Below the pieces are notes generated by a model. That model did not search any database and was not told the DNA's origin. It saw nothing but the letters and a program-made list of their open reading frames with translations. A DNA stretch of 64,000 nt from a virus. Positions 1 through 64,000 of the stretch are shown here, piece after piece. The stretch covers positions 1 to 64,000 of IMG/VR virus record IMGVR_UViG_3300008050_008966. One strand, 5' to 3'. Every line of letters begins with the position of its first letter. Position 1 is the first letter of the stretch. The translations under genes and the position numbers were made by a program.

Positions 1-21
1 CGAGTCTCGAATACCCCGTCG

Positions 22-588
22 ATGCGTACTAACTTTTCATTCGACCCGCACGGCTACGAAGGAAAGACACCCGCAGCTATACGCACAGATCAATCGATCA
101 CGCCGAAGAGCAACGTTCCTTCCTCTGCACCATCGACATCGCCAGCCGCGTTTACTGCCAAGCGCGATGATAAAAATGTTGAAGAAATGGTGGATACTAT
201 GGGATCCCCGGCCAGCAGAGATGAAGAAGATTTATTGGACGAACTAACGCAGATGGTCGAGAACCCTTTGTCGACACCTCCATACCGCACGGGCCAAGGA
301 AGGACGACGAGGAACCTCCCGGGCCAGGATTATAAGCCCGTCGACGCCGTCCCGGGCTTAGACAAAATCCCAGGCCAGGCGCCCACAGTGACCCCCGATG
401 TTGGCGACCCGGTCCGATCCGCGCCGGGAAAACGAGATAGGAAAGAAGAACTTGAAGAAGAAGGCTTTCCTGGTGGTGGGGCAATTGTTGAGCCTGCCTG
501 GATTGAAGAGGCCGGCTTACAAGAAACATTTACCTCGAAGAAAGATCAAATGCTTTTTGAGATGCTTGTCAAAAAATGGACTAAATAA
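22..588 (+). CDS. Acidic Pro/Gly-rich protein, candidate virion-internal; may start upstream of window
   Basis: I do not recognise a family. The frame is open to base 1, so the ATG at 22 may be internal and the gene partial. The 188 residues look disordered: Ser/Pro-rich at the N-terminus, a Glu/Asp-rich stretch around residues 52-80, a Pro-Gly region with repeated 'xPGxD/A' units (LPGQD, VPGLD, IPGQA) at about 98-120, and a motif GKRDRKEELEEE near 136-147. A closely similar GKRDSDKEEIEE occurs in the tail of the next protein, so the two probably share a role. The gene ends 11 bases before the next start. Bases 270-430 are more GC-rich than the following gene. A scaffold, core or linker-rich internal protein is inferred from the shared motif and neighbours only. 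Confidence 0.6.
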   Translation: MRTNFSFDPHGYEGKTPAAIRTDQSITPKSNVPSSAPSTSPAAFTAKRDDKNVEEMVDTMGSPASRDEEDLLDELTQMVENPLSTPPYRTGQGRTTRNLPGQDYKPVDAVPGLDKIPGQAPTVTPDVGDPVRSAPGKRDRKEELEEEGFPGGGAIVEPAWIEEAGLQETFTSKKDQMLFEMLVKKWTK

Positions 589-599
589 GAGGATTAATT

Positions 600-3500
600 A
601 TGGGCGGCAGAGCTGGACATATGTCACATCTTTATGACAATCCAAATCTGAGGTTTTCTCAGATGATGAATATTTTTAAAGATGCAGCTAATGGTGAATT
701 AGAAGGTACAGAAAAAACTGACGGACAAAATCTATATGTTGGCTATAACGTTGCCGAAGGAAAGGCAAAAGCTGTTCGTAATAAATCAAACTTGATTGGA
801 TTATATCGCGTAAAAAATGAAGAAACAGGCAAAACAGAGATTGTCAGAAAACATCCTCCAGGCGGGCTGGATGCTGCTGGTCTAGCAAGCAAGTTCGAAG
901 CTCGTGGTGATCTCGAAAAAGCTTTTAATGAAGCATTTGAATCATTCGAAACAGTAGCTAGATCATTTCCAGAAAAGACTCAAAGAGAAATATTCGGAGA
1001 CGGCGTCAATATGATTGTGTTTTTTAATTCTGAGATTCAGGATCCAAGAAATGCGAATGTGATCAATTATGATACAAAACTTCTTAATATTCACAGAGTT
1101 GGACATGAAGCAATCGATCCACAAACTGGAGCCGAGTTACCAGATATCAATGTTGGGCCTAATGCTGTTAAATTAGAACGTTCTTTAGATCACGTACAAG
1201 AGATTAATACTAATCAGAAATTCAAAGTTCAAGTTAATCAAATTCGTCAGCTCGAAGCGTTATCAGATGGAGAACAATTAAATTATGCCTTAGATCGTTT
1301 AAATCGCGTCTTAGATGATACTGGAATATCAGACAATCAAACAGTTGGCGAATATGTTATCGCTCGTTTATTGCCAATGATCAGAAATCAGATTTCTTTG
1401 CCCGAAGAAAAAGAAAATCTTTTAATTAAAAGATTGCTCGGGGTCAAAGGAATTAACATTCGAGAAATCAAGAAAGATCTCGATCCAACACAAACTCAAG
1501 CCGTTATCATGCTTGTCTCTAATTCAAAAATCTTACTTCAAAATGCAATTCAGCCCTTAGAAGATGTTGTTCATGATTTCTCCGTTGAAATGATTCGTGA
1601 TCTTCAAAGTGCTTTTATTCTAGATCAAAATCCGGAAGTAAGAAGACTTAAAGTATTGACACAAAAAGCGATCGATGGTATTGAGGCTTCAGGAAATGAA
1701 GAAGCAATGGAAATTCTTCGTAAACAAATGCAAAAATTAAAATCTGCTGAAAATGTTACTACAGCAGCCGAAGGTTTTGTCTTTGATTATGATGGTTACA
1801 CCTATAAATTTACAGGTAATTTTGCTCCAATGAATCAGCTTCTTGGATTATTTCAATATGGTCGAGGTAATATTCCAGCAATGCAACTTTCTGAAGCACA
1901 AGCTGATGGAATTCAAAATGTTGTTGCAATTTATCCTGGTAGATTTCAGCCAATGGGAAGACATCACGCAGAAGCTTTTAAATGGCTTCAGAATCAATTT
2001 GGTGAAGAAAATGTATATGTTGCTACCTCAAATGTTGTTAATCCTCCGAAATCTCCATTAAATTTTGAAGAGAAAAAAGAAGCGATGTTGGCTCATGGAA
2101 TTCCAGGAAGTCAGATCGTGCAAGTTAAAAATCCATATAAAGCAGAAGAAATATTAACCAGTTATGATCCAGAAACAACTTCAGTTGCTTTCATGGTTGG
2201 CAACAAAGATATGGAAGGAGATCCTCGTTTTCGTGTTGGAGAGAAAAAAAGGGGTGGCTTAACTTATTTCCAGGAGTTTGAGTCAAATAAAGAGAATCTC
2301 AGGCCATTTACGGAACATGGATATTTGGTTATAGCTCCTCATATCTCTTTGGATATTGCTGGATATGGCGAAATGTGTGGAACAACTTGTCGCGCAGCTT
2401 TGGCTGACGGTGATGAAAAATTATTTGCTGATGTTATGGGTTTCTTTGATGAAGACCTCTTTAATTTATTTAAAGAAAAGTTTGAATCTGGTACACTCAA
2501 CGAGGAGGTGCAGGGCATGCCGCTCGGCATCTTTCTTGGGCTAATTGAAGAAGTGATGTTAGACGAAAAGAAAAAGAAGAAAAAACCAAAAACTAAAAAA
2601 GATAGAAAAAAAGTATCTACAAAAATTTCATTTTTAAAGAACAAAGAAGGCCTAACACAAAAACAAGCTGTTGGAAAAGCTCTTGGAATGTATTCCGGAG
2701 GATATCTCGAAGAGGAAGATCTAGAAGAAATCACAGCGCCTCCCATACCAGCAATGAAGACTCCAGTGACGCGTCCAACGCCAATGGCATCCGTACCAGG
2801 CGCCGCAGTCACTGCGCCACTTCAACATAAGGGCCCGGTTGGCAAACGTGACAGTGATAAAGAGGAAATTGAAGAAATTTCTGCTGTCGGTGCAGTTCAG
2901 GGTGCAGCAGGAAAAAGAGAACCTGAAGGACTAATTAGAGAAGGGATGGAACAAATGGATAGACACAAAATATATGAAGAAATTCGCTTACGTAAGATTA
3001 TTCGTGAGGGAATTAAAAAAATTAATGCCAAAAATGAGAATGAAAGACAGGAAGAAGCTCTAGAAGAACAAAGATTACGCAAAGTTGTTCGTAAATTAGT
3101 TCTTATGGAAAAAACAACAACCGGAGATACGGATCCTGCGCCGCATCAATCGACCGGAATTAATTTCTTGGAAAAACTTCTGAAAAATATTATTCCTACT
3201 TTGGAAGATGATTATAAAACTCTTACAAGTGATGAAGATCAAAGAGAATCTTTCAGAAATCACGTCCTCAAAGCAATTCAAGATACAATTGAGCCTCTGA
3301 AAGTAACAACACAAGCCATGATGGGATCCCCTCAGATGGCTCTCGCGGAGGAAGAATTAGAAGAGGAAGAAGATTTAACAGTTACACTAAGTCCAGAGGA
3401 TGATCCAGATTTTATTGATGTTCGTTCAGAAAAAGAAAAGAGAGATGAAGAGGCAGAATTAAGTGATGAGCCGGTCTCTACTGAAGATGAAAAAGAACAA

Positions 3501-3800
3501 TTTGGTATTGAGGGCGAAAACGAAGTTGGAAGAAACGCTGCATTTGATACTTTTAAGAAAATTTCAAAGCAAATTGTTTCAAAATATGATGAACTTACTG
3601 GTGCTCCCCAGGATCAGGATTTATTCTATGATTATCTTTTAACAAATACAAAATTATATTTCGATAAGTTTGAAAATGACATGTCGCCAGTAGAAGAACC
3701 AGAAAGTCCAGATTATGATCCCAGTCAAATGGATCAGGAAGCTGCCAGTACTGATGTTTCTGGCGAAACTCTTGGCCAAGAGAAAGAATTAGGATTTTAA
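600..3800 (+). CDS. Ligase-like / nucleotidylyltransferase fusion with long acidic tail
   Basis: This 1066-residue protein has at least three parts. Residues 1-410 carry motifs of the covalent nucleotidyltransferase (DNA/RNA ligase) fold: KTDG at 39-42 (motif I), EGFV at 391-394 (motif IV) and K403 in YKFTG (motif V). Residues about 440-620 form a Rossmann-type adenylyltransferase domain with GRFQPMGRHH at 447-456 and a CGTTCRAAL segment as the second motif; the canonical HxGH reads GRHH, so only the last histidine is in place. The rest is a Lys-rich linker, Pro/Ala segments and very acidic stretches with GKRDSDKEEIEE and two RLRK(I/V)(I/V)R helices. The architecture resembles a family in large T4-like phages that I cannot name with certainty. 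AGAGGA sits upstream of ATG 600. Substrates are unknown; the tail and neighbours suggest packaging in the virion. Confidence 0.65.
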   Translation: MGGRAGHMSHLYDNPNLRFSQMMNIFKDAANGELEGTEKTDGQNLYVGYNVAEGKAKAVRNKSNLIGLYRVKNEETGKTEIVRKHPPGGLDAAGLASKFEARGDLEKAFNEAFESFETVARSFPEKTQREIFGDGVNMIVFFNSEIQDPRNANVINYDTKLLNIHRVGHEAIDPQTGAELPDINVGPNAVKLERSLDHVQEINTNQKFKVQVNQIRQLEALSDGEQLNYALDRLNRVLDDTGISDNQTVGEYVIARLLPMIRNQISLPEEKENLLIKRLLGVKGINIREIKKDLDPTQTQAVIMLVSNSKILLQNAIQPLEDVVHDFSVEMIRDLQSAFILDQNPEVRRLKVLTQKAIDGIEASGNEEAMEILRKQMQKLKSAENVTTAAEGFVFDYDGYTYKFTGNFAPMNQLLGLFQYGRGNIPAMQLSEAQADGIQNVVAIYPGRFQPMGRHHAEAFKWLQNQFGEENVYVATSNVVNPPKSPLNFEEKKEAMLAHGIPGSQIVQVKNPYKAEEILTSYDPETTSVAFMVGNKDMEGDPRFRVGEKKRGGLTYFQEFESNKENLRPFTEHGYLVIAPHISLDIAGYGEMCGTTCRAALADGDEKLFADVMGFFDEDLFNLFKEKFESGTLNEEVQGMPLGIFLGLIEEVMLDEKKKKKKPKTKKDRKKVSTKISFLKNKEGLTQKQAVGKALGMYSGGYLEEEDLEEITAPPIPAMKTPVTRPTPMASVPGAAVTAPLQHKGPVGKRDSDKEEIEEISAVGAVQGAAGKREPEGLIREGMEQMDRHKIYEEIRLRKIIREGIKKINAKNENERQEEALEEQRLRKVVRKLVLMEKTTTGDTDPAPHQSTGINFLEKLLKNIIPTLEDDYKTLTSDEDQRESFRNHVLKAIQDTIEPLKVTTQAMMGSPQMALAEEELEEEEDLTVTLSPEDDPDFIDVRSEKEKRDEEAELSDEPVSTEDEKEQFGIEGENEVGRNAAFDTFKKISKQIVSKYDELTGAPQDQDLFYDYLLTNTKLYFDKFENDMSPVEEPESPDYDPSQMDQEAASTDVSGETLGQEKELGF

Positions 3801-3802
3801 TT

Positions 3803-4897
3803 ATGAATGACATGAAATTAATAATGGAAGGTTGGAGAGAGTATGAAAGTCAGGTACTCAAAACAGAACAATTGCTTGAAGAAGATTTGATTTTACTTCA
3901 GGAGGCTGGTATTCGAAATGCTCTCAAGAATGTTGGTGAAAAAATATCACAAATACTTAAAATTCCTGGAAAATTAAAAGAATTACACAGTACTCTCGGA
4001 ACAGCTAAAGAAAATATAATTTCAAATCTTCCGGAAACTATGGGACAACACTGGAATGAACTTTTGGCCAATCCACCAGAAAATCTCAAAGCTAGTCTAA
4101 ATCCAATAATTGCAGCAATGAATGTCGCTGCAATAATGGTTGAAGAAAAAAAGGGAGAAGCAGCGCTTCAAGAAGAGGTTATATACGAAAAAGACGAAAA
4201 AGAATGGAAATATAGCAAATGGAATCTTTTACAACGACTAAAAGTTAGAAATCAGGTTTTAGCGTCCAGGTGGTCAATGTGGCAAATTTTAGAAGACAAA
4301 TTAAATCAAGCAGAATCATATGAAGAATCAAAAGAAACATTAGAGTGGATACTTCAAGAAACAGCGAAAGAATCAAAAGAATGGAAAGACGCAAAAAAAG
4401 AACTAGAAATGTTAACAAATGATGCAATTTATCAGAGTATAATGAAAGAAGTTGAGCAAGTAATGGGTGATTTACCTGACCCTTCCGTGGCACGATTTTT
4501 AAGAGCCATGATGGTTAACGCTACCGCAGAATTCATTTTTGGATTTTTTGATAATTTTGTTTTAGTGATGGTAGGTAATGGTATAGATGACTTTTTAATG
4601 ACGAATTTCGGCTTCGGCACCTGGGTCGCTGCAAGTCAATCAAATACTGTATCTGACGCCGGAGGCGGATTTTTTGCCAAATTAAATGATCGCATTAAGC
4701 GTTATTTAGTTAATCCTCGAAAAACTGCTTACTCCAGAGAAATAGAAGCAAATTATCATCCATTTTTGGCAAAAATGTTTAAATGGTCTGGATTAATCGG
4801 ATTAATATTGGGTTGCACAGTCGGAAGTATACCAGCATTTTTCATGAAATCACAAGGAATAGCCGAAGGAGAGAATATAGATGAAACTCCTGCTTGA
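3803..4897 (+). CDS. Putative capsid-internal protein with tag and C-terminal membrane segments
   Basis: 364 residues, no recognised family. The N-terminus MNDMKLIMEGWREYE matches the start of the next protein and resembles the short capsid-targeting peptides of T4 internal proteins. LLQEAG at about residues 31-36 fits the (L/I)xE cut rule known for the T4 prohead protease. The middle is Lys/Glu-rich and helical, probably coiled coil. Two hydrophobic stretches follow, near residues 237-262 (FIFGFFDNFVLVM) and 328-350 (WSGLIGLILGC), so it could insert in a membrane. It starts two bases after the previous stop and overlaps the next gene by 17 bases. A protein ejected with the DNA that acts on the inner membrane is an inference. 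Confidence 0.6.
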   Translation: MNDMKLIMEGWREYESQVLKTEQLLEEDLILLQEAGIRNALKNVGEKISQILKIPGKLKELHSTLGTAKENIISNLPETMGQHWNELLANPPENLKASLNPIIAAMNVAAIMVEEKKGEAALQEEVIYEKDEKEWKYSKWNLLQRLKVRNQVLASRWSMWQILEDKLNQAESYEESKETLEWILQETAKESKEWKDAKKELEMLTNDAIYQSIMKEVEQVMGDLPDPSVARFLRAMMVNATAEFIFGFFDNFVLVMVGNGIDDFLMTNFGFGTWVAASQSNTVSDAGGGFFAKLNDRIKRYLVNPRKTAYSREIEANYHPFLAKMFKWSGLIGLILGCTVGSIPAFFMKSQGIAEGENIDETPA

Positions 4898-5672
4898 AAA
4901 TTGGCGAAAGTATTTGGATGAAGCAGAAGGCGGAATTAAAGGATCCGCTAGACAAGCAAAAAAAACAAAATTAAGAATAGCAAAAAATCTTTTGTCAAAA
5001 AATAAATTTTTGCAGAAATACGCAAAAAATTTAAAATCGACTAATCTGGTTGATGCGGGTGGAAAATATATATTTTTAAATTTAGATGGAACATTTGAAC
5101 ATGCTAAATTTTCCCATTCTAGAGAATCAGATATACCAGGTTCGAAATTTAATGACACTTTCAGATCCGATCAAGCTTTAACAAATCTGGTTGTTGATAT
5201 TATACAAAATAAAAAACCATCAGAAATCGATCGATCACCATATGGTACTAAAATAAAATGGTTTAGTATTGATACTGGCCAAGAAATTGGCCTTGATTCA
5301 TTAATTTCGCAGGATGATCCTAAATTATCTGGAAAACAATCCAGTATTTTTGATTTTAAAGAACCAATTAGAAATAATGCTGCAATTCCAAGTCTTTTAG
5401 ATCAAGGCCTTAAAATTTTTGATGAAGAAGGAAACGAACTTCAAGGAGAGCCAGATCCTAATAAAAAATATCTTTCACAACAAGATGTTGCAATTATTGA
5501 TGCTCCACTACAGCCCACACAATTAGTTAATTTAATTGTTGCTGACTTGGGAAGAATTGGATCGCGAAAATTAGTTTCTTTAATGACCGTATTTCCTGGA
5601 ATTATGGAGCCTACAGCAAGAAATAAAAAAGATTATGCTGATTTAGGTTATTATTTCGTAACAGGAAAGTAA
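4881..5672 (+). CDS. Putative capsid-internal protein with N-terminal targeting tag
   Basis: 263 residues, function not recognised. The start MKLLLENWRKYLDEAEGG contains the same MKL..E.WR.Y core as the upstream protein, followed by LDE|A, which fits the (L/I)xE consensus of T4-type prohead proteases. A basic stretch follows (residues 20-55, rich in Lys/Arg), as is common in DNA-associated internal proteins. The remainder is a mixed alpha/beta globular region of unknown type. AAGGAGAG lies just upstream of ATG 4881, and this start gives the tag its full length. The gene overlaps its neighbours on both sides (17 bases and 1 base), so it is translated within the same transcript. Confidence 0.6.
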   Translation: MKLLLENWRKYLDEAEGGIKGSARQAKKTKLRIAKNLLSKNKFLQKYAKNLKSTNLVDAGGKYIFLNLDGTFEHAKFSHSRESDIPGSKFNDTFRSDQALTNLVVDIIQNKKPSEIDRSPYGTKIKWFSIDTGQEIGLDSLISQDDPKLSGKQSSIFDFKEPIRNNAAIPSLLDQGLKIFDEEGNELQGEPDPNKKYLSQQDVAIIDAPLQPTQLVNLIVADLGRIGSRKLVSLMTVFPGIMEPTARNKKDYADLGYYFVTGK

Positions 5673-6031
5673 TGTGGAAATTTAAAAGAAAGAAATATTC
5701 CAAACCTGGCCAAGATTACTATTCCATCTCAAACAAGTTAAAGTCCGAGGCCAAGATCACAACCGATTTCGAAATCATGCTCTCTGCTCTGACCCTCGAA
5801 GAAATTATCGCTCTTCGATTAGAATTGGCTGCCAACTCAGTTAATGGAAAATTATATGGTCTAAATATTTGGAAAGAAATTCCAAACATTGCAAAAGATG
5901 CAGTTTTAAAATATGCTCATAGTGCATGTCGAACCAAAAATGAAGCAGCATCGATGCTGGGTATTAATAAAAATGAATTTCGCAAACTAATAAAGAAATT
6001 TAATGTAGAAAATTGGTTTACTAAAGATTAA
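5672..6031 (+). CDS. Small protein with Fis-type C-terminal helix-turn-helix
   Basis: 119 residues with a basic N-terminus (WKFKRKKYSK). The last 40 residues resemble the DNA-binding end of Fis and NtrC-type activators: an AVLKYA helix, NEAASMLGINKNEFRKLIKKF forming the helix-turn-helix, and a short end. The N-terminal part has a helix with LTLEEIIALRLELAA. There is no AAA+ or receiver domain, so the HTH stands alone apart from this segment. The start overlaps the previous stop by one base (TAATG). It may bind phage DNA or regulate transcription; the target is unknown. Confidence 0.6.
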   Translation: MWKFKRKKYSKPGQDYYSISNKLKSEAKITTDFEIMLSALTLEEIIALRLELAANSVNGKLYGLNIWKEIPNIAKDAVLKYAHSACRTKNEAASMLGINKNEFRKLIKKFNVENWFTKD

Positions 6032-6076
6032 CATGTTATTACTTATATGTTATATTATATTTGAAGGAGGTCGATA

Positions 6077-6256
6077 ATGACTAATGCAGAACTAGTAAAA
6101 GTTGTAGATGATCAAAAAAATACAATTGGGCACTTAACAGGTCGGGTGGGACAACTCGCCGATGAACTAGCTGTCTTGAAGGGAGAAATTAGTACTTTCA
6201 AGAGCCAGGTTGCCAATGATATGAAACGAGTTATAACAACTCTACAAAACAAATAG
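6077..6256 (+). CDS. 59-residue coiled-coil protein
   Basis: This short gene has a strong ribosome binding site (GAAGGAGG, 8 bases before ATG 6077) and encodes 59 residues beginning MTNAELVKVVDDQK and ending TTLQNK. The body is a heptad-like amphipathic helix (GRVGQLADELAVLKGEIS), so an oligomerising coiled coil is likely. Function is unknown. It follows a 45-base AT-rich gap containing TTATATTATATT, which could hold a promoter. The strong SD and clean start support it as real. Confidence 0.6.
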   Translation: MTNAELVKVVDDQKNTIGHLTGRVGQLADELAVLKGEISTFKSQVANDMKRVITTLQNK

Positions 6257-6263
6257 GTAAAAT

Positions 6264-6461
6264 ATGCTGAAACAAAAAAAGTTAGCTAAAGGCGACGATA
6301 TGAAAAATAAATGGGTAACAGTTAGACTATTAACCAGCGAAATTAAAGAAATAGACCAAGCTAGAGAAAAGCTTATTAAATCTATAGGCATCAGTGTATC
6401 ACGCAGCGCATTCTTGCGAGGCCTTATACTTAGCAATCTAGATCGTGATAACAACGGTTGA
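6264..6461 (+). CDS. Ribbon-helix-helix-like small protein
   Basis: 65 residues. From residue 13 on, the pattern KWVTVRLLTSEIKEID then a helix and SVSRSAFLRGLILSNL matches the beta-helix-helix layout of CopG/Arc-type DNA-binding proteins: alternating residues in the strand, a polar helix, then the Ser-Arg-Ser-x-hydrophobic second helix. An AGG sits 8 bases before ATG 6264. A second ATG at 6300 would remove only the Lys-rich first 12 residues and is a possible alternative start. A small repressor or autoregulator is inferred from the fold. Confidence 0.55.
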   Translation: MLKQKKLAKGDDMKNKWVTVRLLTSEIKEIDQAREKLIKSIGISVSRSAFLRGLILSNLDRDNNG

Positions 6462-6474
6462 TTGAGGAATAAAA

Positions 6475-6777
6475 ATGTTAAAAGAAGAAGTGGTTAAAAT
6501 TGCAAAACCATGGAAATATGACTCATTCCATCAAAATTATGAATCAGCTGACGCACTGCGTAATAAGCTTTTACGTATTTGGGAAAATGATGACAAGCAT
6601 AAAGGAATGCAAGTCAAGGTACATTTCTTATCATCGCGAAATCAATTTGTTGTAAAAACTCGCTTACATCCAGATTTTGAGCCAATCAAAAAAGAAAAAA
6701 AGAAAAATGTCAAACGTAATAAAAAAAATAAAAGAGCTAATGAGGGAGGAAAATATGACCCTCAAAGAATTGATTAA
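6475..6777 (+). CDS. Hypothetical protein with basic C-terminal tail
   Basis: 100 residues, family not recognised. The N-terminal 70 residues look globular and end in a strand-rich segment (MQVKVHFLSSRNQFVVKTRL). The last 30 are almost all Lys, Arg, Asn and Glu, typical of nucleic-acid-binding tails. TGAGGAAT precedes ATG 6475. The 3' end overlaps the next small gene by 23 bases. Confidence 0.5.
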   Translation: MLKEEVVKIAKPWKYDSFHQNYESADALRNKLLRIWENDDKHKGMQVKVHFLSSRNQFVVKTRLHPDFEPIKKEKKKNVKRNKKNKRANEGGKYDPQRID

Positions 6778-6877
6778 AAAATATCCCCATTTAGCAGAAA
6801 TGCATTTGGAAGAATTTGTAATCAACGATGAAATTTCTGAAATAAAAGAAAAAAATAAAAAACTATTATTGGATTAA
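6755..6877 (+). CDS. 40-residue small protein
   Basis: The frame is open further upstream, but the best start is ATG 6755, preceded by GAGGGAGGA at ideal spacing. The earlier ATG at 6677 has no such site and would add a Lys-only stretch that overlaps the preceding gene. The product begins MTLKELIKKYPHLAEM and ends in a charged helix. Function is unknown. Confidence 0.5.
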   Translation: MTLKELIKKYPHLAEMHLEEFVINDEISEIKEKNKKLLLD

Positions 6878-6878
6878 T

Positions 6879-7064
6879 ATGAGAAATAAAAAATATTATT
6901 TTACTTTTTTTGATCAACTGACTCGGCGCGCCGAAACCCTAGAGGTTATGGCAAAATCATTTGCAGAGGCATGCCCAGGCGCATATGTATACAGAGTTGA
7001 TCTTAATAAGAGGCATAAAAAGAGCGATTGGGATATCATATCTGTAAAAAGTAAGATATCTTAA
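6879..7064 (+). CDS. Small hypothetical protein
   Basis: 61 residues starting one base after the previous stop. Alternating hydrophobic residues (KKYYFTFFDQL, AYVYRVDL) suggest a small beta-containing fold. It has no recognised family. The 2-base gap to the nucleotidylyltransferase-like gene downstream indicates co-translation. The GC-rich palindrome GGCGCGCC (6925-6932) lies inside it. Confidence 0.45.
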   Translation: MRNKKYYFTFFDQLTRRAETLEVMAKSFAEACPGAYVYRVDLNKRHKKSDWDIISVKSKIS

Positions 7065-7066
7065 AA

Positions 7067-7483
7067 ATGAGAAAAATTATTGCTTTAAGTGGAGGTTTTG
7101 ATCCCCCTACCATTGGCCAAACTAAAATGATATCACATGCTTCAAGACTTGGAGATGTGGTAATAATATTAAATTCAGATCGCTGGCTTTCAAAAAGGAA
7201 GCATCATCTTTTTTTGCCTCGTGAAAAAAGAAAATTTCTTTTAAAAAAAATGCCTGGGGTTATCGATGTTATTGACGCCAAAGATGAAGATGGAACAGTT
7301 CGCGAAACTCTTCGCGAACTTAAGCCAGACATATTCGGAAATGGTGGTTATAGAACACCAGAAAATACCCCAGAAATCGATCTTTGCAGAGAATTGGGCA
7401 TAGAGCTTGTTTGGCAAGTTGGAAGCGCGAGAGACGTCAGACAAATAGAAAATTTGTATACACAAGTTTTGTCAAATGAGTAA
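7067..7483 (+). CDS. Cytidylyltransferase-fold protein lacking HxGH histidines
   Basis: 138 residues, the usual length of a single-domain nucleotidylyltransferase of the glycerol-3-phosphate cytidylyltransferase / RfaE C-terminal type. The first strand and loop read ALSGGFDPPTIGQTKMI at residues 6-22, where active enzymes have GxFDxxHxGH; here Thr and Gln take the place of both histidines. Later features fit the family: LNSDRWL, a helix with REKRKFLL, and FGNGGYRTPENTPE. The usual end motif is diverged. It may be an inactive or repurposed binding protein, or an enzyme with altered chemistry. It overlaps the following gene by 8 bases. Confidence 0.7.
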   Translation: MRKIIALSGGFDPPTIGQTKMISHASRLGDVVIILNSDRWLSKRKHHLFLPREKRKFLLKKMPGVIDVIDAKDEDGTVRETLRELKPDIFGNGGYRTPENTPEIDLCRELGIELVWQVGSARDVRQIENLYTQVLSNE

Positions 7484-7760
7484 GACAGACAAAAATAAAA
7501 AATATGAATTAAATTTAATTAAAAAAATAGTAGAAGAAGAATCAATCGATGCTTTTATTTCTTACGATATAGAATATGAATTTAAAACATTAGATAGCGA
7601 AGTAAAAACTGTTTACGTCTGGGAGAATCGCGATTCTCAAAATCCAGTAGAATATTACATGTTAGAAAGCTTGACAGAACGAATCAAAAAGATTAATCCA
7701 CGATATCGAGTTGGAATAATGTTCGAAGAAAGAGAATCAATTGTTGATGAACTTCCATAA
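7476..7760 (+). CDS. Hypothetical 94-residue protein
   Basis: A charged, mixed alpha/beta protein with segments DAFISYDIEYEFKTL and KTVYVWENRD. No family is recognised. It starts inside the end of the preceding gene, and its own end overlaps the last 24 bases of the reverse-strand protease gene, so the two transcripts converge here. Confidence 0.45.
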   Translation: MSKTDKNKKYELNLIKKIVEEESIDAFISYDIEYEFKTLDSEVKTVYVWENRDSQNPVEYYMLESLTERIKKINPRYRVGIMFEERESIVDELP

Positions 7761-8483
7761 TTCTCTAAAAGTAGTTGATACCGTTACGTGGTGAAAATAT
7801 GCATATACAGAATGTGTAACACCGATTATTTCACCTTTTTTGTTGATAAGTGGAGATCCGCTTGAGCCTCCCATTGCCGGCACACTATAAAAAGCGCTGC
7901 CATCATTAATTCCAAGAAACCTGCCTTCAAATGTTGGCACCATTCCGTTTTTAGCTAGCCCTCCAGGCGAGGCTACTGTGTATATTTTTTCTCCATATAG
8001 CGGCTCTTTATTAGAAAGTCTTAAAAATGGAGCGTCAATACCATCTACAAACATCAAGCATATATCGTTTTCATGATCAATTTTGATCGGTATTGCATTA
8101 TAAGAATCCCAGTCATTTGCTTCAATCGTTACTGAAAAATCATATACGAGCTGCTGTTGTGTCATTTTTGCCATGGCGTTTAAACGATCACTTTGGCATA
8201 TATGAGCTACTGTTAATATATGTTTCTTTCCTCGATAATTAACAACAGATCCAGAACCCCAGGCGCCCCCTATTTTTTCTTTCGTACATTCTTTTTTATC
8301 ACCTTCCAATTCAATACAATCTAAGTTCCAAACTGCAACTTCTATTTTCACAAATGATTTTTTTGTTTTTTTTAAAAGATTTTCAACAGGATCAAATGAC
8401 TGAATATTTGGATACACACAACTAGTTAAAGTTGTAAAAAGAAAAATTATAAGATAGAAAAATACTTTTTTTAAACGTAACAT
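7737..8483 (-). CDS. Trypsin-like serine protease with lipoprotein signal
   Basis: 248 residues on the reverse strand, the only such gene in the window. The N-terminus is a lipoprotein signal: MLRLKK, a hydrophobic run from residue 7 to 19, and lipobox LTSC with the lipidated Cys at 22. The body has a chymotrypsin-fold triad: H94 in TVAHIC, D140 in HENDICLMF and S208 in GGSSGSP, with an oxyanion-loop glycine before it. The closing IGVTHSVYAYF strand also fits. The protein should be exported through Sec and anchored in the host envelope, facing the periplasm or outside. No ribosome site is obvious upstream. Phage carriage of such a protein suggests a lysogenic-conversion-like or superinfection role, which is inference. 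Confidence 0.8.
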   Translation of the reverse strand: MLRLKKVFFYLIIFLFTTLTSCVYPNIQSFDPVENLLKKTKKSFVKIEVAVWNLDCIELEGDKKECTKEKIGGAWGSGSVVNYRGKKHILTVAHICQSDRLNAMAKMTQQQLVYDFSVTIEANDWDSYNAIPIKIDHENDICLMFVDGIDAPFLRLSNKEPLYGEKIYTVASPGGLAKNGMVPTFEGRFLGINDGSAFYSVPAMGGSSGSPLINKKGEIIGVTHSVYAYFHHVTVSTTFRELWKFINN

Positions 8484-8516
8484 TCTATTATAATTATTTT
8501 TAGTTTAAAGAAAAAT
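8484..8516. promoter_or_regulatory. Divergent intergenic region with AT-box
   Basis: This 33-base gap separates the reverse-strand protease from the forward PIN-PhoH gene. It holds TATTATAAT at 8486-8494. The near-symmetric ATTATAATTA core reads as TATAAT on both strands, so it could serve as a -10 element in either direction. Any -35 elements would lie inside the flanking genes. The call rests on position and sequence only. Confidence 0.3.
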
Positions 8517-9827
8517 ATGAAAAAAACCTATGTTCTGGATACAAATGTATTTTTAACCAATGCTAAGTCTATATTTTCATTCAACAATAATGATATTATA
8601 ATTCCTTTAAAAGTTTTAGAAGAAATCGATAAACATAAAAAAAGGCAAGATGGTGTAGGCCTAAATGCGCGCCATTCAATACGTATTCTTGATAATTTGA
8701 GAGAAAAGGGGAATTTGCACAAAGGAGTTCGCCTGCAAAAGGGTAAAGGCATATTATCTGTTAAAATGTATGATCCAGATTTAATGCCAACCGGGCTGGA
8801 TGAAACAAATGCAGATAATCAAATTGTCGCGACAGCCTTAACTGAAAAACGAGATAATCCAAAACGTAAGGTAATTGTGATATCCCGAGACATTAATATG
8901 CGTATCAAGTGCGACGCATTAGAGATGCCTTCAGAGGATTATATAGAGGATCAGGTAGTCTCGGACATCCAAGAGCTTTACGATGGCTTTAAGACCCATT
9001 TAGTCGATGATCCTGTGATAGATAGGTTCTATGCCGGCGAAGATATTATGGCGGCGACTGTTGAGGGCAAATTTTATCCAAATCAATATGTAATGCTTCT
9101 ATCAAATTCTGATCCCAAACATGCCGCCTTGGCTAAATTTGTTAATAACCAGACGCCTTTACAGAAAATTGATGAATATAAAAACAAAGGTATTTGGGGT
9201 TTAAGAGCTAGAAATAAAGAACAAGCATTCGCTTTAGATATGTTGATGAACGAAGATATTCCAGTTATTTCAATGATTGGCCCCGCCGGCTGCGGAAAAA
9301 CTTTATTAGCAATTGCAGCTGGATTAAATCAGGTATTAGATCAGAATAGATACAAAAAATTAGTAGTATCGCGACCAATTCAGCCTGTTGGCAGAGATAT
9401 TGGATTTTTGCCTGGCAGCCTCGAAGAAAAAATGGGCCCATGGATTATGCCCGTACAAGATAATTTAGAATTTTTAATGGGTGATAGAAAAGATACAATG
9501 TCTTTATTGATAGAACAAGGAACAATTGAGATTGAAGCTTTAACTTATATTCGAGGCAGATCTATTTCAAATGCATTCGTAATCATTGACGAGGCCCAAA
9601 ATCTCACAGTTCATGAATTAAAAACAATTGTTACAAGAATTGGTGAGAATTCTAAAATTATTTTAACTGGCGATATCGAACAAATTGATAATACATATTT
9701 AGATGCCACCTCCAATGGCCTTTCTTATGCAATTGAAAAATTTAAAGAACATGAAGTTGCAGCTCATATAACCCTCAAGAAAGGCGAGAGATCAAAAGTT
9801 GCAACATTGGCTTCAAAAATACTTTAA
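8517..9827 (+). CDS. phoH: PIN domain - PhoH-family ATPase
   Basis: 436 residues in the two-domain PIN-PhoH layout. The N-terminal PIN nuclease domain begins KKTYVLDTNVFL, with D8 as a metal ligand, and continues with PLKVLEEIDKHK and a later ADNQIVATA segment. The C-terminal PhoH ATPase has Walker A GPAGCGKT near residues 255-262 and Walker B FVIIDEAQN near 354-362, followed by LTGDIEQID. In known PIN-PhoH proteins the pair acts as an RNA helicase/RNase. PhoH genes are frequent in marine phages, where the role is unsettled (RNA turnover or phosphate stress have been proposed). It is transcribed away from the protease. Confidence 0.92.
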   Translation: MKKTYVLDTNVFLTNAKSIFSFNNNDIIIPLKVLEEIDKHKKRQDGVGLNARHSIRILDNLREKGNLHKGVRLQKGKGILSVKMYDPDLMPTGLDETNADNQIVATALTEKRDNPKRKVIVISRDINMRIKCDALEMPSEDYIEDQVVSDIQELYDGFKTHLVDDPVIDRFYAGEDIMAATVEGKFYPNQYVMLLSNSDPKHAALAKFVNNQTPLQKIDEYKNKGIWGLRARNKEQAFALDMLMNEDIPVISMIGPAGCGKTLLAIAAGLNQVLDQNRYKKLVVSRPIQPVGRDIGFLPGSLEEKMGPWIMPVQDNLEFLMGDRKDTMSLLIEQGTIEIEALTYIRGRSISNAFVIIDEAQNLTVHELKTIVTRIGENSKIILTGDIEQIDNTYLDATSNGLSYAIEKFKEHEVAAHITLKKGERSKVATLASKIL

Positions 9828-9890
9828 CAAAGTCTGACATGTCTGGTAGTATTGACTCCAGGTCTTACTTAATTAAAAAGGAAATTAAAT
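9828..9890 (+). promoter_or_regulatory. Intergenic gap with weak promoter-like sequence
   Basis: This 63-base gap between PhoH and the next gene contains TTGACT (9850-9855), resembling a -35 hexamer, but no convincing -10 at correct spacing. AAGGAAATT before ATG 9891 is a clear ribosome site. No stable terminator hairpin is seen. Confidence 0.2.
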
Positions 9891-10154
9891 ATGAACACAC
9901 ATGAACAAAATCCGGTGCTTTTCGAAACACCAATGCCAGATACAGAGCTTAAAAGATGGCTTGTAGAATATGTAGGATCTCAACACGGACCGGCCAGTGG
10001 AGACGTGACCGTTGAAATGATCATTGAAACGATGTCAAGCGAATTTCCAGAATTTTTGATGGCTATAGCTGAAGAGAATTTTTTTAGAGGTTATGAACAA
10101 GCTTTGGCAGACTTGACTGAAGCAGAAAAATCTATGAATTCAAATAATGAATAA
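9891..10154 (+). CDS. Small acidic hypothetical protein
   Basis: 87 residues, acidic and helical, with LKRWLVEYVGSQ and ENFFRGYEQALADL segments. I cannot assign a function. It has a clear AAGGAAA ribosome site. It overlaps the metallopeptidase gene by 8 bases and probably shares its message. Confidence 0.55.
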   Translation: MNTHEQNPVLFETPMPDTELKRWLVEYVGSQHGPASGDVTVEMIIETMSSEFPEFLMAIAEENFFRGYEQALADLTEAEKSMNSNNE

Positions 10155-10830
10155 GATTCAAGAATATATTAATAAGCGCCATAACACAAAAAATGAATAT
10201 TTATTATTTAATAAAGTGCCAATTATTATTCAAGATCGCCTAAAGGTTGAAAATGATTTCAATATTAGCGATCTGGTCAAAAATTTAGAATCTCTTTTAC
10301 CGATAATTTTTAAATCAATAATAAAATCAATAATAATATTGGACAGTCCGGTTTTTGATGAAAGAGAAGTAAACGCGTTTTATCAAGATAGTACATTATA
10401 CATTTCAAACGAACAAGATGATTTAAACGATATTATAGACGATATTGTTCACGAATTCGCGCATGCTCTAGAAGTATACTTTGAATCAGAGTTATACGGC
10501 GATGGTCAAATAAAAGATGAATTTCTTAAAAAAAGAACTTTATTGAAACATATCTTGAAATATGAAGGCCTCGACGTCGACAATTATGATTTTAACATGC
10601 TAGACTATACTAAAACTCTTGATGATTTTTTTTACAAGACCGTTACTTATGAGAAGATAAATAATTTGACAAATCACGGACTTCTGATAACTCCGTATGC
10701 CATTACATCATTACAAGAATATTTTGCTACTGGTTTTGAAGAATATATATTGGGAGATGGAAGAGAATTATCTAATATTAGTCCAAAACTTTTTGCAAAA
10801 ATAAAAAATATTTTAGAATTTCAATATTAG
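10147..10830 (+). CDS. Putative zinc metallopeptidase (HExxH)
   Basis: 227 residues. IVHEFAHALE places an HExxH zinc site at residues 102-106, and a downstream SLQEYFATGFEEY segment offers E191 as the third ligand, the gluzincin-like arrangement also seen in toxin-type and ImmA-like peptidases. The N-terminal 95 residues are helical, with SIIILDSPVFDEREVNAFY and TLYISN forming the edge strands typical before the HExxH helix. There is no signal peptide, so it would act in the cytoplasm or within the virion. Possible roles are maturation of phage proteins or cleavage of host proteins. The fold is moderately certain; the target is unknown. Confidence 0.65.
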   Translation: MNKIQEYINKRHNTKNEYLLFNKVPIIIQDRLKVENDFNISDLVKNLESLLPIIFKSIIKSIIILDSPVFDEREVNAFYQDSTLYISNEQDDLNDIIDDIVHEFAHALEVYFESELYGDGQIKDEFLKKRTLLKHILKYEGLDVDNYDFNMLDYTKTLDDFFYKTVTYEKINNLTNHGLLITPYAITSLQEYFATGFEEYILGDGRELSNISPKLFAKIKNILEFQY

Positions 10831-10844
10831 GAGAATTAATTAAA

Positions 10845-11171
10845 ATGAAAAATTTTAAAAAACAAATTAATGGATACGAACTTGTATTCGAAGTTGATGA
10901 GAAGATAGACAAGGCTTTAGAAGTTAAAGTTACTATTCCCCCTAAAAGACCTGAAGATCGTGGCTGTATGTGGATACACCAAGATTTGAGAAAAATAATT
11001 TTAGAAGAAAGTAAATTAGAGTTAGTCAGCGCCGATGATTATTATGATGCAACATATGCACTACCACGAAAAACATGTTCAATTACATTTACTTTCGAGA
11101 AAGCGGGGCCTATATTAAAGAAAAGTACTACAAAAACTAAACGTACAAAGAAAAATACTACTAAGAAATGA
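10845..11171 (+). CDS. Hypothetical protein with basic Lys/Thr tail
   Basis: 108 residues. The first 90 look like a small alpha/beta fold with a strand pattern (ELVFEVDEKIDKALEVKVTIPP, SITFTFEKAG). The final 18 residues are nearly all Lys, Thr and Arg, suggesting nucleic-acid contact. TTAGGAGAA precedes the ATG. It overlaps the Fe-S nuclease gene by 4 bases, so they are likely co-translated. Confidence 0.5.
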   Translation: MKNFKKQINGYELVFEVDEKIDKALEVKVTIPPKRPEDRGCMWIHQDLRKIILEESKLELVSADDYYDATYALPRKTCSITFTFEKAGPILKKSTTKTKRTKKNTTKK

Positions 11172-11944
11172 AAAAACACATATCGTACTCTGAACTTAAA
11201 ACATGGGCAGAGTGTTCGTGGCGACATAAATTAGAATATATCGATGGTTTAAGATTTTTTAAAGGGAATGAATATACTTCTTTTGGAAAAGCTTTGCACA
11301 CCGTGGGAGAAAAATTCGTTGCTGAAGAATTAACAGAAAAACCAGAAGAATATTTTGAATTGCAATTCTTAAACGAATTGAGAATCTTGGCCAAAGAAGA
11401 CAAAGATTTGGTTTTGGATACCAAATTGGTGCAAAGTATGCGCCATCAGGGAGCTTTATTGGCACCACAAATGATTCCTGGCTTAAAAGAATATTTTGAA
11501 GATTACGATGTTTTTTCCGTTGAAGAAAAATTATATGAGCCAATTGGCGAAGAAAAAAGCTTTAAAGGATTTATCGATTTAGTTCTTAAAAAAGATGATG
11601 AATATCATATTATTGATTGGAAAACCTGTTCATGGGGCTGGAAACAAGAAAAAAAGCAAGATAGGCTGATAACATATCAGTTAACTTTGTATAAACATTA
11701 TTTCGCCAAAAAGCACAATATTGATCCGAAACAAATAAAAACTTATTTTGCTCTTTTGAAAAGAACAGCGAAACAAGACCAAATAGAAATATTTCATGTG
11801 AGTAGCGGCCCAAGAAAAACTAAAAATGCGCTTAACTTACTATCAACAGCGTTATATAATATTGAAAGTAAGCGATACGTAAAAAATAAATTATCATGTA
11901 GATATTGTCCGTTCGACAATAATCCAACAATGTGTAAAAAATAG
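11168..11944 (+). CDS. PD-(D/E)XK nuclease with predicted 4Fe-4S cluster (Cas4/RecB-like)
   Basis: 258 residues, near the usual length of Cas4-type and phage RecB-like exonucleases. The N-terminus has SYSELKTWAEC with C16 and the GKALH motif (H44). The catalytic core is E120, D137 (GFIDLVL) and D150-x-K152 (HIIDWKTC). The C-terminus has C244, C247 and C256 in CRYCPFDNNPTMC. One early Cys plus three late ones is the Fe-S staple seen in AddB and Cas4. It is likely a single-strand DNA exonuclease in recombination or end processing. No cas genes are nearby. Confidence 0.85.
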   Translation: MKKHISYSELKTWAECSWRHKLEYIDGLRFFKGNEYTSFGKALHTVGEKFVAEELTEKPEEYFELQFLNELRILAKEDKDLVLDTKLVQSMRHQGALLAPQMIPGLKEYFEDYDVFSVEEKLYEPIGEEKSFKGFIDLVLKKDDEYHIIDWKTCSWGWKQEKKQDRLITYQLTLYKHYFAKKHNIDPKQIKTYFALLKRTAKQDQIEIFHVSSGPRKTKNALNLLSTALYNIESKRYVKNKLSCRYCPFDNNPTMCKK

Positions 11945-11952
11945 GTTTATAA

Positions 11953-13218
11953 ATGGAAGAAAATAAGAAGATTAAGGTGTTGGTCTTGAGTGATCATCCG
12001 CTTTCTCCCTCTGGAGTTGGCACACAAACGAGATATATGATTGAGTCTTGTTTAAAAACTGGAAAATTTCAATTTGTATGTCTTGGAGGTGCTATAAAAC
12101 ACCTAGACTATACTCCTAAAAAAATTGATCCATATGGCGACGATTGGTTGATATTCCCCATCGATGGATATGGCACCCATGAGATAATTAGATCTGCAAT
12201 TCGTGGCCATAAACCCGATATTGTCTGGTTTATGACAGATCCTAGATTTTTTGGATGGCTTTGGGAAATTGAAAATGAAATTCGTAGTTTAGTACCAATG
12301 GTGTATTATCATGTGTGGGACAACCATCCATATCCCAAATTTAATAAGATTTTCTATGAATCTACAGATGTGATAGCTACTATTTCAAAAGTAACTGATG
12401 ATATCGTAAAAACCGTAGCACCAGATGTTGAAAGTCATTACATTCCACATGCGGTAGATAGTAATATTTTTAAACCCCTGGACGAAGAAGAAATAAAGAA
12501 ATTTGTTCTAGAAGGCATGCCCAATTTGGAAAATAAAGTTATTTTCTTTTGGAATAATAGAAATGCCAGAAGAAAGCAAAGTGGCACTTTGTTATTCTGG
12601 TTCAATGAATTTTTAGATAAAGTCGGTCGCGACAAAGCAGCATTAGTGATGCACACTAATCCGAAAGATCAACATGGTCAAGATTTGGTGGCTATAATCG
12701 AAGAGCTTGAGATGAATGATGGTCAAGTAATATTTTCAACGCAAGCCGTTGCACCAGAAATTTTAGCTAAAATTTATAATTATGCAGATTGTACAATCAA
12801 TATATCAGATGCGGAAGGCTTTGGTTTAGCAACGTTGGAGTCTCTTTCGTGTGGCACTCCTATTATTGTTAATATGACCGGAGGCCTCCAGGAACAAATT
12901 ACAGATGGGGAGAATTGGTTTGGTGTTGGTATTGAACCAGCTTCTAGAGCAATAATTGGATCTCAAACAGTACCGTATATTTATGAAGATCGACTTAATA
13001 AAGATGATTTTATTAATGCACTCCTGAAAATTTATGAATTAACAAGAGAACAGCGGAAAGAAATTGGACTTTTGGGACGAAAATATGTTGAAGAAAATTA
13101 TAATTTTGAAAATTTTGGTAAACGATGGCCCACATTGTTAGAAGATATTCATGAAAGATATGGATCTTGGAAAACAAGAAAAAATTATAAATCATGGCAA
13201 TTAATTGAGGTGGCATAA
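11953..13218 (+). CDS. GT4-type glycosyltransferase
   Basis: 421 residues with a GT-B fold of the GT4 class. The N-terminal domain opens with KVLVLSDHPLSPSGVGTQTRYM, the usual Gly-rich acceptor loop. The C-terminal domain carries the EX7E motif E288-E296 (EGFGLATLE) followed by SCGTPIIVNMTGG, where the nucleotide sugar binds. A retaining transferase of the cytoplasmic glycan-assembly kind is expected; donor and acceptor cannot be read from sequence. It opens the sugar cassette. Its stop overlaps the next start as TAATG. Confidence 0.88.
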   Translation: MEENKKIKVLVLSDHPLSPSGVGTQTRYMIESCLKTGKFQFVCLGGAIKHLDYTPKKIDPYGDDWLIFPIDGYGTHEIIRSAIRGHKPDIVWFMTDPRFFGWLWEIENEIRSLVPMVYYHVWDNHPYPKFNKIFYESTDVIATISKVTDDIVKTVAPDVESHYIPHAVDSNIFKPLDEEEIKKFVLEGMPNLENKVIFFWNNRNARRKQSGTLLFWFNEFLDKVGRDKAALVMHTNPKDQHGQDLVAIIEELEMNDGQVIFSTQAVAPEILAKIYNYADCTINISDAEGFGLATLESLSCGTPIIVNMTGGLQEQITDGENWFGVGIEPASRAIIGSQTVPYIYEDRLNKDDFINALLKIYELTREQRKEIGLLGRKYVEENYNFENFGKRWPTLLEDIHERYGSWKTRKNYKSWQLIEVA

Positions 13219-14498
13219 TGATAAAAGTATTAGTAAGAGGGCCGGTCTTAACAAGATCTGGGTATGGAGAACATGTTAGGTTTTTACTGCGCGCCCTGCG
13301 TACAGTCGAAGATAAACTAGATCTATATTTAATTCCACTAGGGTGGGGACATACTGGCTGGGTTGTTGATGACGATGAAGAAAGAAAATGGCTTGATAAA
13401 TTAATAGAAAAGACATCACTGGCGCTTAATTCACAAAAGGTAGAATTTGACATGTCTATCCAAGTTTCAATTCCAAATGAATGGGAAAAATTAGCACCGG
13501 TTAATATTGGAGTCACAGCTGGGATCGAGACAACAAAAATAGCGCCAGCTTGGATTGAGAAAGGAAATATGATGGATTTGATTATTGTTCCATCAAATCA
13601 CTCAAAACAAGTGTTCGAAAATACGAAATATGAAGTAACCGTAAAAGAAACAAATAAAATTATTCCTGATTATTGTTGTATCACCCCGATTCATGTTATA
13701 TCATATCCTGTCAAGAAAATTGAACCCGTAGAGGTACCTTTGGACCTAAAGACTGATTTTAATTTTTTGACAGTTGCACAATGGGGCCCGAGAAAAAATA
13801 TTGTTAATTCTATTCAATGGTTCGTTGAAGAATTTATTGATCAAGAAGTGGGCCTTGTTATCAAAACGAATTTAACCAAAAATTCTTTAATGGATAGAAA
13901 ACACGTTGAGGGCCTATTGCGGCATGCCCTATCCAAGGAAGATTATAAAAATAGAAAATGTAAAATTTATCTTTTGCATGGCGACATGACAGATGCCGAA
14001 TTACATCAATTATACCGCGATCCAAAAATAAAAGCGCTTGTTTCGACAACTCATGGCGAAGGATTTGGATTGCCATTGTTCGAGGCAGCTTATGAGGGCT
14101 TACCAGTCGTCGCGCCTGATTGGAGCGGGCATGTCGACTTCCTTCATATGCCAACAAAAGACAAGAAAAATAAAATCAAAAACAAGCCTATGTACGCAAA
14201 AGTAGAATATACCCTAGGGCCCATTCCACAAGAAGCTATATGGGATAGTGTGATCCAAAAAGACTCAATGTGGTGTTATCCGGAACAAGGATCTTTAAAG
14301 ATTAAAATGAGGGAAGTCTACAAAGATTATGGCAGATTTAAAAAACAAGCCAAGAAGCTTCAAAAATATTTAAATAAAACCCTAACAGCTGAAAATCAAT
14401 ATAAAATAGTTGTTGATACTGTTTTTGGTAATCAACTAAAATTAAGCGAAGAACAAAATAAGTGGGTAGATGATTTATCTAACATACAGATGTTGTAG
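13218..14498 (+). CDS. GT4-like glycosyltransferase
   Basis: 426 residues, GT-B fold. It starts VLVRGPVLTRSGYGEHVRFL, the acceptor-side loop, and has TVAQWGPRKNI at the inter-domain hinge. The donor-side motif is E281-E289 (EGFGLPLFE), then EGLPVVAPDWSGH. It is a paralogue-like partner of the upstream transferase but clearly diverged, so the two likely make different linkages. GAGGTGGC precedes the ATG inside the upstream coding end. The stop TAG shares a base with the GTG start of the next gene. Confidence 0.85.
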   Translation: MIKVLVRGPVLTRSGYGEHVRFLLRALRTVEDKLDLYLIPLGWGHTGWVVDDDEERKWLDKLIEKTSLALNSQKVEFDMSIQVSIPNEWEKLAPVNIGVTAGIETTKIAPAWIEKGNMMDLIIVPSNHSKQVFENTKYEVTVKETNKIIPDYCCITPIHVISYPVKKIEPVEVPLDLKTDFNFLTVAQWGPRKNIVNSIQWFVEEFIDQEVGLVIKTNLTKNSLMDRKHVEGLLRHALSKEDYKNRKCKIYLLHGDMTDAELHQLYRDPKIKALVSTTHGEGFGLPLFEAAYEGLPVVAPDWSGHVDFLHMPTKDKKNKIKNKPMYAKVEYTLGPIPQEAIWDSVIQKDSMWCYPEQGSLKIKMREVYKDYGRFKKQAKKLQKYLNKTLTAENQYKIVVDTVFGNQLKLSEEQNKWVDDLSNIQML

Positions 14499-16102
14499 TG
14501 AAAGTTGTATTTATATCAGATTATTTTCGAAAAGAACTCTTAGATACGATGATACATCACGAATTGACTGCAGGTGCCGAATCAAATGATTCAGTATTAA
14601 TTTCTTATCTTAAGAATAATTTTTCATTAATTATAAAAAGAAGCTCTGATTGTGATTTACCTTTTATGCGAAAGCATAAAGATTCTGTTTTTATTATAAG
14701 TAACTTTATCTTCTTGCCCGAAGTAGTTAAAGGCTTTTTAATCAATGAAGCGAAATATATTATTTATGAGCATGATCACAAATATGTATATACGAGAGAT
14801 CCTTCAAAATTTAAAGACTATGATATACCAACCAACATGTTGGCCAATGTTGAGTTTTATACAAATGCCTATAAGGTGATCGTTTTAAGTAAAATTTGTA
14901 AAGAAATATTAGAAAAAAATCTGAATTTAAATAATGTCATAAGTATTGGAACCAGTTTGTGGTCTGATGAGAAGTTTAAATTATTAGAAAAAAAGATAAA
15001 AAATAAAAAAGATAAAAAATTAGGAATTATAAAATCTACTAATTTGATCAAGGGCACGCAAGAGGCAATTGATTATTGTAACAATAAAAATATTGAGTTT
15101 GAATTAATAGAGCAAAATCAAGAAAGTGAATTTTTAGATTTAATATCTGAGTATGAACAAATTTTATTTCTACCACAAGTTTTAGAAACATTTTGTCGTA
15201 CTGTAGCAGAAGCAAAAATATTAAATTGTAAATTATTAACGACACCAAAAAGAATCGGTTTTTTTAGCGAATCTGAATTATTAAGCCTCCATGGTCTGGG
15301 CCTTTTAGAAGAACTCAAAGACAGAACTCAAAAAGCCTGCACCTTATTCAAACATCTAATTGAGGATAAACAAAAAGAGATAACAGTAATATTAAATTGT
15401 TATAGAAGGCCTGAATACTTGAAAGAACAGATTGAAGCCGTTAAGAAACAAGCAAAAAAACCTCATGAAATTTGGGTTTGGGTCAACCATCATGAAGATA
15501 ATCAAAATTTTGATTTTTCCAAGCTTGGTGTCGATAGAATATTCAAGAATGACTATAATTGGAAATATTATGGACGTTTCGCAGCTGCCATGTTGGCAAA
15601 AACAAAATATATAGCTTTGTTTGATGATGATACGATACCTGGCAAAGAATGGTTTTCCAATTGTTTAGAACAGATATCTCAAAAAGAAGGAATTATGGGG
15701 GGCGCCGGCGTTACACTGAAGCATGAATCTTATAAAGACCACGATAGGCACGGATGGTCATCACAAAATGAAGATTTAGTTGAGGTTGATTTGGTGGGAC
15801 ACGCGTGGTTTTTTAAGAAAGAGTGGTTGAAATACCTTTGGATGGAAGATCCTCTCACTTGGGAAAATGGAGAAGATATTCATTTTGCTTATGTGGCTCA
15901 AAAATATGGAAATATATCTTCTTATTGTCCGCCACATCCTAAGAGTAATATTGAAAAACATAGTTCGCTGAAAGGTTATGAATACGGCGTTGATGATAAG
16001 GCGAGTAGCGCAGTTAAGAATCATGCAATATTTTATCAAGAAAGAGATGAAATAGTAAAACATGCCATCGCCGGCGGCTGGAAGATTTTAAAAAATAAAT
16101 GA
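14498..16102 (+). CDS. Two-domain glycosyltransferase (N-terminal GT-B-like half + C-terminal GT2)
   Basis: 534 residues from a GTG start that overlaps the upstream stop. Residues 1-285 resemble a GT-B transferase core (VVFISDYFRKELL, LGIIKSTNLIKGTQEA, and a QVLETFCRTVAEAK segment in the donor-site position). Residues about 290-530 are a GT-A/GT2 domain: EITVILNCYRRPEYL, then DDD at 376-378 in FDDDTIPGKEW for metal-nucleotide binding, and a later ENGEDIHFAY segment where the catalytic base usually lies. One chain could add two sugars in sequence. The gene ends in ATGA overlap with the epimerase gene. Confidence 0.8.
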   Translation: MKVVFISDYFRKELLDTMIHHELTAGAESNDSVLISYLKNNFSLIIKRSSDCDLPFMRKHKDSVFIISNFIFLPEVVKGFLINEAKYIIYEHDHKYVYTRDPSKFKDYDIPTNMLANVEFYTNAYKVIVLSKICKEILEKNLNLNNVISIGTSLWSDEKFKLLEKKIKNKKDKKLGIIKSTNLIKGTQEAIDYCNNKNIEFELIEQNQESEFLDLISEYEQILFLPQVLETFCRTVAEAKILNCKLLTTPKRIGFFSESELLSLHGLGLLEELKDRTQKACTLFKHLIEDKQKEITVILNCYRRPEYLKEQIEAVKKQAKKPHEIWVWVNHHEDNQNFDFSKLGVDRIFKNDYNWKYYGRFAAAMLAKTKYIALFDDDTIPGKEWFSNCLEQISQKEGIMGGAGVTLKHESYKDHDRHGWSSQNEDLVEVDLVGHAWFFKKEWLKYLWMEDPLTWENGEDIHFAYVAQKYGNISSYCPPHPKSNIEKHSSLKGYEYGVDDKASSAVKNHAIFYQERDEIVKHAIAGGWKILKNK

Positions 16103-17106
16103 TATTGATAGCATTTGGAACAAGACCTGAATATATTAAAATCAAGCCTTTATTGAAGATTTTCGATGGTAAAGTACCGTTTAGACTCTTGTTTACAGGG
16201 CAACATGTTGATCTATTACCCGATATTAAAGAAGAGATATGTCGTCTAAAAATACAAGATGGCAGGAATCGTCTAGATTCAATTGTTTCTTCAATAATGA
16301 ATAATGATGATATTTTTAAAGATATCGATTCTGTTTTGGTGCAAGGCGATACAACATCTGTTTTTTCTATTGCACTAGCTGCGTTTCATCGTAAAATTAA
16401 AGTAATTCATTTAGAGGCCGGCCTAAGAACATATAATCCGGAGCATCCATATCCAGAAGAGTTGAATAGGCAATTGACTTCTAGAATAGCAGATATACAT
16501 CTTTGCCCAACACAAACAGCATATGATAACCTAGAAGCAGAAAGAGTATCTGGGGAAAAATATATTGTAGGAAATACAGTTTTGGATAATCTGTTGGACG
16601 TCCAAATAGAATATAACGATACCGTTATTGTAACGATGCACCGCCGCGAAAATCATGACAATATGCACATGTGGTTTAAAGAAATTGATGAATTAGCTAA
16701 AGAATATGATGATTTAAAATTTATTTTGCCTATTCACCCGAATCCCAACGTAAAAAAACATGAACATTTATTAAAACATGTTGAAGTTGTTCCTCCAATG
16801 AATTATAATGAATTTATTGAAGAATTGGCTAGTTGTCATTTGATAATAACAGACAGTGGCGGCATCCAGGAAGAAGCTTCGTTTTTAAGAAAAAAATGTT
16901 TAGTTTGTCGAAAAACTACAGAAAGAGCTGAAGGTTTGGGAGTTTTTTCTGAATTGGTAGAAAAACCACGAGATTTAAAAAAAATATTTTCATGGACAAA
17001 CATTGACCCCATACCAGATGAATTTATGGTATGCCCATATGGCGATGGCCGATCAGCAGAAAAAATATATAAAATTTTGTTGGAGAGACTGAATGTCGAA
17101 TTATAA
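16099..17106 (+). CDS. wecB: UDP-N-acetylglucosamine 2-epimerase
   Basis: 335 residues, slightly shorter than the 370-380 usual for WecB/MnaA. Diagnostic features are FGTRPEYIKIKPL at residues 6-18, QGDTTS (D84), LEAGLRT (E106), YPEELNR (E120) and the donor-binding TDSGGIQEEASFL. It should interconvert UDP-GlcNAc and UDP-ManNAc in the cytoplasm. UDP-ManNAc is the direct substrate of a WecC-type dehydrogenase, and a compact enzyme of that family is encoded at 26128. The ATGA overlap with the upstream transferase shows translational coupling. Confidence 0.92.
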   Translation: MILIAFGTRPEYIKIKPLLKIFDGKVPFRLLFTGQHVDLLPDIKEEICRLKIQDGRNRLDSIVSSIMNNDDIFKDIDSVLVQGDTTSVFSIALAAFHRKIKVIHLEAGLRTYNPEHPYPEELNRQLTSRIADIHLCPTQTAYDNLEAERVSGEKYIVGNTVLDNLLDVQIEYNDTVIVTMHRRENHDNMHMWFKEIDELAKEYDDLKFILPIHPNPNVKKHEHLLKHVEVVPPMNYNEFIEELASCHLIITDSGGIQEEASFLRKKCLVCRKTTERAEGLGVFSELVEKPRDLKKIFSWTNIDPIPDEFMVCPYGDGRSAEKIYKILLERLNVEL

Positions 17107-18286
17107 AATTAAATTTATCAACCATGCATGTATGAGTTTCGAGAACGATAAGCATTTGATGTTGGTTGATCCCTGGTTTTCCTCAAAAGTTTTTAATGAT
17201 TCTTGGTCTCTTTTACAAGAAACAGATATTAATAGAATTAATTTTGACAAATTAACTCATATTTTTTATACTCACGAGCACCCAGATCATCTGAATTGGC
17301 CAACACTAAAGCTGATTAGTGAGCGAGCAGTCAACAAAGTTTGGGTCATTGGACTTAAAAGAAAAAATACAAATATCAAAGAGCAATTAGAAAAAATGGG
17401 TTTCGGATATGCAGAATTGAGACCAAATATAGAAACAAAAATTACTTCAACATTTTCCATATGCCAATTTCCAACTGGAATTGATTCTGCACAAGTTTTT
17501 AGAGTTGATAACAAAATTATATTAAATCAAAATGATTGTAAATTGGATCGAAATCAAGTTTTCAACCTAAGGGGCCAATTTCCAAAAATTGATTTATGGC
17601 TTATGCAATTTGGATTGGCTGGATATTATGCCAACAGGGATGACGAGGCTGGATTGCTCCTTGCACAAGAAAAACATCGCGACTTAATTCGTTACTATCA
17701 TGATGAATTTAAGCCGGCTTCTTATATTCCCTTTGCTAGTTTTGTATATTTTTGTAAAGAATACAATTGTTTTTTGAATGATTGGCAAATAACAATGCCG
17801 ATGGTTGAGAAAAATTTTGCAAACTATCCTTTACAGATTGTATTTTATGATGACGAGATATTATTTGATGATTACCAGAATCGCAACAGAGAGAATATTG
17901 AAAAATGGGAAAATATATTCAAAAACAATATTAAACAAATAACAAAATCAAAAGAATGCAGTGAATTGGATATTTTGAAAGAAGCCGATTTATTTGCAAA
18001 TGAATACAGCGCAGACCATAATGCGCCGACATTGTTGTATTTACAATTTTTTGACAATGATAACTTTTTCCATTGTGATTTTAAAAATAAAATATTTAAA
18101 TTCGTTGATGAGGGTGAAATTGATTCAAACAAATTAGCAGGAATTCTTCCAATGGAAGAATTGCATTCTTTTTTTAAATTTCCATGGGGAGCTGATACCT
18201 TGAACATTACCTCATGTTTTGATAAAATCAATGATAATATTTGGCGTAATATGTTAATATGGAAAGATAACCTATATCATAGATAA
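17093..18286 (+). CDS. Metallo-beta-lactamase-fold hydrolase
   Basis: 397 residues. The N-terminal half is an MBL domain: IKFINHACMSFE, LMLVDPWF, and the metal motif HEHPDH at 61-66 after THIFYT. The early strand-loop pattern is like UlaG and the MBL part of CMP-sialic acid hydroxylase, but there is no Rieske Cys/His pair. The C-terminal 150 residues have no recognised domain. MBL proteins of this kind occur in polysaccharide gene clusters, where they may hydrolyse phospho- or nucleotide-sugar intermediates. The start lies 14 bases inside the epimerase gene. Confidence 0.75.
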   Translation: MSNYKIKFINHACMSFENDKHLMLVDPWFSSKVFNDSWSLLQETDINRINFDKLTHIFYTHEHPDHLNWPTLKLISERAVNKVWVIGLKRKNTNIKEQLEKMGFGYAELRPNIETKITSTFSICQFPTGIDSAQVFRVDNKIILNQNDCKLDRNQVFNLRGQFPKIDLWLMQFGLAGYYANRDDEAGLLLAQEKHRDLIRYYHDEFKPASYIPFASFVYFCKEYNCFLNDWQITMPMVEKNFANYPLQIVFYDDEILFDDYQNRNRENIEKWENIFKNNIKQITKSKECSELDILKEADLFANEYSADHNAPTLLYLQFFDNDNFFHCDFKNKIFKFVDEGEIDSNKLAGILPMEELHSFFKFPWGADTLNITSCFDKINDNIWRNMLIWKDNLYHR

Positions 18287-18307
18287 AATTACCGAGAGAT
18301 AAAAATA

Positions 18308-19804
18308 ATGAAAAATAAAACTATATGCTTAATAACGCCTCCATCTCCATTTTTATTGGATGAAAGGGTTTTTCTTCATTTGGGCGTTTTGAAAGTGGCT
18401 TCGAACTTAGAAGCAAATGGATATAAGGTTGATTTTATTGATCTAAGCGGTATTAAAAACTTCTTAGATGTAATTAAAAATTATATTCAGGTTAACGGAG
18501 CTACAACTACATTTGGAATTACAGCAACAACACCACAAGTTCCATTTTCTGTAAAAATATGCAAAATCATTAAAAAACATATGCCAGAAGCAAAAGTAAT
18601 TTTAGGGGGCCCCCATTGTACTTTGATGAATACGGCTGCTAAAATGGAGAAGAAAAAAGGCCTCGAAACGAGCGATCGCGCCACAAAAGATGTAGAAAAG
18701 CTATTATCTATTTTTGATATATTGGTTTGTGGAGACGGCGAGTTATCTATTTTTGAAGCCCTAAAAATACAAAAAGGTATCGTCGACGCTGACGATAAAA
18801 AATCTTCATTATTTCTGAGTAATGACTCTTTTTCAGAATTACCACCGCCGGCGCGCCATTTGGTCGATATGAGCACCTATGAATACAGTATTGAGGGCTT
18901 CAATTCTACTAGTTTGATTGCACAGCTGGGATGTCCTTTTCATTGTACATTTTGCAGCGGAAGAAATTCTCCATTTTTAAGAAAGATCCGCACACGCTCT
19001 AGTGAATCGATTTTGGAAGAGATAGATTTTCTTTATAAAAAATATGGATATCAAGGATTCATGTTTTACGATGACGAACTCAATGTTAACAAAAATATGA
19101 TTTCTCTGATGGATAAAATTACTGATTATCAAGATAAAAATGGAGTCGAATTTAGATTAAGAGGATTCGTAAAAGCTGAATTATTTACAGAAGATCAGGC
19201 TATAGCAATGCGCAGAGCCGGCTTTCGTTGGCTCTTAACGGGATTTGAATCTGGAGATGAGAGGATCCTCCACAATATCAAGAAAGTGGCCACAAGGGAC
19301 GATAATACACGGTGTGTGGAGATAGCAAAGAATAGTGGGCTTAAAGTGAAAGCTTTGATGTCCGTAGGCCACGCCGGCGAAAGTGCAAAAAGTATCGAAA
19401 ACACAAAAAATTGGCTCCTAGAAGTAGAGCCAGAAGATTTTGATTGCACAGTGATAACTACATATCCCGGTTCTCCTTATTTTGATTATGCTGTCAAAGA
19501 AAATGACTATTATGTGTATACAGAAAAGAAAAATGGTGATAAACTATACCAAGCTTCTATTGATTATTTAACCGAATTAGATTTTTATAAAGGAGATCCA
19601 GAAGACGGGTATATATCATATGTGTGGACACAGAACATAACAGCAGAAGCATTGGTAGAAGAAAGAAATAAATTAGAAAACGAAGTAAGAGAAAAATTAA
19701 ATATTCCATTTAATCCCGGCCGGCCAGGTCTTGTTTATGAACATTCAATGGGGATGGGTAATATTAATATTCCTTCTCATATTTTACGAACAACGAGAAA
19801 ATAA
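18308..19804 (+). CDS. B12-binding-domain radical SAM enzyme
   Basis: 498 residues. The N-terminal 190 residues have the Rossmann pattern of B12-binding radical SAM proteins: LITPPSPFLL, LKVASNLEANGYKVDFIDLS and VILGGPHCTL. The classic DxHxxG cobalamin motif is not clear. The radical SAM core has C209-x3-C213-x2-C216 (CPFHCTFC) holding the 4Fe-4S cluster, followed by FMFYDDELNVN and LLTGFESGD. Family members methylate or rearrange unactivated carbons; here a sugar or lipid precursor is plausible from context. ACCGAGAGAT precedes ATG 18308. Confidence 0.85.
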   Translation: MKNKTICLITPPSPFLLDERVFLHLGVLKVASNLEANGYKVDFIDLSGIKNFLDVIKNYIQVNGATTTFGITATTPQVPFSVKICKIIKKHMPEAKVILGGPHCTLMNTAAKMEKKKGLETSDRATKDVEKLLSIFDILVCGDGELSIFEALKIQKGIVDADDKKSSLFLSNDSFSELPPPARHLVDMSTYEYSIEGFNSTSLIAQLGCPFHCTFCSGRNSPFLRKIRTRSSESILEEIDFLYKKYGYQGFMFYDDELNVNKNMISLMDKITDYQDKNGVEFRLRGFVKAELFTEDQAIAMRRAGFRWLLTGFESGDERILHNIKKVATRDDNTRCVEIAKNSGLKVKALMSVGHAGESAKSIENTKNWLLEVEPEDFDCTVITTYPGSPYFDYAVKENDYYVYTEKKNGDKLYQASIDYLTELDFYKGDPEDGYISYVWTQNITAEALVEERNKLENEVREKLNIPFNPGRPGLVYEHSMGMGNINIPSHILRTTRK

Positions 19805-19809
19805 TTAAG

Positions 19810-20718
19810 ATGAAAATTTTACATATAGCAGTTTTTGATAATGCGGGAGTATCTTCGGATACTTCTTTCGCGATCGCCATGGCTAACCGTAGCGATATAG
19901 AAGAGGTATTAGCTTATAATTATAGGCCCCGAGCAGAAGAAATTGGATATGAAAAAAGAGATCTTGAACTTATTCAAATATGCAGAGAAGAACAACCAGA
20001 TTTAGTTCTATTTGTAAAATGTAATATTATGCACACACAAGTCTTTGAAGAATGTAAAAAAATATGCCCTATTGTATATTGGTTCCCAGATCCACTAATA
20101 ACATTTAGGCAAGATCCAGGATTTATGGAGAAAGCAAAAATCAGTGATATGGTGGTTGTTGACAAAAAGAATGTTTTTGACGAAATCAAACCACATAACA
20201 AAAATGTATTTATAATACCAGATGGCTTTGATGCATCGCTTGAAAAACCAAGAGAAGGTCTGGACCAGGAGTATGACGTTAGTTTTATCGGCCAGACGTA
20301 CGGCGATCGCCTAGAAAAATTACAAAAAATAAAGCATAATGCCACTATTATATCAAATGCTTATGGAGTACGTCATTCTGAAACAGTAGCTCGTAGCAAA
20401 ATTAATTTAAATTTCTGTACGAGCGATGGCCCATCTAATAGAATTTATAAAGTTCTGGCGGCGAAAGGGTTTTTATTAACCGATGATTGGATCGACCGCG
20501 ATAAAGAATTTGAAGATGGAAAGCATTTAGTAATTTTTAAAGATATTGACGATTTAAACGAAAAAATATCATATTATTTAGAAAACGAAAAAGAGAGAGA
20601 TCGTATTAGGGAAGAAGGATATAAATTATCTCACAAATATACTAGAGAGATATGGGTTGAAAAATTTCTAAATATTTTTGAAAACAAAGTAGGCAAAAAT
20701 GAAAAAGATTTACTCTAA
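19810..20718 (+). CDS. Putative glycosyltransferase (CgeB-like)
   Basis: 302 residues. ILHIAVFDNAGV at the start, then CPIVYWFPDP, VFIIPDGFDASL and YDVSFIGQTYGDR follow the order in CgeB / Glyco_trans_1_2 proteins. The C-terminal half has the NRIYKVLAAKGFLLTDDW segment that takes the place of the GT4 donor site. It is short for GT-B, with a reduced N-terminal domain. It overlaps the cupin gene by 20 bases. A cytoplasmic transferase in the same glycan pathway is likely. Confidence 0.7.
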   Translation: MKILHIAVFDNAGVSSDTSFAIAMANRSDIEEVLAYNYRPRAEEIGYEKRDLELIQICREEQPDLVLFVKCNIMHTQVFEECKKICPIVYWFPDPLITFRQDPGFMEKAKISDMVVVDKKNVFDEIKPHNKNVFIIPDGFDASLEKPREGLDQEYDVSFIGQTYGDRLEKLQKIKHNATIISNAYGVRHSETVARSKINLNFCTSDGPSNRIYKVLAAKGFLLTDDWIDRDKEFEDGKHLVIFKDIDDLNEKISYYLENEKERDRIREEGYKLSHKYTREIWVEKFLNIFENKVGKNEKDLL

Positions 20719-21118
20719 AATTGATGAAAATAAATTATTGCATATAGTAAATCGCCTAGGGGATATTGATTCAAGAACTGATATTATTCCTGATGATAAT
20801 TTTCTGCAACTTGCGACGCTTAAGTTGCCGATTGGAAAAACTTTTAGACCGCATAGACACAATTGGAAAAAAAATAGTGGAACACAAAATATTGCACAAG
20901 AATCTTGGATTGTGGTGGAAGGAAAAGTAAAGTGTTCCTTTTATGATTTAGATGATAAATTAATTTCAACATATATTTTAAATCCTGGAGATTGTTCAAT
21001 AACTCTCGAAGGTGGTCACACTTACGAGACTTTGGAAGACAATACTATAGTTTACGAATACAAAACTGGCCCATATATGGGGCAAGAACTAGATAAGAGA
21101 TTTTTAGATGGAAAATAA
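20699..21118 (+). CDS. Cupin-fold protein (WbuC-like)
   Basis: 139 residues with a single cupin barrel. Motif 1 is PHRH (H52, H54) and E68 in AQESW; motif 2 contains GGH (H107). These supply a His3-Glu-type metal site. Similar small cupins (WbuC family) sit in O-antigen gene clusters, usually with unproven roles. Sugar isomerisation or epimerisation is possible. It overlaps both neighbours (20 and 11 bases). Confidence 0.7.
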   Translation: MKKIYSKIDENKLLHIVNRLGDIDSRTDIIPDDNFLQLATLKLPIGKTFRPHRHNWKKNSGTQNIAQESWIVVEGKVKCSFYDLDDKLISTYILNPGDCSITLEGGHTYETLEDNTIVYEYKTGPYMGQELDKRFLDGK

Positions 21119-21866
21119 ACAACTTAGTTATGATAATTTTGGTGTCTATATATGGACGAGCAATCAGTTGATGCACTGTGTACCAGCATGGGCTTATTTA
21201 TTTAATAAATTTTGGCCGCGCTCACAAAAAGTTAGAGTTTTGGGATATAATTTGCCAGACTATGAATTACCAGATAATTTTGAATATATATCTTTGGGAA
21301 AACAACGAGGGCCGCAATATTGGTCTGATGACATAAAAGAATATTTTTCTTCTTGTGAACATGAGTGTTTTTATTTAACCACCGAAGATGGATTTATAGT
21401 CGGGAACGTGGACGAAGAAATTTTAGATCTTGCAGTCAAAATTGCTTTGTTAAATCCTGAAAATAAATTTAGTAGATTTAATTTGACAGCAGATGTACAC
21501 CGACGTCCTCAATATTGCCTAAAACAATTTGGAGATTTTAAGCTTATCAAGGCAGAACAATATGCGCGATATAGACAATCTCTATCACATTCGATTTGGA
21601 GAAAAGATAGCTTATTGCGCAAATTAATGCCCAATCAATCTCCGTGGGATTTTGAATTAGATGATGCGAGAGCGATGTATGATAATTTAGATGTTTATGC
21701 AACTGAAGGCAGATATGCTATTCATTGTGGCCATGGATACCAAAGAGGTAAAAAATTAGTTAATTGGTATCAAAACTCATACCATCCAGAGTTTAGTGAT
21801 CATTTTGGTTTAGAAAAAGAAGATATTCAATTTATTGAAAATAAAGGCTGGATGCCCGAGATATAA
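21108..21866 (+). CDS. Putative glycosyltransferase-like protein
   Basis: 252 residues, no secure family. The layout recalls small GT-A-type transferases: YIWTSNQLMHC, a central CFYLTTEDGFIVG that could be a DxD-like metal loop, and aromatic-rich segments near the end (WDFELDDARAMYDNL, AIHCGHGYQRG). It sits among confirmed sugar genes and overlaps the cupin. The assignment is tentative; a sugar-modifying enzyme of another type is possible. Confidence 0.45.
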   Translation: MENKQLSYDNFGVYIWTSNQLMHCVPAWAYLFNKFWPRSQKVRVLGYNLPDYELPDNFEYISLGKQRGPQYWSDDIKEYFSSCEHECFYLTTEDGFIVGNVDEEILDLAVKIALLNPENKFSRFNLTADVHRRPQYCLKQFGDFKLIKAEQYARYRQSLSHSIWRKDSLLRKLMPNQSPWDFELDDARAMYDNLDVYATEGRYAIHCGHGYQRGKKLVNWYQNSYHPEFSDHFGLEKEDIQFIENKGWMPEI

Positions 21867-21883
21867 AATATTTTTAATATTTG

Positions 21884-21892
21884 TGGTATGAT
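21884..21892 (+). promoter_or_regulatory. Candidate extended -10 promoter before the FabH-like gene
   Basis: TGGTATGAT (TG-n-TATGAT) matches the extended -10 form of a sigma-70 promoter and lies 24 bases before ATG 21916. The spacing allows a leader holding AAAGGAAA, the ribosome site. No good -35 is seen, which extended -10 promoters can do without. It falls exactly at the entry to a GC-rich gene pair, consistent with a cargo unit that brought its own promoter. Confidence 0.4.
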
Positions 21893-21915
21893 TAACCCAG
21901 AAAGGAAAAAAAGAA

Positions 21916-22860
21916 ATGAAATATGAAAACGTAACTATTACCGGAATAGGCTCCTATTTGCCCCCCAAAGTGGTTACTAACGCTGATATTGTTAAGGATG
22001 TGGATACCACAGATGAGTGGATATACACCAAACTGGGAATCAGGGAACGCCGCGTTGCAGATAATGAGTCTGTATCAGAGATGGGAACAAAGGCTGCTCG
22101 AAAGGCGCTACTTGACGCCAACTTAGATAAAGAAGATATAGACCTTATTATTGTTGCAACATCGAGCCCCGAGCAGATTTCTCCCGCTACTGCATGCGCG
22201 ATTCATCGAAAGCTCGGGATTAAAAAAAATGTACCCTCTTATGATATTAATGCAGTCTGCTCGGGGTTTTTATATGCCATATCGTTGAGCGCACCTCTCG
22301 TGTCGGTGGGTGCTTATAAAAACGTTTTGATTATTGCCACAGAGGCTTACTCCAACATAACCAACTGGAAAGCGAGGCATTGCGTATTCTTCGGCGACGG
22401 CGCCGGCGCAGTTGTTTTGGGGCCGGCCGAGAAAGGATGGATGGGCGGAACGATAGTAGCCAACGGATCCGGAACGGGCCCGACGGGCTTTGTGGCGCGC
22501 CTGGGTGAACCCTTTGAGATGGTCGGGAAAGAAGTGTGGGACCAGGCCGCAGCCGTCTTGCCCGATTCTATTAGAGAGGTATTAAATAGTTACTCCCTTA
22601 AGGCGGAAGATATCACCATGTTGGTGCCCCATCAGCCCAGTATTAATATTTTAAAACTGGTGGCTAAAGAAGTGGGGCTTCCCATGGAAAAAGTTAAAAC
22701 TGTTATGCACAAGTATGCCAATATAGCGGCCGCATCGATTCCCATTGCCTTAGATGAGGCAATCAAAAAGAGAGAGATTAACTGGGGTGACAAGATTTTA
22801 TTAACCGCTATTGGATCAGGTTGGGCATGGGGGACCATGGTGGTGAACTATGAACGATAA
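21916..22860 (+). CDS. 3-oxoacyl-ACP synthase III (FabH-like)
   Basis: 314 residues, close to the 317 of E. coli FabH. The thiolase-fold triad is complete: C115 in NAVCSGF, H239 in PHQPS and N269 in YANIAAASIP. TDEWIYTKLGIRERR near residue 33 and GDGAGAVVLG near 155 are also typical. FabH joins an acyl-CoA to malonyl-ACP; FabH-like enzymes also make acyl groups for sugar N-acylation. The gene is far more GC-rich than its neighbours (hand count: 65% at 22381-22440 against 28% at 21241-21300), a strong sign of recent transfer. It overlaps the acyltransferase by 11 bases, so the two act as a unit. Confidence 0.92.
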   Translation: MKYENVTITGIGSYLPPKVVTNADIVKDVDTTDEWIYTKLGIRERRVADNESVSEMGTKAARKALLDANLDKEDIDLIIVATSSPEQISPATACAIHRKLGIKKNVPSYDINAVCSGFLYAISLSAPLVSVGAYKNVLIIATEAYSNITNWKARHCVFFGDGAGAVVLGPAEKGWMGGTIVANGSGTGPTGFVARLGEPFEMVGKEVWDQAAAVLPDSIREVLNSYSLKAEDITMLVPHQPSINILKLVAKEVGLPMEKVKTVMHKYANIAAASIPIALDEAIKKREINWGDKILLTAIGSGWAWGTMVVNYER

Positions 22861-23335
22861 TATTCTTACATTACTGCGCCGCGTCGGAGAGGACGTCCGG
22901 ATTAGCGAGTTGGCCCTGATTAGTCGTCCCCATTTAGTTGAGATGGGGAGCCATATAGCTATAGACATGTGGACATATATATCCACCGAAACGATTTTGG
23001 GAGATTATATTCATATCGCGCCGAGCGTATCGATTATAGGAGGAGCCAATGCGCACCTAACCATGGGGAACTTTACAAATATTGGTTCTGGAGGGCGTAT
23101 TGTGTGCGCCACTGATGATTTTAGTCAAGGTTTAATTTCTCCGGTTGTTCCGTTAGAGCATCGCACGGTAATAAGCGAGCCAGTGGTGTTTGAAGATTTT
23201 GCCACCCTGGGAGTCAACTGTTCAGTTTTGCCCGGTGTTACGATCGGCGAAGGATGTATAGTGGGAGCCAACTCGGTGGTTACCAGGGACACTGAGCCGT
23301 GGATGATCTATGCGGGATCCCCAGCTCGCCCAGTC
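21935..23335. other. GC-rich insert covering the FabH-like and acyltransferase genes
   Basis: The composition changes from about 28% GC before this block to 47-65% within it (hand-counted 60-base lines 22021, 22381 and 23221 give 47, 65 and 53%), then falls to 27% at 23341-23400. Both edges lie inside coding sequence: the first few codons of the FabH-like gene and the last 18 or so codons of the acyltransferase are AT-rich like the phage. That points to an acquired segment trimmed or recombined into phage sequence. No flanking direct repeat was found by eye. Confidence 0.6.
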
Positions 23336-23389
23336 AAAAAACGTGAAAAAGAAAGAATTCTAGAAAGTGCAGCAGATTTAGGATATTAA
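22850..23389 (+). CDS. Left-handed beta-helix acyltransferase
   Basis: 179 residues with hexapeptide-repeat pattern from residue 25 to 160 (HIAIDMWTYI, TILGDYIHIAPSVSI, TLGVNCSVLPGVTIGEGCIVGANSVV) and the closing AGSPARPVKKR typical of this superfamily. Trimeric enzymes of this type acylate amino or hydroxyl groups of nucleotide sugars from acyl-CoA. Next to a FabH-like synthase and near an aminotransferase, N-acylation of an amino sugar is a good guess. The last 18 codons switch to AT-rich phage-like composition, so the C-terminus may be a recombinant product. Confidence 0.85.
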   Translation: MNDNILTLLRRVGEDVRISELALISRPHLVEMGSHIAIDMWTYISTETILGDYIHIAPSVSIIGGANAHLTMGNFTNIGSGGRIVCATDDFSQGLISPVVPLEHRTVISEPVVFEDFATLGVNCSVLPGVTIGEGCIVGANSVVTRDTEPWMIYAGSPARPVKKREKERILESAADLGY

Positions 23390-23390
23390 A

Positions 23391-24326
23391 ATGAAAAATT
23401 ATATAAAAGATAAAGAGGCCTTGACTATTCCTTGGGTTGAGTCGCCTTTTTTTTATAGCTTGCTTGAAAATTCTGAATATACGGAAGAGCAAAAGTCTCT
23501 GTGCACCAAATATCATGAAGATGGGTATATTATTATAGACTTAAACCTGACAGAAGAGGAAATACAAGAAGTTGTTAATGACATGTACACAGCTCTTGAA
23601 AGAGAGTCAACTGTTTATCATGCGGACCACTTTCAATACACAGAAAGTAGACGAATATTTGAACTTTGGAAGCAAAGTAATGCATCCGCAAACTTATGTT
23701 TAAATAAAAAAGTTCTAGATACACTGGAATTATTATATGGCAGAGAACCATATCCATTTTCAACGATTAACTTTTTTAAAGGTAGCAATCAGCCGCTACA
23801 TAGCGATATAATACATTTTCATAGCAACCCACCACTTTGGATGGCTGGTGTTTGGGTGGCCTTCGAAGATGTGGATGAAACTAATGGATCATTAAAAATT
23901 ATTCCTGGAAGCCATAAATGGGGGTTATGGGAATATGACGAATTAGGTCTCCCACATCCGGATGATATTGAAAACGGTGAAGAAGTTAATTATAGAGAAT
24001 ATGAACACTTTTTAGTCGAGCTAGTCAAAGAGAAGAAAGCGGAATCATATGTAACAAAATTAAAAAAGGGCCAAGCTTTAATATGGCCGGCCAATATGTT
24101 ACACGGAGGATGTAACATAGAAGGAATCACCGATTTAGAAAAAACAAGACTTACGCAAGCACAGCATTATTTTTTTAAAGGCTGTAATCAATACTATCAT
24201 CCAATGTTCACAAAGAAATATGAAGGAAAGTATGCTTCTAAATGGTGCGACGATAATAATAATATACGGACATATTTAGAAAGCGGCTCGGTTAAAATAT
24301 TTGATAAAGTGCTGGAAATAAAATAA
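23391..24326 (+). CDS. PhyH-family Fe(II)/2-oxoglutarate dioxygenase
   Basis: 311 residues. The iron site is H137-x-D139 (LHSD) and H238 (MLHGG); DETNGSLKIIPGSHKWG between them and the later RLTQAQHYFF are standard in phytanoyl-CoA dioxygenase-like proteins. The N-terminal helix region (EDGYIIIDLNLTEEEI) starts the fold. Members hydroxylate lipids, acyl chains, amino acids or sugars. Here the substrate could be the acyl or sugar part made by neighbours. It starts one base after the acyltransferase stop and is AT-rich like the phage backbone, unlike that gene. Confidence 0.85.
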   Translation: MKNYIKDKEALTIPWVESPFFYSLLENSEYTEEQKSLCTKYHEDGYIIIDLNLTEEEIQEVVNDMYTALERESTVYHADHFQYTESRRIFELWKQSNASANLCLNKKVLDTLELLYGREPYPFSTINFFKGSNQPLHSDIIHFHSNPPLWMAGVWVAFEDVDETNGSLKIIPGSHKWGLWEYDELGLPHPDDIENGEEVNYREYEHFLVELVKEKKAESYVTKLKKGQALIWPANMLHGGCNIEGITDLEKTRLTQAQHYFFKGCNQYYHPMFTKKYEGKYASKWCDDNNNIRTYLESGSVKIFDKVLEIK

Positions 24327-24390
24327 GAATGTTAAAAAAAATGCACTAGAAATAGATTTAAGCGTATTAAGTTGACGCAAGAGGAAAAAT
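24327..24390 (+). promoter_or_regulatory. 64-base gap with small hairpin and ribosome site
   Basis: The gap holds GCGT-ATTAAGTTG-ACGC (24361-24377), a 4-bp stem around a 9-base loop, too weak for a terminator, followed by AAGAGGAAAAAT as the ribosome site for ATG 24391. No clear promoter is seen. Confidence 0.2.
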
Positions 24391-24981
24391 ATGAGTTTTG
24401 ATATAATTGAAAATTTTGAAAATGAAATAGCTAATTTTTTTGGCGCGCCCCATGCTACGGCTGTTGATTGCTGTACACACGGACTAGAACTTTGCTTGAG
24501 ATACAAAAAAATAAAACATTTTTCGGTACCTAAAAGAACTTATATTTCTGTACCTTTTTTGGCTAAAAAATTAAACATCGAATTTGATTGGAAAGACGAA
24601 GATTGGCAAGATTATTATTATCTAGGCGGTACTAATATTATTGACGCCGCGGTTTTATGGGAGCAAAATAGTTATATTCCTGGTACCTTGATGTGTGTTA
24701 GTTTTCAATTTCGTAAACATTTAAGTCTAGGAAGAGGGGGAATGATTTTATTAGATAATAAAAATATTGCTTTGGACTTAAAAAAAATGTCATATGATGG
24801 TAGGCTACCTGATATGCCATGGCGCGAACAAAATATAAAATCTATTGGCTATCATTACTACATGACTCCGGAAACTGCAGAAAAAGGTCTTTCAAAACTT
24901 CCGAAAGCTACGGCAACAACACCTAAAAAATGGACCTTAAATGATTGGCCAGATCTAACAAAAATGGATATTTTTAAATGA
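24391..24981 (+). CDS. Half-length DegT/DnrJ/EryC1-type aminotransferase
   Basis: 196 residues, about half the 370-400 usual for sugar aminotransferases. The PLP-domain signatures are present: FFGAPHATAVDCCTHGLEL for the cofactor phosphate, IIDAA (D85) contacting the pyridine nitrogen, and the Schiff-base lysine K109 in SFQFRKHLSLGRGG. The C-terminal small domain is almost absent and the reading frame is intact, so this is not an obvious frameshift. It might work as a compact enzyme or have lost activity. Right before GDP-mannose dehydratase it would fit a perosamine-type amino-transfer step. Confidence 0.75.
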   Translation: MSFDIIENFENEIANFFGAPHATAVDCCTHGLELCLRYKKIKHFSVPKRTYISVPFLAKKLNIEFDWKDEDWQDYYYLGGTNIIDAAVLWEQNSYIPGTLMCVSFQFRKHLSLGRGGMILLDNKNIALDLKKMSYDGRLPDMPWREQNIKSIGYHYYMTPETAEKGLSKLPKATATTPKKWTLNDWPDLTKMDIFK

Positions 24982-25949
24982 AAAAAGCACTAATAACCGG
25001 AATTAACGGACAAGACGGCAGCTATTTGACTGAATATTTATTATCACAAGGATATGAGGTACATGGCATTGTACGAAGACATTCCGTAGCAGAAAATCAA
25101 AATCATAGACTCTATAAGATTGGCGTACATAAAGATATTCAAACTTATTATGGAGATTTAACTGATTATCCTTCCTTAATGAGAATTATTGCAGATATCA
25201 TACCAGATGAAATATATAATCTTGGAGCTATGAGTCATGTACGTATCAGCTTCGATATGCCATCATTTACTATTCAAACGAATGCGCTCGGCGTCTTGAA
25301 TATGCTTGAGGTTTATAGAACAGTATGTCCTCAAGCAAAATTTTATCAAGCCAGTTCATCAGAAATGTTTGGCAATTCTGTAGATGATGATGGTGTGCAG
25401 CGTCTTGAAACTCCCATGAATCCAGTTAGTCCTTATGGTTGTGCCAAAGTTATGGGTTATAATTTAGTAAGACATTATCGACATGCATATAATCTGCATG
25501 CGTGCAACGGCATTCTTTTCAATCACGAAAGCCCCCGTCGAGGAGCAAATTTTGTTACTAATAAGGTGGTTAAAGGAGCAGTTTCTATTAAAAAAGGGCT
25601 GCAAAACAAGCTTGAGCTTGGCAACATGGATTCATTTCGAGATTGGGGACATTCAAAAGATTATGTTCGGGCCATGCACATGATTATAAATCACAACAAA
25701 GCAGATGAATTTATTGTTGCAACCGGCGAGACACACTCTGTTAGGGAATTATGTGAAACAGTATTTGGTAAATTAGAAATGGATTATAAAGATTATGTAG
25801 TCCAGAATCCAAAATTTATGAGACCAGAAGAGTTAAAGTATTTAAAAGGTGATCCTTCGAGAGCTAGAGAAATTCTTGGATGGAAGCCTGAGTATACTTT
25901 TAATACTATGTTAGATGAAATGATTGAAAGATGGATGAGCGAAATTTAG
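24978..25949 (+). CDS. gmd: GDP-mannose 4,6-dehydratase
   Basis: 323 residues, close to the 340-370 of the family. The NAD(P) loop is GINGQDGSYL at residues 8-17; SSSEMFG (126-132) supplies the catalytic Ser/Glu and SPYGCAK gives Y153 and K157. FNHESPRRG and RDWGHSKDYV are strong Gmd markers. It converts GDP-D-mannose to GDP-4-keto-6-deoxymannose, the precursor of fucose, rhamnose and perosamine. No GDP-fucose synthase follows, but an aminotransferase precedes it with 4-base overlap, favouring an amino sugar product. Confidence 0.95.
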   Translation: MKKALITGINGQDGSYLTEYLLSQGYEVHGIVRRHSVAENQNHRLYKIGVHKDIQTYYGDLTDYPSLMRIIADIIPDEIYNLGAMSHVRISFDMPSFTIQTNALGVLNMLEVYRTVCPQAKFYQASSSEMFGNSVDDDGVQRLETPMNPVSPYGCAKVMGYNLVRHYRHAYNLHACNGILFNHESPRRGANFVTNKVVKGAVSIKKGLQNKLELGNMDSFRDWGHSKDYVRAMHMIINHNKADEFIVATGETHSVRELCETVFGKLEMDYKDYVVQNPKFMRPEELKYLKGDPSRAREILGWKPEYTFNTMLDEMIERWMSEI

Positions 25950-26131
25950 ATTTTAAAGCCGGCGATCTAGTTGAATGGACAGAGCTTTGTGGAGAGGGCT
26001 TTATTGTCAACCAGAGAGGGCTAGGTATCATAGTTGATAAATGTAAACGATTTTTTAAGGTTCAGCGATTAACTCAACAAGATATTGTAAATTTTGATGT
26101 ATATCAACTAAAATTAATTAATAAAAAATGA
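25931..26131 (+). CDS. Small SH3-like hypothetical protein
   Basis: 66 residues. GDLVEWTELCGEGFIV, GLGIIVDKC and FFKVQRL suggest a small beta-barrel of the kind frequent in T4-like marine phages, without known function. It overlaps gmd by 19 bases and the dehydrogenase gene by 4. It seems unrelated to sugar synthesis. Confidence 0.5.
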   Translation: MDERNLDFKAGDLVEWTELCGEGFIVNQRGLGIIVDKCKRFFKVQRLTQQDIVNFDVYQLKLINKK

Positions 26132-26961
26132 ATATTGGAATAATAGGAAATGGATTTGTTGGATCTGCAATTGCTTCAGGCTTTGGTTTACATGGAGATG
26201 TGTTAATTTATGACGCGGCACCTGAAAAAAGCCTCAATTCATTTGAAGAAGTGGTGGCAGCAGCTTTTGTTTTTATTTGTGTTCCGACGCCAATGAGCTT
26301 GGAAAAAGAAAATGAAATTGATTTGAATATTGTCAATTCTGTTTTTGATAGAATTTCTAGATATGAAAAATTAAACAAAGAGACTGTTTTTATTTTAAAA
26401 TCTACTGTTATTCCCGGGACAACTTTAGATTTATCCAAGAAATACAGTAACTTAAACATCGTATTTAATCCAGAATTTTTGACTGAGCGCTCCGCAAGAC
26501 TGGATTTTATCAATGCTTCTCGTATTGTTCTTGGTGGCCCACAGCGTTTGTGTAATAAAGTTGAAGAATTATATCGTACTAGATTTCCTCATACAAAGAT
26601 TATTAAAACAGACAGCATGACGGCAGAGTTTATAAAATATCTTTGCAATACTTTTTTTACTACTAAAGTTAGTTTTATGAATGAAATGAAACAGTTAAGT
26701 GATAAATTAGATCTAGATTGGGATAAAGCCATGGATGGTTTTATATCAGATGGAAGAGTTGGCAATTCTCATCTGGATGTTCCAGGTCACGATGGGAGTC
26801 CAGGTTTTGGTGGAAAATGCTTTCCTAAAGATATCAATGCTTTAATTAATTTTTATAAGAAAAATGAAATCGATCCAAAGATTTTAATCGCTGCCTGGGA
26901 AAAGAATCTAGAAGTTAGAAAGAATCATGATTGGAACAAGATTGAAGGTGCGACGAGTTGA
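26128..26961 (+). CDS. Compact UDP-sugar 6-dehydrogenase family protein
   Basis: 277 residues against 390-440 for UDP-glucose or UDP-ManNAc dehydrogenases. The NAD domain (IGIIGNGFVGSAIA), FICVPTP, STVIPGTT, NPEFLTE and the catalytic loop FGGKCFPKD with C231 are all present, together with K170 and N174. The C-terminal sugar-nucleotide domain is missing. Short versions like this occur in phages and may bind substrate through dimer contacts. With the WecB homologue, UDP-ManNAcA would be a logical product; UDP-glucuronate is the alternative. It overlaps its neighbours by 4 bases on each side. Confidence 0.85.
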   Translation: MNIGIIGNGFVGSAIASGFGLHGDVLIYDAAPEKSLNSFEEVVAAAFVFICVPTPMSLEKENEIDLNIVNSVFDRISRYEKLNKETVFILKSTVIPGTTLDLSKKYSNLNIVFNPEFLTERSARLDFINASRIVLGGPQRLCNKVEELYRTRFPHTKIIKTDSMTAEFIKYLCNTFFTTKVSFMNEMKQLSDKLDLDWDKAMDGFISDGRVGNSHLDVPGHDGSPGFGGKCFPKDINALINFYKKNEIDPKILIAAWEKNLEVRKNHDWNKIEGATS

Positions 26962-27824
26962 GAACATTAGTAACCGGCGGAGAAGGCTTTGTCGGATCAA
27001 ATCTGATAAAACATTTAGTAAAACAAGATGAGATTCATAGTGTTTTTAGTTTAGACAATCGTTTCACTAGTAGCAAAGATAACTTAGTTAAAGATAAGAA
27101 GGTAAGTTACTGGACCGGCAATACTTCTAATATTAGCAAAATCCTAATGAATTGGGATTTTGATGTTGTTTTTCATTTCGGGGAATATTCCAGAATAGAT
27201 CCCAGCTTTGATGATTTAGACAAAGTTTTTGATTATAATATGAAAGGAACTTGGGAAGTAATAAATTTTTGTAAAAAAAAGAAGATATCTATGGTATACT
27301 CAGGTTCAAGCAGTAAATTTGGACATGACAAAAATCAACATTTATCTCCATATGCTTGGACAAAAGCAAAAAATACAGAGATAATTAAAAACTTTTCTGA
27401 TTGGTTTGGGTTAGAGTATAAAATTTTATATTTTCACAATGTTTACGGCCCGGGCCAAATTATGGAAGGAAAATACGCAACAGTTATAGGAATATTTGAA
27501 AAACAAGTGAACAACAACGAACCAATAACAGTAGTATCCCCGGGCACTCAAAGAAGAGATTTTACTCACGTCGACGATATTGTCGATGGGATCTGGAAAG
27601 CATATAAAAATGCCCCCCCGAATACAGAATTTAGCCTAGGCACCGGTACGAATTATTCAATAATGGAAATAGCCGAAGCATTTGACCATACTATCGAAGT
27701 AATACCCCCTAAAAGAGGCGAGAGACACACTTCCATAGCCGACATAGAGAACACAACAAAAGTCTTAAAATGGCAGCCTAAAATAGATGTCATAGAATAC
27801 ATTAAAAACCAAAGGAGAAAATAA
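26958..27824 (+). CDS. NAD-dependent sugar epimerase/dehydratase (extended SDR)
   Basis: 288 residues from a TTG start nested in TTGA with the upstream stop. LVTGGEGFVGSNL is the NAD loop, YSGSSSKFG and SPYAWTK carry the Ser and Tyr-x3-Lys active site, FHNVYGPGQ and RRDFTHVDDIVDGIW are typical of UDP-sugar epimerases. It is slightly short. A 4-epimerase or decarboxylase-type role is possible. It closes the sugar cassette; a good ribosome site (AAAGGAGAAAA) then starts a different gene group. Confidence 0.85.
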   Translation: MRTLVTGGEGFVGSNLIKHLVKQDEIHSVFSLDNRFTSSKDNLVKDKKVSYWTGNTSNISKILMNWDFDVVFHFGEYSRIDPSFDDLDKVFDYNMKGTWEVINFCKKKKISMVYSGSSSKFGHDKNQHLSPYAWTKAKNTEIIKNFSDWFGLEYKILYFHNVYGPGQIMEGKYATVIGIFEKQVNNNEPITVVSPGTQRRDFTHVDDIVDGIWKAYKNAPPNTEFSLGTGTNYSIMEIAEAFDHTIEVIPPKRGERHTSIADIENTTKVLKWQPKIDVIEYIKNQRRK

Positions 27825-28030
27825 TGTTTAAACTTTCAGATGAGGCGCTCGGCGCAGTTATGATGGCACTACAGAAATCACTTTTGGAGCAGAGCGATAT
27901 TGTTCCTGTACTAAAAGGTTTTGATTTCAAAACCAATGAGAAAAACGAATTATTCGTAATGAATCCACCTATAGTTAAGATGAGTCCCGATGATTATGAA
28001 GCAGTAATTGCTGCGAAAGATGATGCCTAA
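27824..28030 (+). CDS. Small hypothetical protein
   Basis: 68 residues, helical N-terminus (SDEALGAVMMALQKSLLEQ) followed by KGFDFKTNEKNELFVMNPP. The type is common in T4-like marine phages without assigned role. AAAGGAGAAAATA gives a strong start at 27824, which also sits on the last base of the epimerase gene. Confidence 0.55.
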   Translation: MFKLSDEALGAVMMALQKSLLEQSDIVPVLKGFDFKTNEKNELFVMNPPIVKMSPDDYEAVIAAKDDA

Positions 28031-28298
28031 ATATTTTTACAAATGTTTAGATTGTGATCATAGGTTCTTTATATATCACGGAATGAAAGAGCTGCTATCC
28101 GATTGCCCACAATGTGAAAAAACAGATTCTTTAATAAAAGAGATTAATAAAATTATGCTTAAAAAATCGAATAGCAGTGATAACAAAACTGGTGATTTAA
28201 CAAAACAATATATTGAAGATAACAAAGAGCTTTTAAAGAGTTATAGAGAAGAGCTACAAGGAGTGAATTACGATGATGACAAAAATATTTCTGATTAG
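28020..28298 (+). CDS. FmdB-like zinc-ribbon protein
   Basis: 92 residues from ATG 28020 (a TTG at 28008 is also in frame, but the ATG pair here gives the family-typical start MMPKYFYKCLDC). C9, C12, C29 and C32 make a CxxC...CxxC zinc ribbon, with the H-R-F-F strand between them as in FmdB regulators. The C-terminal half is a charged helix. Small zinc-ribbon proteins like this are found in many phages; binding to nucleic acid or polymerase is inferred. Confidence 0.6.
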   Translation: MMPKYFYKCLDCDHRFFIYHGMKELLSDCPQCEKTDSLIKEINKIMLKKSNSSDNKTGDLTKQYIEDNKELLKSYREELQGVNYDDDKNISD

Positions 28299-28692
28299 TT
28301 CTATAATACTTAATTCTTTTTTATTGATATATTTATTTGGTTTGGTGCCTTTTTTGTTGTTCCTCTCTATCACAGGAAACGTATCTATAATCGTATATAC
28401 GCGATTTTTATTAGATGACCGGGTAAAGGTACGAAACGATTTTAATGCTTTGATGCTAAAAATAGAGAATTTTTTAGTTCACTTGTCGAGTATATATGAA
28501 CTAGAGATGTTTTATGGCGACGATACATTGCACGCCTTGATTAATCATTCAAAGAGATTAATAAGTGACTTTTATGATTATGAGGAAGAATATTTCGCCA
28601 ACCGCGAAGAGGAAGATACTATAATATATGATGCAACAGAAGAAGAAGAGAACAAAGAAAAAGAAGAATTTATATTTCACGAAGGTCCATGA
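28273..28692 (+). CDS. Small membrane protein with acidic tail
   Basis: 139 residues. Residues 4-47 form two close hydrophobic helices (IFLISSIILNSFLLIYLF, LFLSITGNVSIIVY), then a soluble helix and a strongly acidic C-terminus. AAGGAG precedes ATG 28273. It lies just before the late-sigma candidate, whose start overlaps this gene by 65 bases. Similar two-helix proteins accompany gp55 in some T4-like marine phages as far as I recall; the function is unknown. Confidence 0.6.
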   Translation: MMTKIFLISSIILNSFLLIYLFGLVPFLLFLSITGNVSIIVYTRFLLDDRVKVRNDFNALMLKIENFLVHLSSIYELEMFYGDDTLHALINHSKRLISDFYDYEEEYFANREEEDTIIYDATEEEENKEKEEFIFHEGP

Positions 28693-29338
28693 AGACGCCA
28701 TAATAAAATATGCCTCTACCGAATGTAACAAAATACGTACGAAACTTTACAACGATTACATCGGGCCAGCGTTCAATGAATTGGTTGATAAAATAGTCTA
28801 TACCTATAAGTTTACTAATCTTCCCAATATAGACTATTTGAAGGATGATTGTAAGATTTGGCTGACTACAATATTGAACAAGTATGATCCAAGTAGAAAA
28901 TCAAAGGCTTTTTCTTATTTTAGTGTTATAACCAAGAACTGGTTTATACATAAAGTTAAAAAAAATTCAAAGAGCCTACAAAGAGAAGTTTGTTATGAAG
29001 ACTTAACTACAAGTGGCAAAATTGAAAGTCATCGATCTTTGATTATTGAAAATCAATATGAGAATGAGCGTCAAAAAGAAGAATTCATGTTTTATTTGAA
29101 GAGCGAAATTGATAATTGGGAAAAGCTAAATCTTAAAGATAACGAACGCCGCGTTTTGGAGGCCATTAAGATTCTTTTTGAAAGTATTGATGATATTGAA
29201 ATTTTTAATAAAAAAGCTATTTATCTATATATTCGTGAGATAACTGGACTTAACACCAAGCAGGTTGTTAATAACTTAAATAAAATGCGCGCACGCTATA
29301 GAGATTTTAAAACAAAGTGGAATGAGGGAAACATTTGA
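28628..29338 (+). CDS. Putative late-transcription sigma factor (gp55-like)
   Basis: 236 residues. The core KDDCKIWLTTILNKYDPSRKSKAFSYFSVITKNWFIHKVKKNSK (about residues 70-115) has the sigma region 2 pattern: a helix, the YDP turn and an aromatic-rich DNA-melting helix, as in T4 gp55. A C-terminal region has a second helical domain. In T4, gp55 with gp33 and the sliding clamp directs RNA polymerase to TATAAATA promoters of late genes. The only ATGs (28628 and 28631) lie well inside the previous gene. No late RNA polymerase subunits of viral origin are seen, so host polymerase would be used. Confidence 0.6.
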   Translation: MMQQKKKRTKKKKNLYFTKVHEDAIIKYASTECNKIRTKLYNDYIGPAFNELVDKIVYTYKFTNLPNIDYLKDDCKIWLTTILNKYDPSRKSKAFSYFSVITKNWFIHKVKKNSKSLQREVCYEDLTTSGKIESHRSLIIENQYENERQKEEFMFYLKSEIDNWEKLNLKDNERRVLEAIKILFESIDDIEIFNKKAIYLYIREITGLNTKQVVNNLNKMRARYRDFKTKWNEGNI

Positions 29339-29650
29339 ATGAGTCGGAAGAAAATAAATAATGATTTAGAAACCTTAATTAACGAATCCCTAGATAATAT
29401 CAGGCAAGATCGAGCCATAGCCTCAACACTTTTAATTGACTTGGTTAATCATATTAAGGGCAACAAGCACGAACACAAAGAAACTGGACAAGTTGCCGCG
29501 AAATATCTGGAAACCCTGCAGAGATCAAATGAGCAGCTAGTCAAACTTAATTCACTTTTATTTAAAAAATCTTCAATATCACAAGGCTTGACAGCAGTAG
29601 ACAAAGACGAATTATATGATTTAATTAACAAGGCGGAGGATGAAACTTAA
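29339..29650 (+). CDS. Small helical protein after the sigma gene
   Basis: 103 residues starting right at the sigma stop and ending right before the hub gene. It has an ETGQVAAKYLETLQRSNEQLVKL helix and the end DELYDLINKAEDE. Size and location would fit a gp33-like co-activator or a small terminase subunit, but I see no diagnostic motif for either. The call stays as helical protein of unknown role. Confidence 0.5.
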   Translation: MSRKKINNDLETLINESLDNIRQDRAIASTLLIDLVNHIKGNKHEHKETGQVAAKYLETLQRSNEQLVKLNSLLFKKSSISQGLTAVDKDELYDLINKAEDET

Positions 29651-32161
29651 ATGTCCGGCACCCCTCCAAGAACACCGCTAGATCGAATTTGCGGTGCTGG
29701 ATCCCTAAATCCCGCCTGCGCGGCTGATACAAACACTCATGTACGTCGTGAAACGACAACTGGATTCGGTACATTGCGTGAAATCATCGATGATCGATTT
29801 AAAAAAGATCTAACTGCTGGTGTTGAGAGATACCGAGCAATCGTTTTGCATGTAAAAGGCCAAGTAGTCAGTGCTGGAAAACAACAAGTAGGCGGCACAG
29901 CACAAAACATGAATGATATGTTGTATGGCCAGGCTTCAAAATCAAGAAAAGTTCAAATAAAAGCTGTAATACCAGAATTAGATCCTCGCCCCCTTCCCAT
30001 AGTACTTCCAAATGACCAATCTCAGAAAGCTGATTGGGAAAGAATAAGATGGTTTCCAACATTTACTGCAACAAATGCATCCGTGCCCCGCCCAAAACCC
30101 GGTGATATTGTTTGGGTTACTTTTGAAGATCGTATAAATTTTAAAAATGGTGTTTATTTAGCTCCGGATATTGTTGGTTCAGTTGAGCCGGCCCTCACAG
30201 CAGAAACGTTAAAGACATTTAAAAAAGAATGTGAATTTTGTGCTGCAGGCCCCGAAGGCGAAGAATTGGGTGTCGAGGCGTGGAGACAATTTGTTGAGGC
30301 TGCAAATGTTATACCAGTTAATTTAAATGTTTCCGCTACAAAAGGCACAATTCCTGTTGGCAAAGGGGTTTTTACAGGACTTTATTCGCCGACATTGCAG
30401 ATGAATCCCATTGAGGATATAAAAAATGCATTTATAAGCTGGGTATGCTTTAGAGATGTTGATATTCCTGATGAGAAATTGAGTTCCGGCGAGTTCGTAA
30501 AGCCTATCGGAGAACAGAAAATTGTATCTCCGATTTATTCTAGCGGCATGGGCCAGACAAAAAGAAAAACAAAACAATTTGTTGATAAATACCACAAAAA
30601 CGGTATTAAAGCGTTTATGTTGGCCAGAGCGCCCAATCTTATTGTAGGTTTGCGCCCGCACCGGAATTCCGATTGGAAAGCGGGAGGTGGAGCTAAATAT
30701 TCCAAAATACTTGATAATTATGCAGACAAGATTGTCGATCGCGCTGCTGAGCTTGGCGTAATCGGCATTGTGATTGAGGTAACTGATCGGACTGGCTATT
30801 GGCAGCGCGCCACCCGGCAAGGGATTGACCCCACGCTCGGCGCCGCGGGAGGAGGAGAGAACCTGATCAGCGCCGGCTCGGTGGCAATGCCCCAGATAGA
30901 AGAATTAACACATTTTTGGAAAAGAGTTTTTAATAATGCTAAAAAAACCGGCATGTCCGTTGGACTTTCAATTTCAAATTTTGAGTGGCCATCTTCCACT
31001 TCTCAAGCTGCTTCTGAAATAGGGCGCCCAAAAGGCTGGAGTAATTTTGCCAACTTGCCGTGGAAACATTTTTCACCAGCGGGTGGCAACACCACTGGTG
31101 CAGATTTTGTAATTCATAATTTTGCGGCCGTACCAGAATATTATATGCCAAAACCGGATGTACAGCAGGCCGAAGGTGATCCAACCGGTCAAGGAGGCGC
31201 CGGCCGCAACATTGGAATTCCTTATTATCCTGGCGTGGAAATACAAGCTAAAATACTCAAACAACTTGGTTTTAAAAATATGATTCCAGGATTAAGTTCC
31301 GGAAGATGGATATATGAACGCTCCGATCTTGATAAAGATGGCAGATTTTCCACGACCATTTTAGATGATCAATATTCTAATATAGCTCAGGAAATGATTA
31401 CTATTGGTGGTACTCCTTATCATATGCGACAAATGACTATGCAAATAGCAGCTGCTTATCCAAATGCTGCTGGTATGATGTGGAAGCCATGGGCGCCCAC
31501 CGATGTAGCAAATGAAAGCTCCCTATTACATCACAAACAAGAATGGGGAGAAAAAAGGTGGGATGTGTTGAAAGAACTTGGTGATTTGGTTAAAAGACTA
31601 GATAATCTAAATAAACTAGATTCTGCCACAACTACGTATTCCGATTTACAAAAAAGTGCAATTCGCAGCATGGACATGTCTCAATATTTAACTGGTATAG
31701 TTACCGAATATAAAAGATTTAGAGGTTTCGGAAGAACCCAGCTTGATCTCCATGAGGAAGGAGATGGAAAGGGCCCATATGTAATAAATCGAAAAAATAT
31801 TTTCCTGCCTGCAGGATATGCATCAATTGGCGAAACTATGGACAGCGTAATACAAATGTCAGAAATGCAAGGAAAAGAGAAAAGGGAAGCAAAGAAAAGA
31901 GGCTTATTTGATATACCTCTTCGCGCTCTTTGGAAAGACGATGGGGGCTTTTATACATACCATGAATTTTTTGGCAGCCCCGTCCCCGCCAATTTTGATG
32001 AAGAGATAACCAAATGGGAAACCAAAACCAATCCGCATGAAATACCCACAACAGCTGTGGCTGATGCCATTCAGGTAGAAGAATCGGCAAAAATTGAAGA
32101 CACCATGACCGCTGTGTATTCTATTTGTGAAAAATACGCCCAGCAGGCGACCGGAGGTTAA
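29651..32161 (+). CDS. Baseplate hub-like protein: gp5-type OB domain plus large C-terminal domain
   Basis: 836 residues. Residues about 35-185 look like the OB fold of T4 gp5-type hub proteins: RYRAIVLHVKGQVV, VQIKAVIPELDPRPLPIVLP and PKPGDIVWVTFED with long loops between. Residues 270-640 suggest a (beta/alpha)8-like domain (KNGIKAFMLARAPNLIVG, GVIGIVIEVTDRTGYW, MSVGLSISNFEW, GFKNMIPGLSSGRW), possibly glycosidase-derived. The C-terminal third is helical. It starts the structural operon with zero-base spacing. A GC-rich patch lies at 30781-30890 (65% in the first 60 bases). The OB assignment is moderate; enzyme activity is speculative. Confidence 0.55.
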   Translation: MSGTPPRTPLDRICGAGSLNPACAADTNTHVRRETTTGFGTLREIIDDRFKKDLTAGVERYRAIVLHVKGQVVSAGKQQVGGTAQNMNDMLYGQASKSRKVQIKAVIPELDPRPLPIVLPNDQSQKADWERIRWFPTFTATNASVPRPKPGDIVWVTFEDRINFKNGVYLAPDIVGSVEPALTAETLKTFKKECEFCAAGPEGEELGVEAWRQFVEAANVIPVNLNVSATKGTIPVGKGVFTGLYSPTLQMNPIEDIKNAFISWVCFRDVDIPDEKLSSGEFVKPIGEQKIVSPIYSSGMGQTKRKTKQFVDKYHKNGIKAFMLARAPNLIVGLRPHRNSDWKAGGGAKYSKILDNYADKIVDRAAELGVIGIVIEVTDRTGYWQRATRQGIDPTLGAAGGGENLISAGSVAMPQIEELTHFWKRVFNNAKKTGMSVGLSISNFEWPSSTSQAASEIGRPKGWSNFANLPWKHFSPAGGNTTGADFVIHNFAAVPEYYMPKPDVQQAEGDPTGQGGAGRNIGIPYYPGVEIQAKILKQLGFKNMIPGLSSGRWIYERSDLDKDGRFSTTILDDQYSNIAQEMITIGGTPYHMRQMTMQIAAAYPNAAGMMWKPWAPTDVANESSLLHHKQEWGEKRWDVLKELGDLVKRLDNLNKLDSATTTYSDLQKSAIRSMDMSQYLTGIVTEYKRFRGFGRTQLDLHEEGDGKGPYVINRKNIFLPAGYASIGETMDSVIQMSEMQGKEKREAKKRGLFDIPLRALWKDDGGFYTYHEFFGSPVPANFDEEITKWETKTNPHEIPTTAVADAIQVEESAKIEDTMTAVYSICEKYAQQATGG

Positions 32162-32165
32162 ATTT

Positions 32166-33617
32166 ATGGCTAAAGATCTTAGCGCGCTCAGGGAAAAGAA
32201 AGGTACGGCAGGAAAGCCGAAGAGCGGTTACAAACAATCAGATTCTGTGCAGGGCCATGGGCCTGATATCGATCCCAAAGATCCAGATGCTAATTGCTTA
32301 GATAAAGGCATCGATCCCGAGGCTTCTAAAGAAGCGGATCACGATATCGCAATATGTGTTTCAAAACAAAAGAAAAGGAAACAAAAGTGGTTTGAATCAG
32401 ATCCTCGCCTTGAACAAGATAATTCTGTAACGATGGCACCATTTAAGGTAACTATGTCTCGTGGAGACCCAGCCGTAACACACCGCCGTTCCGGCGAAGC
32501 GCACACCGCGGCAAAGTCTAAGGAGGATACTAAACTAATAATTTTGCATGAACCCTTAACTTGGACTCGTGAGAAGGCGATGATGTGTTTAACGGCCGCA
32601 TGTTACGGAGTACACTATACTCTTGATCTAGATGGCACTGTTCAATATCACGCAATTCCTTGGTTGGATGTGTGTGATCACGCCGGCTTTGTTAACAACC
32701 AATCAGTTGGAATTGAAGTAATTAATCGCTTTAGCACGTATGACCACAACGGCAGGCGGATTTCAGAATCAGAGTGGCGCCAGCCTCCTGGAGGTTTAAA
32801 AACGATACCAGAATCTGGTACAACGGAGTGGAAATCTGGTCAATTACGAACTCCTCATAACTGGACCGGTAAACGAAAAAACTGGATTTTACCACCTGAA
32901 AAACAAATGAAAGCTCTCTATAATTTGGTTGGTAATATTATGTGGTCTATAAATTCGATTCCTAACAGCTTTCCTGGAATTGAAGCTTCTCAGCGAACTT
33001 ACGGGGGTTTTTATTGGGGAAACCTAACGAAAGGCAGGAGGACCTGGTCGACGAAAGATCCTAGAAGGAAATTATTTACTGAAAAACGCAGGTTCACACC
33101 AAGCAGTCGCGATATGGAATTCTACGGCGACCGATCTGGGCTGGGCTACAGAAACCGTGCTGGTCATCCGATTGAACATCATCACGCAGGCGGCATCGCC
33201 GCCCATGCTCATGCTGGTTCCAATCATACTGATGGACTGTTTTACGAGCATTACTTATATTTACGGATGGTGGATCCTCGCAACTTTAATCACAGTGACG
33301 CATATAAATTAACTGTTGAGGCAGCCACCAGTGTGTGTGTTACTCATAAAAATAAGGTGAAGGCATCCCAGAATACAACACATTTTCTTTTGAACGCTAG
33401 CGCAGCCCCCAAGCCTGGACAGACGTTCCCGGCCGACTCGTCGAACGCAGGCGCAGTCGCGAACTGGAGCAATGAAACTATACAAGAGCATCTCGCAGCC
33501 GGCGGATCTCCTACGGACATCGGCATGCCTTCATCGGGGGAAGGCCCATCTGACATGTCACCTGGCGTACGTGACCTCGAAGGCGTCCTCGGCGCAAGTA
33601 ACAACGATTTGTTATAA
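32166..33617 (+). CDS. N-acetylmuramoyl-L-alanine amidase-fold protein in the baseplate operon
   Basis: 483 residues from ATG 32166, chosen because GGAGGTT stands just upstream. An upstream in-frame ATG would sit inside the hub gene. The middle (about residues 120-215) matches amidase_2/PGRP: LIILHEP (H128), VHYTLDLDGTVQYHA, CDHAGFVNNQSVGIEVIN (H172). A later His-rich segment (EHHHAGGIAAHAHAGSNH) may complete the metal site. The N-terminus is basic and the C-terminus Ser/Gly/Pro-rich. Peptidoglycan cutting during entry by a tail-carried lysin is inferred from its location. The catalytic triad should be tested since spacing is unusual. Confidence 0.7.
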   Translation: MAKDLSALREKKGTAGKPKSGYKQSDSVQGHGPDIDPKDPDANCLDKGIDPEASKEADHDIAICVSKQKKRKQKWFESDPRLEQDNSVTMAPFKVTMSRGDPAVTHRRSGEAHTAAKSKEDTKLIILHEPLTWTREKAMMCLTAACYGVHYTLDLDGTVQYHAIPWLDVCDHAGFVNNQSVGIEVINRFSTYDHNGRRISESEWRQPPGGLKTIPESGTTEWKSGQLRTPHNWTGKRKNWILPPEKQMKALYNLVGNIMWSINSIPNSFPGIEASQRTYGGFYWGNLTKGRRTWSTKDPRRKLFTEKRRFTPSSRDMEFYGDRSGLGYRNRAGHPIEHHHAGGIAAHAHAGSNHTDGLFYEHYLYLRMVDPRNFNHSDAYKLTVEAATSVCVTHKNKVKASQNTTHFLLNASAAPKPGQTFPADSSNAGAVANWSNETIQEHLAAGGSPTDIGMPSSGEGPSDMSPGVRDLEGVLGASNNDLL

Positions 33618-33654
33618 ACATAACTAAGCACTTTTAAGGAGCAAGACAGAAAAA

Positions 33655-34605
33655 ATGGCAGGATCTACAAAAGGAGTACAAAAAAAAGGAGTTGCTAGTG
33701 CAAAACAACGGTTTAAAGATACTAGCGGCGAAAATAAGAATACTGGTATTTATTGTGGCCCAATGGTCGAGGGTTTCCCTGAAATAATTGAAGGTGAGGG
33801 CCAAACATATGACCATGGTTCGAATAACACATATATATGTCAAGGCCGAGATCAGCCGCGTGATCTGAAAAGCGGCCATGGCGGAGCCGGCGAGACTCAT
33901 TGTGGCATGGTTAAAATTGTTGTTGGATCTCAAGGTGTTAACGCCAAAGATGTTGACCCCAGTACTGGAAAAAAACTATATGCAGATCCTGATCCCACAA
34001 AGGACGCGGCAACAGTTTATATTAGTCAAACATCAGATGTTGATGATAACTTTAAAATAGCCGCCGGCACAGCCGGCAAAAGTAAAGCTAAATCTTGTAT
34101 TGTTTTAAAAGCAGATGATGTTCGACATGTTTCTAGACAAGGAATTAAATTAGTAACAGGCACTGATGTTAATAACTCAAGAGATAATGAGGTATCGGTT
34201 CACTATGGGATTGACTTAATCGGAGGCAATAACGATAGTGATATGCAAGCAATGGTTAAAGCTGGAAATTTGGTGAAGGCCCTGGAGGAACTAAATCTAG
34301 AGATTAAAAAATTAAATGGAACTGTGGCTGGCTTTGTTCAATATCAAATGCAGTTTAACTTAGCAACAATGTTCCATTTTCATATTACACTTTTTCCGCT
34401 AATGCCCACATTGCCTGATATATTTGTATTGCCAGCGCTCGGTGCTCCAGCGAACGGTCAGCTAGGCTCAAGAACATTTACATCACTGGCATCGCAAAAG
34501 AGTAGATTAGCTACTTGGAAACAAAATTATTTGCAACCCCATGGTAAGGCCCCCGGCGCCGCAGGCAGAACTTATATAGGTTCGTCTTGGCACAATCTTT
34601 CGTAG
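33655..34605 (+). CDS. Putative baseplate spike / beta-helix protein
   Basis: 316 residues. The N-terminus is basic and flexible. Residues 30-75 have Gly/Cys/His-rich turns (GIYCGPMVEGFPEI, YICQGRDQPRDL, GETHCGMVKI). Residues 120-175 have short alternating strands (ATVYISQTSDVDDNF, SCIVLKADDVRHVSRQGIKLVTG), like the repeating strands of phage spikes. A long helix follows, and the C-terminus is aromatic and proline-rich. Between the amidase and the giant tail protein, a central-spike or hub-cap role is plausible. The ribosome site is TTAAGGAG, 16 bases before the ATG. Confidence 0.45.
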   Translation: MAGSTKGVQKKGVASAKQRFKDTSGENKNTGIYCGPMVEGFPEIIEGEGQTYDHGSNNTYICQGRDQPRDLKSGHGGAGETHCGMVKIVVGSQGVNAKDVDPSTGKKLYADPDPTKDAATVYISQTSDVDDNFKIAAGTAGKSKAKSCIVLKADDVRHVSRQGIKLVTGTDVNNSRDNEVSVHYGIDLIGGNNDSDMQAMVKAGNLVKALEELNLEIKKLNGTVAGFVQYQMQFNLATMFHFHITLFPLMPTLPDIFVLPALGAPANGQLGSRTFTSLASQKSRLATWKQNYLQPHGKAPGAAGRTYIGSSWHNLS

Positions 34606-34614
34606 GATATATTT

Positions 34615-37600
34615 ATGGCGAAGCTAACATTACAAGACTTAATTCTTCACGATTGGAAAAAGGCCGCCGCGATGGACTCCGACCTCAACAACCGGATCAT
34701 CAACGCCACCGACGACGAGTTAGCCGACGGCATGCCCTTATCTAATTGGCAAGCCACTGCCGAAACCTACTCTGTCGGTAGCAATCTCGGCAATCGTTGG
34801 ACAGAATTAAGCCTTTCAGAATTAGATCCCAACTATTCCGTTCAGCCTCAGTTCGGGAATAGTTCAATTTATGATACCTACATAACGCCTCCCATGCAAT
34901 TGCAAATTTCTGATGCGCCCATGGCAGTTGATAATCTTGATTATATTTTATGGACCAAGCTTGAGTCACTAACATGGAATTTAATTCCTGAATGGGTTAC
35001 TGATTTGGGAATGTTTGCGATTTTTTATAATGTTGCAAAAGCAGTCAAAAATGGTACTACTACAGATAATATTTTGAAAGAAGTATTAAGTTCTGTTTAT
35101 GATGCTTGGAACAATGTTGGTTTTCTTCAATATATTGCGGATCCGAATGGTTTGGGGGTACCAACTGTCACAACTTTGAAAATCGAAGAAACTGATGTCA
35201 ATGTTTCATATTTAGATTTCGCGCTTTTTATAACCAAATATCCCCATGTTTATGCTTTTTCATCAGCCCGTGAGCAAGCCATCGAAGAATTAAAAAATAC
35301 CGGGACTACCACTGTATTTGATGCCGGCTCAAGCGACGCAACTGTTGCAGCTGCGATACAAGAAGTTAATATTACACCAGATCCGATTATCGCTGCGCCT
35401 CCCGAAAATCAAGTAGGTACTCATTATGTAAGAAGATTTTTGGGTGATGATCCGGAAGATGAAGATGCTCCCAAAACAATGGCACTTCTGCGTACCGATT
35501 ATGTTAAATCTGGAGATGCAGCTGCCTCCATTCCAGCTGCTGATACCAAGACTGGCGATGAATATAATGCTGATCAAACTCTTTTTTCAGGAAGTCCAAA
35601 GAAAGAATTGCCCTCTCACACACAAGTGGTTGTCTTAAAGAAGGGCATAGGAAAGGGCGCGCTTTTTTACAAAGTCGACGTTTTAAAAGAATCAGGAGAG
35701 GTAGAGGACAGCGGTTATATTGATTCGCGAGTTTTAAACGAATTTCAGGGCTATACTCTTGAAAAATATTGCAGTTTTATCAATGGACCGTTGCCGACAG
35801 TTGAAGTTGCGGAACCTGATGAATCTTATGTGGTTCCTAGTTGGTGGGAAAAAACAAAATGTGAGCCATTTCTTAATAAAAAAGAAAATGAATATTGGGT
35901 AACACTAGAATATGATAAGAAAGATTTTGAAGAAGGCGGCAAGATCGAACAAAATCCGGATGTAATTGCCCAAGAAGGCCTCGCCGCCTTATTGGATTTT
36001 TATGGCTTAAGGAACACTCCGGATGTAATTGATACTTTTATTCAGGGGGCTGGTGATGAAATAAAAGCAGGCGAAAAATCACAATCAGACGCCGAACGCC
36101 CCGATGCTTTTGTACAAGTTTTGGTACAAGTGCCTCAAACTTATTTTGATGCAGATTGGCCCAAGAGAACTAGGATGCCTACGCATGATGAGTGGGCGAA
36201 GATTATCAAAAAATCATATGGGGAGATTCCCCGAGACCGCGGCCAGATGGTCGACAACCAGATTATAATTATTCGTGTTATCACAAACAAAGTAAGAGAA
36301 AGAATAAATAAATTAAAACAAAATTTACAACAATTTAAACAACGTATTACACAATATGAAGGAAAAGTCATTGGCATCTCAAAAAGTGAGATTGATAAAA
36401 AAATCCAAAGATTGGATAAATTTGTTGCACAGATAACGGAATTTTTAAAATTAAATGATAAAGAATTTAAAGAAAGCCAAGAAGATATTTTAGAGATTGG
36501 GCTCACGCGTGATTTTAAAGTTGCGGTATATGCGATGTTTTCCGAACAGCCGGCAGCCGGCTCGGTAAGAAAAACAGAGCCTTTGAGAAAAGGAATCAGG
36601 TGCTTAAGAGAAACAAATGATGTAATTGCTGATCGAAGAACGGCCGTTTATTATTTTCAAGCAGAACAAATCGATAAAACAAGAGAGCCCACCGATGAAA
36701 ATGATGATTTGGGCGGAATTCATTGGGTTGTGGGCTTTACTCTTTACGAATCGCTAACGTTGGTACCCGGCGGAAAAGCAGAAGAAGAAGAGGAAGAAGA
36801 GGCCATAAACCCAGATCCTTCAGAAGAAGAAGAGGTGCCGAAAGAGGAGCCAACTTTAAAAACAGCAGAAGATGAATCTGAAGCAAAAGCAAAGCGCGAC
36901 GAACCAAAAGAAGTAAAGAAAACAGAAGATAAAGCAAAAAATAAAACAGATTCAGGTGGTGATAGCCTTTTTGAGGGCGATAATTTCGCCAATCTTTTAA
37001 AAAACGTTGTGACGTCAGAAGATATGTATAAAAATATTTTATTTCGTATTAATTTGGGTGAATTTCTCGCCCGCGCTGTCGCCTGTTTGAAAAATCAATT
37101 ACCGGCCCTCGACGCTGCAGCTGCAGCTTTAACTGGCTTTCTCAAAATGCTTCCGAAAAAAGAATTAGTAATGATATTGACGAACGCGTATCTTTTACAA
37201 AAAATCAAGGACGAGAAAGGAGAAGATGCGGAGGCAGAAATTAGAAAAGAAATTGCCGCCAGCATACTGGCTGAGCAAGAAAAGAAAGCTGCCGAAGATG
37301 CATCAAAACTTAGTGATACTGCGCCGGCCGCGGACCTATCGGTGCAATCAAATGATTCGGGATATGAAATTGTTAATGGTCAGAATGATGGATCAGATCT
37401 AGTTGAAATTAGCGCATGGGGTACCCCGCCTCCATCAGGATCTGCAGAAGCCGAGAAACTTGAAACCGAAGAAGAGCCATTTGGAGGATATGAAATTATC
37501 AATGGCGAAAGCGAAGGTCCCGAGACTCCACCAGGATTAGCATCTAAAACTAGTAAATTTGGTGGTAAAAATTGGGCTGCTATTGGCATAGCTGCTCTTT

Positions 37601-40600
37601 CAATTTTTAAAAAACTTGGCGCCACAGATATTCTTATGAATGTTTTCCAGAGCATGCTCGATGAAATGAAAGATAATTTAGCAAAAGGACTCGATACTTC
37701 TTCTTGGCCGCCCGGGCTAAAAGAGCTTGGCGATCTCTTGAATCCATACTTGGACAGGTTAAAAATTATTTTGGATGTGGCTGCAGCCAGTGGCCTCCTC
37801 ACAGCTGAGAATATAGAGCAGGTAATAAGAACTCAGGATGCTCCTGCGGTTGGCATGCCTGGTGCGGAATATACCGATGATCCCCTAGCCGGCCTAGATG
37901 AAGCAATAGAACAAATGTTAATCCAAATAATTACAGAAATTTTGGTCACTGCAATTAAGACATTATTAGAAGAAATACTTAAACACTGCGAAGGCCTTGA
38001 TATAGAAAGAGTTTTGGCAGATCAACAACTGCGCGCCGCCGCTGCAGCTGCAGCAGAACGCGAGGCCATGGAAGACGAATGGCAAAATGCTTATACTTCG
38101 ATGTCCGATATGACGGAAGATGATATCACAACAATGACCGACGAGGATCTGTATGGTCGCAGAGGAGCTGTTGGCGATCCAAACGCCAGCAACCTTGCTG
38201 GTACCATCGACATGTCTTCTTTATATGTTGATTCAAGTCGTTTTGATCGAAATTTGGGCAATATAGCGAAAGAATTAAATCCAAATATGCCAATTTCATA
38301 TGATGTCATAGAAGAATTGAAACTTTTATTGGATTATTTGTCGCAAGTATTGAAGCCTACTGAGATTTGTTCTCTTTTATCATATGCCGCTAGTGAGTCC
38401 ACCTTAAAAATAGTTCTTAAGATAATCAACACTAATAATTCTTTTGAGGTTCTTCGTCTTTTCATAACAACAACCGATGATGTTGCAAAATATTTTGCTC
38501 TCCTGGGGCAATATGTTGATAATTCTATTTGTGAAAATGCCATCAAAGATTTAAGTTTGATCGCAATGCTTTGTGAAAAAGCGATTTCAGAAGATTTCTA
38601 CTGCAATGTTTTGAAACAAAAAGGTTTTTCTGAAGAACAATGTGAACAAATGATGAGCGAAAAAAAGGATGCTCTGAAAGATCAGTTAGAAAAACTAGAA
38701 CAAATTCTATCTTTTCCGACCTTGTCTGATTATTTTCAATCTCAAATACCACAAGATATTTGTGAACCCGGGAGTCCACTAGCTGCTTTAATAAATGATC
38801 CACAAATTAATATGATAATGGATAGTGCTATTAAGACTATTATTAGAGTAATTTCCCAACAATTCGATATGGAAATGATGGGTGTAAAATCTATCTTTAT
38901 AAAAGAAACAATTGTTCCGTACGGCGGCGAATACCCTCGCTATCCTGAATTGGGAAGAGATTTTATGCAAGGCTCCCCCGGCTCCGCGGGCCTCAGAGGA
39001 AATAACGGAATTGAAGAAGACGCGTTATTTTTTGACGATGCCGGCGCGCCCCTGCCAGATAATTGGCCGAGACAAGATATAATAGAAAAATCAGTTGCCC
39101 CAGAATTAAATTTAAATCTTAAAGAAGATAATACCTCCAATATTCTAACACAAGGCATTGTGAGTATTGACACTCAATCTTCTGATAATTTTGTATATAC
39201 CCTATATTCAACAACCAACAAGCCATCAGACTTGATGTATCAGCCCTATGATTACACCGGTGAACTTGAGACTTACGTAGAGCAGTCTCTAGAGCCCACA
39301 ACTAGCTTAAAAAATCAAATTCTTGCCCTTGTCGGCGAAGGTCCGTGGGTTCAATATGGTGGTATGTCGCATGATCCTCCCCCCAATACTGACATTGAGC
39401 AGGCGATGGGAGGATCCTGGTACCCAGGCGGCCAATGGCACTCAAAACACATTATTTGGGAAGATCTTAAAAGGGAGAAAGCCGAGGAACAAGATATACT
39501 TGATGAGATGATTATTGACTGTGAGGCGGTCGGCGATTCCTGTGACGTGGATGCCCTGGGCAAACAGGCAACAAAGGTAACCGGCCTCACCGGCAAGATC
39601 GCCGTGGCCAAGGCCGCCCGTGACCACATCAGGTACGGCGACAACCAGGCCGAGGATCTCTGGTTCATATATATGGAGATTATAGGGGAAAATTATGCAA
39701 AAGCCCAGGCCAATGAAGCAGGCATGCAGGGCATGACCGAATGGAATACTGGATTGGCAGAAACAGCTGCAGCTGCAGCCGAATCTAGTTTTTATTTCAT
39801 AAATCCAGATAATACAGATATAACCAGCAGAATGGTTGAAGTATACTTTCCTAAATATAGCTATATCGTGGCACAACAGGCACAAAATGATAAGAATTCT
39901 TTTACACTAGACTATAACCGATTCAAAGTTTGGTATCAGGGATCCAAAAATAAAGAAGGGCTAAGGAAGATACATGAATTAAGTTTTGATGTGAATGATA
40001 CAGTTGGAAATAAAGAAGCTTATGACCTATTGGCCTCCACAACTGCGGGCGCCCTAGACAATATTAATGGCAATGGTGGAATAACACTGACAGATGAATT
40101 AACAATTCCGCAGTATACATTTGCAAAATGGTTGTCTTTCTCTTTAAATAAATTTACAGCCGGAAATGGTGTTAGAGCAGAACTAGAGAACAATATTTCC
40201 GATATGCATCAATATTTAGTAGCCAATGAATTGGGGAAAATTTTTAAGAATATCGGTAAATCACGTCTTTTTAATATAAATAATTTTTCTAAATTACTTT
40301 TTTCACCAAAATCTCAATGGGCTATCGATAGATTAGTTTGCAATAATCTAGAAGGAGGAGATCTCGGTGATTTAAGAAAAAGCCTTCTTGATCCAGACGG
40401 AATCAAGGACATGGTAGATGAATATTACAAAAAGATTGCTTGCGAAGCCTACGGGGCCCCCGACAATGGCGCAGATCCAGTCAATGACGCAATAAAATAT
40501 GCAATGGTTTTGATTTTTGCGCGCCTAAATGTAGCTGAATTCATAGTTCGCGCGGCAATTTTCTTTTCTCGCTATTCAGTTGAACAAACAATTTTAGATT

Positions 40601-42942
40601 CTGATTTATTTCTTACGCTCGTTGCCAGCAGAATGAAAGAAAGCAGCGACATGTTCAGCACTGATTTTATGACAGATGTTTATGATACTTCTTACAATAT
40701 TTTGAAAAGGCGCGTCTTTGAGAAGAAGAAAATCAAATTTTTAAGTAATGAAATTTTTTGGGATATTACAAAAAATGAAGAGGAAAGAAGATTTACAAAT
40801 ATTAAAGAAAATATCTTTAATTTAGCAGATATGAAAGTCCTCAGCAACAAGCCGATTAAGCCATCTTTGTTAGTAAAAATTACAGAAGGCCTAGGATTTG
40901 ATACATCGCAGCCAGTAGCTCTTTCTCAAGTCTACAGTAGATTAAAAAAGAAGTTACAAGATATTTCACTTAAATATTTAATAAATGAAAATATTAAATC
41001 TTTGGCGCCAAAAGTAAACAAAATGCTTCTCGACAAAGATGTTAAAAACATTTCAGAAAATACCATATTGGCCTCAAGTACAATTTATGATATACCAACT
41101 AAATTAATTTCTTTTGAAGAAATTGAAGATAAATTTCCTGGAACTGCAGTGGGAATTTCCTCAACTCCTCCAGGCTGTCAGCCGGGATCGACTTGTTTTT
41201 GGCAACTTTCAGACTCAGGTGGCTCAAATACCACTTACCTTTTTAAAAGCTTCGAAGAAGAGAGAATTGCTGAAGATGGCTACGATATTAAAAACATTAA
41301 TGTTGATAATAACTTTTTTAGAGATGAGGGGTCTGACCTCGCGGATGCTGGAAAGTCTAGTTCTTTTTATAACCACGATGGCTATTTTACAGACTTGGGT
41401 GAAAAAACAAAAAATGGAGGATTTATTCTTCAAAGATATGTGAAAGTAAAAATAAATAATTCTGACGATGCAATTAATAAACTTGGTGCATTAAACAATA
41501 ATTTACATTCATCTATGAAAAGTAATTTTTTAACATCTATTAACGCCGATGATTTATTATCTACCAACAAAGCAGGAAATTTATATATATCCTATAAAGC
41601 TTTCGATTATGGATTGAAAAGTTTGTTAGAAACGCTCATGGGGTACGCGCTGTCGGCCACCTTCGACCTGGAGCAAGTATTATTAAGTGATATGTTTTCT
41701 ACTATTAGTTATGGTATTAGAATGGTTTATGTATTACCCCATGGAAATGTTGCAAATTTTGTTACGGATACAGATAATTTTCCGTTAAAATTCTCATCCA
41801 AAGTTTTTGATGCAGTTTCACAAGATCTATCTATTCCTGGCTCCGTTCATAATTTGATAAAATCTTCAATTGAAGGTGCAACAGCCGCGGCCGGCCCCGA
41901 AGAACAAGCCTTAAAAGAAAATATTTTTGTTAATCGCGCATATGAAATTAGAGAACTTAGCGCCACAGATCCCGAGACCAAATCAATATTCGCACAAGCA
42001 GCCGATGAAGCTTATATAGAGATGATTACATCCGACTATGATGATTTTTATGAAGAACAAGCGGCGCAAGAAGTGATGTCGGAGCTTCAGACCGCTGAGG
42101 CCTCTACGAAACATTTGAAATCAATATATGTAATTCCTATTGAAGGCGCCTGGAAAGAAAGAAACTTATCTGGATTGGGCACATATGCTTTCGTTGATTC
42201 AAATATTGTGGATCACATATTAGGGCCTAGCTTACCTGATATTGATTCTTTGATTCAGCGTAAAGGGATGGCATCGCAAACGCGTTTAGGCAAAGAAGTA
42301 TTAGATCTCCCTTCCAGCGCGCTCATGAATAAATTTGCGATGCCCTACAAAGATCTTCTAAACACTGCGTTACTACACACGATATATTTTCCGTATAGAT
42401 CAAATTATAATTTTGATAATTTATTAAAGAAAAGCAAAGAATCTACTGTACAGCAGCACAAAGCAGCTTCAGTACCCAGAGATGAACATCCGGAATTAAT
42501 AGTCGATCCTGGTGAAGCCGGCGTCGAAGATTTTAACGATATTTTAGATAAATCAATGTCGATGGGTCTTACTGATTTTGCATTTTATGATTTTATTAAA
42601 ACTATTATTCCCAAGTGGATTCTTCGCTATACGGTAGGACAGGTTGATCCCTGCATGGCCAAGGCTATGGAAATTCAAGAAGAAAGAAAGCTGGATGACT
42701 CGAAATTACCAGATATTGTTGCTGAAATTAGGCCGGTCCCAATATTTCCAACATATTTTCCATGGATGGGGGATCCAAAATATCCAATTACAGTAGCTGG
42801 AATAATTTACACTGCTTTGCAATTTTTAACTGGTGTTGAAGATATGCACCACGTGGCACCGCCAGAAGAATCCACTGTAGATTACGATCCAGAATTAGAT
42901 ATTGATTTGGGTGCTTCTTTACCCGAAGATGCGTGTGATTAA
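34615..42942 (+). CDS. Giant structural protein, 2775 residues
   Basis: No family recognised. The N-terminus is mixed; residues 565-625 are a long Lys/Gln-rich coiled coil (RINKLKQNLQQFKQRITQ). Residues 722-790 are Lys/Glu-rich and disordered. Helical regions with alanine-rich runs follow, and the middle has a duplicated motif GYEI(V/I)NG at 916-922 and 958-964. The C-terminal half is a long helical array with SDMFSTISYGIRMVYVLP and a final acidic Pro/Asp end. At 8.3 kb it precedes gp25 and follows the spike gene, so a baseplate or tail role is most likely. GC-rich patches occur at 34660-34740 and 39541-39660. A fusion of several baseplate proteins is possible. Confidence 0.6.
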   Translation: MAKLTLQDLILHDWKKAAAMDSDLNNRIINATDDELADGMPLSNWQATAETYSVGSNLGNRWTELSLSELDPNYSVQPQFGNSSIYDTYITPPMQLQISDAPMAVDNLDYILWTKLESLTWNLIPEWVTDLGMFAIFYNVAKAVKNGTTTDNILKEVLSSVYDAWNNVGFLQYIADPNGLGVPTVTTLKIEETDVNVSYLDFALFITKYPHVYAFSSAREQAIEELKNTGTTTVFDAGSSDATVAAAIQEVNITPDPIIAAPPENQVGTHYVRRFLGDDPEDEDAPKTMALLRTDYVKSGDAAASIPAADTKTGDEYNADQTLFSGSPKKELPSHTQVVVLKKGIGKGALFYKVDVLKESGEVEDSGYIDSRVLNEFQGYTLEKYCSFINGPLPTVEVAEPDESYVVPSWWEKTKCEPFLNKKENEYWVTLEYDKKDFEEGGKIEQNPDVIAQEGLAALLDFYGLRNTPDVIDTFIQGAGDEIKAGEKSQSDAERPDAFVQVLVQVPQTYFDADWPKRTRMPTHDEWAKIIKKSYGEIPRDRGQMVDNQIIIIRVITNKVRERINKLKQNLQQFKQRITQYEGKVIGISKSEIDKKIQRLDKFVAQITEFLKLNDKEFKESQEDILEIGLTRDFKVAVYAMFSEQPAAGSVRKTEPLRKGIRCLRETNDVIADRRTAVYYFQAEQIDKTREPTDENDDLGGIHWVVGFTLYESLTLVPGGKAEEEEEEEAINPDPSEEEEVPKEEPTLKTAEDESEAKAKRDEPKEVKKTEDKAKNKTDSGGDSLFEGDNFANLLKNVVTSEDMYKNILFRINLGEFLARAVACLKNQLPALDAAAAALTGFLKMLPKKELVMILTNAYLLQKIKDEKGEDAEAEIRKEIAASILAEQEKKAAEDASKLSDTAPAADLSVQSNDSGYEIVNGQNDGSDLVEISAWGTPPPSGSAEAEKLETEEEPFGGYEIINGESEGPETPPGLASKTSKFGGKNWAAIGIAALSIFKKLGATDILMNVFQSMLDEMKDNLAKGLDTSSWPPGLKELGDLLNPYLDRLKIILDVAAASGLLTAENIEQVIRTQDAPAVGMPGAEYTDDPLAGLDEAIEQMLIQIITEILVTAIKTLLEEILKHCEGLDIERVLADQQLRAAAAAAAEREAMEDEWQNAYTSMSDMTEDDITTMTDEDLYGRRGAVGDPNASNLAGTIDMSSLYVDSSRFDRNLGNIAKELNPNMPISYDVIEELKLLLDYLSQVLKPTEICSLLSYAASESTLKIVLKIINTNNSFEVLRLFITTTDDVAKYFALLGQYVDNSICENAIKDLSLIAMLCEKAISEDFYCNVLKQKGFSEEQCEQMMSEKKDALKDQLEKLEQILSFPTLSDYFQSQIPQDICEPGSPLAALINDPQINMIMDSAIKTIIRVISQQFDMEMMGVKSIFIKETIVPYGGEYPRYPELGRDFMQGSPGSAGLRGNNGIEEDALFFDDAGAPLPDNWPRQDIIEKSVAPELNLNLKEDNTSNILTQGIVSIDTQSSDNFVYTLYSTTNKPSDLMYQPYDYTGELETYVEQSLEPTTSLKNQILALVGEGPWVQYGGMSHDPPPNTDIEQAMGGSWYPGGQWHSKHIIWEDLKREKAEEQDILDEMIIDCEAVGDSCDVDALGKQATKVTGLTGKIAVAKAARDHIRYGDNQAEDLWFIYMEIIGENYAKAQANEAGMQGMTEWNTGLAETAAAAAESSFYFINPDNTDITSRMVEVYFPKYSYIVAQQAQNDKNSFTLDYNRFKVWYQGSKNKEGLRKIHELSFDVNDTVGNKEAYDLLASTTAGALDNINGNGGITLTDELTIPQYTFAKWLSFSLNKFTAGNGVRAELENNISDMHQYLVANELGKIFKNIGKSRLFNINNFSKLLFSPKSQWAIDRLVCNNLEGGDLGDLRKSLLDPDGIKDMVDEYYKKIACEAYGAPDNGADPVNDAIKYAMVLIFARLNVAEFIVRAAIFFSRYSVEQTILDSDLFLTLVASRMKESSDMFSTDFMTDVYDTSYNILKRRVFEKKKIKFLSNEIFWDITKNEEERRFTNIKENIFNLADMKVLSNKPIKPSLLVKITEGLGFDTSQPVALSQVYSRLKKKLQDISLKYLINENIKSLAPKVNKMLLDKDVKNISENTILASSTIYDIPTKLISFEEIEDKFPGTAVGISSTPPGCQPGSTCFWQLSDSGGSNTTYLFKSFEEERIAEDGYDIKNINVDNNFFRDEGSDLADAGKSSSFYNHDGYFTDLGEKTKNGGFILQRYVKVKINNSDDAINKLGALNNNLHSSMKSNFLTSINADDLLSTNKAGNLYISYKAFDYGLKSLLETLMGYALSATFDLEQVLLSDMFSTISYGIRMVYVLPHGNVANFVTDTDNFPLKFSSKVFDAVSQDLSIPGSVHNLIKSSIEGATAAAGPEEQALKENIFVNRAYEIRELSATDPETKSIFAQAADEAYIEMITSDYDDFYEEQAAQEVMSELQTAEASTKHLKSIYVIPIEGAWKERNLSGLGTYAFVDSNIVDHILGPSLPDIDSLIQRKGMASQTRLGKEVLDLPSSALMNKFAMPYKDLLNTALLHTIYFPYRSNYNFDNLLKKSKESTVQQHKAASVPRDEHPELIVDPGEAGVEDFNDILDKSMSMGLTDFAFYDFIKTIIPKWILRYTVGQVDPCMAKAMEIQEERKLDDSKLPDIVAEIRPVPIFPTYFPWMGDPKYPITVAGIIYTALQFLTGVEDMHHVAPPEESTVDYDPELDIDLGASLPEDACD

Positions 42943-42955
42943 CGACATTCCGCAA

Positions 42956-42963
42956 TATAAATT
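42956..42963 (+). promoter_or_regulatory. Candidate T4-type late promoter before gp25
   Basis: TATAAATT matches 7 of 8 bases of the T4 late consensus TATAAATA. It lies in the 94-base AT-rich gap between the giant tail gene and gp25, 74 bases upstream of ATG 43037. The gp55-like gene upstream makes such a promoter sensible. Random AT-rich sequence can produce this match. Confidence 0.3.
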
Positions 42964-43036
42964 TAAAAAAATAAATAAAATAAAATTTTAGTTTAATAAA
43001 CACAATAATTACTTATAACACAGAAGGATTAAAAAT

Positions 43037-43420
43037 ATGTACGGAATTTCTCCCAAGATACCACTATTCGTTGATGACCTAGACGGTCACTATGGTTTGA
43101 ACAAAACTATGAAAGAAGCTATAAAACAAAATTTTAGAAATCTAATGTTTACTATTCCCGGCGAGCGCGTGATGGACGACGATTTTGGAGTTGGGCTAAG
43201 AAGATATTTGTTTGAAAATTTTGATAGTGAGCTGGTATCTAGATTAAAAGGCAGAATTAAAACTCAAGTACAAACATATTTGCCTTTCCTTAATTTGCTG
43301 GCGGTAGACATATCACAGGGTGTTACAAATTCTAATAGAATGAATGTATATGTATCGTATTCTATCGGAAATTTGGGTGATTCCGATAATTTACTTCTTA
43401 CTATATCAAATACAATTTAA
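43037..43420 (+). CDS. 25: Baseplate wedge subunit gp25 (GPW family)
   Basis: 127 residues, the expected gp25 length. LNKTMKEAIKQNFRNLMFTIPGERVMDDDFG covers the long helix, then PGER (41-44) in place of the EPR motif, and GVGLRRYLFE. The remainder forms the beta sandwich with IKTQVQTYLP and VYVSYSIG. gp25 forms the inner wedge and starts sheath assembly in T4. GAAGGATT precedes ATG 43037. It is followed directly by gp6, the conserved order in T4-like viruses. Confidence 0.92.
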   Translation: MYGISPKIPLFVDDLDGHYGLNKTMKEAIKQNFRNLMFTIPGERVMDDDFGVGLRRYLFENFDSELVSRLKGRIKTQVQTYLPFLNLLAVDISQGVTNSNRMNVYVSYSIGNLGDSDNLLLTISNTI

Positions 43421-43454
43421 ACATAAAACTAATTAATATTGTTGAGGATATCAT

Positions 43455-45260
43455 ATGGCCGACACAAAAATTAAAGAATTAGCTATAAATTATACTGCTC
43501 GTAATTTTTCATCAATCAAAGATGAACTAGTAAATTACACAAAAAGATATTACCCAAGTACATTCAAAGACTTTAGCGAGGCCTCGTTTGGTGCTTTGAT
43601 GCTAGATATGGTTTCGTATGTTGGTGATGTTCTCTCATTTTATTTGGACTATCAAGCAAATGAAAGTTTTTTACATACTGCTATAGAATATAACAATATT
43701 ATTAAATTAAGTCGTCAGCTGGGATATAGATTTGACGCGTCCGGCACTTCTTATGGAAAAGTGAGTCTCTTTGTGTTGGTACCGCCTGCCACAATTGGTG
43801 GCGGACCGGATCCTGCATATATGCCTGTTTTGCGCCGCGGCGCCACATTCACGTCCGCCGCCGGTAATTCATTTATCTTAACAAGTGATGTGAATTTTGC
43901 AGATGCCGGAAATGAAATCGTAGTCGGGCGCGTAAATAATTCTAATGGCGCACCTCTTGAATATGCTGTGAAAGCCAAAGGAACAGTTATTTCGGGAGAA
44001 TATAAGACTGTGCAATTCGACATTGGCCAATTTAAAAAATTTCGAAAACTAGAGCTACCAGACGGCGCCAGTGTTGCCGAAGTCATTTCTGTTTTTGATT
44101 CAAACGGAAATGCTTATATTAATGTTGATTACTTGACTCAAGATATAGTTTACAGAGAGATTGTTAATCCCTCAAAGGAACAAAGGGCCCTGGCCCCGTC
44201 GATAATGAAGCCAATTGTTGTACCGCGTAGATTTGTAGTAGAAAAGAGCGCAACTCAAACTATACTAGTGTTTGGTCATGGTTCTGAATCTGATATTTCG
44301 CTAGATTCTATTGCCGAGCCAAATAAAACAATTTTAAATTTGCATGGCCGCGACTTTGTTACAGATAGAAGCTTTGATCCAACAAACTTGATTAGTTCTG
44401 ATAAATTAGGAGTTGGCCCTTCAGATACAACGTTAACGGTTATTTATAGAACTTCTACCGGCGAATCCGTCAATGCACCAGTTGGAACACTAACCGGTGT
44501 CAAGAATAAAAGATTTGTTTTCGATAACATGTCAAGCTTAAGTACTACCAAAGTATCCACCGTAAGAAGATCCTTGGAAGTACTTAATGAAGATCCGATC
44601 ATCGGAGATCAAATTAATCTTACGACAGATGATATAAAACAAAGAGCATACGGAATGTTTTATTCTCAAAATCGTGCCGTGACAAAACAAGATTATAAAA
44701 CTTTGATATATTCAATGCCTGTTCGTTTTGGTTCAATAGCCAGGTGCGCTATTGTGAAAGATCAAGATTCATTTAAAAGGAATCTTAATTTGTATGTTTT
44801 GTGTTTAAGCACGGGCGGCAATTTGATCCGCGCCAACTCTTCTTTAAAATATAATTTAAAAACATGGTTAAATAGGTATAGAATGATCAATGATACGATT
44901 GATATTTTAGACGGCCATATTGTTAATTTTGGTGTGAATTTTGAAATATTATCGGAGACCGGAACGAATAAAGCAACAATTTTGAATAGATGTCTCGCAA
45001 CACTAGTCCAGAGGTTTTCCAATCGGCCAGATCTGGGAGAATTTTTAGATGTTTCACAAATTTATAAATTATTAAATTCGGTTAAAGGAGTTGCAGATAC
45101 TGTAAATGTTGAAGTTACTCATAAAACTGGAGCAATTTATTCAGATACATTATTTAATTTAGAAGATGCATTTTCAGCAGATAGAAGATATATCACGTTA
45201 CCGTTTAATATGGCTTATGAATTTAAGGTTGGAACAGACTTTTCGGGTGTTATAAGATAA
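43455..45260 (+). CDS. 6: Baseplate wedge subunit gp6 (Baseplate_J type)
   Basis: 601 residues, near the 660 of T4 gp6. The N-terminal DELVNYTKRYYPSTFKDFSEASFGALMLDMVSYVGDVLSFYLDYQANESFL is the conserved opening of gp6-like proteins. The middle carries beta domains, and the C-terminal TDDIKQRAYGMFYSQNRAVTKQDYKTLIYSMP is typical of Baseplate_J proteins. gp6 makes the inner baseplate ring with gp25 and gp53. GTTGAGGAT precedes the ATG. TAATG overlaps the next gene. Confidence 0.9.
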   Translation: MADTKIKELAINYTARNFSSIKDELVNYTKRYYPSTFKDFSEASFGALMLDMVSYVGDVLSFYLDYQANESFLHTAIEYNNIIKLSRQLGYRFDASGTSYGKVSLFVLVPPATIGGGPDPAYMPVLRRGATFTSAAGNSFILTSDVNFADAGNEIVVGRVNNSNGAPLEYAVKAKGTVISGEYKTVQFDIGQFKKFRKLELPDGASVAEVISVFDSNGNAYINVDYLTQDIVYREIVNPSKEQRALAPSIMKPIVVPRRFVVEKSATQTILVFGHGSESDISLDSIAEPNKTILNLHGRDFVTDRSFDPTNLISSDKLGVGPSDTTLTVIYRTSTGESVNAPVGTLTGVKNKRFVFDNMSSLSTTKVSTVRRSLEVLNEDPIIGDQINLTTDDIKQRAYGMFYSQNRAVTKQDYKTLIYSMPVRFGSIARCAIVKDQDSFKRNLNLYVLCLSTGGNLIRANSSLKYNLKTWLNRYRMINDTIDILDGHIVNFGVNFEILSETGTNKATILNRCLATLVQRFSNRPDLGEFLDVSQIYKLLNSVKGVADTVNVEVTHKTGAIYSDTLFNLEDAFSADRRYITLPFNMAYEFKVGTDFSGVIR

Positions 45261-46909
45261 TGGGAATTAAAAGATATATAGCCGATAAAGATAATACAAT
45301 AACAAATGCATTTGAACAAAATTTGACTACCCGAGGCACCGGCTCAAACATGGGCGCCTCTGATGTTTTAGAAGTGTTTTCAATTTATGGACAATCATTT
45401 AACTCTTCTTCGGCCGACGGTCTTAACCAAACTCAAGAATTGTCTAGAATATTAGTACAATTTCCAGTTACTGACATTATAACAGATAGAACAAACAATA
45501 ATATTCCAGCATCTGGAAATGTTGATTTTTATTTACGCCTATACAACGCTAAACATGCTTCAACAGTTCCAAAAGCCATGACTTTGGTAGTTGTGCCGGC
45601 TTCTTCATCTTGGGAAGAAGGCATTGGATTGGATATGGAAAGTTATCTAGACTTGACAAAAGACAAAGAAGGATCAAACTGGATGATGCGCAGCGCTTCT
45701 ACTGCCTGGGCAACAGTTGGTGGTACATACTTAACAGCATCAGCCAACAATGTTTATGGAGACAGAAGACAAACAACAAGCTTTGAAAAAGGAACAGAAG
45801 ATCTAAAATTAGATATAACTGATGTTGTCGAGCGCTGGATCAAAGGAACAGTCGGCGCCGGCGGATTTCCAAATTATGGTTTAGGAATTCATTTAACAGG
45901 TACACAAGAGGCATATTATTCTAGTTCTGCCGGCGGTTTTGCAAATGGCTCTATAATTCAAAATGTTTCTGGCGCCACTCGTTCATATTACACAAAAAAG
46001 TTTTTTGCTCGAACAAGTGAGTTTTTCTTCAAAAGACCGCTAATCGAAGCGCGCTGGGATTCAACGAAACAAGACGATCGTGGAAATACTTTTTATAGCA
46101 GTTCGTTAGCTTCGGCTGCAAATAATTTAAATACAATTTATCTTTATAACTATATTGGCGGCCGTTTACAGAATATTCCTGGCTTAACAGACGCAACTTC
46201 TAAAATATATGTTCAAATATTTTCAGGATCCTCTACTAACACCGCGCCTTCCGGATCAGCTATTACTCTGGTAACAACAACTGATTTTGTATCAACAGCT
46301 GTGCCAACCGTAGTTACAGGCGGATATGTTTCAACGGGAATATATTCAGCATCGTTTGCTTTAACGGCCGCGGCCACGCCATTGACAAAAATATTTGATG
46401 TGTGGTATTTAGACGGCACCAATAAGTTAGGTACTCAAATATTTACCGGCTCTATAAAGCCGAAAAGCCTGCAGGCATCAAATCAAAATGTTGGTAATAG
46501 CTACGTAGCTAATATCTCAAATCTCAAGCCTTCTTACAGTAATGAAGAAAAGGTCAGGCTTAGGGTGATTACACGTCTTAAAAATTGGAATCCTACAATA
46601 TATTCCAAAGCAACTGCCAAGGTTGAGAGTGCTAATATAAGTGATATGTATTACAAAGTTATTCGCGTTTTCGATGATTATAATATAATTTCATATGGAA
46701 CGGGTGCAGTTGCTCCACAAAGTATTGGAAATGCTCAATCTTATACGCGTTTATCGTACGATGTTTCTGGATCTTATTTTGACGTCGATATGTCTTTATT
46801 GGAATCGGGATATATGTACGGCATAAAGCTGGCTTATTACCAAAATTTGGGATATAAAGAATTTAATCGAGTTTTCAACTTTAGGGTTGACAAAGATCAG
46901 GATAATTAA
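45260..46909 (+). CDS. Tail/baseplate protein with DNRLRE-like beta domain
   Basis: 549 residues. Residues about 75-235 show the DNRLRE/CBM96 pattern: VDFYLRLYNAKHA, TLVVVPASSSWEEG, DLKLDITDVVERWIKG and YGLGIHLTG. The second half has immunoglobulin-like strands with Ser/Thr/Gly richness (GGYVSTGIYSASFALT). Such domains build phage fibres or peripheral baseplate parts. It overlaps the gp6 stop by one base. The role within the wedge is inferred from order. Confidence 0.65.
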   Translation: MGIKRYIADKDNTITNAFEQNLTTRGTGSNMGASDVLEVFSIYGQSFNSSSADGLNQTQELSRILVQFPVTDIITDRTNNNIPASGNVDFYLRLYNAKHASTVPKAMTLVVVPASSSWEEGIGLDMESYLDLTKDKEGSNWMMRSASTAWATVGGTYLTASANNVYGDRRQTTSFEKGTEDLKLDITDVVERWIKGTVGAGGFPNYGLGIHLTGTQEAYYSSSAGGFANGSIIQNVSGATRSYYTKKFFARTSEFFFKRPLIEARWDSTKQDDRGNTFYSSSLASAANNLNTIYLYNYIGGRLQNIPGLTDATSKIYVQIFSGSSTNTAPSGSAITLVTTTDFVSTAVPTVVTGGYVSTGIYSASFALTAAATPLTKIFDVWYLDGTNKLGTQIFTGSIKPKSLQASNQNVGNSYVANISNLKPSYSNEEKVRLRVITRLKNWNPTIYSKATAKVESANISDMYYKVIRVFDDYNIISYGTGAVAPQSIGNAQSYTRLSYDVSGSYFDVDMSLLESGYMYGIKLAYYQNLGYKEFNRVFNFRVDKDQDN

Positions 46910-46918
46910 TTTTTTTAG

Positions 46919-49900
46919 ATGGATAAAGACTTCAAAAATATTGTGGTAGACCCGGCCGCTATGGCGGCAGCTGCAAAGTTTTTTGCTAAAAATAGTATTT
47001 TAAGCAGCAGCACAACGGCATCTTTCACTAAAGATATAGAATCAGGCCACTTTCTTGAGGCATATAAACAGATGGAGGATCGATTTGTACCACAAATAGA
47101 TTTTTCAACTGCTTCTAATTTTGCAAAGTTTGGATCTGCAACAAAATATTATGAAGATGCATATATTAGAATCTATAATCAATATCCGTATGATGGATCA
47201 CAAAAAGAAAAAGTATTGTGGGATCTTTCGTCAACTTACATAGACAAATACATTTTTGAAAATGTATATCCGAGAACTAATGGATATATTACAATGGGGG
47301 CGGTTCAAACACCGAGCGCTGGTACCCATACTACGCCCGGTAGAGTATACAATTCTACCGATAAAGAATATATTTTCTTTAAGGGTGGTCCAAACGCCGA
47401 CCCGCGAGAAGACTACAAATCAGAAATAGTCCCAGGACAATCGATTAAAGGCTTGTCTAAGGCTAATGTATATAACACCGCAAGTTTTAGAGAATCTAAT
47501 CTAAAAATAGATCTTTATTATGGAAATACAGTAGAATTTTGGCTTAAGAAAAATCAATGGGTAGATTATCATTCTGATTTAACTGGTAGCGCACATGGAA
47601 CTACTGAATATATTTTTGATCTATGGAACAGCGCAAGTGTAGATAGTTCCGGATCCGGCGGTAACTATGGCAGATTTTCCATTTATATTAATAGCGCAGC
47701 AAAAGGAACAATGTATGCCTTGGTTCAATCCGGATCCGCAGCTGCTAAATATTGGCCCCCATCGCTCGGCGGCGAAGGCGGCTTTGATACTGGGCTGACT
47801 GATATTGCTGATGGCAGCTGGCACCATTATGCGTTGACAACACAGAATAGTGGTACATTTAATAAAACCAAATTTTATGTCGATGGTAAATTAACTAGCC
47901 AAAACAGTGCATCGAGTGCAGAAATTTCTGCGGTAAGCGGCGCTTACGTTGCAACAATCGGATCACAAGTTAGAAGGGCCGGCCTAGATTCAAATGGCGG
48001 ATTAGGCTGGGGTAAAATCAGTGGCTCAATTGATGAATTTAGATTTTGGAAAACCGCCAGAAATGCTAAAGAAATTGGTCGTTTTTATATTGACCAAATA
48101 AATGGAGGTACCAATACTGATGCTGCAAATACTAAACTGGGTGTTTATTATAAATTTAATGAAGGCATAACTCAAACCTCTTCCGCGGATGCAACAGTAT
48201 TAGATTATTCTGGCAGGATTAGTAACGGTGCGTGGACGGGATATGATTCTAATACCGGACGTTCCACGGGATCAGCAATTGTTATATCTGGTAAGGCGAC
48301 TAAAGAATTTAGAGATCCGATTGTTTATCCGCTGCATCCGTTGGTTAAATCAACGTTGGCAGATTTAAAGATTAAGGGAGATATGCATGATTATACTAAT
48401 TCAACTTCTTTAATCAACAGTCTTCCTTCTTGGATTGTTGAAGATGATCTTACCGACGGCCCGGGCGAATTACATAAATTAATTCAAATTTTATCCAGTT
48501 ATTTAGATACTTTATATCTTCAGATAGAAGCGCTTCCAACAATTAAAAATATTGATTATGCCAGCAGCAGCGCGAAGCCTCATTTTTTCAACAACAGGCT
48601 GTTGGTTGATTACGGCTTTGATGTCGACGAAATTTTAACAGATATTGATTTGTTCGCATATGCGAATACACGCGATGATGATCGCCTATTCGAACAAAAA
48701 TTATACAATATAAAAAATCAAATTTATAAAAATATATATAATAACTTAATTCACATCTATAAGACAAAGGGCACAGAAAAATCATTTAATAATTTGATGC
48801 GAGCCATTGGCATTGATCAAGAATTGGTGCGCCTCAACATGTATGGTTTGGGCATTAACTGGAGAGCACAAACAAATACAAGGATGATTTCGTCGAAATC
48901 TAAATGCATTGATTATTATAATAATAATTCAGCTACCGTATATGGGTGGAGTGGCTCTGCGCCGGCATCTAATAGTTATATTTCTGGAAGTAATGACGTA
49001 TCTTCGGGTATTGATAAATATGCCCCTATAACAGTAGAAAGTGAGATTATATTTCCAAAATATTTACCTCTCGATAGTCCTCATTATAAGGAATATGCAT
49101 ATCATACTTCATCGCTTTTTGGCATGCATTCCGCCAGATCTGCAGCTACGTCTCCTGCTGCCTCTTCAGCGACAGATATGACTTGGGCTTCTGGAGATTC
49201 AGGCTCATTTCAGGTCTTTGCTATTCGAAAACAACTTCAGGTTTTGGATGAAGATCCAGAAGTATATTTTATGCTTACTGGTAGCGCATTTGGAGCTGTA
49301 ACATCTTCTGTTTTTAAGAATGTTTATGATAATTCCAAATGGAATTTTGCAGTTCGTCTTAAACACAAAGATTATCCGCAAGCTGATTTTGTTAGCGGCT
49401 CTACTGAAGTTGTCCAAGCAACAGCAGAACTTTATGGTGTACAAACTATTATGGATTCTATCCAAAATGAATTTGTTATAACAGCATCTTTTTCTTCTAC
49501 TGCTGGAAATAGATTGTTTGCCGCACCCAAAAGAGTATACTGTGGTTCACACTATACAAACTTTACTGGCGCCCTACTACAGAGATCCGACGTTTTTGTA
49601 TCACATTTGAGATTCTGGGAGACATATTTAAATAATGATGTTATGAGGGCACATTCTAAATTTGATAGCTCTTATGGAACAGACTTCCCCTATAGAAATA
49701 CATATTTATTTGAAGGTAAGAAAACAACCGGTTTAGCAAAAAGCGAAATGCCACGAATGTCTTCATTGGTTTTAAATTGGGATTTTGTCCAAGTCACGGC
49801 CAGTGACGCGTCGGGCCGCTTTGCAGTATCAGATTTTTCTAGTGGTTCTAATAGTTTAGCAGATTATAAACTTTCTAACATTGTACAAAGACAACATCTT

Positions 49901-52900
49901 GCTCGCGGAGATTTCTTTACGGCGGATTCATCAGATGTCGTTGAGCGAAAATATTTTCCTTCTTCAAAGTTGGTGCCGTTTGATCAAATTAATTCATCAG
50001 ATATGGTCAATATTGTTGATTTTGAAGAAGAAATTTTTACTAGAGAATCTAGACCAATTGAATACTTCTTTTCATTTGAGAAGAGTATGTATGCAAATAT
50101 TTCTGATGAGATACTTAATTTGTTTGCAACGATTAAAGATTTTCACAATTTAATTGGAAATCCAGTTAATAGATATCGAAAAAGCTATAAAGAAATGGAA
50201 AAGATTCGAGAAGTCTTTTTTAGAAGAATTGGAAATACGCCAGATTTAGATAAATTTATTCGATATTATAAATGGATTGATGGATCGATATCGGATATGT
50301 TAATGAATTTGGCTCCTGCAACAGCTAATTTCCCCAATCGTGTTTATACAGTAATCGAAAGTCATGTTCTAGAGCGAAACAAAATAGAAACAAAATATCC
50401 AGTATTGGAATTAAATCAACCGGAGCCCGATAGTCATATTAAGGCAATTAATGAATTGTTATATAATTGGAAACACGGGCATTTCCCCAATTCAGGCCTT
50501 CAAGCAGATAATTGCTTATATTGGAAAGATCGCGCCGAAAGAACTGGCAGCGTTATAACCTCTGGTGATTCCGCGGTCGACAGCCAAAGACAAACTATCA
50601 AGCGTTTTGCAAACTCTGTTGTATCTGGATCAACATACGTTTTAAGAAAACTTACACGACCATATCGATTTGCTGTTGACCGATCAGAAGACTTTAAGAT
50701 TGATAACATCAAATTAAATTTTGCAAAAACAGAATTAGATCGAAGCAACAGAACTGAAAATATCGTTCTTCAAAACATAGAACCTTATAAAGATTGTAAT
50801 GATGATAAGGCTTTGATATCTAAAAGAAAAGTAGATTTTCAAGCAAATGTCAATGGCCGATTCTTAAAAGGAAGAACAGTTGCTCCATTCACGATATTTT
50901 CATCTTCGGTTAGCACTGGGTATAAATCACAATTAAGTACTTTTGGAGATGAGGTTGCTATTAATGATAATCATCGCGATGTTTATGGCGCCGAAACACA
51001 AGAACCCATTCAGGGCCCGTTTAGCAAAATTCATGTTGGAGGCAAAAAATCAAGAAAAGTTGCCCCATTCACAACAACTGATCGTATCGAAGAATATGAT
51101 TTAACTGTTAATTCTTCAAACTTAACTCTGTCTCAACGCGCCCACGCAGATGCAAAATCAAAATATTTCTTAGATGAAATAGCAAAGCGTCCGGTCGTCA
51201 TAAAAAATATCAAAACCAGTACGAGTTCTTTGTATTTGGGAAACTATACCAAAGAATATCAAATGGTTCAAACAGTCGGGGCTAATACACAAAAAGGGTG
51301 GCTTAAAGATAATTTCGCCAACTTTACACAGACAACGCCAGAAGTATTAAATCTTACTGGGAATCTTAATTTCAATATGTACGCCAGAACTGGATCTTCA
51401 TTGCAAAGTGTCACCATCGCTGATCGTTTTTCTGGTCCAGGATCCCCAGAGGCAATGTCTCCAGGCTATCTTGATCCCGCCTCAAATACTTTTTCTGTCT
51501 ATAACAGTATAAATTACCGCAATATAACCGTTCGCTTACCGAGAACCAACATACAGCGAACTGGCTCTTCCGGAGTGCAGCCAGCATCGCAATATCAATT
51601 TAGACCATTTGGCGGAAATCCGAATCAATCACTTCGAACTTTGAGAACGACAGTTCCTTTAAATTCACTTTGGCGTAATTTTATGGCCCCCGGCCAGGGC
51701 GCAGGCCTCGACGGCCGTCTGACACCACAGGGTTCTTTCGATGTTACTGCCTCTATTCATAAAGTCAATCGTAATATTATCCACAGAGCTAGCTCTTATA
51801 TTTGGTCTGGTGTTCAAATTGCTATCAATGATTACCTTTTTGATAATGGATTTGTTCAACACGCCATACCACAAAGTGACAGACAATATGCTTGGATCAC
51901 AGCTTCATTAAGTAGAAGTTTTGCTGGGCCATGGATAAACGTAAATGCATATGCGGGCGGCTATGGAGGCCGACTCACGGCGCCCTTGGGCTATTCTACC
52001 AAGAAAAATGATATAACTTTTGTTAGCGCGAGTGATTTTGGGACTTTTTATAGCGGCTTCCTCGGCGGCCGCATATTTGGAACTACAACAAAATTCGCCG
52101 CCGGCGCCGGCGCAACGCTACTTCGTACTGATTTTGTTGGTCTTAATTCCAATATATATGAGCCGTTAACGGCAAGTACAAATTTATTGGGGTACCCGCC
52201 CGGGGAAACTGGGTATAAAAATGCGGCGACATCCTGGCGATATAAAGGCACCAGTCCCCAAGGTGCCGTTCTCACCGGCCTCGGCGCCGGCGATGCTCTT
52301 CTAAACGGAATTATTCTCAACCGCCAAGGCCCCTACGGTTGGCCATCTTGGAAACAGATTCGAGGCGGGAATCATCCGATCATGAGAGATCATAGGTCGA
52401 CGAATACTTATAGCACAATTGACAGAGAATTTCCGATCGCCTCGTTATACGGAACTAACAAATATATCCGCGGCAACACCATAGCAAACTTTACGGAATC
52501 AGTTGTTACGAGCAAATTCAGGCCCATTTATATGTCTGTCGTGGCAAATAATTATTTACAAGGCTTGGAGCCTGAAGGTGCCGAAGGAATTCCCCCCTTG
52601 ACAAGCCAAAAGGATTTTAAGTTTACATATGGCAATAGTATGGGATATTTTGCTAATGAAGAAATATTTCCCAAGATTACTTTAACATCGGGTGATTATG
52701 CCAGCATGTATGATGCACGCCGAACGCCACCAGAAGTTTATAATTCTATAACAAAGCTTTATCTTCCCAATAAATTAAAAATACTTAGCCCGGTTAAAGG
52801 CTTCAATTATTTAAAGATGAAAGAAGTTGTTTGGCCTCGCGAGAAAAACACTTTCTTGAATAGAACAAGAGCAAGAAATAATTATTCAGAAAGTTCTGGG

Positions 52901-55900
52901 CTTGGCTCAAATGGATATGATCGAATTTCACATAGAACATTCTGGAGAGATAATCTTTCCGATCGTCTAGCAAGAACAAATGGGCAGGCCTTAAATTCTC
53001 AAGGAAGCATAATTTCAATAGGCCCTAGGTATCCCCGTGGCTGCGGCACCGTGAGAAGTGAGGGCGCAGCCGGCTGGCTGTCAGTCTGGCCGCTCGATGG
53101 CCGCTACACCGGTTCTATTAATACACTGACTGCATTAGGCAACCAATGCACCTCGGGCAAAGGCTATTCGACCATCAACCCCGGCCTAGGCGCCACCCAC
53201 CTAGAACTTGCGGCATCAGGCAATTGCGGTGCGCTTTATAACGGTGGGCTATATCGATCAAATAGGTTTGCTAGTGTTTTATGGTATAATTTGAATCGTT
53301 TTGTTACTGCTTCTTGTAGATATCATGGTGTAGATTGGAATATGGGCGCTTTTAGTGGTACTCATGACACCACCTGGAACGGATCATCATTTCCTGTATT
53401 CTATCCACAATTGATACAGTTTACAGCATCTTCAAATATTCACTGGACAACAAATATCGATTCTGGTAGAAATCCTTGGTATGACTCTTATGAAGATTAT
53501 TGTGCTGATTTAAGTAAAATTGGAAAAGACTATTCTATAGTTCCAGAATTCAATATATCTGATTATGTGCCTTATTATGTCTCACGTAGTGACTGGGTGG
53601 CATCCCTGCCTAGTGACAGATTGATGATCCAAGGTATTCAAAATTCTGCCAGCGTCAACAAACAATTTTACGATGAATATTCACATTCAGACTTCCTACA
53701 GAATTTTGATATTGTTATAAATGACCACTCAAAGCTCGCAGATATTAAAAAAATTGATATGGTTTGTTATGGCCTTAAAAAACTTTTGCCTTATAATGGC
53801 TTTTACCCTGTTTTACGTACATTGCAAATGGCAACGTTGCTATCACAATCTTATGGTTCAAAAATTTCTGGCGCCGGCAGCACGGCCGACGAAGATGGGG
53901 GGGTATCAAGCTTTCCCTCATTACAAGAAGTACAAGCTATGTCGGCATTTGTGCAACCATTTTTTGCACCTGGCATCATGTATAATACTATTAAATCTGG
54001 CATTGCAGTCGATTGGCCATTATTTACCGGTACGCCTCCGAAAACGACCACCGGCGTCGCAGCGGCCATTGTATGGAAACGAAATCTAAGCTCATCAGCT
54101 AATTTTAGGCTACCTTTCGAAGCTCTATACGATGTACAAAATATGCCAATTGGCTCAGCAACTAGCCATGCGGGCGAAGTCCCAATATACGCTGTTACCA
54201 ATGATCCTAACGTTGGTGCACATTTTAAATGGTCTGGCGAAAAAAATAATGATCTTTACATACGTGCTATGAATAATTTTTTGGCCGAGACTGTAAACCT
54301 TTTTATTCACAAAGGCGAATTAACCTCTTTCACTTCAAGGCCGATGAAAGAGGTTAATTTTTCTGAGGGGGTGACATATGCTATGTCAATTGATCTTGAA
54401 AAATCAGCTGATTTTCTAATGACTGAGGGCGCCTCTGCAGATTCTGTTGTAGCCAGCGATTTGTTCAAAGGCAAGCTTGCGGCTTCGCGCTCATACGGTT
54501 TTCAGGGTACTTCGCATAGGGGAGTTATATATGGCCCCCCAACGAGATTTTTCAAGGTCACTGCCTCCGGCGCCGGCGGACTGTATGGGGTACTAGCATA
54601 TGATGGGTGGGGCTATTGCGAGGCTAACGATCCGGCATACGCTCCATATACTCCACCATATTTTTATGGAAAATCTACGGTTAACTTGTCGTACAAAAAC
54701 ACAGTCGACGATACTCCGACGCCATCATTAGCAACAATTCTTAATAATATTACAGCTTCTTATTCGAATGATTTAAGTAATATACCTACCGGCTCACATT
54801 ATACTTCATCTACATCCGGAGCCCCATGGCGAACTATGATTAGTTCTTCACAGCCGGCTATTCAATCAATGATGCAAATTTCATCTTCATTGAATTTATT
54901 CGGGAGAAAAAATGAAATGTTGCAACAAGTTGGACCGGATGGTCAGTTGATAAACATGAGTGATCCGGAAGACCCATCAAGCTACGAGCGCTGGGTTATT
55001 TCAACCAAATTTGAATGCCCTGTTTTGAATTTTAATCATTATACGGATGACACAAAGGCAAGAGGAATGTGGAATGGTTATGGAAATATTCCAAATTATT
55101 CATCTGAGGGGATTAGTATTACCCTAAGAGAGACAGACCCCTCAGTATTATTTGGCGCCGCCCACAATATAACAACTGGCTCATTATTGGAACAATTGTT
55201 CAAACAGGGTGGTTCTTCGAATAGAAAGCCTGTTGGACAATTACCAAATGATTATGAAAAATCAATTTCTGAATGTATTGTAGCAATACCATTTTTTGCC
55301 GGCGGCGGTGGCCCTGATAATAATGCTATTGCACAAGATTTTAATTGTGTATATTCAGAAGATGATGATAAACATTTTTTCAGGGCCGCCCACTCTCCGC
55401 AACATGCTGGCGACCCCGGGGCTGAAAAGCCATCATTAAAGAACTTAAGAGAAAAGATGAAGAAATTTGTTTTTCCACCAAAATATGATTTCGAGAATAG
55501 TGAAACCCTTTTACCTCCATTCGTGATGTATACGTTCGAGTTTACACATCGATTTACACGGCAGGAGTTAGCAAATATTTGGCAGGGCGTTATGCCCGAT
55601 ATATCGATGAAAGTGGTACCAGAAACCTCTACACTAAGTATACCGGTTGAACCCGGCGAATTAATGAGTGAATTTTGGTCTAAAATTTCAGATTGGAACA
55701 CTTCCAGGACTCTTGTCACAGATTCTTTGAAGCAGCTGCGATGGATGATCTTCAAAGTGAAGCAGAGGGCAAAAAATGTTTATTCTAATATTACTGCAGA
55801 TATAACAGATAGTCCAAATCCTTATGAAAAGACACCAGATCATGATTATAGCTATAATTGGCCCTATGATTATTGTTCACTCGTAGAGTTAGCAAAAATA

Positions 55901-56092
55901 GAGGCCGGCCTTTTATTAGATATCCCAGAATTGCCATATTCAGATTCAACTCCTGGATCCGACGGCGGCAACGGCAACGGAGGTAACGGAGGTGGCAACG
56001 GAGGAGGTGGAGGTCACGGTAACGGAAATGGCGATCCCGCGGGTCAAGTGGGGTCTCAAACGTACACACCCCCGGCAGGCATAGGAGGTTAA
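46919..56092 (+). CDS. Giant tail protein (3057 residues) with LamG-like lectin domain
   Basis: The N-terminal part has a concanavalin/LamG-like domain at about 190-415: NTVEFWLKKNQW, GSWHHYALTTQN, TKFYVDGKLTS, GSIDEFRFWKTARNAKEIG. About 611-633 HIYKTKGTEKSFNNLMRAIGI resembles the P2 gpI-type tail domain, so this protein probably links the baseplate to receptor-binding parts. The rest holds long aromatic, Ser/Gly-rich beta regions, and the C-terminus ends in a Gly/Asn run. The start at 46919 has no strong ribosome site but follows the stop by nine bases. GC-rich patches lie near 52040-52300 and 53030-53220. Surface-sugar binding is inferred from the lectin fold. Confidence 0.7.
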   Translation: MDKDFKNIVVDPAAMAAAAKFFAKNSILSSSTTASFTKDIESGHFLEAYKQMEDRFVPQIDFSTASNFAKFGSATKYYEDAYIRIYNQYPYDGSQKEKVLWDLSSTYIDKYIFENVYPRTNGYITMGAVQTPSAGTHTTPGRVYNSTDKEYIFFKGGPNADPREDYKSEIVPGQSIKGLSKANVYNTASFRESNLKIDLYYGNTVEFWLKKNQWVDYHSDLTGSAHGTTEYIFDLWNSASVDSSGSGGNYGRFSIYINSAAKGTMYALVQSGSAAAKYWPPSLGGEGGFDTGLTDIADGSWHHYALTTQNSGTFNKTKFYVDGKLTSQNSASSAEISAVSGAYVATIGSQVRRAGLDSNGGLGWGKISGSIDEFRFWKTARNAKEIGRFYIDQINGGTNTDAANTKLGVYYKFNEGITQTSSADATVLDYSGRISNGAWTGYDSNTGRSTGSAIVISGKATKEFRDPIVYPLHPLVKSTLADLKIKGDMHDYTNSTSLINSLPSWIVEDDLTDGPGELHKLIQILSSYLDTLYLQIEALPTIKNIDYASSSAKPHFFNNRLLVDYGFDVDEILTDIDLFAYANTRDDDRLFEQKLYNIKNQIYKNIYNNLIHIYKTKGTEKSFNNLMRAIGIDQELVRLNMYGLGINWRAQTNTRMISSKSKCIDYYNNNSATVYGWSGSAPASNSYISGSNDVSSGIDKYAPITVESEIIFPKYLPLDSPHYKEYAYHTSSLFGMHSARSAATSPAASSATDMTWASGDSGSFQVFAIRKQLQVLDEDPEVYFMLTGSAFGAVTSSVFKNVYDNSKWNFAVRLKHKDYPQADFVSGSTEVVQATAELYGVQTIMDSIQNEFVITASFSSTAGNRLFAAPKRVYCGSHYTNFTGALLQRSDVFVSHLRFWETYLNNDVMRAHSKFDSSYGTDFPYRNTYLFEGKKTTGLAKSEMPRMSSLVLNWDFVQVTASDASGRFAVSDFSSGSNSLADYKLSNIVQRQHLARGDFFTADSSDVVERKYFPSSKLVPFDQINSSDMVNIVDFEEEIFTRESRPIEYFFSFEKSMYANISDEILNLFATIKDFHNLIGNPVNRYRKSYKEMEKIREVFFRRIGNTPDLDKFIRYYKWIDGSISDMLMNLAPATANFPNRVYTVIESHVLERNKIETKYPVLELNQPEPDSHIKAINELLYNWKHGHFPNSGLQADNCLYWKDRAERTGSVITSGDSAVDSQRQTIKRFANSVVSGSTYVLRKLTRPYRFAVDRSEDFKIDNIKLNFAKTELDRSNRTENIVLQNIEPYKDCNDDKALISKRKVDFQANVNGRFLKGRTVAPFTIFSSSVSTGYKSQLSTFGDEVAINDNHRDVYGAETQEPIQGPFSKIHVGGKKSRKVAPFTTTDRIEEYDLTVNSSNLTLSQRAHADAKSKYFLDEIAKRPVVIKNIKTSTSSLYLGNYTKEYQMVQTVGANTQKGWLKDNFANFTQTTPEVLNLTGNLNFNMYARTGSSLQSVTIADRFSGPGSPEAMSPGYLDPASNTFSVYNSINYRNITVRLPRTNIQRTGSSGVQPASQYQFRPFGGNPNQSLRTLRTTVPLNSLWRNFMAPGQGAGLDGRLTPQGSFDVTASIHKVNRNIIHRASSYIWSGVQIAINDYLFDNGFVQHAIPQSDRQYAWITASLSRSFAGPWINVNAYAGGYGGRLTAPLGYSTKKNDITFVSASDFGTFYSGFLGGRIFGTTTKFAAGAGATLLRTDFVGLNSNIYEPLTASTNLLGYPPGETGYKNAATSWRYKGTSPQGAVLTGLGAGDALLNGIILNRQGPYGWPSWKQIRGGNHPIMRDHRSTNTYSTIDREFPIASLYGTNKYIRGNTIANFTESVVTSKFRPIYMSVVANNYLQGLEPEGAEGIPPLTSQKDFKFTYGNSMGYFANEEIFPKITLTSGDYASMYDARRTPPEVYNSITKLYLPNKLKILSPVKGFNYLKMKEVVWPREKNTFLNRTRARNNYSESSGLGSNGYDRISHRTFWRDNLSDRLARTNGQALNSQGSIISIGPRYPRGCGTVRSEGAAGWLSVWPLDGRYTGSINTLTALGNQCTSGKGYSTINPGLGATHLELAASGNCGALYNGGLYRSNRFASVLWYNLNRFVTASCRYHGVDWNMGAFSGTHDTTWNGSSFPVFYPQLIQFTASSNIHWTTNIDSGRNPWYDSYEDYCADLSKIGKDYSIVPEFNISDYVPYYVSRSDWVASLPSDRLMIQGIQNSASVNKQFYDEYSHSDFLQNFDIVINDHSKLADIKKIDMVCYGLKKLLPYNGFYPVLRTLQMATLLSQSYGSKISGAGSTADEDGGVSSFPSLQEVQAMSAFVQPFFAPGIMYNTIKSGIAVDWPLFTGTPPKTTTGVAAAIVWKRNLSSSANFRLPFEALYDVQNMPIGSATSHAGEVPIYAVTNDPNVGAHFKWSGEKNNDLYIRAMNNFLAETVNLFIHKGELTSFTSRPMKEVNFSEGVTYAMSIDLEKSADFLMTEGASADSVVASDLFKGKLAASRSYGFQGTSHRGVIYGPPTRFFKVTASGAGGLYGVLAYDGWGYCEANDPAYAPYTPPYFYGKSTVNLSYKNTVDDTPTPSLATILNNITASYSNDLSNIPTGSHYTSSTSGAPWRTMISSSQPAIQSMMQISSSLNLFGRKNEMLQQVGPDGQLINMSDPEDPSSYERWVISTKFECPVLNFNHYTDDTKARGMWNGYGNIPNYSSEGISITLRETDPSVLFGAAHNITTGSLLEQLFKQGGSSNRKPVGQLPNDYEKSISECIVAIPFFAGGGGPDNNAIAQDFNCVYSEDDDKHFFRAAHSPQHAGDPGAEKPSLKNLREKMKKFVFPPKYDFENSETLLPPFVMYTFEFTHRFTRQELANIWQGVMPDISMKVVPETSTLSIPVEPGELMSEFWSKISDWNTSRTLVTDSLKQLRWMIFKVKQRAKNVYSNITADITDSPNPYEKTPDHDYSYNWPYDYCSLVELAKIEAGLLLDIPELPYSDSTPGSDGGNGNGGNGGGNGGGGGHGNGNGDPAGQVGSQTYTPPAGIGG
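55961..56032 (+). repeat. Glycine/asparagine-rich low-complexity tail
   Basis: Near-repeats of GGCAACGG / GGAGGTAACGGAGGT encode a run of Gly, Asn and His residues at the end of the giant tail protein. It probably forms a flexible linker or polyglycine-like end. The repeats are imperfect and short, so slippage-type length variation is likely. Confidence 0.7.
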
Positions 56093-56093
56093 A

Positions 56094-57158
56094 ATGGAAT
56101 TTTTTGATAGAAAACAAGAAGTATTCGATATCCAAATTACTCCGCTAGGCAAACGTTTGTTGCAGATGGGGCAATTTCAGCCAACATACTATGCATTCTA
56201 TGATCATGATATATTGTATGGATCCATATATGCCGGCCTTTCAGAGCAACAAAGCGATATAGAATCGCGAATACAAGCAACGCCGCGACTGAAACAGCAA
56301 GTTTATTTATATTCTGCCGAAGAGAAAATTAATAAAAATACAGCAGATACATATGGAGTTGATTTTGCTACGCTTAATGAGAATCTTTTTCAAAATCCAA
56401 GCTTAGAGGGGTATCAAAAATTAACTGAAGAATACGCACCTGAATCACTTGAAACAAAACAATATGAATTAGAAAAATTTGGCCCCCTGGGCGATATGGC
56501 TTATACAACCAATTATTCTCCTGCTTGGAATATTGATTTTTATGCAGCTCCATTAACTGGATCGATCGTAACGCTAACTGGAAGCTTCAACCAGAATATT
56601 CCACGCTTGCGCTGTGATGTACAATATAAAATACGAATTTTAGAATTATCTGATATCCCGGGATTTTTATCTGAAATGGAGGACGATCCCGACGCACTTG
56701 AAGAAATATCAGATGCCTTGATTGGTCATAATTATAATCTTTCTGAAGATGAGTTGAGCAGTTTTGCATCGCCAATAACAGAAGATGGCTCTTATCTGGT
56801 AACAATAGAAGATCAATTATTCTTAAAAGTATTAGAAAATAATACAGATTTTTTGAAGGACAACGTTGATATTGAAATATATCGACTTTTTGGTGATGGA
56901 GAAGAAAAAAGATTATATTTTTCCGCCGCAGGAGAAGATAGGTCAGAAGATCCAGAATTTGTAGATTATTATTTTGATATTATGGCAGATTCTGAAATTC
57001 CAGATACCTATTATTGCAGGGCAGTGAAGGAAGATAAGTTGGTGACAGCATATACAGATAAATTTATATTTGATTGTCAAGATTCAATGGTCGGAGATGC
57101 AACAGCACAACAAATTTATGATATTCCTGACAATGAAGACACGGAGCTTTGTGAATAA
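56094..57158 (+). CDS. Structural protein of unknown type following the giant tail gene
   Basis: 354 residues starting one base after the previous stop, with TAGGAGGTT as ribosome site. The start EFFDRKQEVFDIQITPLGKRLLQMGQFQPTYYAFYDHDILYG is of a kind I associate with tail proteins of large marine phages, without known function. A beta-rich centre and acidic C-terminus follow. It shares its stop/start with the next gene (TAATG) and must be part of the tail operon. Confidence 0.6.
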   Translation: MEFFDRKQEVFDIQITPLGKRLLQMGQFQPTYYAFYDHDILYGSIYAGLSEQQSDIESRIQATPRLKQQVYLYSAEEKINKNTADTYGVDFATLNENLFQNPSLEGYQKLTEEYAPESLETKQYELEKFGPLGDMAYTTNYSPAWNIDFYAAPLTGSIVTLTGSFNQNIPRLRCDVQYKIRILELSDIPGFLSEMEDDPDALEEISDALIGHNYNLSEDELSSFASPITEDGSYLVTIEDQLFLKVLENNTDFLKDNVDIEIYRLFGDGEEKRLYFSAAGEDRSEDPEFVDYYFDIMADSEIPDTYYCRAVKEDKLVTAYTDKFIFDCQDSMVGDATAQQIYDIPDNEDTELCE

Positions 57159-60100
57159 TGGCATTAAATGACCTCAAAACATTAGATGATTTTATTGAAT
57201 CTGGACTTCCAAAAGCAAAAATACACAGAATCTTGCTTGAGAACGGCTCATATCCTTCTGAACATTTTAAAAAGGATCCTCATTTCGACTTTCCGGAAGG
57301 CGAGGGCCAAGAATTTCTGTCTCCTTCCGTGGAAACAACAGATCAAAGTCTTAAAGTTTCTCTAACACTAACTCTGGATGGAGTCCTCAGAAAAGATCCA
57401 AAAGCATCTAATAAGCTTTTTTCTCTTTGGTTGGATAAGCTTGATCTGATGAGCATGATAAAAGTTTGTGTATATGAGATTGACAAATCGGTGTTTGAAG
57501 ATATTGCTTTTCAATATTCTTCCTTCAACTACGAAGGCCTTTACATCAATGATTTTTCTAAGTTTATGAAAGAACACACGAATAGCTGGGAATCAATCAA
57601 AGCAGCGCATGGAACTGAGATTAGTGTCTCAGCAGAGCTGGATAAATTTAATGCTGCCGAAGGCCGAGAAAGAGAAAAATATTTAAGTACCTTGGCCGAC
57701 GGAACAACCACATACAGCATACCAATTAATCTAGAGCCTTATGTATATGAAAATAAGAATCCTGAATATTTAGGATTTTTAGTTATAACCCGTATTGATA
57801 CACAGGCCATAATTGAACACATTGCTTCTACATTTAGTCAAAATACTGGCTTGGGTGAACTAGAATCGACTTTAGAAGAATTGGCCATGGAGGCTTCTTC
57901 AATGGGAATGATTTATGATGTTATTTTTCAAAATGGTGTATTGAATAATGATAGTTATTTGTTACAAAGAGTTGATAATGGTAAAATTTGGTTTGGTGAA
58001 TATCATGCAATGTCTGATGGAACATTGATGACTGGCGCCGAGCACGGAGATACATCCATTCCTGCTTCTGCTCGCGATCGCGATCTGAAAACTCTTATGC
58101 TTCCTAACATGAAAATTGTTGATTTAAGAGACGATGAAGAATTTGAAAAAGTTTTATTGGAAGATTTATATCAGCTCGATGATGTTTTCGATACTTTATC
58201 CAAGATACAGAAACAACCAAAAGTAGCAGATTCTAAAGTTGGAAATACACTAAAAGAATCTTATACATTTAGTTTTATGTCAAGATTGCCCGACGGCGGA
58301 GCAGGCTATTTTCTTGCAATCGATAAATCTAAAATATTATATAATAAATCTTTATTTCAAGCAATTGCTAAAAATGTGACACGTGCTATCAAGCTCATGC
58401 AACAATCCTTGGGATACGTATCTGATGATTTGAAGGCAATGACCAGAGAAATATCGACTTTATCAAAAATAATAGAAATTAATATTTTTCGAAAAAGAGT
58501 TAGCTTAAATGAAACGGGCCAGAATAAATTAGGGACGCGCCTAACAGATCAAAATAGTTATATAAATTTTGTTTTAGATGCAGATATAGGAAACTCTTAT
58601 GAAGATGCAGCTGCGGTTCTTGTAGCCAGATATTCAGAGCTTGGAGGATCTTTTAATGTAAAGAAAATAAATAATTTAAATTTTTCTAATGATGAGATTT
58701 TGGAAAAATCATTTTTGTTTTTGTCTTTTAGGGATCAATTTTTAGTTGGCAAACACGAGGGGCAATATCAATATTATATTGAACTGGTGATGGAAGATGG
58801 AATTAAAAAATATCTTCAACAAAAAATGAATAACCTATATTTTGGTCGCACATTGATAGATAATTATGTTAGCTTTATTAATAGTGGCATATCGGCTCCA
58901 GGAGTAGCAACTTATTACAATGATTCGACCGATCAGTTTAATACTGATTTAATTTCAAATGATTTTCCCCACGGCGGCCTTGGAACTGGCGTGGGCGCCC
59001 CCATTTTTGAATCCGGTCTCGATGCAATTATGTGGAGCATTGAATATTCTCTTCAACTTTTACTTGAAGTTTATAACTTATTTAGCCATGGCGCAACTCT
59101 CACCGGTTCCGGAGCATATACTAATGTTACTTTGTTCCAAAAACTAGCTAGCATTAGCAATCCAGTAAGTGGAAATTATCAAGGATTGCTCAAGTTTGCA
59201 AAAATTTATGATACTTTTATACATAAATTTCAAAAAATATCTGGCATAAATAAAGATATTCTAAACTTCACACAGGCAAAAATTGTTGACGGCAACATAG
59301 AAACGGTTTTTGATACGATTATGGCATCAGAAGGTTCTATATCTTCTCTGGACGAAACAAGTAAAAAGAATGTATATTCAAAAACTTTTTCTGGGATGCA
59401 TGATGGCATTAATTTGACTGAAAATTTACCACACATAGTTGATCTGGAAAGCTTTAACAAAACTGGATATGAATATATTTTTACCCCTGGCATGAGTCAA
59501 GACGGAATGGGAATTCGTGAACTAGGCTCTCAATCGTTTCATGATCGCGCAATATTTGAAATTGACAAATATTATGATCGCACCAGCTCTAGTTTTAACG
59601 AAGCCGGCGGAATATTTAACCTTTTTGATAATGCGCCAACATTTTTTACGCCTTTGTACACTTTGGTAGAAAATCGGCGATATCGAACCGATGTTAACGG
59701 ACAGGCGATTTTATATCCGTATGATCAAAAACACAATCTTTACAAAAAGATTGTCTTAGATTTAATAAGATTTTATGTTTCAAAAAATGCAGAAGTTGGA
59801 AATCAATCAAGTGTGGAAAACCTGAATCAAATAAAAAAACTATTAACCATTCTCTCTAATTATGGAGTTTTATTTTCGGAACACATACACAAGCAATTAG
59901 GATTTTTAAATGACCCGGTCGTTGAGCCAGAAAATATAGTTCAGCATCTCGGCACCTTTGGTGATTCTTCACAGGATGGAGATCCAAACCAGCAAACAAG
60001 TGGCACCGGACTGTCTGCAGTAGAGACTCCTGTTGAAACTGAGACAATACAAGAATATGTTAATGATGGAAATCCTGTTTCTTCTCCCTTCGGAGAACTT

Positions 60101-61051
60101 ATGCCACAAATTGGCTTTGATATTCTTCTTGCTGATGAGATAGATTCTTTGTTGTTTGGTATATTAAACGATGTTATATTGAAAGATAACAAAGGTTTGG
60201 ATCTTTATTCTACTTCGTTACCTCTGTTTCCAGAAGATATACCAAGTCTTTTGGCTTTTATGATGGCTCAAGGCCACGCAGGTACAAAATCGTTGTTTGT
60301 TGATTACCAAGTTTCATTTGATAATTATAAAGATATGCTAAAAAATAATGGCTTGCAAATCAATAAAGATGTTTTTAATGAATATTCTTTGAGTTTAGAA
60401 ACATTTGGCTGGTGGTGGCTCAACTATGCAAATGTTGTTGAGGTTAGATTTATAAAACGAATGGATAAATTTTTTAATCCTGTTTGGGAACGCCTAACAG
60501 CAAATGAATTTGCCAATGCATCTGGTGCTGGCAAAGCCATAATATGCAAACTTGAGAGATGGACACCAACGGCCGGCCGCCAGCTTGGTGTGAAAAATAA
60601 TAAATTTTTAGATTTGCCTGCCTTTGATCAATATTTCATCATTAATCCTGAAACGTTTGTTACTCCCGTTGTAATAGTTCCTAAGAAAAATAAAGATATT
60701 ACTGAATTTGTTGATATTATAAAGGGTGTCGGGAAAAGTACCACCAAGAAAGGCGGAGGCGGATCCCCTGGCAAGCTTGATATAATCAAGGATACGACTC
60801 TTGGAATTCCCGCTAGAACAATTAAAACATTAATAGGGACAACAACGGCCCAGGACCAACTTGGCGGCTTAAAAACCCAAGATCCGATTATAAAGTATGA
60901 TTTGGAAGTCATCAACGAAACAACAACTCAGGGGACTAGCCAGGGGACTAGCCAGGGAACGAGCCAAGGAACTGGCCAAGACACGTCTCAGCAGCTCGAC
61001 ATGAATATGGCAGGGAAGAAGCTGACCACCGGTCAGGGCGGCAAATATTAA
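57158..61051 (+). CDS. Large tail-associated protein with QGTS repeat
   Basis: 1297 residues, no recognised family. The N-terminus is mixed with SLTLTLDGVLRKDP; the central part is long, helical and lightly charged; the C-terminal 100 residues hold Lys/Gly-rich linkers (KKGGGGSPGKLD) and a short QGTS repeat. The position behind the giant tail gene makes a baseplate-associated role likely. The repeat is described separately. Its start overlaps the upstream stop. Confidence 0.6.
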   Translation: MALNDLKTLDDFIESGLPKAKIHRILLENGSYPSEHFKKDPHFDFPEGEGQEFLSPSVETTDQSLKVSLTLTLDGVLRKDPKASNKLFSLWLDKLDLMSMIKVCVYEIDKSVFEDIAFQYSSFNYEGLYINDFSKFMKEHTNSWESIKAAHGTEISVSAELDKFNAAEGREREKYLSTLADGTTTYSIPINLEPYVYENKNPEYLGFLVITRIDTQAIIEHIASTFSQNTGLGELESTLEELAMEASSMGMIYDVIFQNGVLNNDSYLLQRVDNGKIWFGEYHAMSDGTLMTGAEHGDTSIPASARDRDLKTLMLPNMKIVDLRDDEEFEKVLLEDLYQLDDVFDTLSKIQKQPKVADSKVGNTLKESYTFSFMSRLPDGGAGYFLAIDKSKILYNKSLFQAIAKNVTRAIKLMQQSLGYVSDDLKAMTREISTLSKIIEINIFRKRVSLNETGQNKLGTRLTDQNSYINFVLDADIGNSYEDAAAVLVARYSELGGSFNVKKINNLNFSNDEILEKSFLFLSFRDQFLVGKHEGQYQYYIELVMEDGIKKYLQQKMNNLYFGRTLIDNYVSFINSGISAPGVATYYNDSTDQFNTDLISNDFPHGGLGTGVGAPIFESGLDAIMWSIEYSLQLLLEVYNLFSHGATLTGSGAYTNVTLFQKLASISNPVSGNYQGLLKFAKIYDTFIHKFQKISGINKDILNFTQAKIVDGNIETVFDTIMASEGSISSLDETSKKNVYSKTFSGMHDGINLTENLPHIVDLESFNKTGYEYIFTPGMSQDGMGIRELGSQSFHDRAIFEIDKYYDRTSSSFNEAGGIFNLFDNAPTFFTPLYTLVENRRYRTDVNGQAILYPYDQKHNLYKKIVLDLIRFYVSKNAEVGNQSSVENLNQIKKLLTILSNYGVLFSEHIHKQLGFLNDPVVEPENIVQHLGTFGDSSQDGDPNQQTSGTGLSAVETPVETETIQEYVNDGNPVSSPFGELMPQIGFDILLADEIDSLLFGILNDVILKDNKGLDLYSTSLPLFPEDIPSLLAFMMAQGHAGTKSLFVDYQVSFDNYKDMLKNNGLQINKDVFNEYSLSLETFGWWWLNYANVVEVRFIKRMDKFFNPVWERLTANEFANASGAGKAIICKLERWTPTAGRQLGVKNNKFLDLPAFDQYFIINPETFVTPVVIVPKKNKDITEFVDIIKGVGKSTTKKGGGGSPGKLDIIKDTTLGIPARTIKTLIGTTTAQDQLGGLKTQDPIIKYDLEVINETTTQGTSQGTSQGTSQGTGQDTSQQLDMNMAGKKLTTGQGGKY
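60929..60988 (+). repeat. Five degenerate 12-bp repeats encoding QGTS
   Basis: Units of the form CAGGGGACTAGC, the first two identical and the third to fifth progressively diverged, encode QGTS-QGTS-QGTS-QGTG-QDTS. They look like a recent in-frame expansion of a flexible linker near the C-terminus. Not a CRISPR, because spacers are absent. Confidence 0.85.
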
Positions 61052-61092
61052 AATATGAAACAATTCTATATATTTATGATAAGGTATAATTA

Positions 61093-64000
61093 ATGGCAAA
61101 CGATGGCACAGACAACGCAGCAACCCCGAGCGATTCCCAACAGAATTTTGCTTCCATGGGGAATAGAACTTTATTTGTCAACACAATAGAGACCCAAAAA
61201 GTGCCCTACGTTTTGGGCTTGCCGCCTTTATCTCCTGGCTATAAAGAGATAAACATTGAACAAGCCGGCTCAGATTTGGGTGTTGCGACCACCGCCACCG
61301 GTGATCAAGACGCTCTCGTGATGACAAGTTTTGACTGGCTTCGCTATAATACAGGAAAGTTTTTCTACAGAAGGGAGGGCACAGAACAAAATTATGAATT
61401 TATAAATTCCGATAGCACTTCCCACCCTGAAACAATAACACAAGAACTTTTAGGAGAAGACTTTTTCTCTCCCGTTGTAACAACAACTATCATGCAGATC
61501 ACTCCTGATATGTATAGTAGCCTCCATACAGATTTAGTATTTCGTGATTTATCATATGTTCTTGTTAAATTGAAGGAAGGTGTCTCGGGGGGCCCCACTA
61601 ATGATCTTTATTTGCTCGGCGGCACTATGAATCATGCTTCTGTTTATCCACCAGACGCTAGTCAGCAAATTCTAGACGTAAAAGATTGGCAAGGTTTTAT
61701 CTTTAGTCTAGACTCCAACCAGGGCCTTAACCCCTGCTACGATCCGGCCGTCATCGGAACAGGCTTCGAAGGGGGCGTATGGCATCGCCTGGGGTCAATA
61801 CAAGGCTTGGGTGTACAAGCAATTGATCTAGTCGGAGATCCAAACGATAAATATCCTGGATCACCCCTGGGAGGTTATAACGACCACGCTTTCCTTTTTA
61901 ATTCGCCTGCAGCTGCAATGTCCCAAGACTCAGTACCAGATATTAGAGTTTTATTCGCAGATGTAAAGCCAACTTATAATTTTTTCCAAAAAGAATATGA
62001 AGAAGTTGTGTTGGAGTTCGAACATGCTCTTCGACAGGCGGCCAATGAGCCGAACACGTGGATCCCTGATATGGCTCTTAGCCTGTTCGAATTATATTTA
62101 CCTAATTTTAATGCCATTTTGTCAGAAAGGGAGAAATCTCTTGAATCCACCGGCCTCGAAGCGGCGCAGGAATTTACTTCTGATATTAATTTTTATACCC
62201 ACACAACATTAAATAACAGGCTGCCGGGGAATATTTTAAGGCCTCTCACCATATACGAAGGAGACTATCCGGAAACTAGTGGGCCACTAGGTACGTCTGG
62301 AAATGAATATTTAAAAGAATGGGCGAATACTTTCAAATCTCATTCGTCAGAAATACTTTCGGATATGACATGGGCAGAAGCTGCATTAAAATTTAGAAAT
62401 ATTATTTTTCCTTTAGAGGCAGTTAAAAATGAAAATATCAATACATTTAAATCGTCTTTTCCGTTCTACAATGAGATAACATTCAATACTGATATTAATA
62501 CAAAGATGGCAGATCTTTTACGAGATGCAGATTTATTCTTGCCTTTGGTATCTGATTACATTTACCTTACAGATCCAGATAGCCCGAGCAGTGCTTTCAA
62601 TCCTGGACCAGTATCTCTTACTTCTTACGAAGAGGTTTTTGCTGCTGGATCCGCCGAGGCACTAAATTCTGCCGATGCACAAGATACAAATAGTTCAGCA
62701 TTTATACAACAATCTTTTCCTTTAAACAAAGATGGCATTCAATATAAACAATATCTTTTCGATCGCGCCTTTGCTTCTGAAGTTCAAGGCCTGAATACAG
62801 AAAGTGATTTGATTAGTCGTATAACAAGCGTACAAGATAGAACAATTTCTGTGGGATCAGAATCTTTCTCTGATGACCAAATTGAATTTTTTGGTAAAAA
62901 TCCTTTGATACAATTAATTTACAAAAGTATGTTTTTATCCCAATATATTAATTTAATTAAAAATAACAAGCGTACTTACGAAGATATTATTAGTGGCAAA
63001 ACTTGTTATAATGAAACACTTTTTTATAAAATAGAAAAAAGAGATGCACTGGGAAATTTAATTCAAAACTTTTATGTCTTGAATGATTCTCAGTTGGATG
63101 AAGCTACCTTAATCGATACACAAATTGTATATTCAAAAAAATATTCATATAGAATTTTTGCGATTCAAGTGGTAATTGGAAATGAATATCGCTATGGTGC
63201 ACCTCTCACCCAACCCTATGATTACCCCAGCCTGCCTTATAGATGGCAATCTGAAGTACAGGCTATAAATGATTCTTCTGTTAGATTAATCGAAGTGCCA
63301 TACACAAGTCCAAAAATAGTATTTACACAAGAGTTGCCGCCAACTCCTCCGGATGTTAACTTTATACCTTTCCGCCATAAAGATAATCGAGTTATGATAT
63401 CATTAAATTCAAGTGCCGACGATTATTATGATAATTTTATTCCTGTGCTTCCACATGAAGTGATGTATAACACAGCCATACTGCAGTTTGATCCTGAAAC
63501 TGGTCTCTTTACGGCCACTAGTCCAGCAAAGACTCATTTTAAGTCCGAAGGAGATATAACTAGTTTCACCATGTTCCGAATATCTGAAAATGATTTTCCC
63601 AATGGTCCAAAAAGTTATATGGATTTTGGCATTGGCGGCGTCGGCAAAAGGGTAACTTTGTCTATGGCCCAGGGGGCCCCCTCATATATTGACCATATTC
63701 AGCCAAATACAAAATATTGGTATTTATTTAGATCTAATGATGAAAAACATGGTCTCGATGCTGCAGCAACATCGAGTGGAATATATGGTACCTCAACTAA
63801 TCCGGACTTTTCAAACCCAACAAATATTTTTGAGATCAAAGCGACCAATAATGACGGCGCTATTTATTTTACAATGCGAACATATGACATAACTTTCTTT
63901 GATAAACAAAAACAAATTGCCAGTCGCATACCAACAAAATCATTTAGAAAATACTTAATGGTGAAGCCGAACATGGAACAATCACTTATTAACGCTGATC
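61093..64000 (+). CDS. Large structural protein, right end outside window
   Basis: The frame is open from ATG 61093 to the last base, giving at least 969 residues. It starts MANDGTDNAATPSD, then GNRTLFVNTIETQKVPYVLGLPPLSPGYKEI. The body alternates beta segments (QIVYSKKYSYRIFAIQVVIGNEYRYG, TKYWYLFRSNDEKHG) with helices; a fibronectin-like domain is possible around residues 820-950. AAGGTATAATTA precedes the ATG. It continues the tail operon. No function can be assigned from the visible part. Confidence 0.6.
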   Translation, partial: MANDGTDNAATPSDSQQNFASMGNRTLFVNTIETQKVPYVLGLPPLSPGYKEINIEQAGSDLGVATTATGDQDALVMTSFDWLRYNTGKFFYRREGTEQNYEFINSDSTSHPETITQELLGEDFFSPVVTTTIMQITPDMYSSLHTDLVFRDLSYVLVKLKEGVSGGPTNDLYLLGGTMNHASVYPPDASQQILDVKDWQGFIFSLDSNQGLNPCYDPAVIGTGFEGGVWHRLGSIQGLGVQAIDLVGDPNDKYPGSPLGGYNDHAFLFNSPAAAMSQDSVPDIRVLFADVKPTYNFFQKEYEEVVLEFEHALRQAANEPNTWIPDMALSLFELYLPNFNAILSEREKSLESTGLEAAQEFTSDINFYTHTTLNNRLPGNILRPLTIYEGDYPETSGPLGTSGNEYLKEWANTFKSHSSEILSDMTWAEAALKFRNIIFPLEAVKNENINTFKSSFPFYNEITFNTDINTKMADLLRDADLFLPLVSDYIYLTDPDSPSSAFNPGPVSLTSYEEVFAAGSAEALNSADAQDTNSSAFIQQSFPLNKDGIQYKQYLFDRAFASEVQGLNTESDLISRITSVQDRTISVGSESFSDDQIEFFGKNPLIQLIYKSMFLSQYINLIKNNKRTYEDIISGKTCYNETLFYKIEKRDALGNLIQNFYVLNDSQLDEATLIDTQIVYSKKYSYRIFAIQVVIGNEYRYGAPLTQPYDYPSLPYRWQSEVQAINDSSVRLIEVPYTSPKIVFTQELPPTPPDVNFIPFRHKDNRVMISLNSSADDYYDNFIPVLPHEVMYNTAILQFDPETGLFTATSPAKTHFKSEGDITSFTMFRISENDFPNGPKSYMDFGIGGVGKRVTLSMAQGAPSYIDHIQPNTKYWYLFRSNDEKHGLDAAATSSGIYGTSTNPDFSNPTNIFEIKATNNDGAIYFTMRTYDITFFDKQKQIASRIPTKSFRKYLMVKPNMEQSLINAD

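Follow-up and report, generated by a model that had tools for sequence, protein, structure and literature searches.

Two neighbouring genes of an uncultured virus, referred to herein as gene A and gene B, begin with a shared N-terminal peptide, tag1, which we read as a capsid targeting sequence. It would belong to uncultured phages distantly related to T4 and would be cut by a gp21-type protease. Judged from sequence comparison, we give this reading a probability of about 0.8. An earlier note on this DNA had proposed the capsid-targeting role, and the proposal gains support from the presence of the protease and of gp23 in relatives, a match to the T4 targeting sequence, cut-site statistics, the position of tagged genes in head modules, a shared promoter-like motif and a phage-only spread. 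The shared tag described in that note was right, whereas a second tag, the scale of the system and the displaced cut site of gene A were absent from it. As the class of mechanism is familiar from T4 and we found no open-access description of the tag families, we class the tag1 system as a variant of the T4 kind.

The tag1 consensus is MKL[LI][LMF]ENWRx[FY][LI]xE, and that of the second N-terminal tag, tag2, is MKITKxxLKxIIKEE. In the following, W+3 is the position three residues past the tag tryptophan, P1' is the residue after the cut, a slash within a peptide marks a predicted cut, G numbers are genomes or contigs, and L numbers are fetched stretches. The window, i.e. the whole stretch of 64,000 nucleotides that was analysed, consists of positions within a 70,720-base IMG/VR virus record, which is itself a fragment. 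The features of the window considered here are:

600..3800, + strand: 1066-aa protein whose N-terminal part, with a nucleotidyltransferase-like stretch, is fused to a C-terminal part
3803..4897, + strand: gene A, tag1-headed, 364 aa; cut site predicted to be displaced and, at the C-terminus, a TMEM65-like membrane domain
3803..3844, + strand: tag1 of gene A, MNDMKLIMEGWREY
3845..3904, + strand: remainder of the gene A predicted propeptide, ending LLQE34/A35 at 3904/3905; a site of the gp21 rule, L32 and E34 invariant
4532..4846, + strand: TMEM65-like domain, gene A residues 244-348 (Pfam PF10507)
4881..5672, + strand: gene B, tag1-headed, 263 aa, body without a known family
4881..4922, + strand: tag1 of gene B, MKLLLENWRKYLDE, predicted cut LDE14/A15 at 4922/4923

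Both open reading frames, 3803-4897 (+; MNDMKLIMEGWREYE) and 4881-5672 (+; MKLLLENWRKYLDEAE), have the MKL..E.WR.Y-type start and bodies that are unlike each other, as the earlier note had said. The six frames of the window hold the N-terminal pattern in two places, genes A and B, and a check of the whole record for further copies found just these 2 in 70,720 bases (reversed-pattern control, 0). The aromatic pair is W11 and Y14 in gene A, the start of which is ambiguous (ATG 3803 or the in-frame ATG 3812), and W8 and Y11 in gene B. The cut sites quoted previously, LQE34/A35 in gene A and LDE14/A15 in gene B, are present; the LLQE/A site of gene A does not, however, adjoin the end of the tag but sits 23 residues past the tryptophan, and gene A is without a canonical site beside its tag. 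An alignment of gene A with another four tagged proteins has invariant columns at E9, W11, R12, Y14, L32 and E34, and the residue after E34 is A or G. Since this alignment is weak beyond the tag, where the body matches reach E 0.0005 and 0.005 at best, the agreement at L32 and E34 is suggestive only; we infer that gene A would be cleaved after LLQE34.

The two bodies differ in what can be recognised in them. The C-terminal domain of gene A matches the TMEM65 family (PF10507) with 48.3 bits and E 1.1e-12, above the curated Pfam cut-off of 25, and one weak relative of the body was found. TMEM65 is otherwise familiar from mitochondrial membrane proteins, and a stretch resembling the gene A domain is also present in Vibrio phage 2.275.O. 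For gene B, a profile search gave a weak match of the body to another tagged protein (L025:145-771), and a locus search for relatives returned matches in the tag alone. A likeness of this body to small phage RNase-like domains, seen by eye, was dropped, having no support in Pfam or the PDB. Structure models of the gene A and gene B proteins, made without an alignment, reached mean pLDDT values of 33 and 37 and were unusable.

A degenerate DNA pattern for tag1 matched at least 120 IMG/VR contig stretches, a single stretch holding as many as six tagged genes. In these uncultured phage contigs tag1 heads 226 proteins whose bodies fall into 117 clusters (blastp, E 1e-4), i.e. a common N-terminal peptide on proteins with unrelated bodies, as in T4. 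Among 2,140 genes, the core W[RK]x[FY][LIVM]xE was counted 222 times, a number that is inflated by the choice of loci for the tag; 213 of the 222 lie within the first 30 residues, and this N-terminal position is unaffected by the choice. The fetch pattern fixed W, F/Y and E and therefore inflates the frequencies at those positions, and 30 tags beside the fetched ones, free of this constraint, have the same form. Comparing N-termini de novo in two whole genomes yielded tag1-like groups of 14 genes, one of them probably spurious, and of 8 genes, and tag2-like groups of 9 and 5 genes. As a positive control, the comparison recovered T4 ipII, ipIII and gp61.1 as a repeated start. Tag1 was present in all 16 chosen genomes, in 1 to 9 copies and on one strand per genome, with no match for the reversed pattern. 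These reversed-pattern controls, together with the N-terminal confinement, rule out chance similarity.

A general or cellular protein motif is likewise ruled out, as a search of 84,980 species genomes of bacteria and archaea for the tag1 pattern gave two matches, each among phage genes, and one of the two stretches held six more tag1-like or tag2 genes. One stretch filed under a bacterium, L311 (PBSV01000031.1, Opitutia MAG), is packed with tag1 and tag2 genes and for this reason is probably a phage contig binned in error. A peptide search of cultured phages for tag1 gave spurious matches only, and T4, immuto, Mel-JY01 and RM378 have no copy.

T4 ipII and ipIII both start MKTYQEFIAE, the sequence that had been quoted for IPIII. 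In T4, residues 4 and 7 of the targeting sequence mainly govern targeting, and residues 8 and 10 processing (PMC9026906). With the spacing 0, +3, +4 and +6, T4 Y4, F7, I8 and E10 correspond to the W, F/Y, L/I/V and E of tag1. The W and F/Y of tag1 thus supply aromatics at both IPIII targeting positions, and the processing residues (I/L and E) are in place in gene B and displaced to LQE34 in gene A. The peptide is short, and the equal spacing could reflect convergence on a similar core and protease. The tagged proteins resemble T4 IPI, IPII, IPIII and Alt in that a short N-terminal peptide heads unrelated proteins, in the motif aromatic-x-x-[FY]-[LI]-x-E with identical spacing, and in the combination of an L/I-x-E cut rule with a gp21-type protease in the genome. 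Unlike the T4 sequence, tag1 has 14 residues rather than 10, with an added MKLLxEN part and W where T4 has Y; its P1' is looser, its cargo comprises over a hundred clusters, and the tagged genomes carry a second, different tag. The propeptides of T4 gp21, gp23 and gp24 are also N-terminal with L/I-x-E sites, and the gp21 start MNEPQLLIETW and the LLNKWKPLLEG of gp23 resemble KLLxENWR when judged by eye; these propeptides belong to the head proteins themselves, whereas tag1 is portable. In the giant phages phiKZ and SPN3US, which are of another phage group, many head proteins are ejected, as in the proposed system, and a distant relative of gp21 processes them after E (PMC9026906, PMC7411985).

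If tag1 is removed by a gp21-type protease, its C-terminal end should behave as a cut site, and the statistics are consistent with this. W+4 is L, I or V in 192 of 206 tags and W+6 is E in 184 of them, although the E was partly imposed by the search. In eight tags, a few of which are interrelated, the first E lies at W+7, and all eight have L or I two residues before it; L at W+5 is otherwise rare (6/175, shifted tags counted in). As [LI]xE is kept in 8/8 of these one-residue insertions, it moves as one unit. At P1', A, G and S are enriched (65/181 versus 179/1,086 at the next six positions; Fisher p 1e-8), and bulky residues and proline are depleted (12/181 versus 360/1,086; p 1e-15). The T4 P1' is limited to A, G and S, whereas that of tag1 is frequently E, D, Q or N. 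In 14 capsid proteins from these phages, LL[RK]E is conserved and the next residue is A (7), S (3), T, Q, N or Y; the core protein contains [LIM]LE sites, and an invariant LLTE stands near the start of the protease. Since their own capsid proteins show a loose P1', a cut rule looser than that of T4 looks normal for the tagged phages.

Of the tagged contigs, 12 measure at least 130 kb, and every one of these encodes both a gp21-type protease (Peptidase_S77) and a gp23 capsid protein. Neither was found in the window's own 70.7-kb record. This record is collinear over ~60 kb with G004 and G026 (27 and 35 matches, a few counted twice), and as the G004 head module lies past the point corresponding to the record's right end, the record probably ends short of its head module; by this collinearity its phage would have the same protease as its relatives. 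The capsid proteins of the tagged phages are nearest, among cultured phages, to those of Flavobacterium phage immuto, Microcystis phage Mel-JY01 and Rhodothermus phage RM378, which makes the tagged phages far relatives of T4. Three head modules have tagged genes in among the portal, protease and core genes:

G022 head module: tagged genes MKLLLEHWNRYLQE and ...WRTFLNEG
G036 head module: tagged genes MKIILERWDSYLIFE and ...ERWDRYLKE
G025 head module: a tag2 gene immediately behind the protease

Tagged genes also share a promoter-like motif with head genes. The motif ACTATTTA was found de novo upstream of head genes and, scored within 120 bp upstream, precedes 17% of tag1 genes, 21% of tag2 genes and 17% of head-module genes, versus 7% of others (tagged versus other genes, p 4e-8). 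In L167-L181 and L256-L273 it precedes genes for sheath, neck and core as well as tagged genes, and it is a likely late-promoter element of the tagged phages; no copy lies on the window's + strand.

Tag2 was found in 16/16 genomes, in 1 to 7 strict copies each, with no control matches. Beyond the window, positions 69,088-70,720 of the record (L002 9088-10720) hold four tandem tag2 genes with starts of the form MKITKxQLxQ[IL]I[KE]EEL at the record's right end, the first with ACTATTTA 41 bp upstream. Many tag2 proteins have [LI]xE near residue 20, followed mostly by G, A, D or S; cleavage of tag2 is nevertheless less certain, because other tag2 proteins reach no such site. The cultured phage immuto has a tag2-like repeat, one copy of which lies between portal and protease, and the de novo comparison found further recurrent N-termini in two cultured phages distantly related to T4. 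Repeated starts in immuto (MW353176, L293-L300) are MENFDLKKFLVEN (4 genes), MKKSQLRxIIKEAL (4) and MKKQILSEQFxRMQ (2); these are candidate tags in a cultured phage. In Mel-JY01 (PP395634, ~60,276-62,056), three adjacent genes start with MIKLKSLLQE or similar and have DRVWHLT bodies, a repeat that may be simple duplication, as two starts are near-identical and the bodies are related.

The recognised bodies behind the tags include HAD and kinase folds, GNAT, Nudix, SET, DUF192, M23 peptidase and DnaJ, as well as a zeta-toxin-like kinase, HD, GDSL, LysM, protein kinase and HNH. Tagged proteins with YHxT starts are suggestive, by this pattern only, of ADP-ribosyltransferases. According to the earlier note, finding the pattern across clearly non-virion proteins would speak against a targeting role. 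The outcome was divided: many of the tagged bodies are enzymes normally regarded as intracellular, such as Nudix, GNAT, nucleotidase and DnaJ proteins, whereas DNA polymerase, helicase and RecA genes, where recognisable, are untagged in the two whole genomes that were read.

We propose that during prohead assembly the N-terminal tag would bind the scaffolding core via its W and the F/Y three residues on, and the attached protein, whatever its kind, would thereby enter the prohead. There, the S77 protease of the gp21 type would cut after [L/I]-x-E and free the mature protein within the head, from which it would probably be ejected into the host along with the DNA. The enzymes just named could also work within the producing cell, as would fit a tag that is an uncleaved localisation or assembly helix, directed to the inner membrane, a replication compartment or a host complex and capped by [LI]xE; the tag of gene B is helical in its poor structure model. 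We consider such a helix improbable, as [LI]xE shifts as a unit upon insertion and is followed by a residue biased to A/G/S, the conserved residues track the T4 targeting sequence, and tagged genes stand in head modules.

The head-module position bears on a further alternative, in which the tagged proteins would be parts of the prohead core, or scaffold, cut up and lost at maturation like T4 gp67 and gp68. Some tagged genes do occupy the gp67/gp68 position between portal and core gene; most stand elsewhere, however, and enzyme or domain bodies begin right behind the tag, e.g. FINE/SKLRVFDFDDT, so that we regard this explanation as a little less probable still than the helix. Very improbable, in our estimate, is a shared start that was copied before genes as a DNA-level cassette or translation leader and whose peptide has no role. 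Some copies are DNA-identical (ATGAAACTCCTACTTGAAAATTGGCGA in G022 and G026), and codon sharing exceeds the codon-usage expectation at L4, E6 and R9, yet it is no higher than codon usage predicts for Asn at position 7, and position 3 uses six leucine codons. Conservation follows the residues, and [LI]xE survives insertions, both of which argue against such a DNA-level origin.

Extending the capsid-targeting reading to both tags, we lean towards a system in which each virion would be loaded, by way of the two removable tags tag1 and tag2, with ~10 to 20 accessory proteins taken from a common stock of more than 100 families, and in which the injected proteome would be readable from sequence. The few internal proteins of T4 include inhibitors of host defence; to our knowledge, the proteins injected by other phages are mostly unknown. 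If the tags do serve as packaging addresses, genome sequence would suffice to list what a large group of uncultured phages injects. Such a list would run to over a hundred candidate first-minute effectors, the majority with no assigned function, and the system would offer two natural packaging tags to study and a direct view of cargo exchange among T4-type phages. In the open-access literature we found no description of these tag families, their scale or their cargo, and our literature search found no virion proteome of immuto.

Several further observations concern T4 and the surroundings of genes A and B. T4 gp61.1 (NC_000866 18966-19130), annotated as hypothetical, starts MKTFKEFIKE, like an internal protein, and is a candidate packaged protein. 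The C-terminal part of the 1066-aa protein upstream of gene A is a separate gene in relatives, with a start such as MNQQEEQILRQSIREIIRSVKSKKL; repeated LRxxIR helices are present, and in G026 a ACTATTTA site lies upstream. Within the 1066-aa protein, LRKIIREGIKK and LRKVVRKLVL are loosely tag2-like, which would make it at most a candidate member of the packaging system. Positions 11,953-27,824 of the window are occupied by a long run of sugar and glycan genes, partly common to G004 and G026, which includes glycosyltransferases, sugar epimerases, a ketoacyl synthase-like protein and a radical-SAM-like protein.
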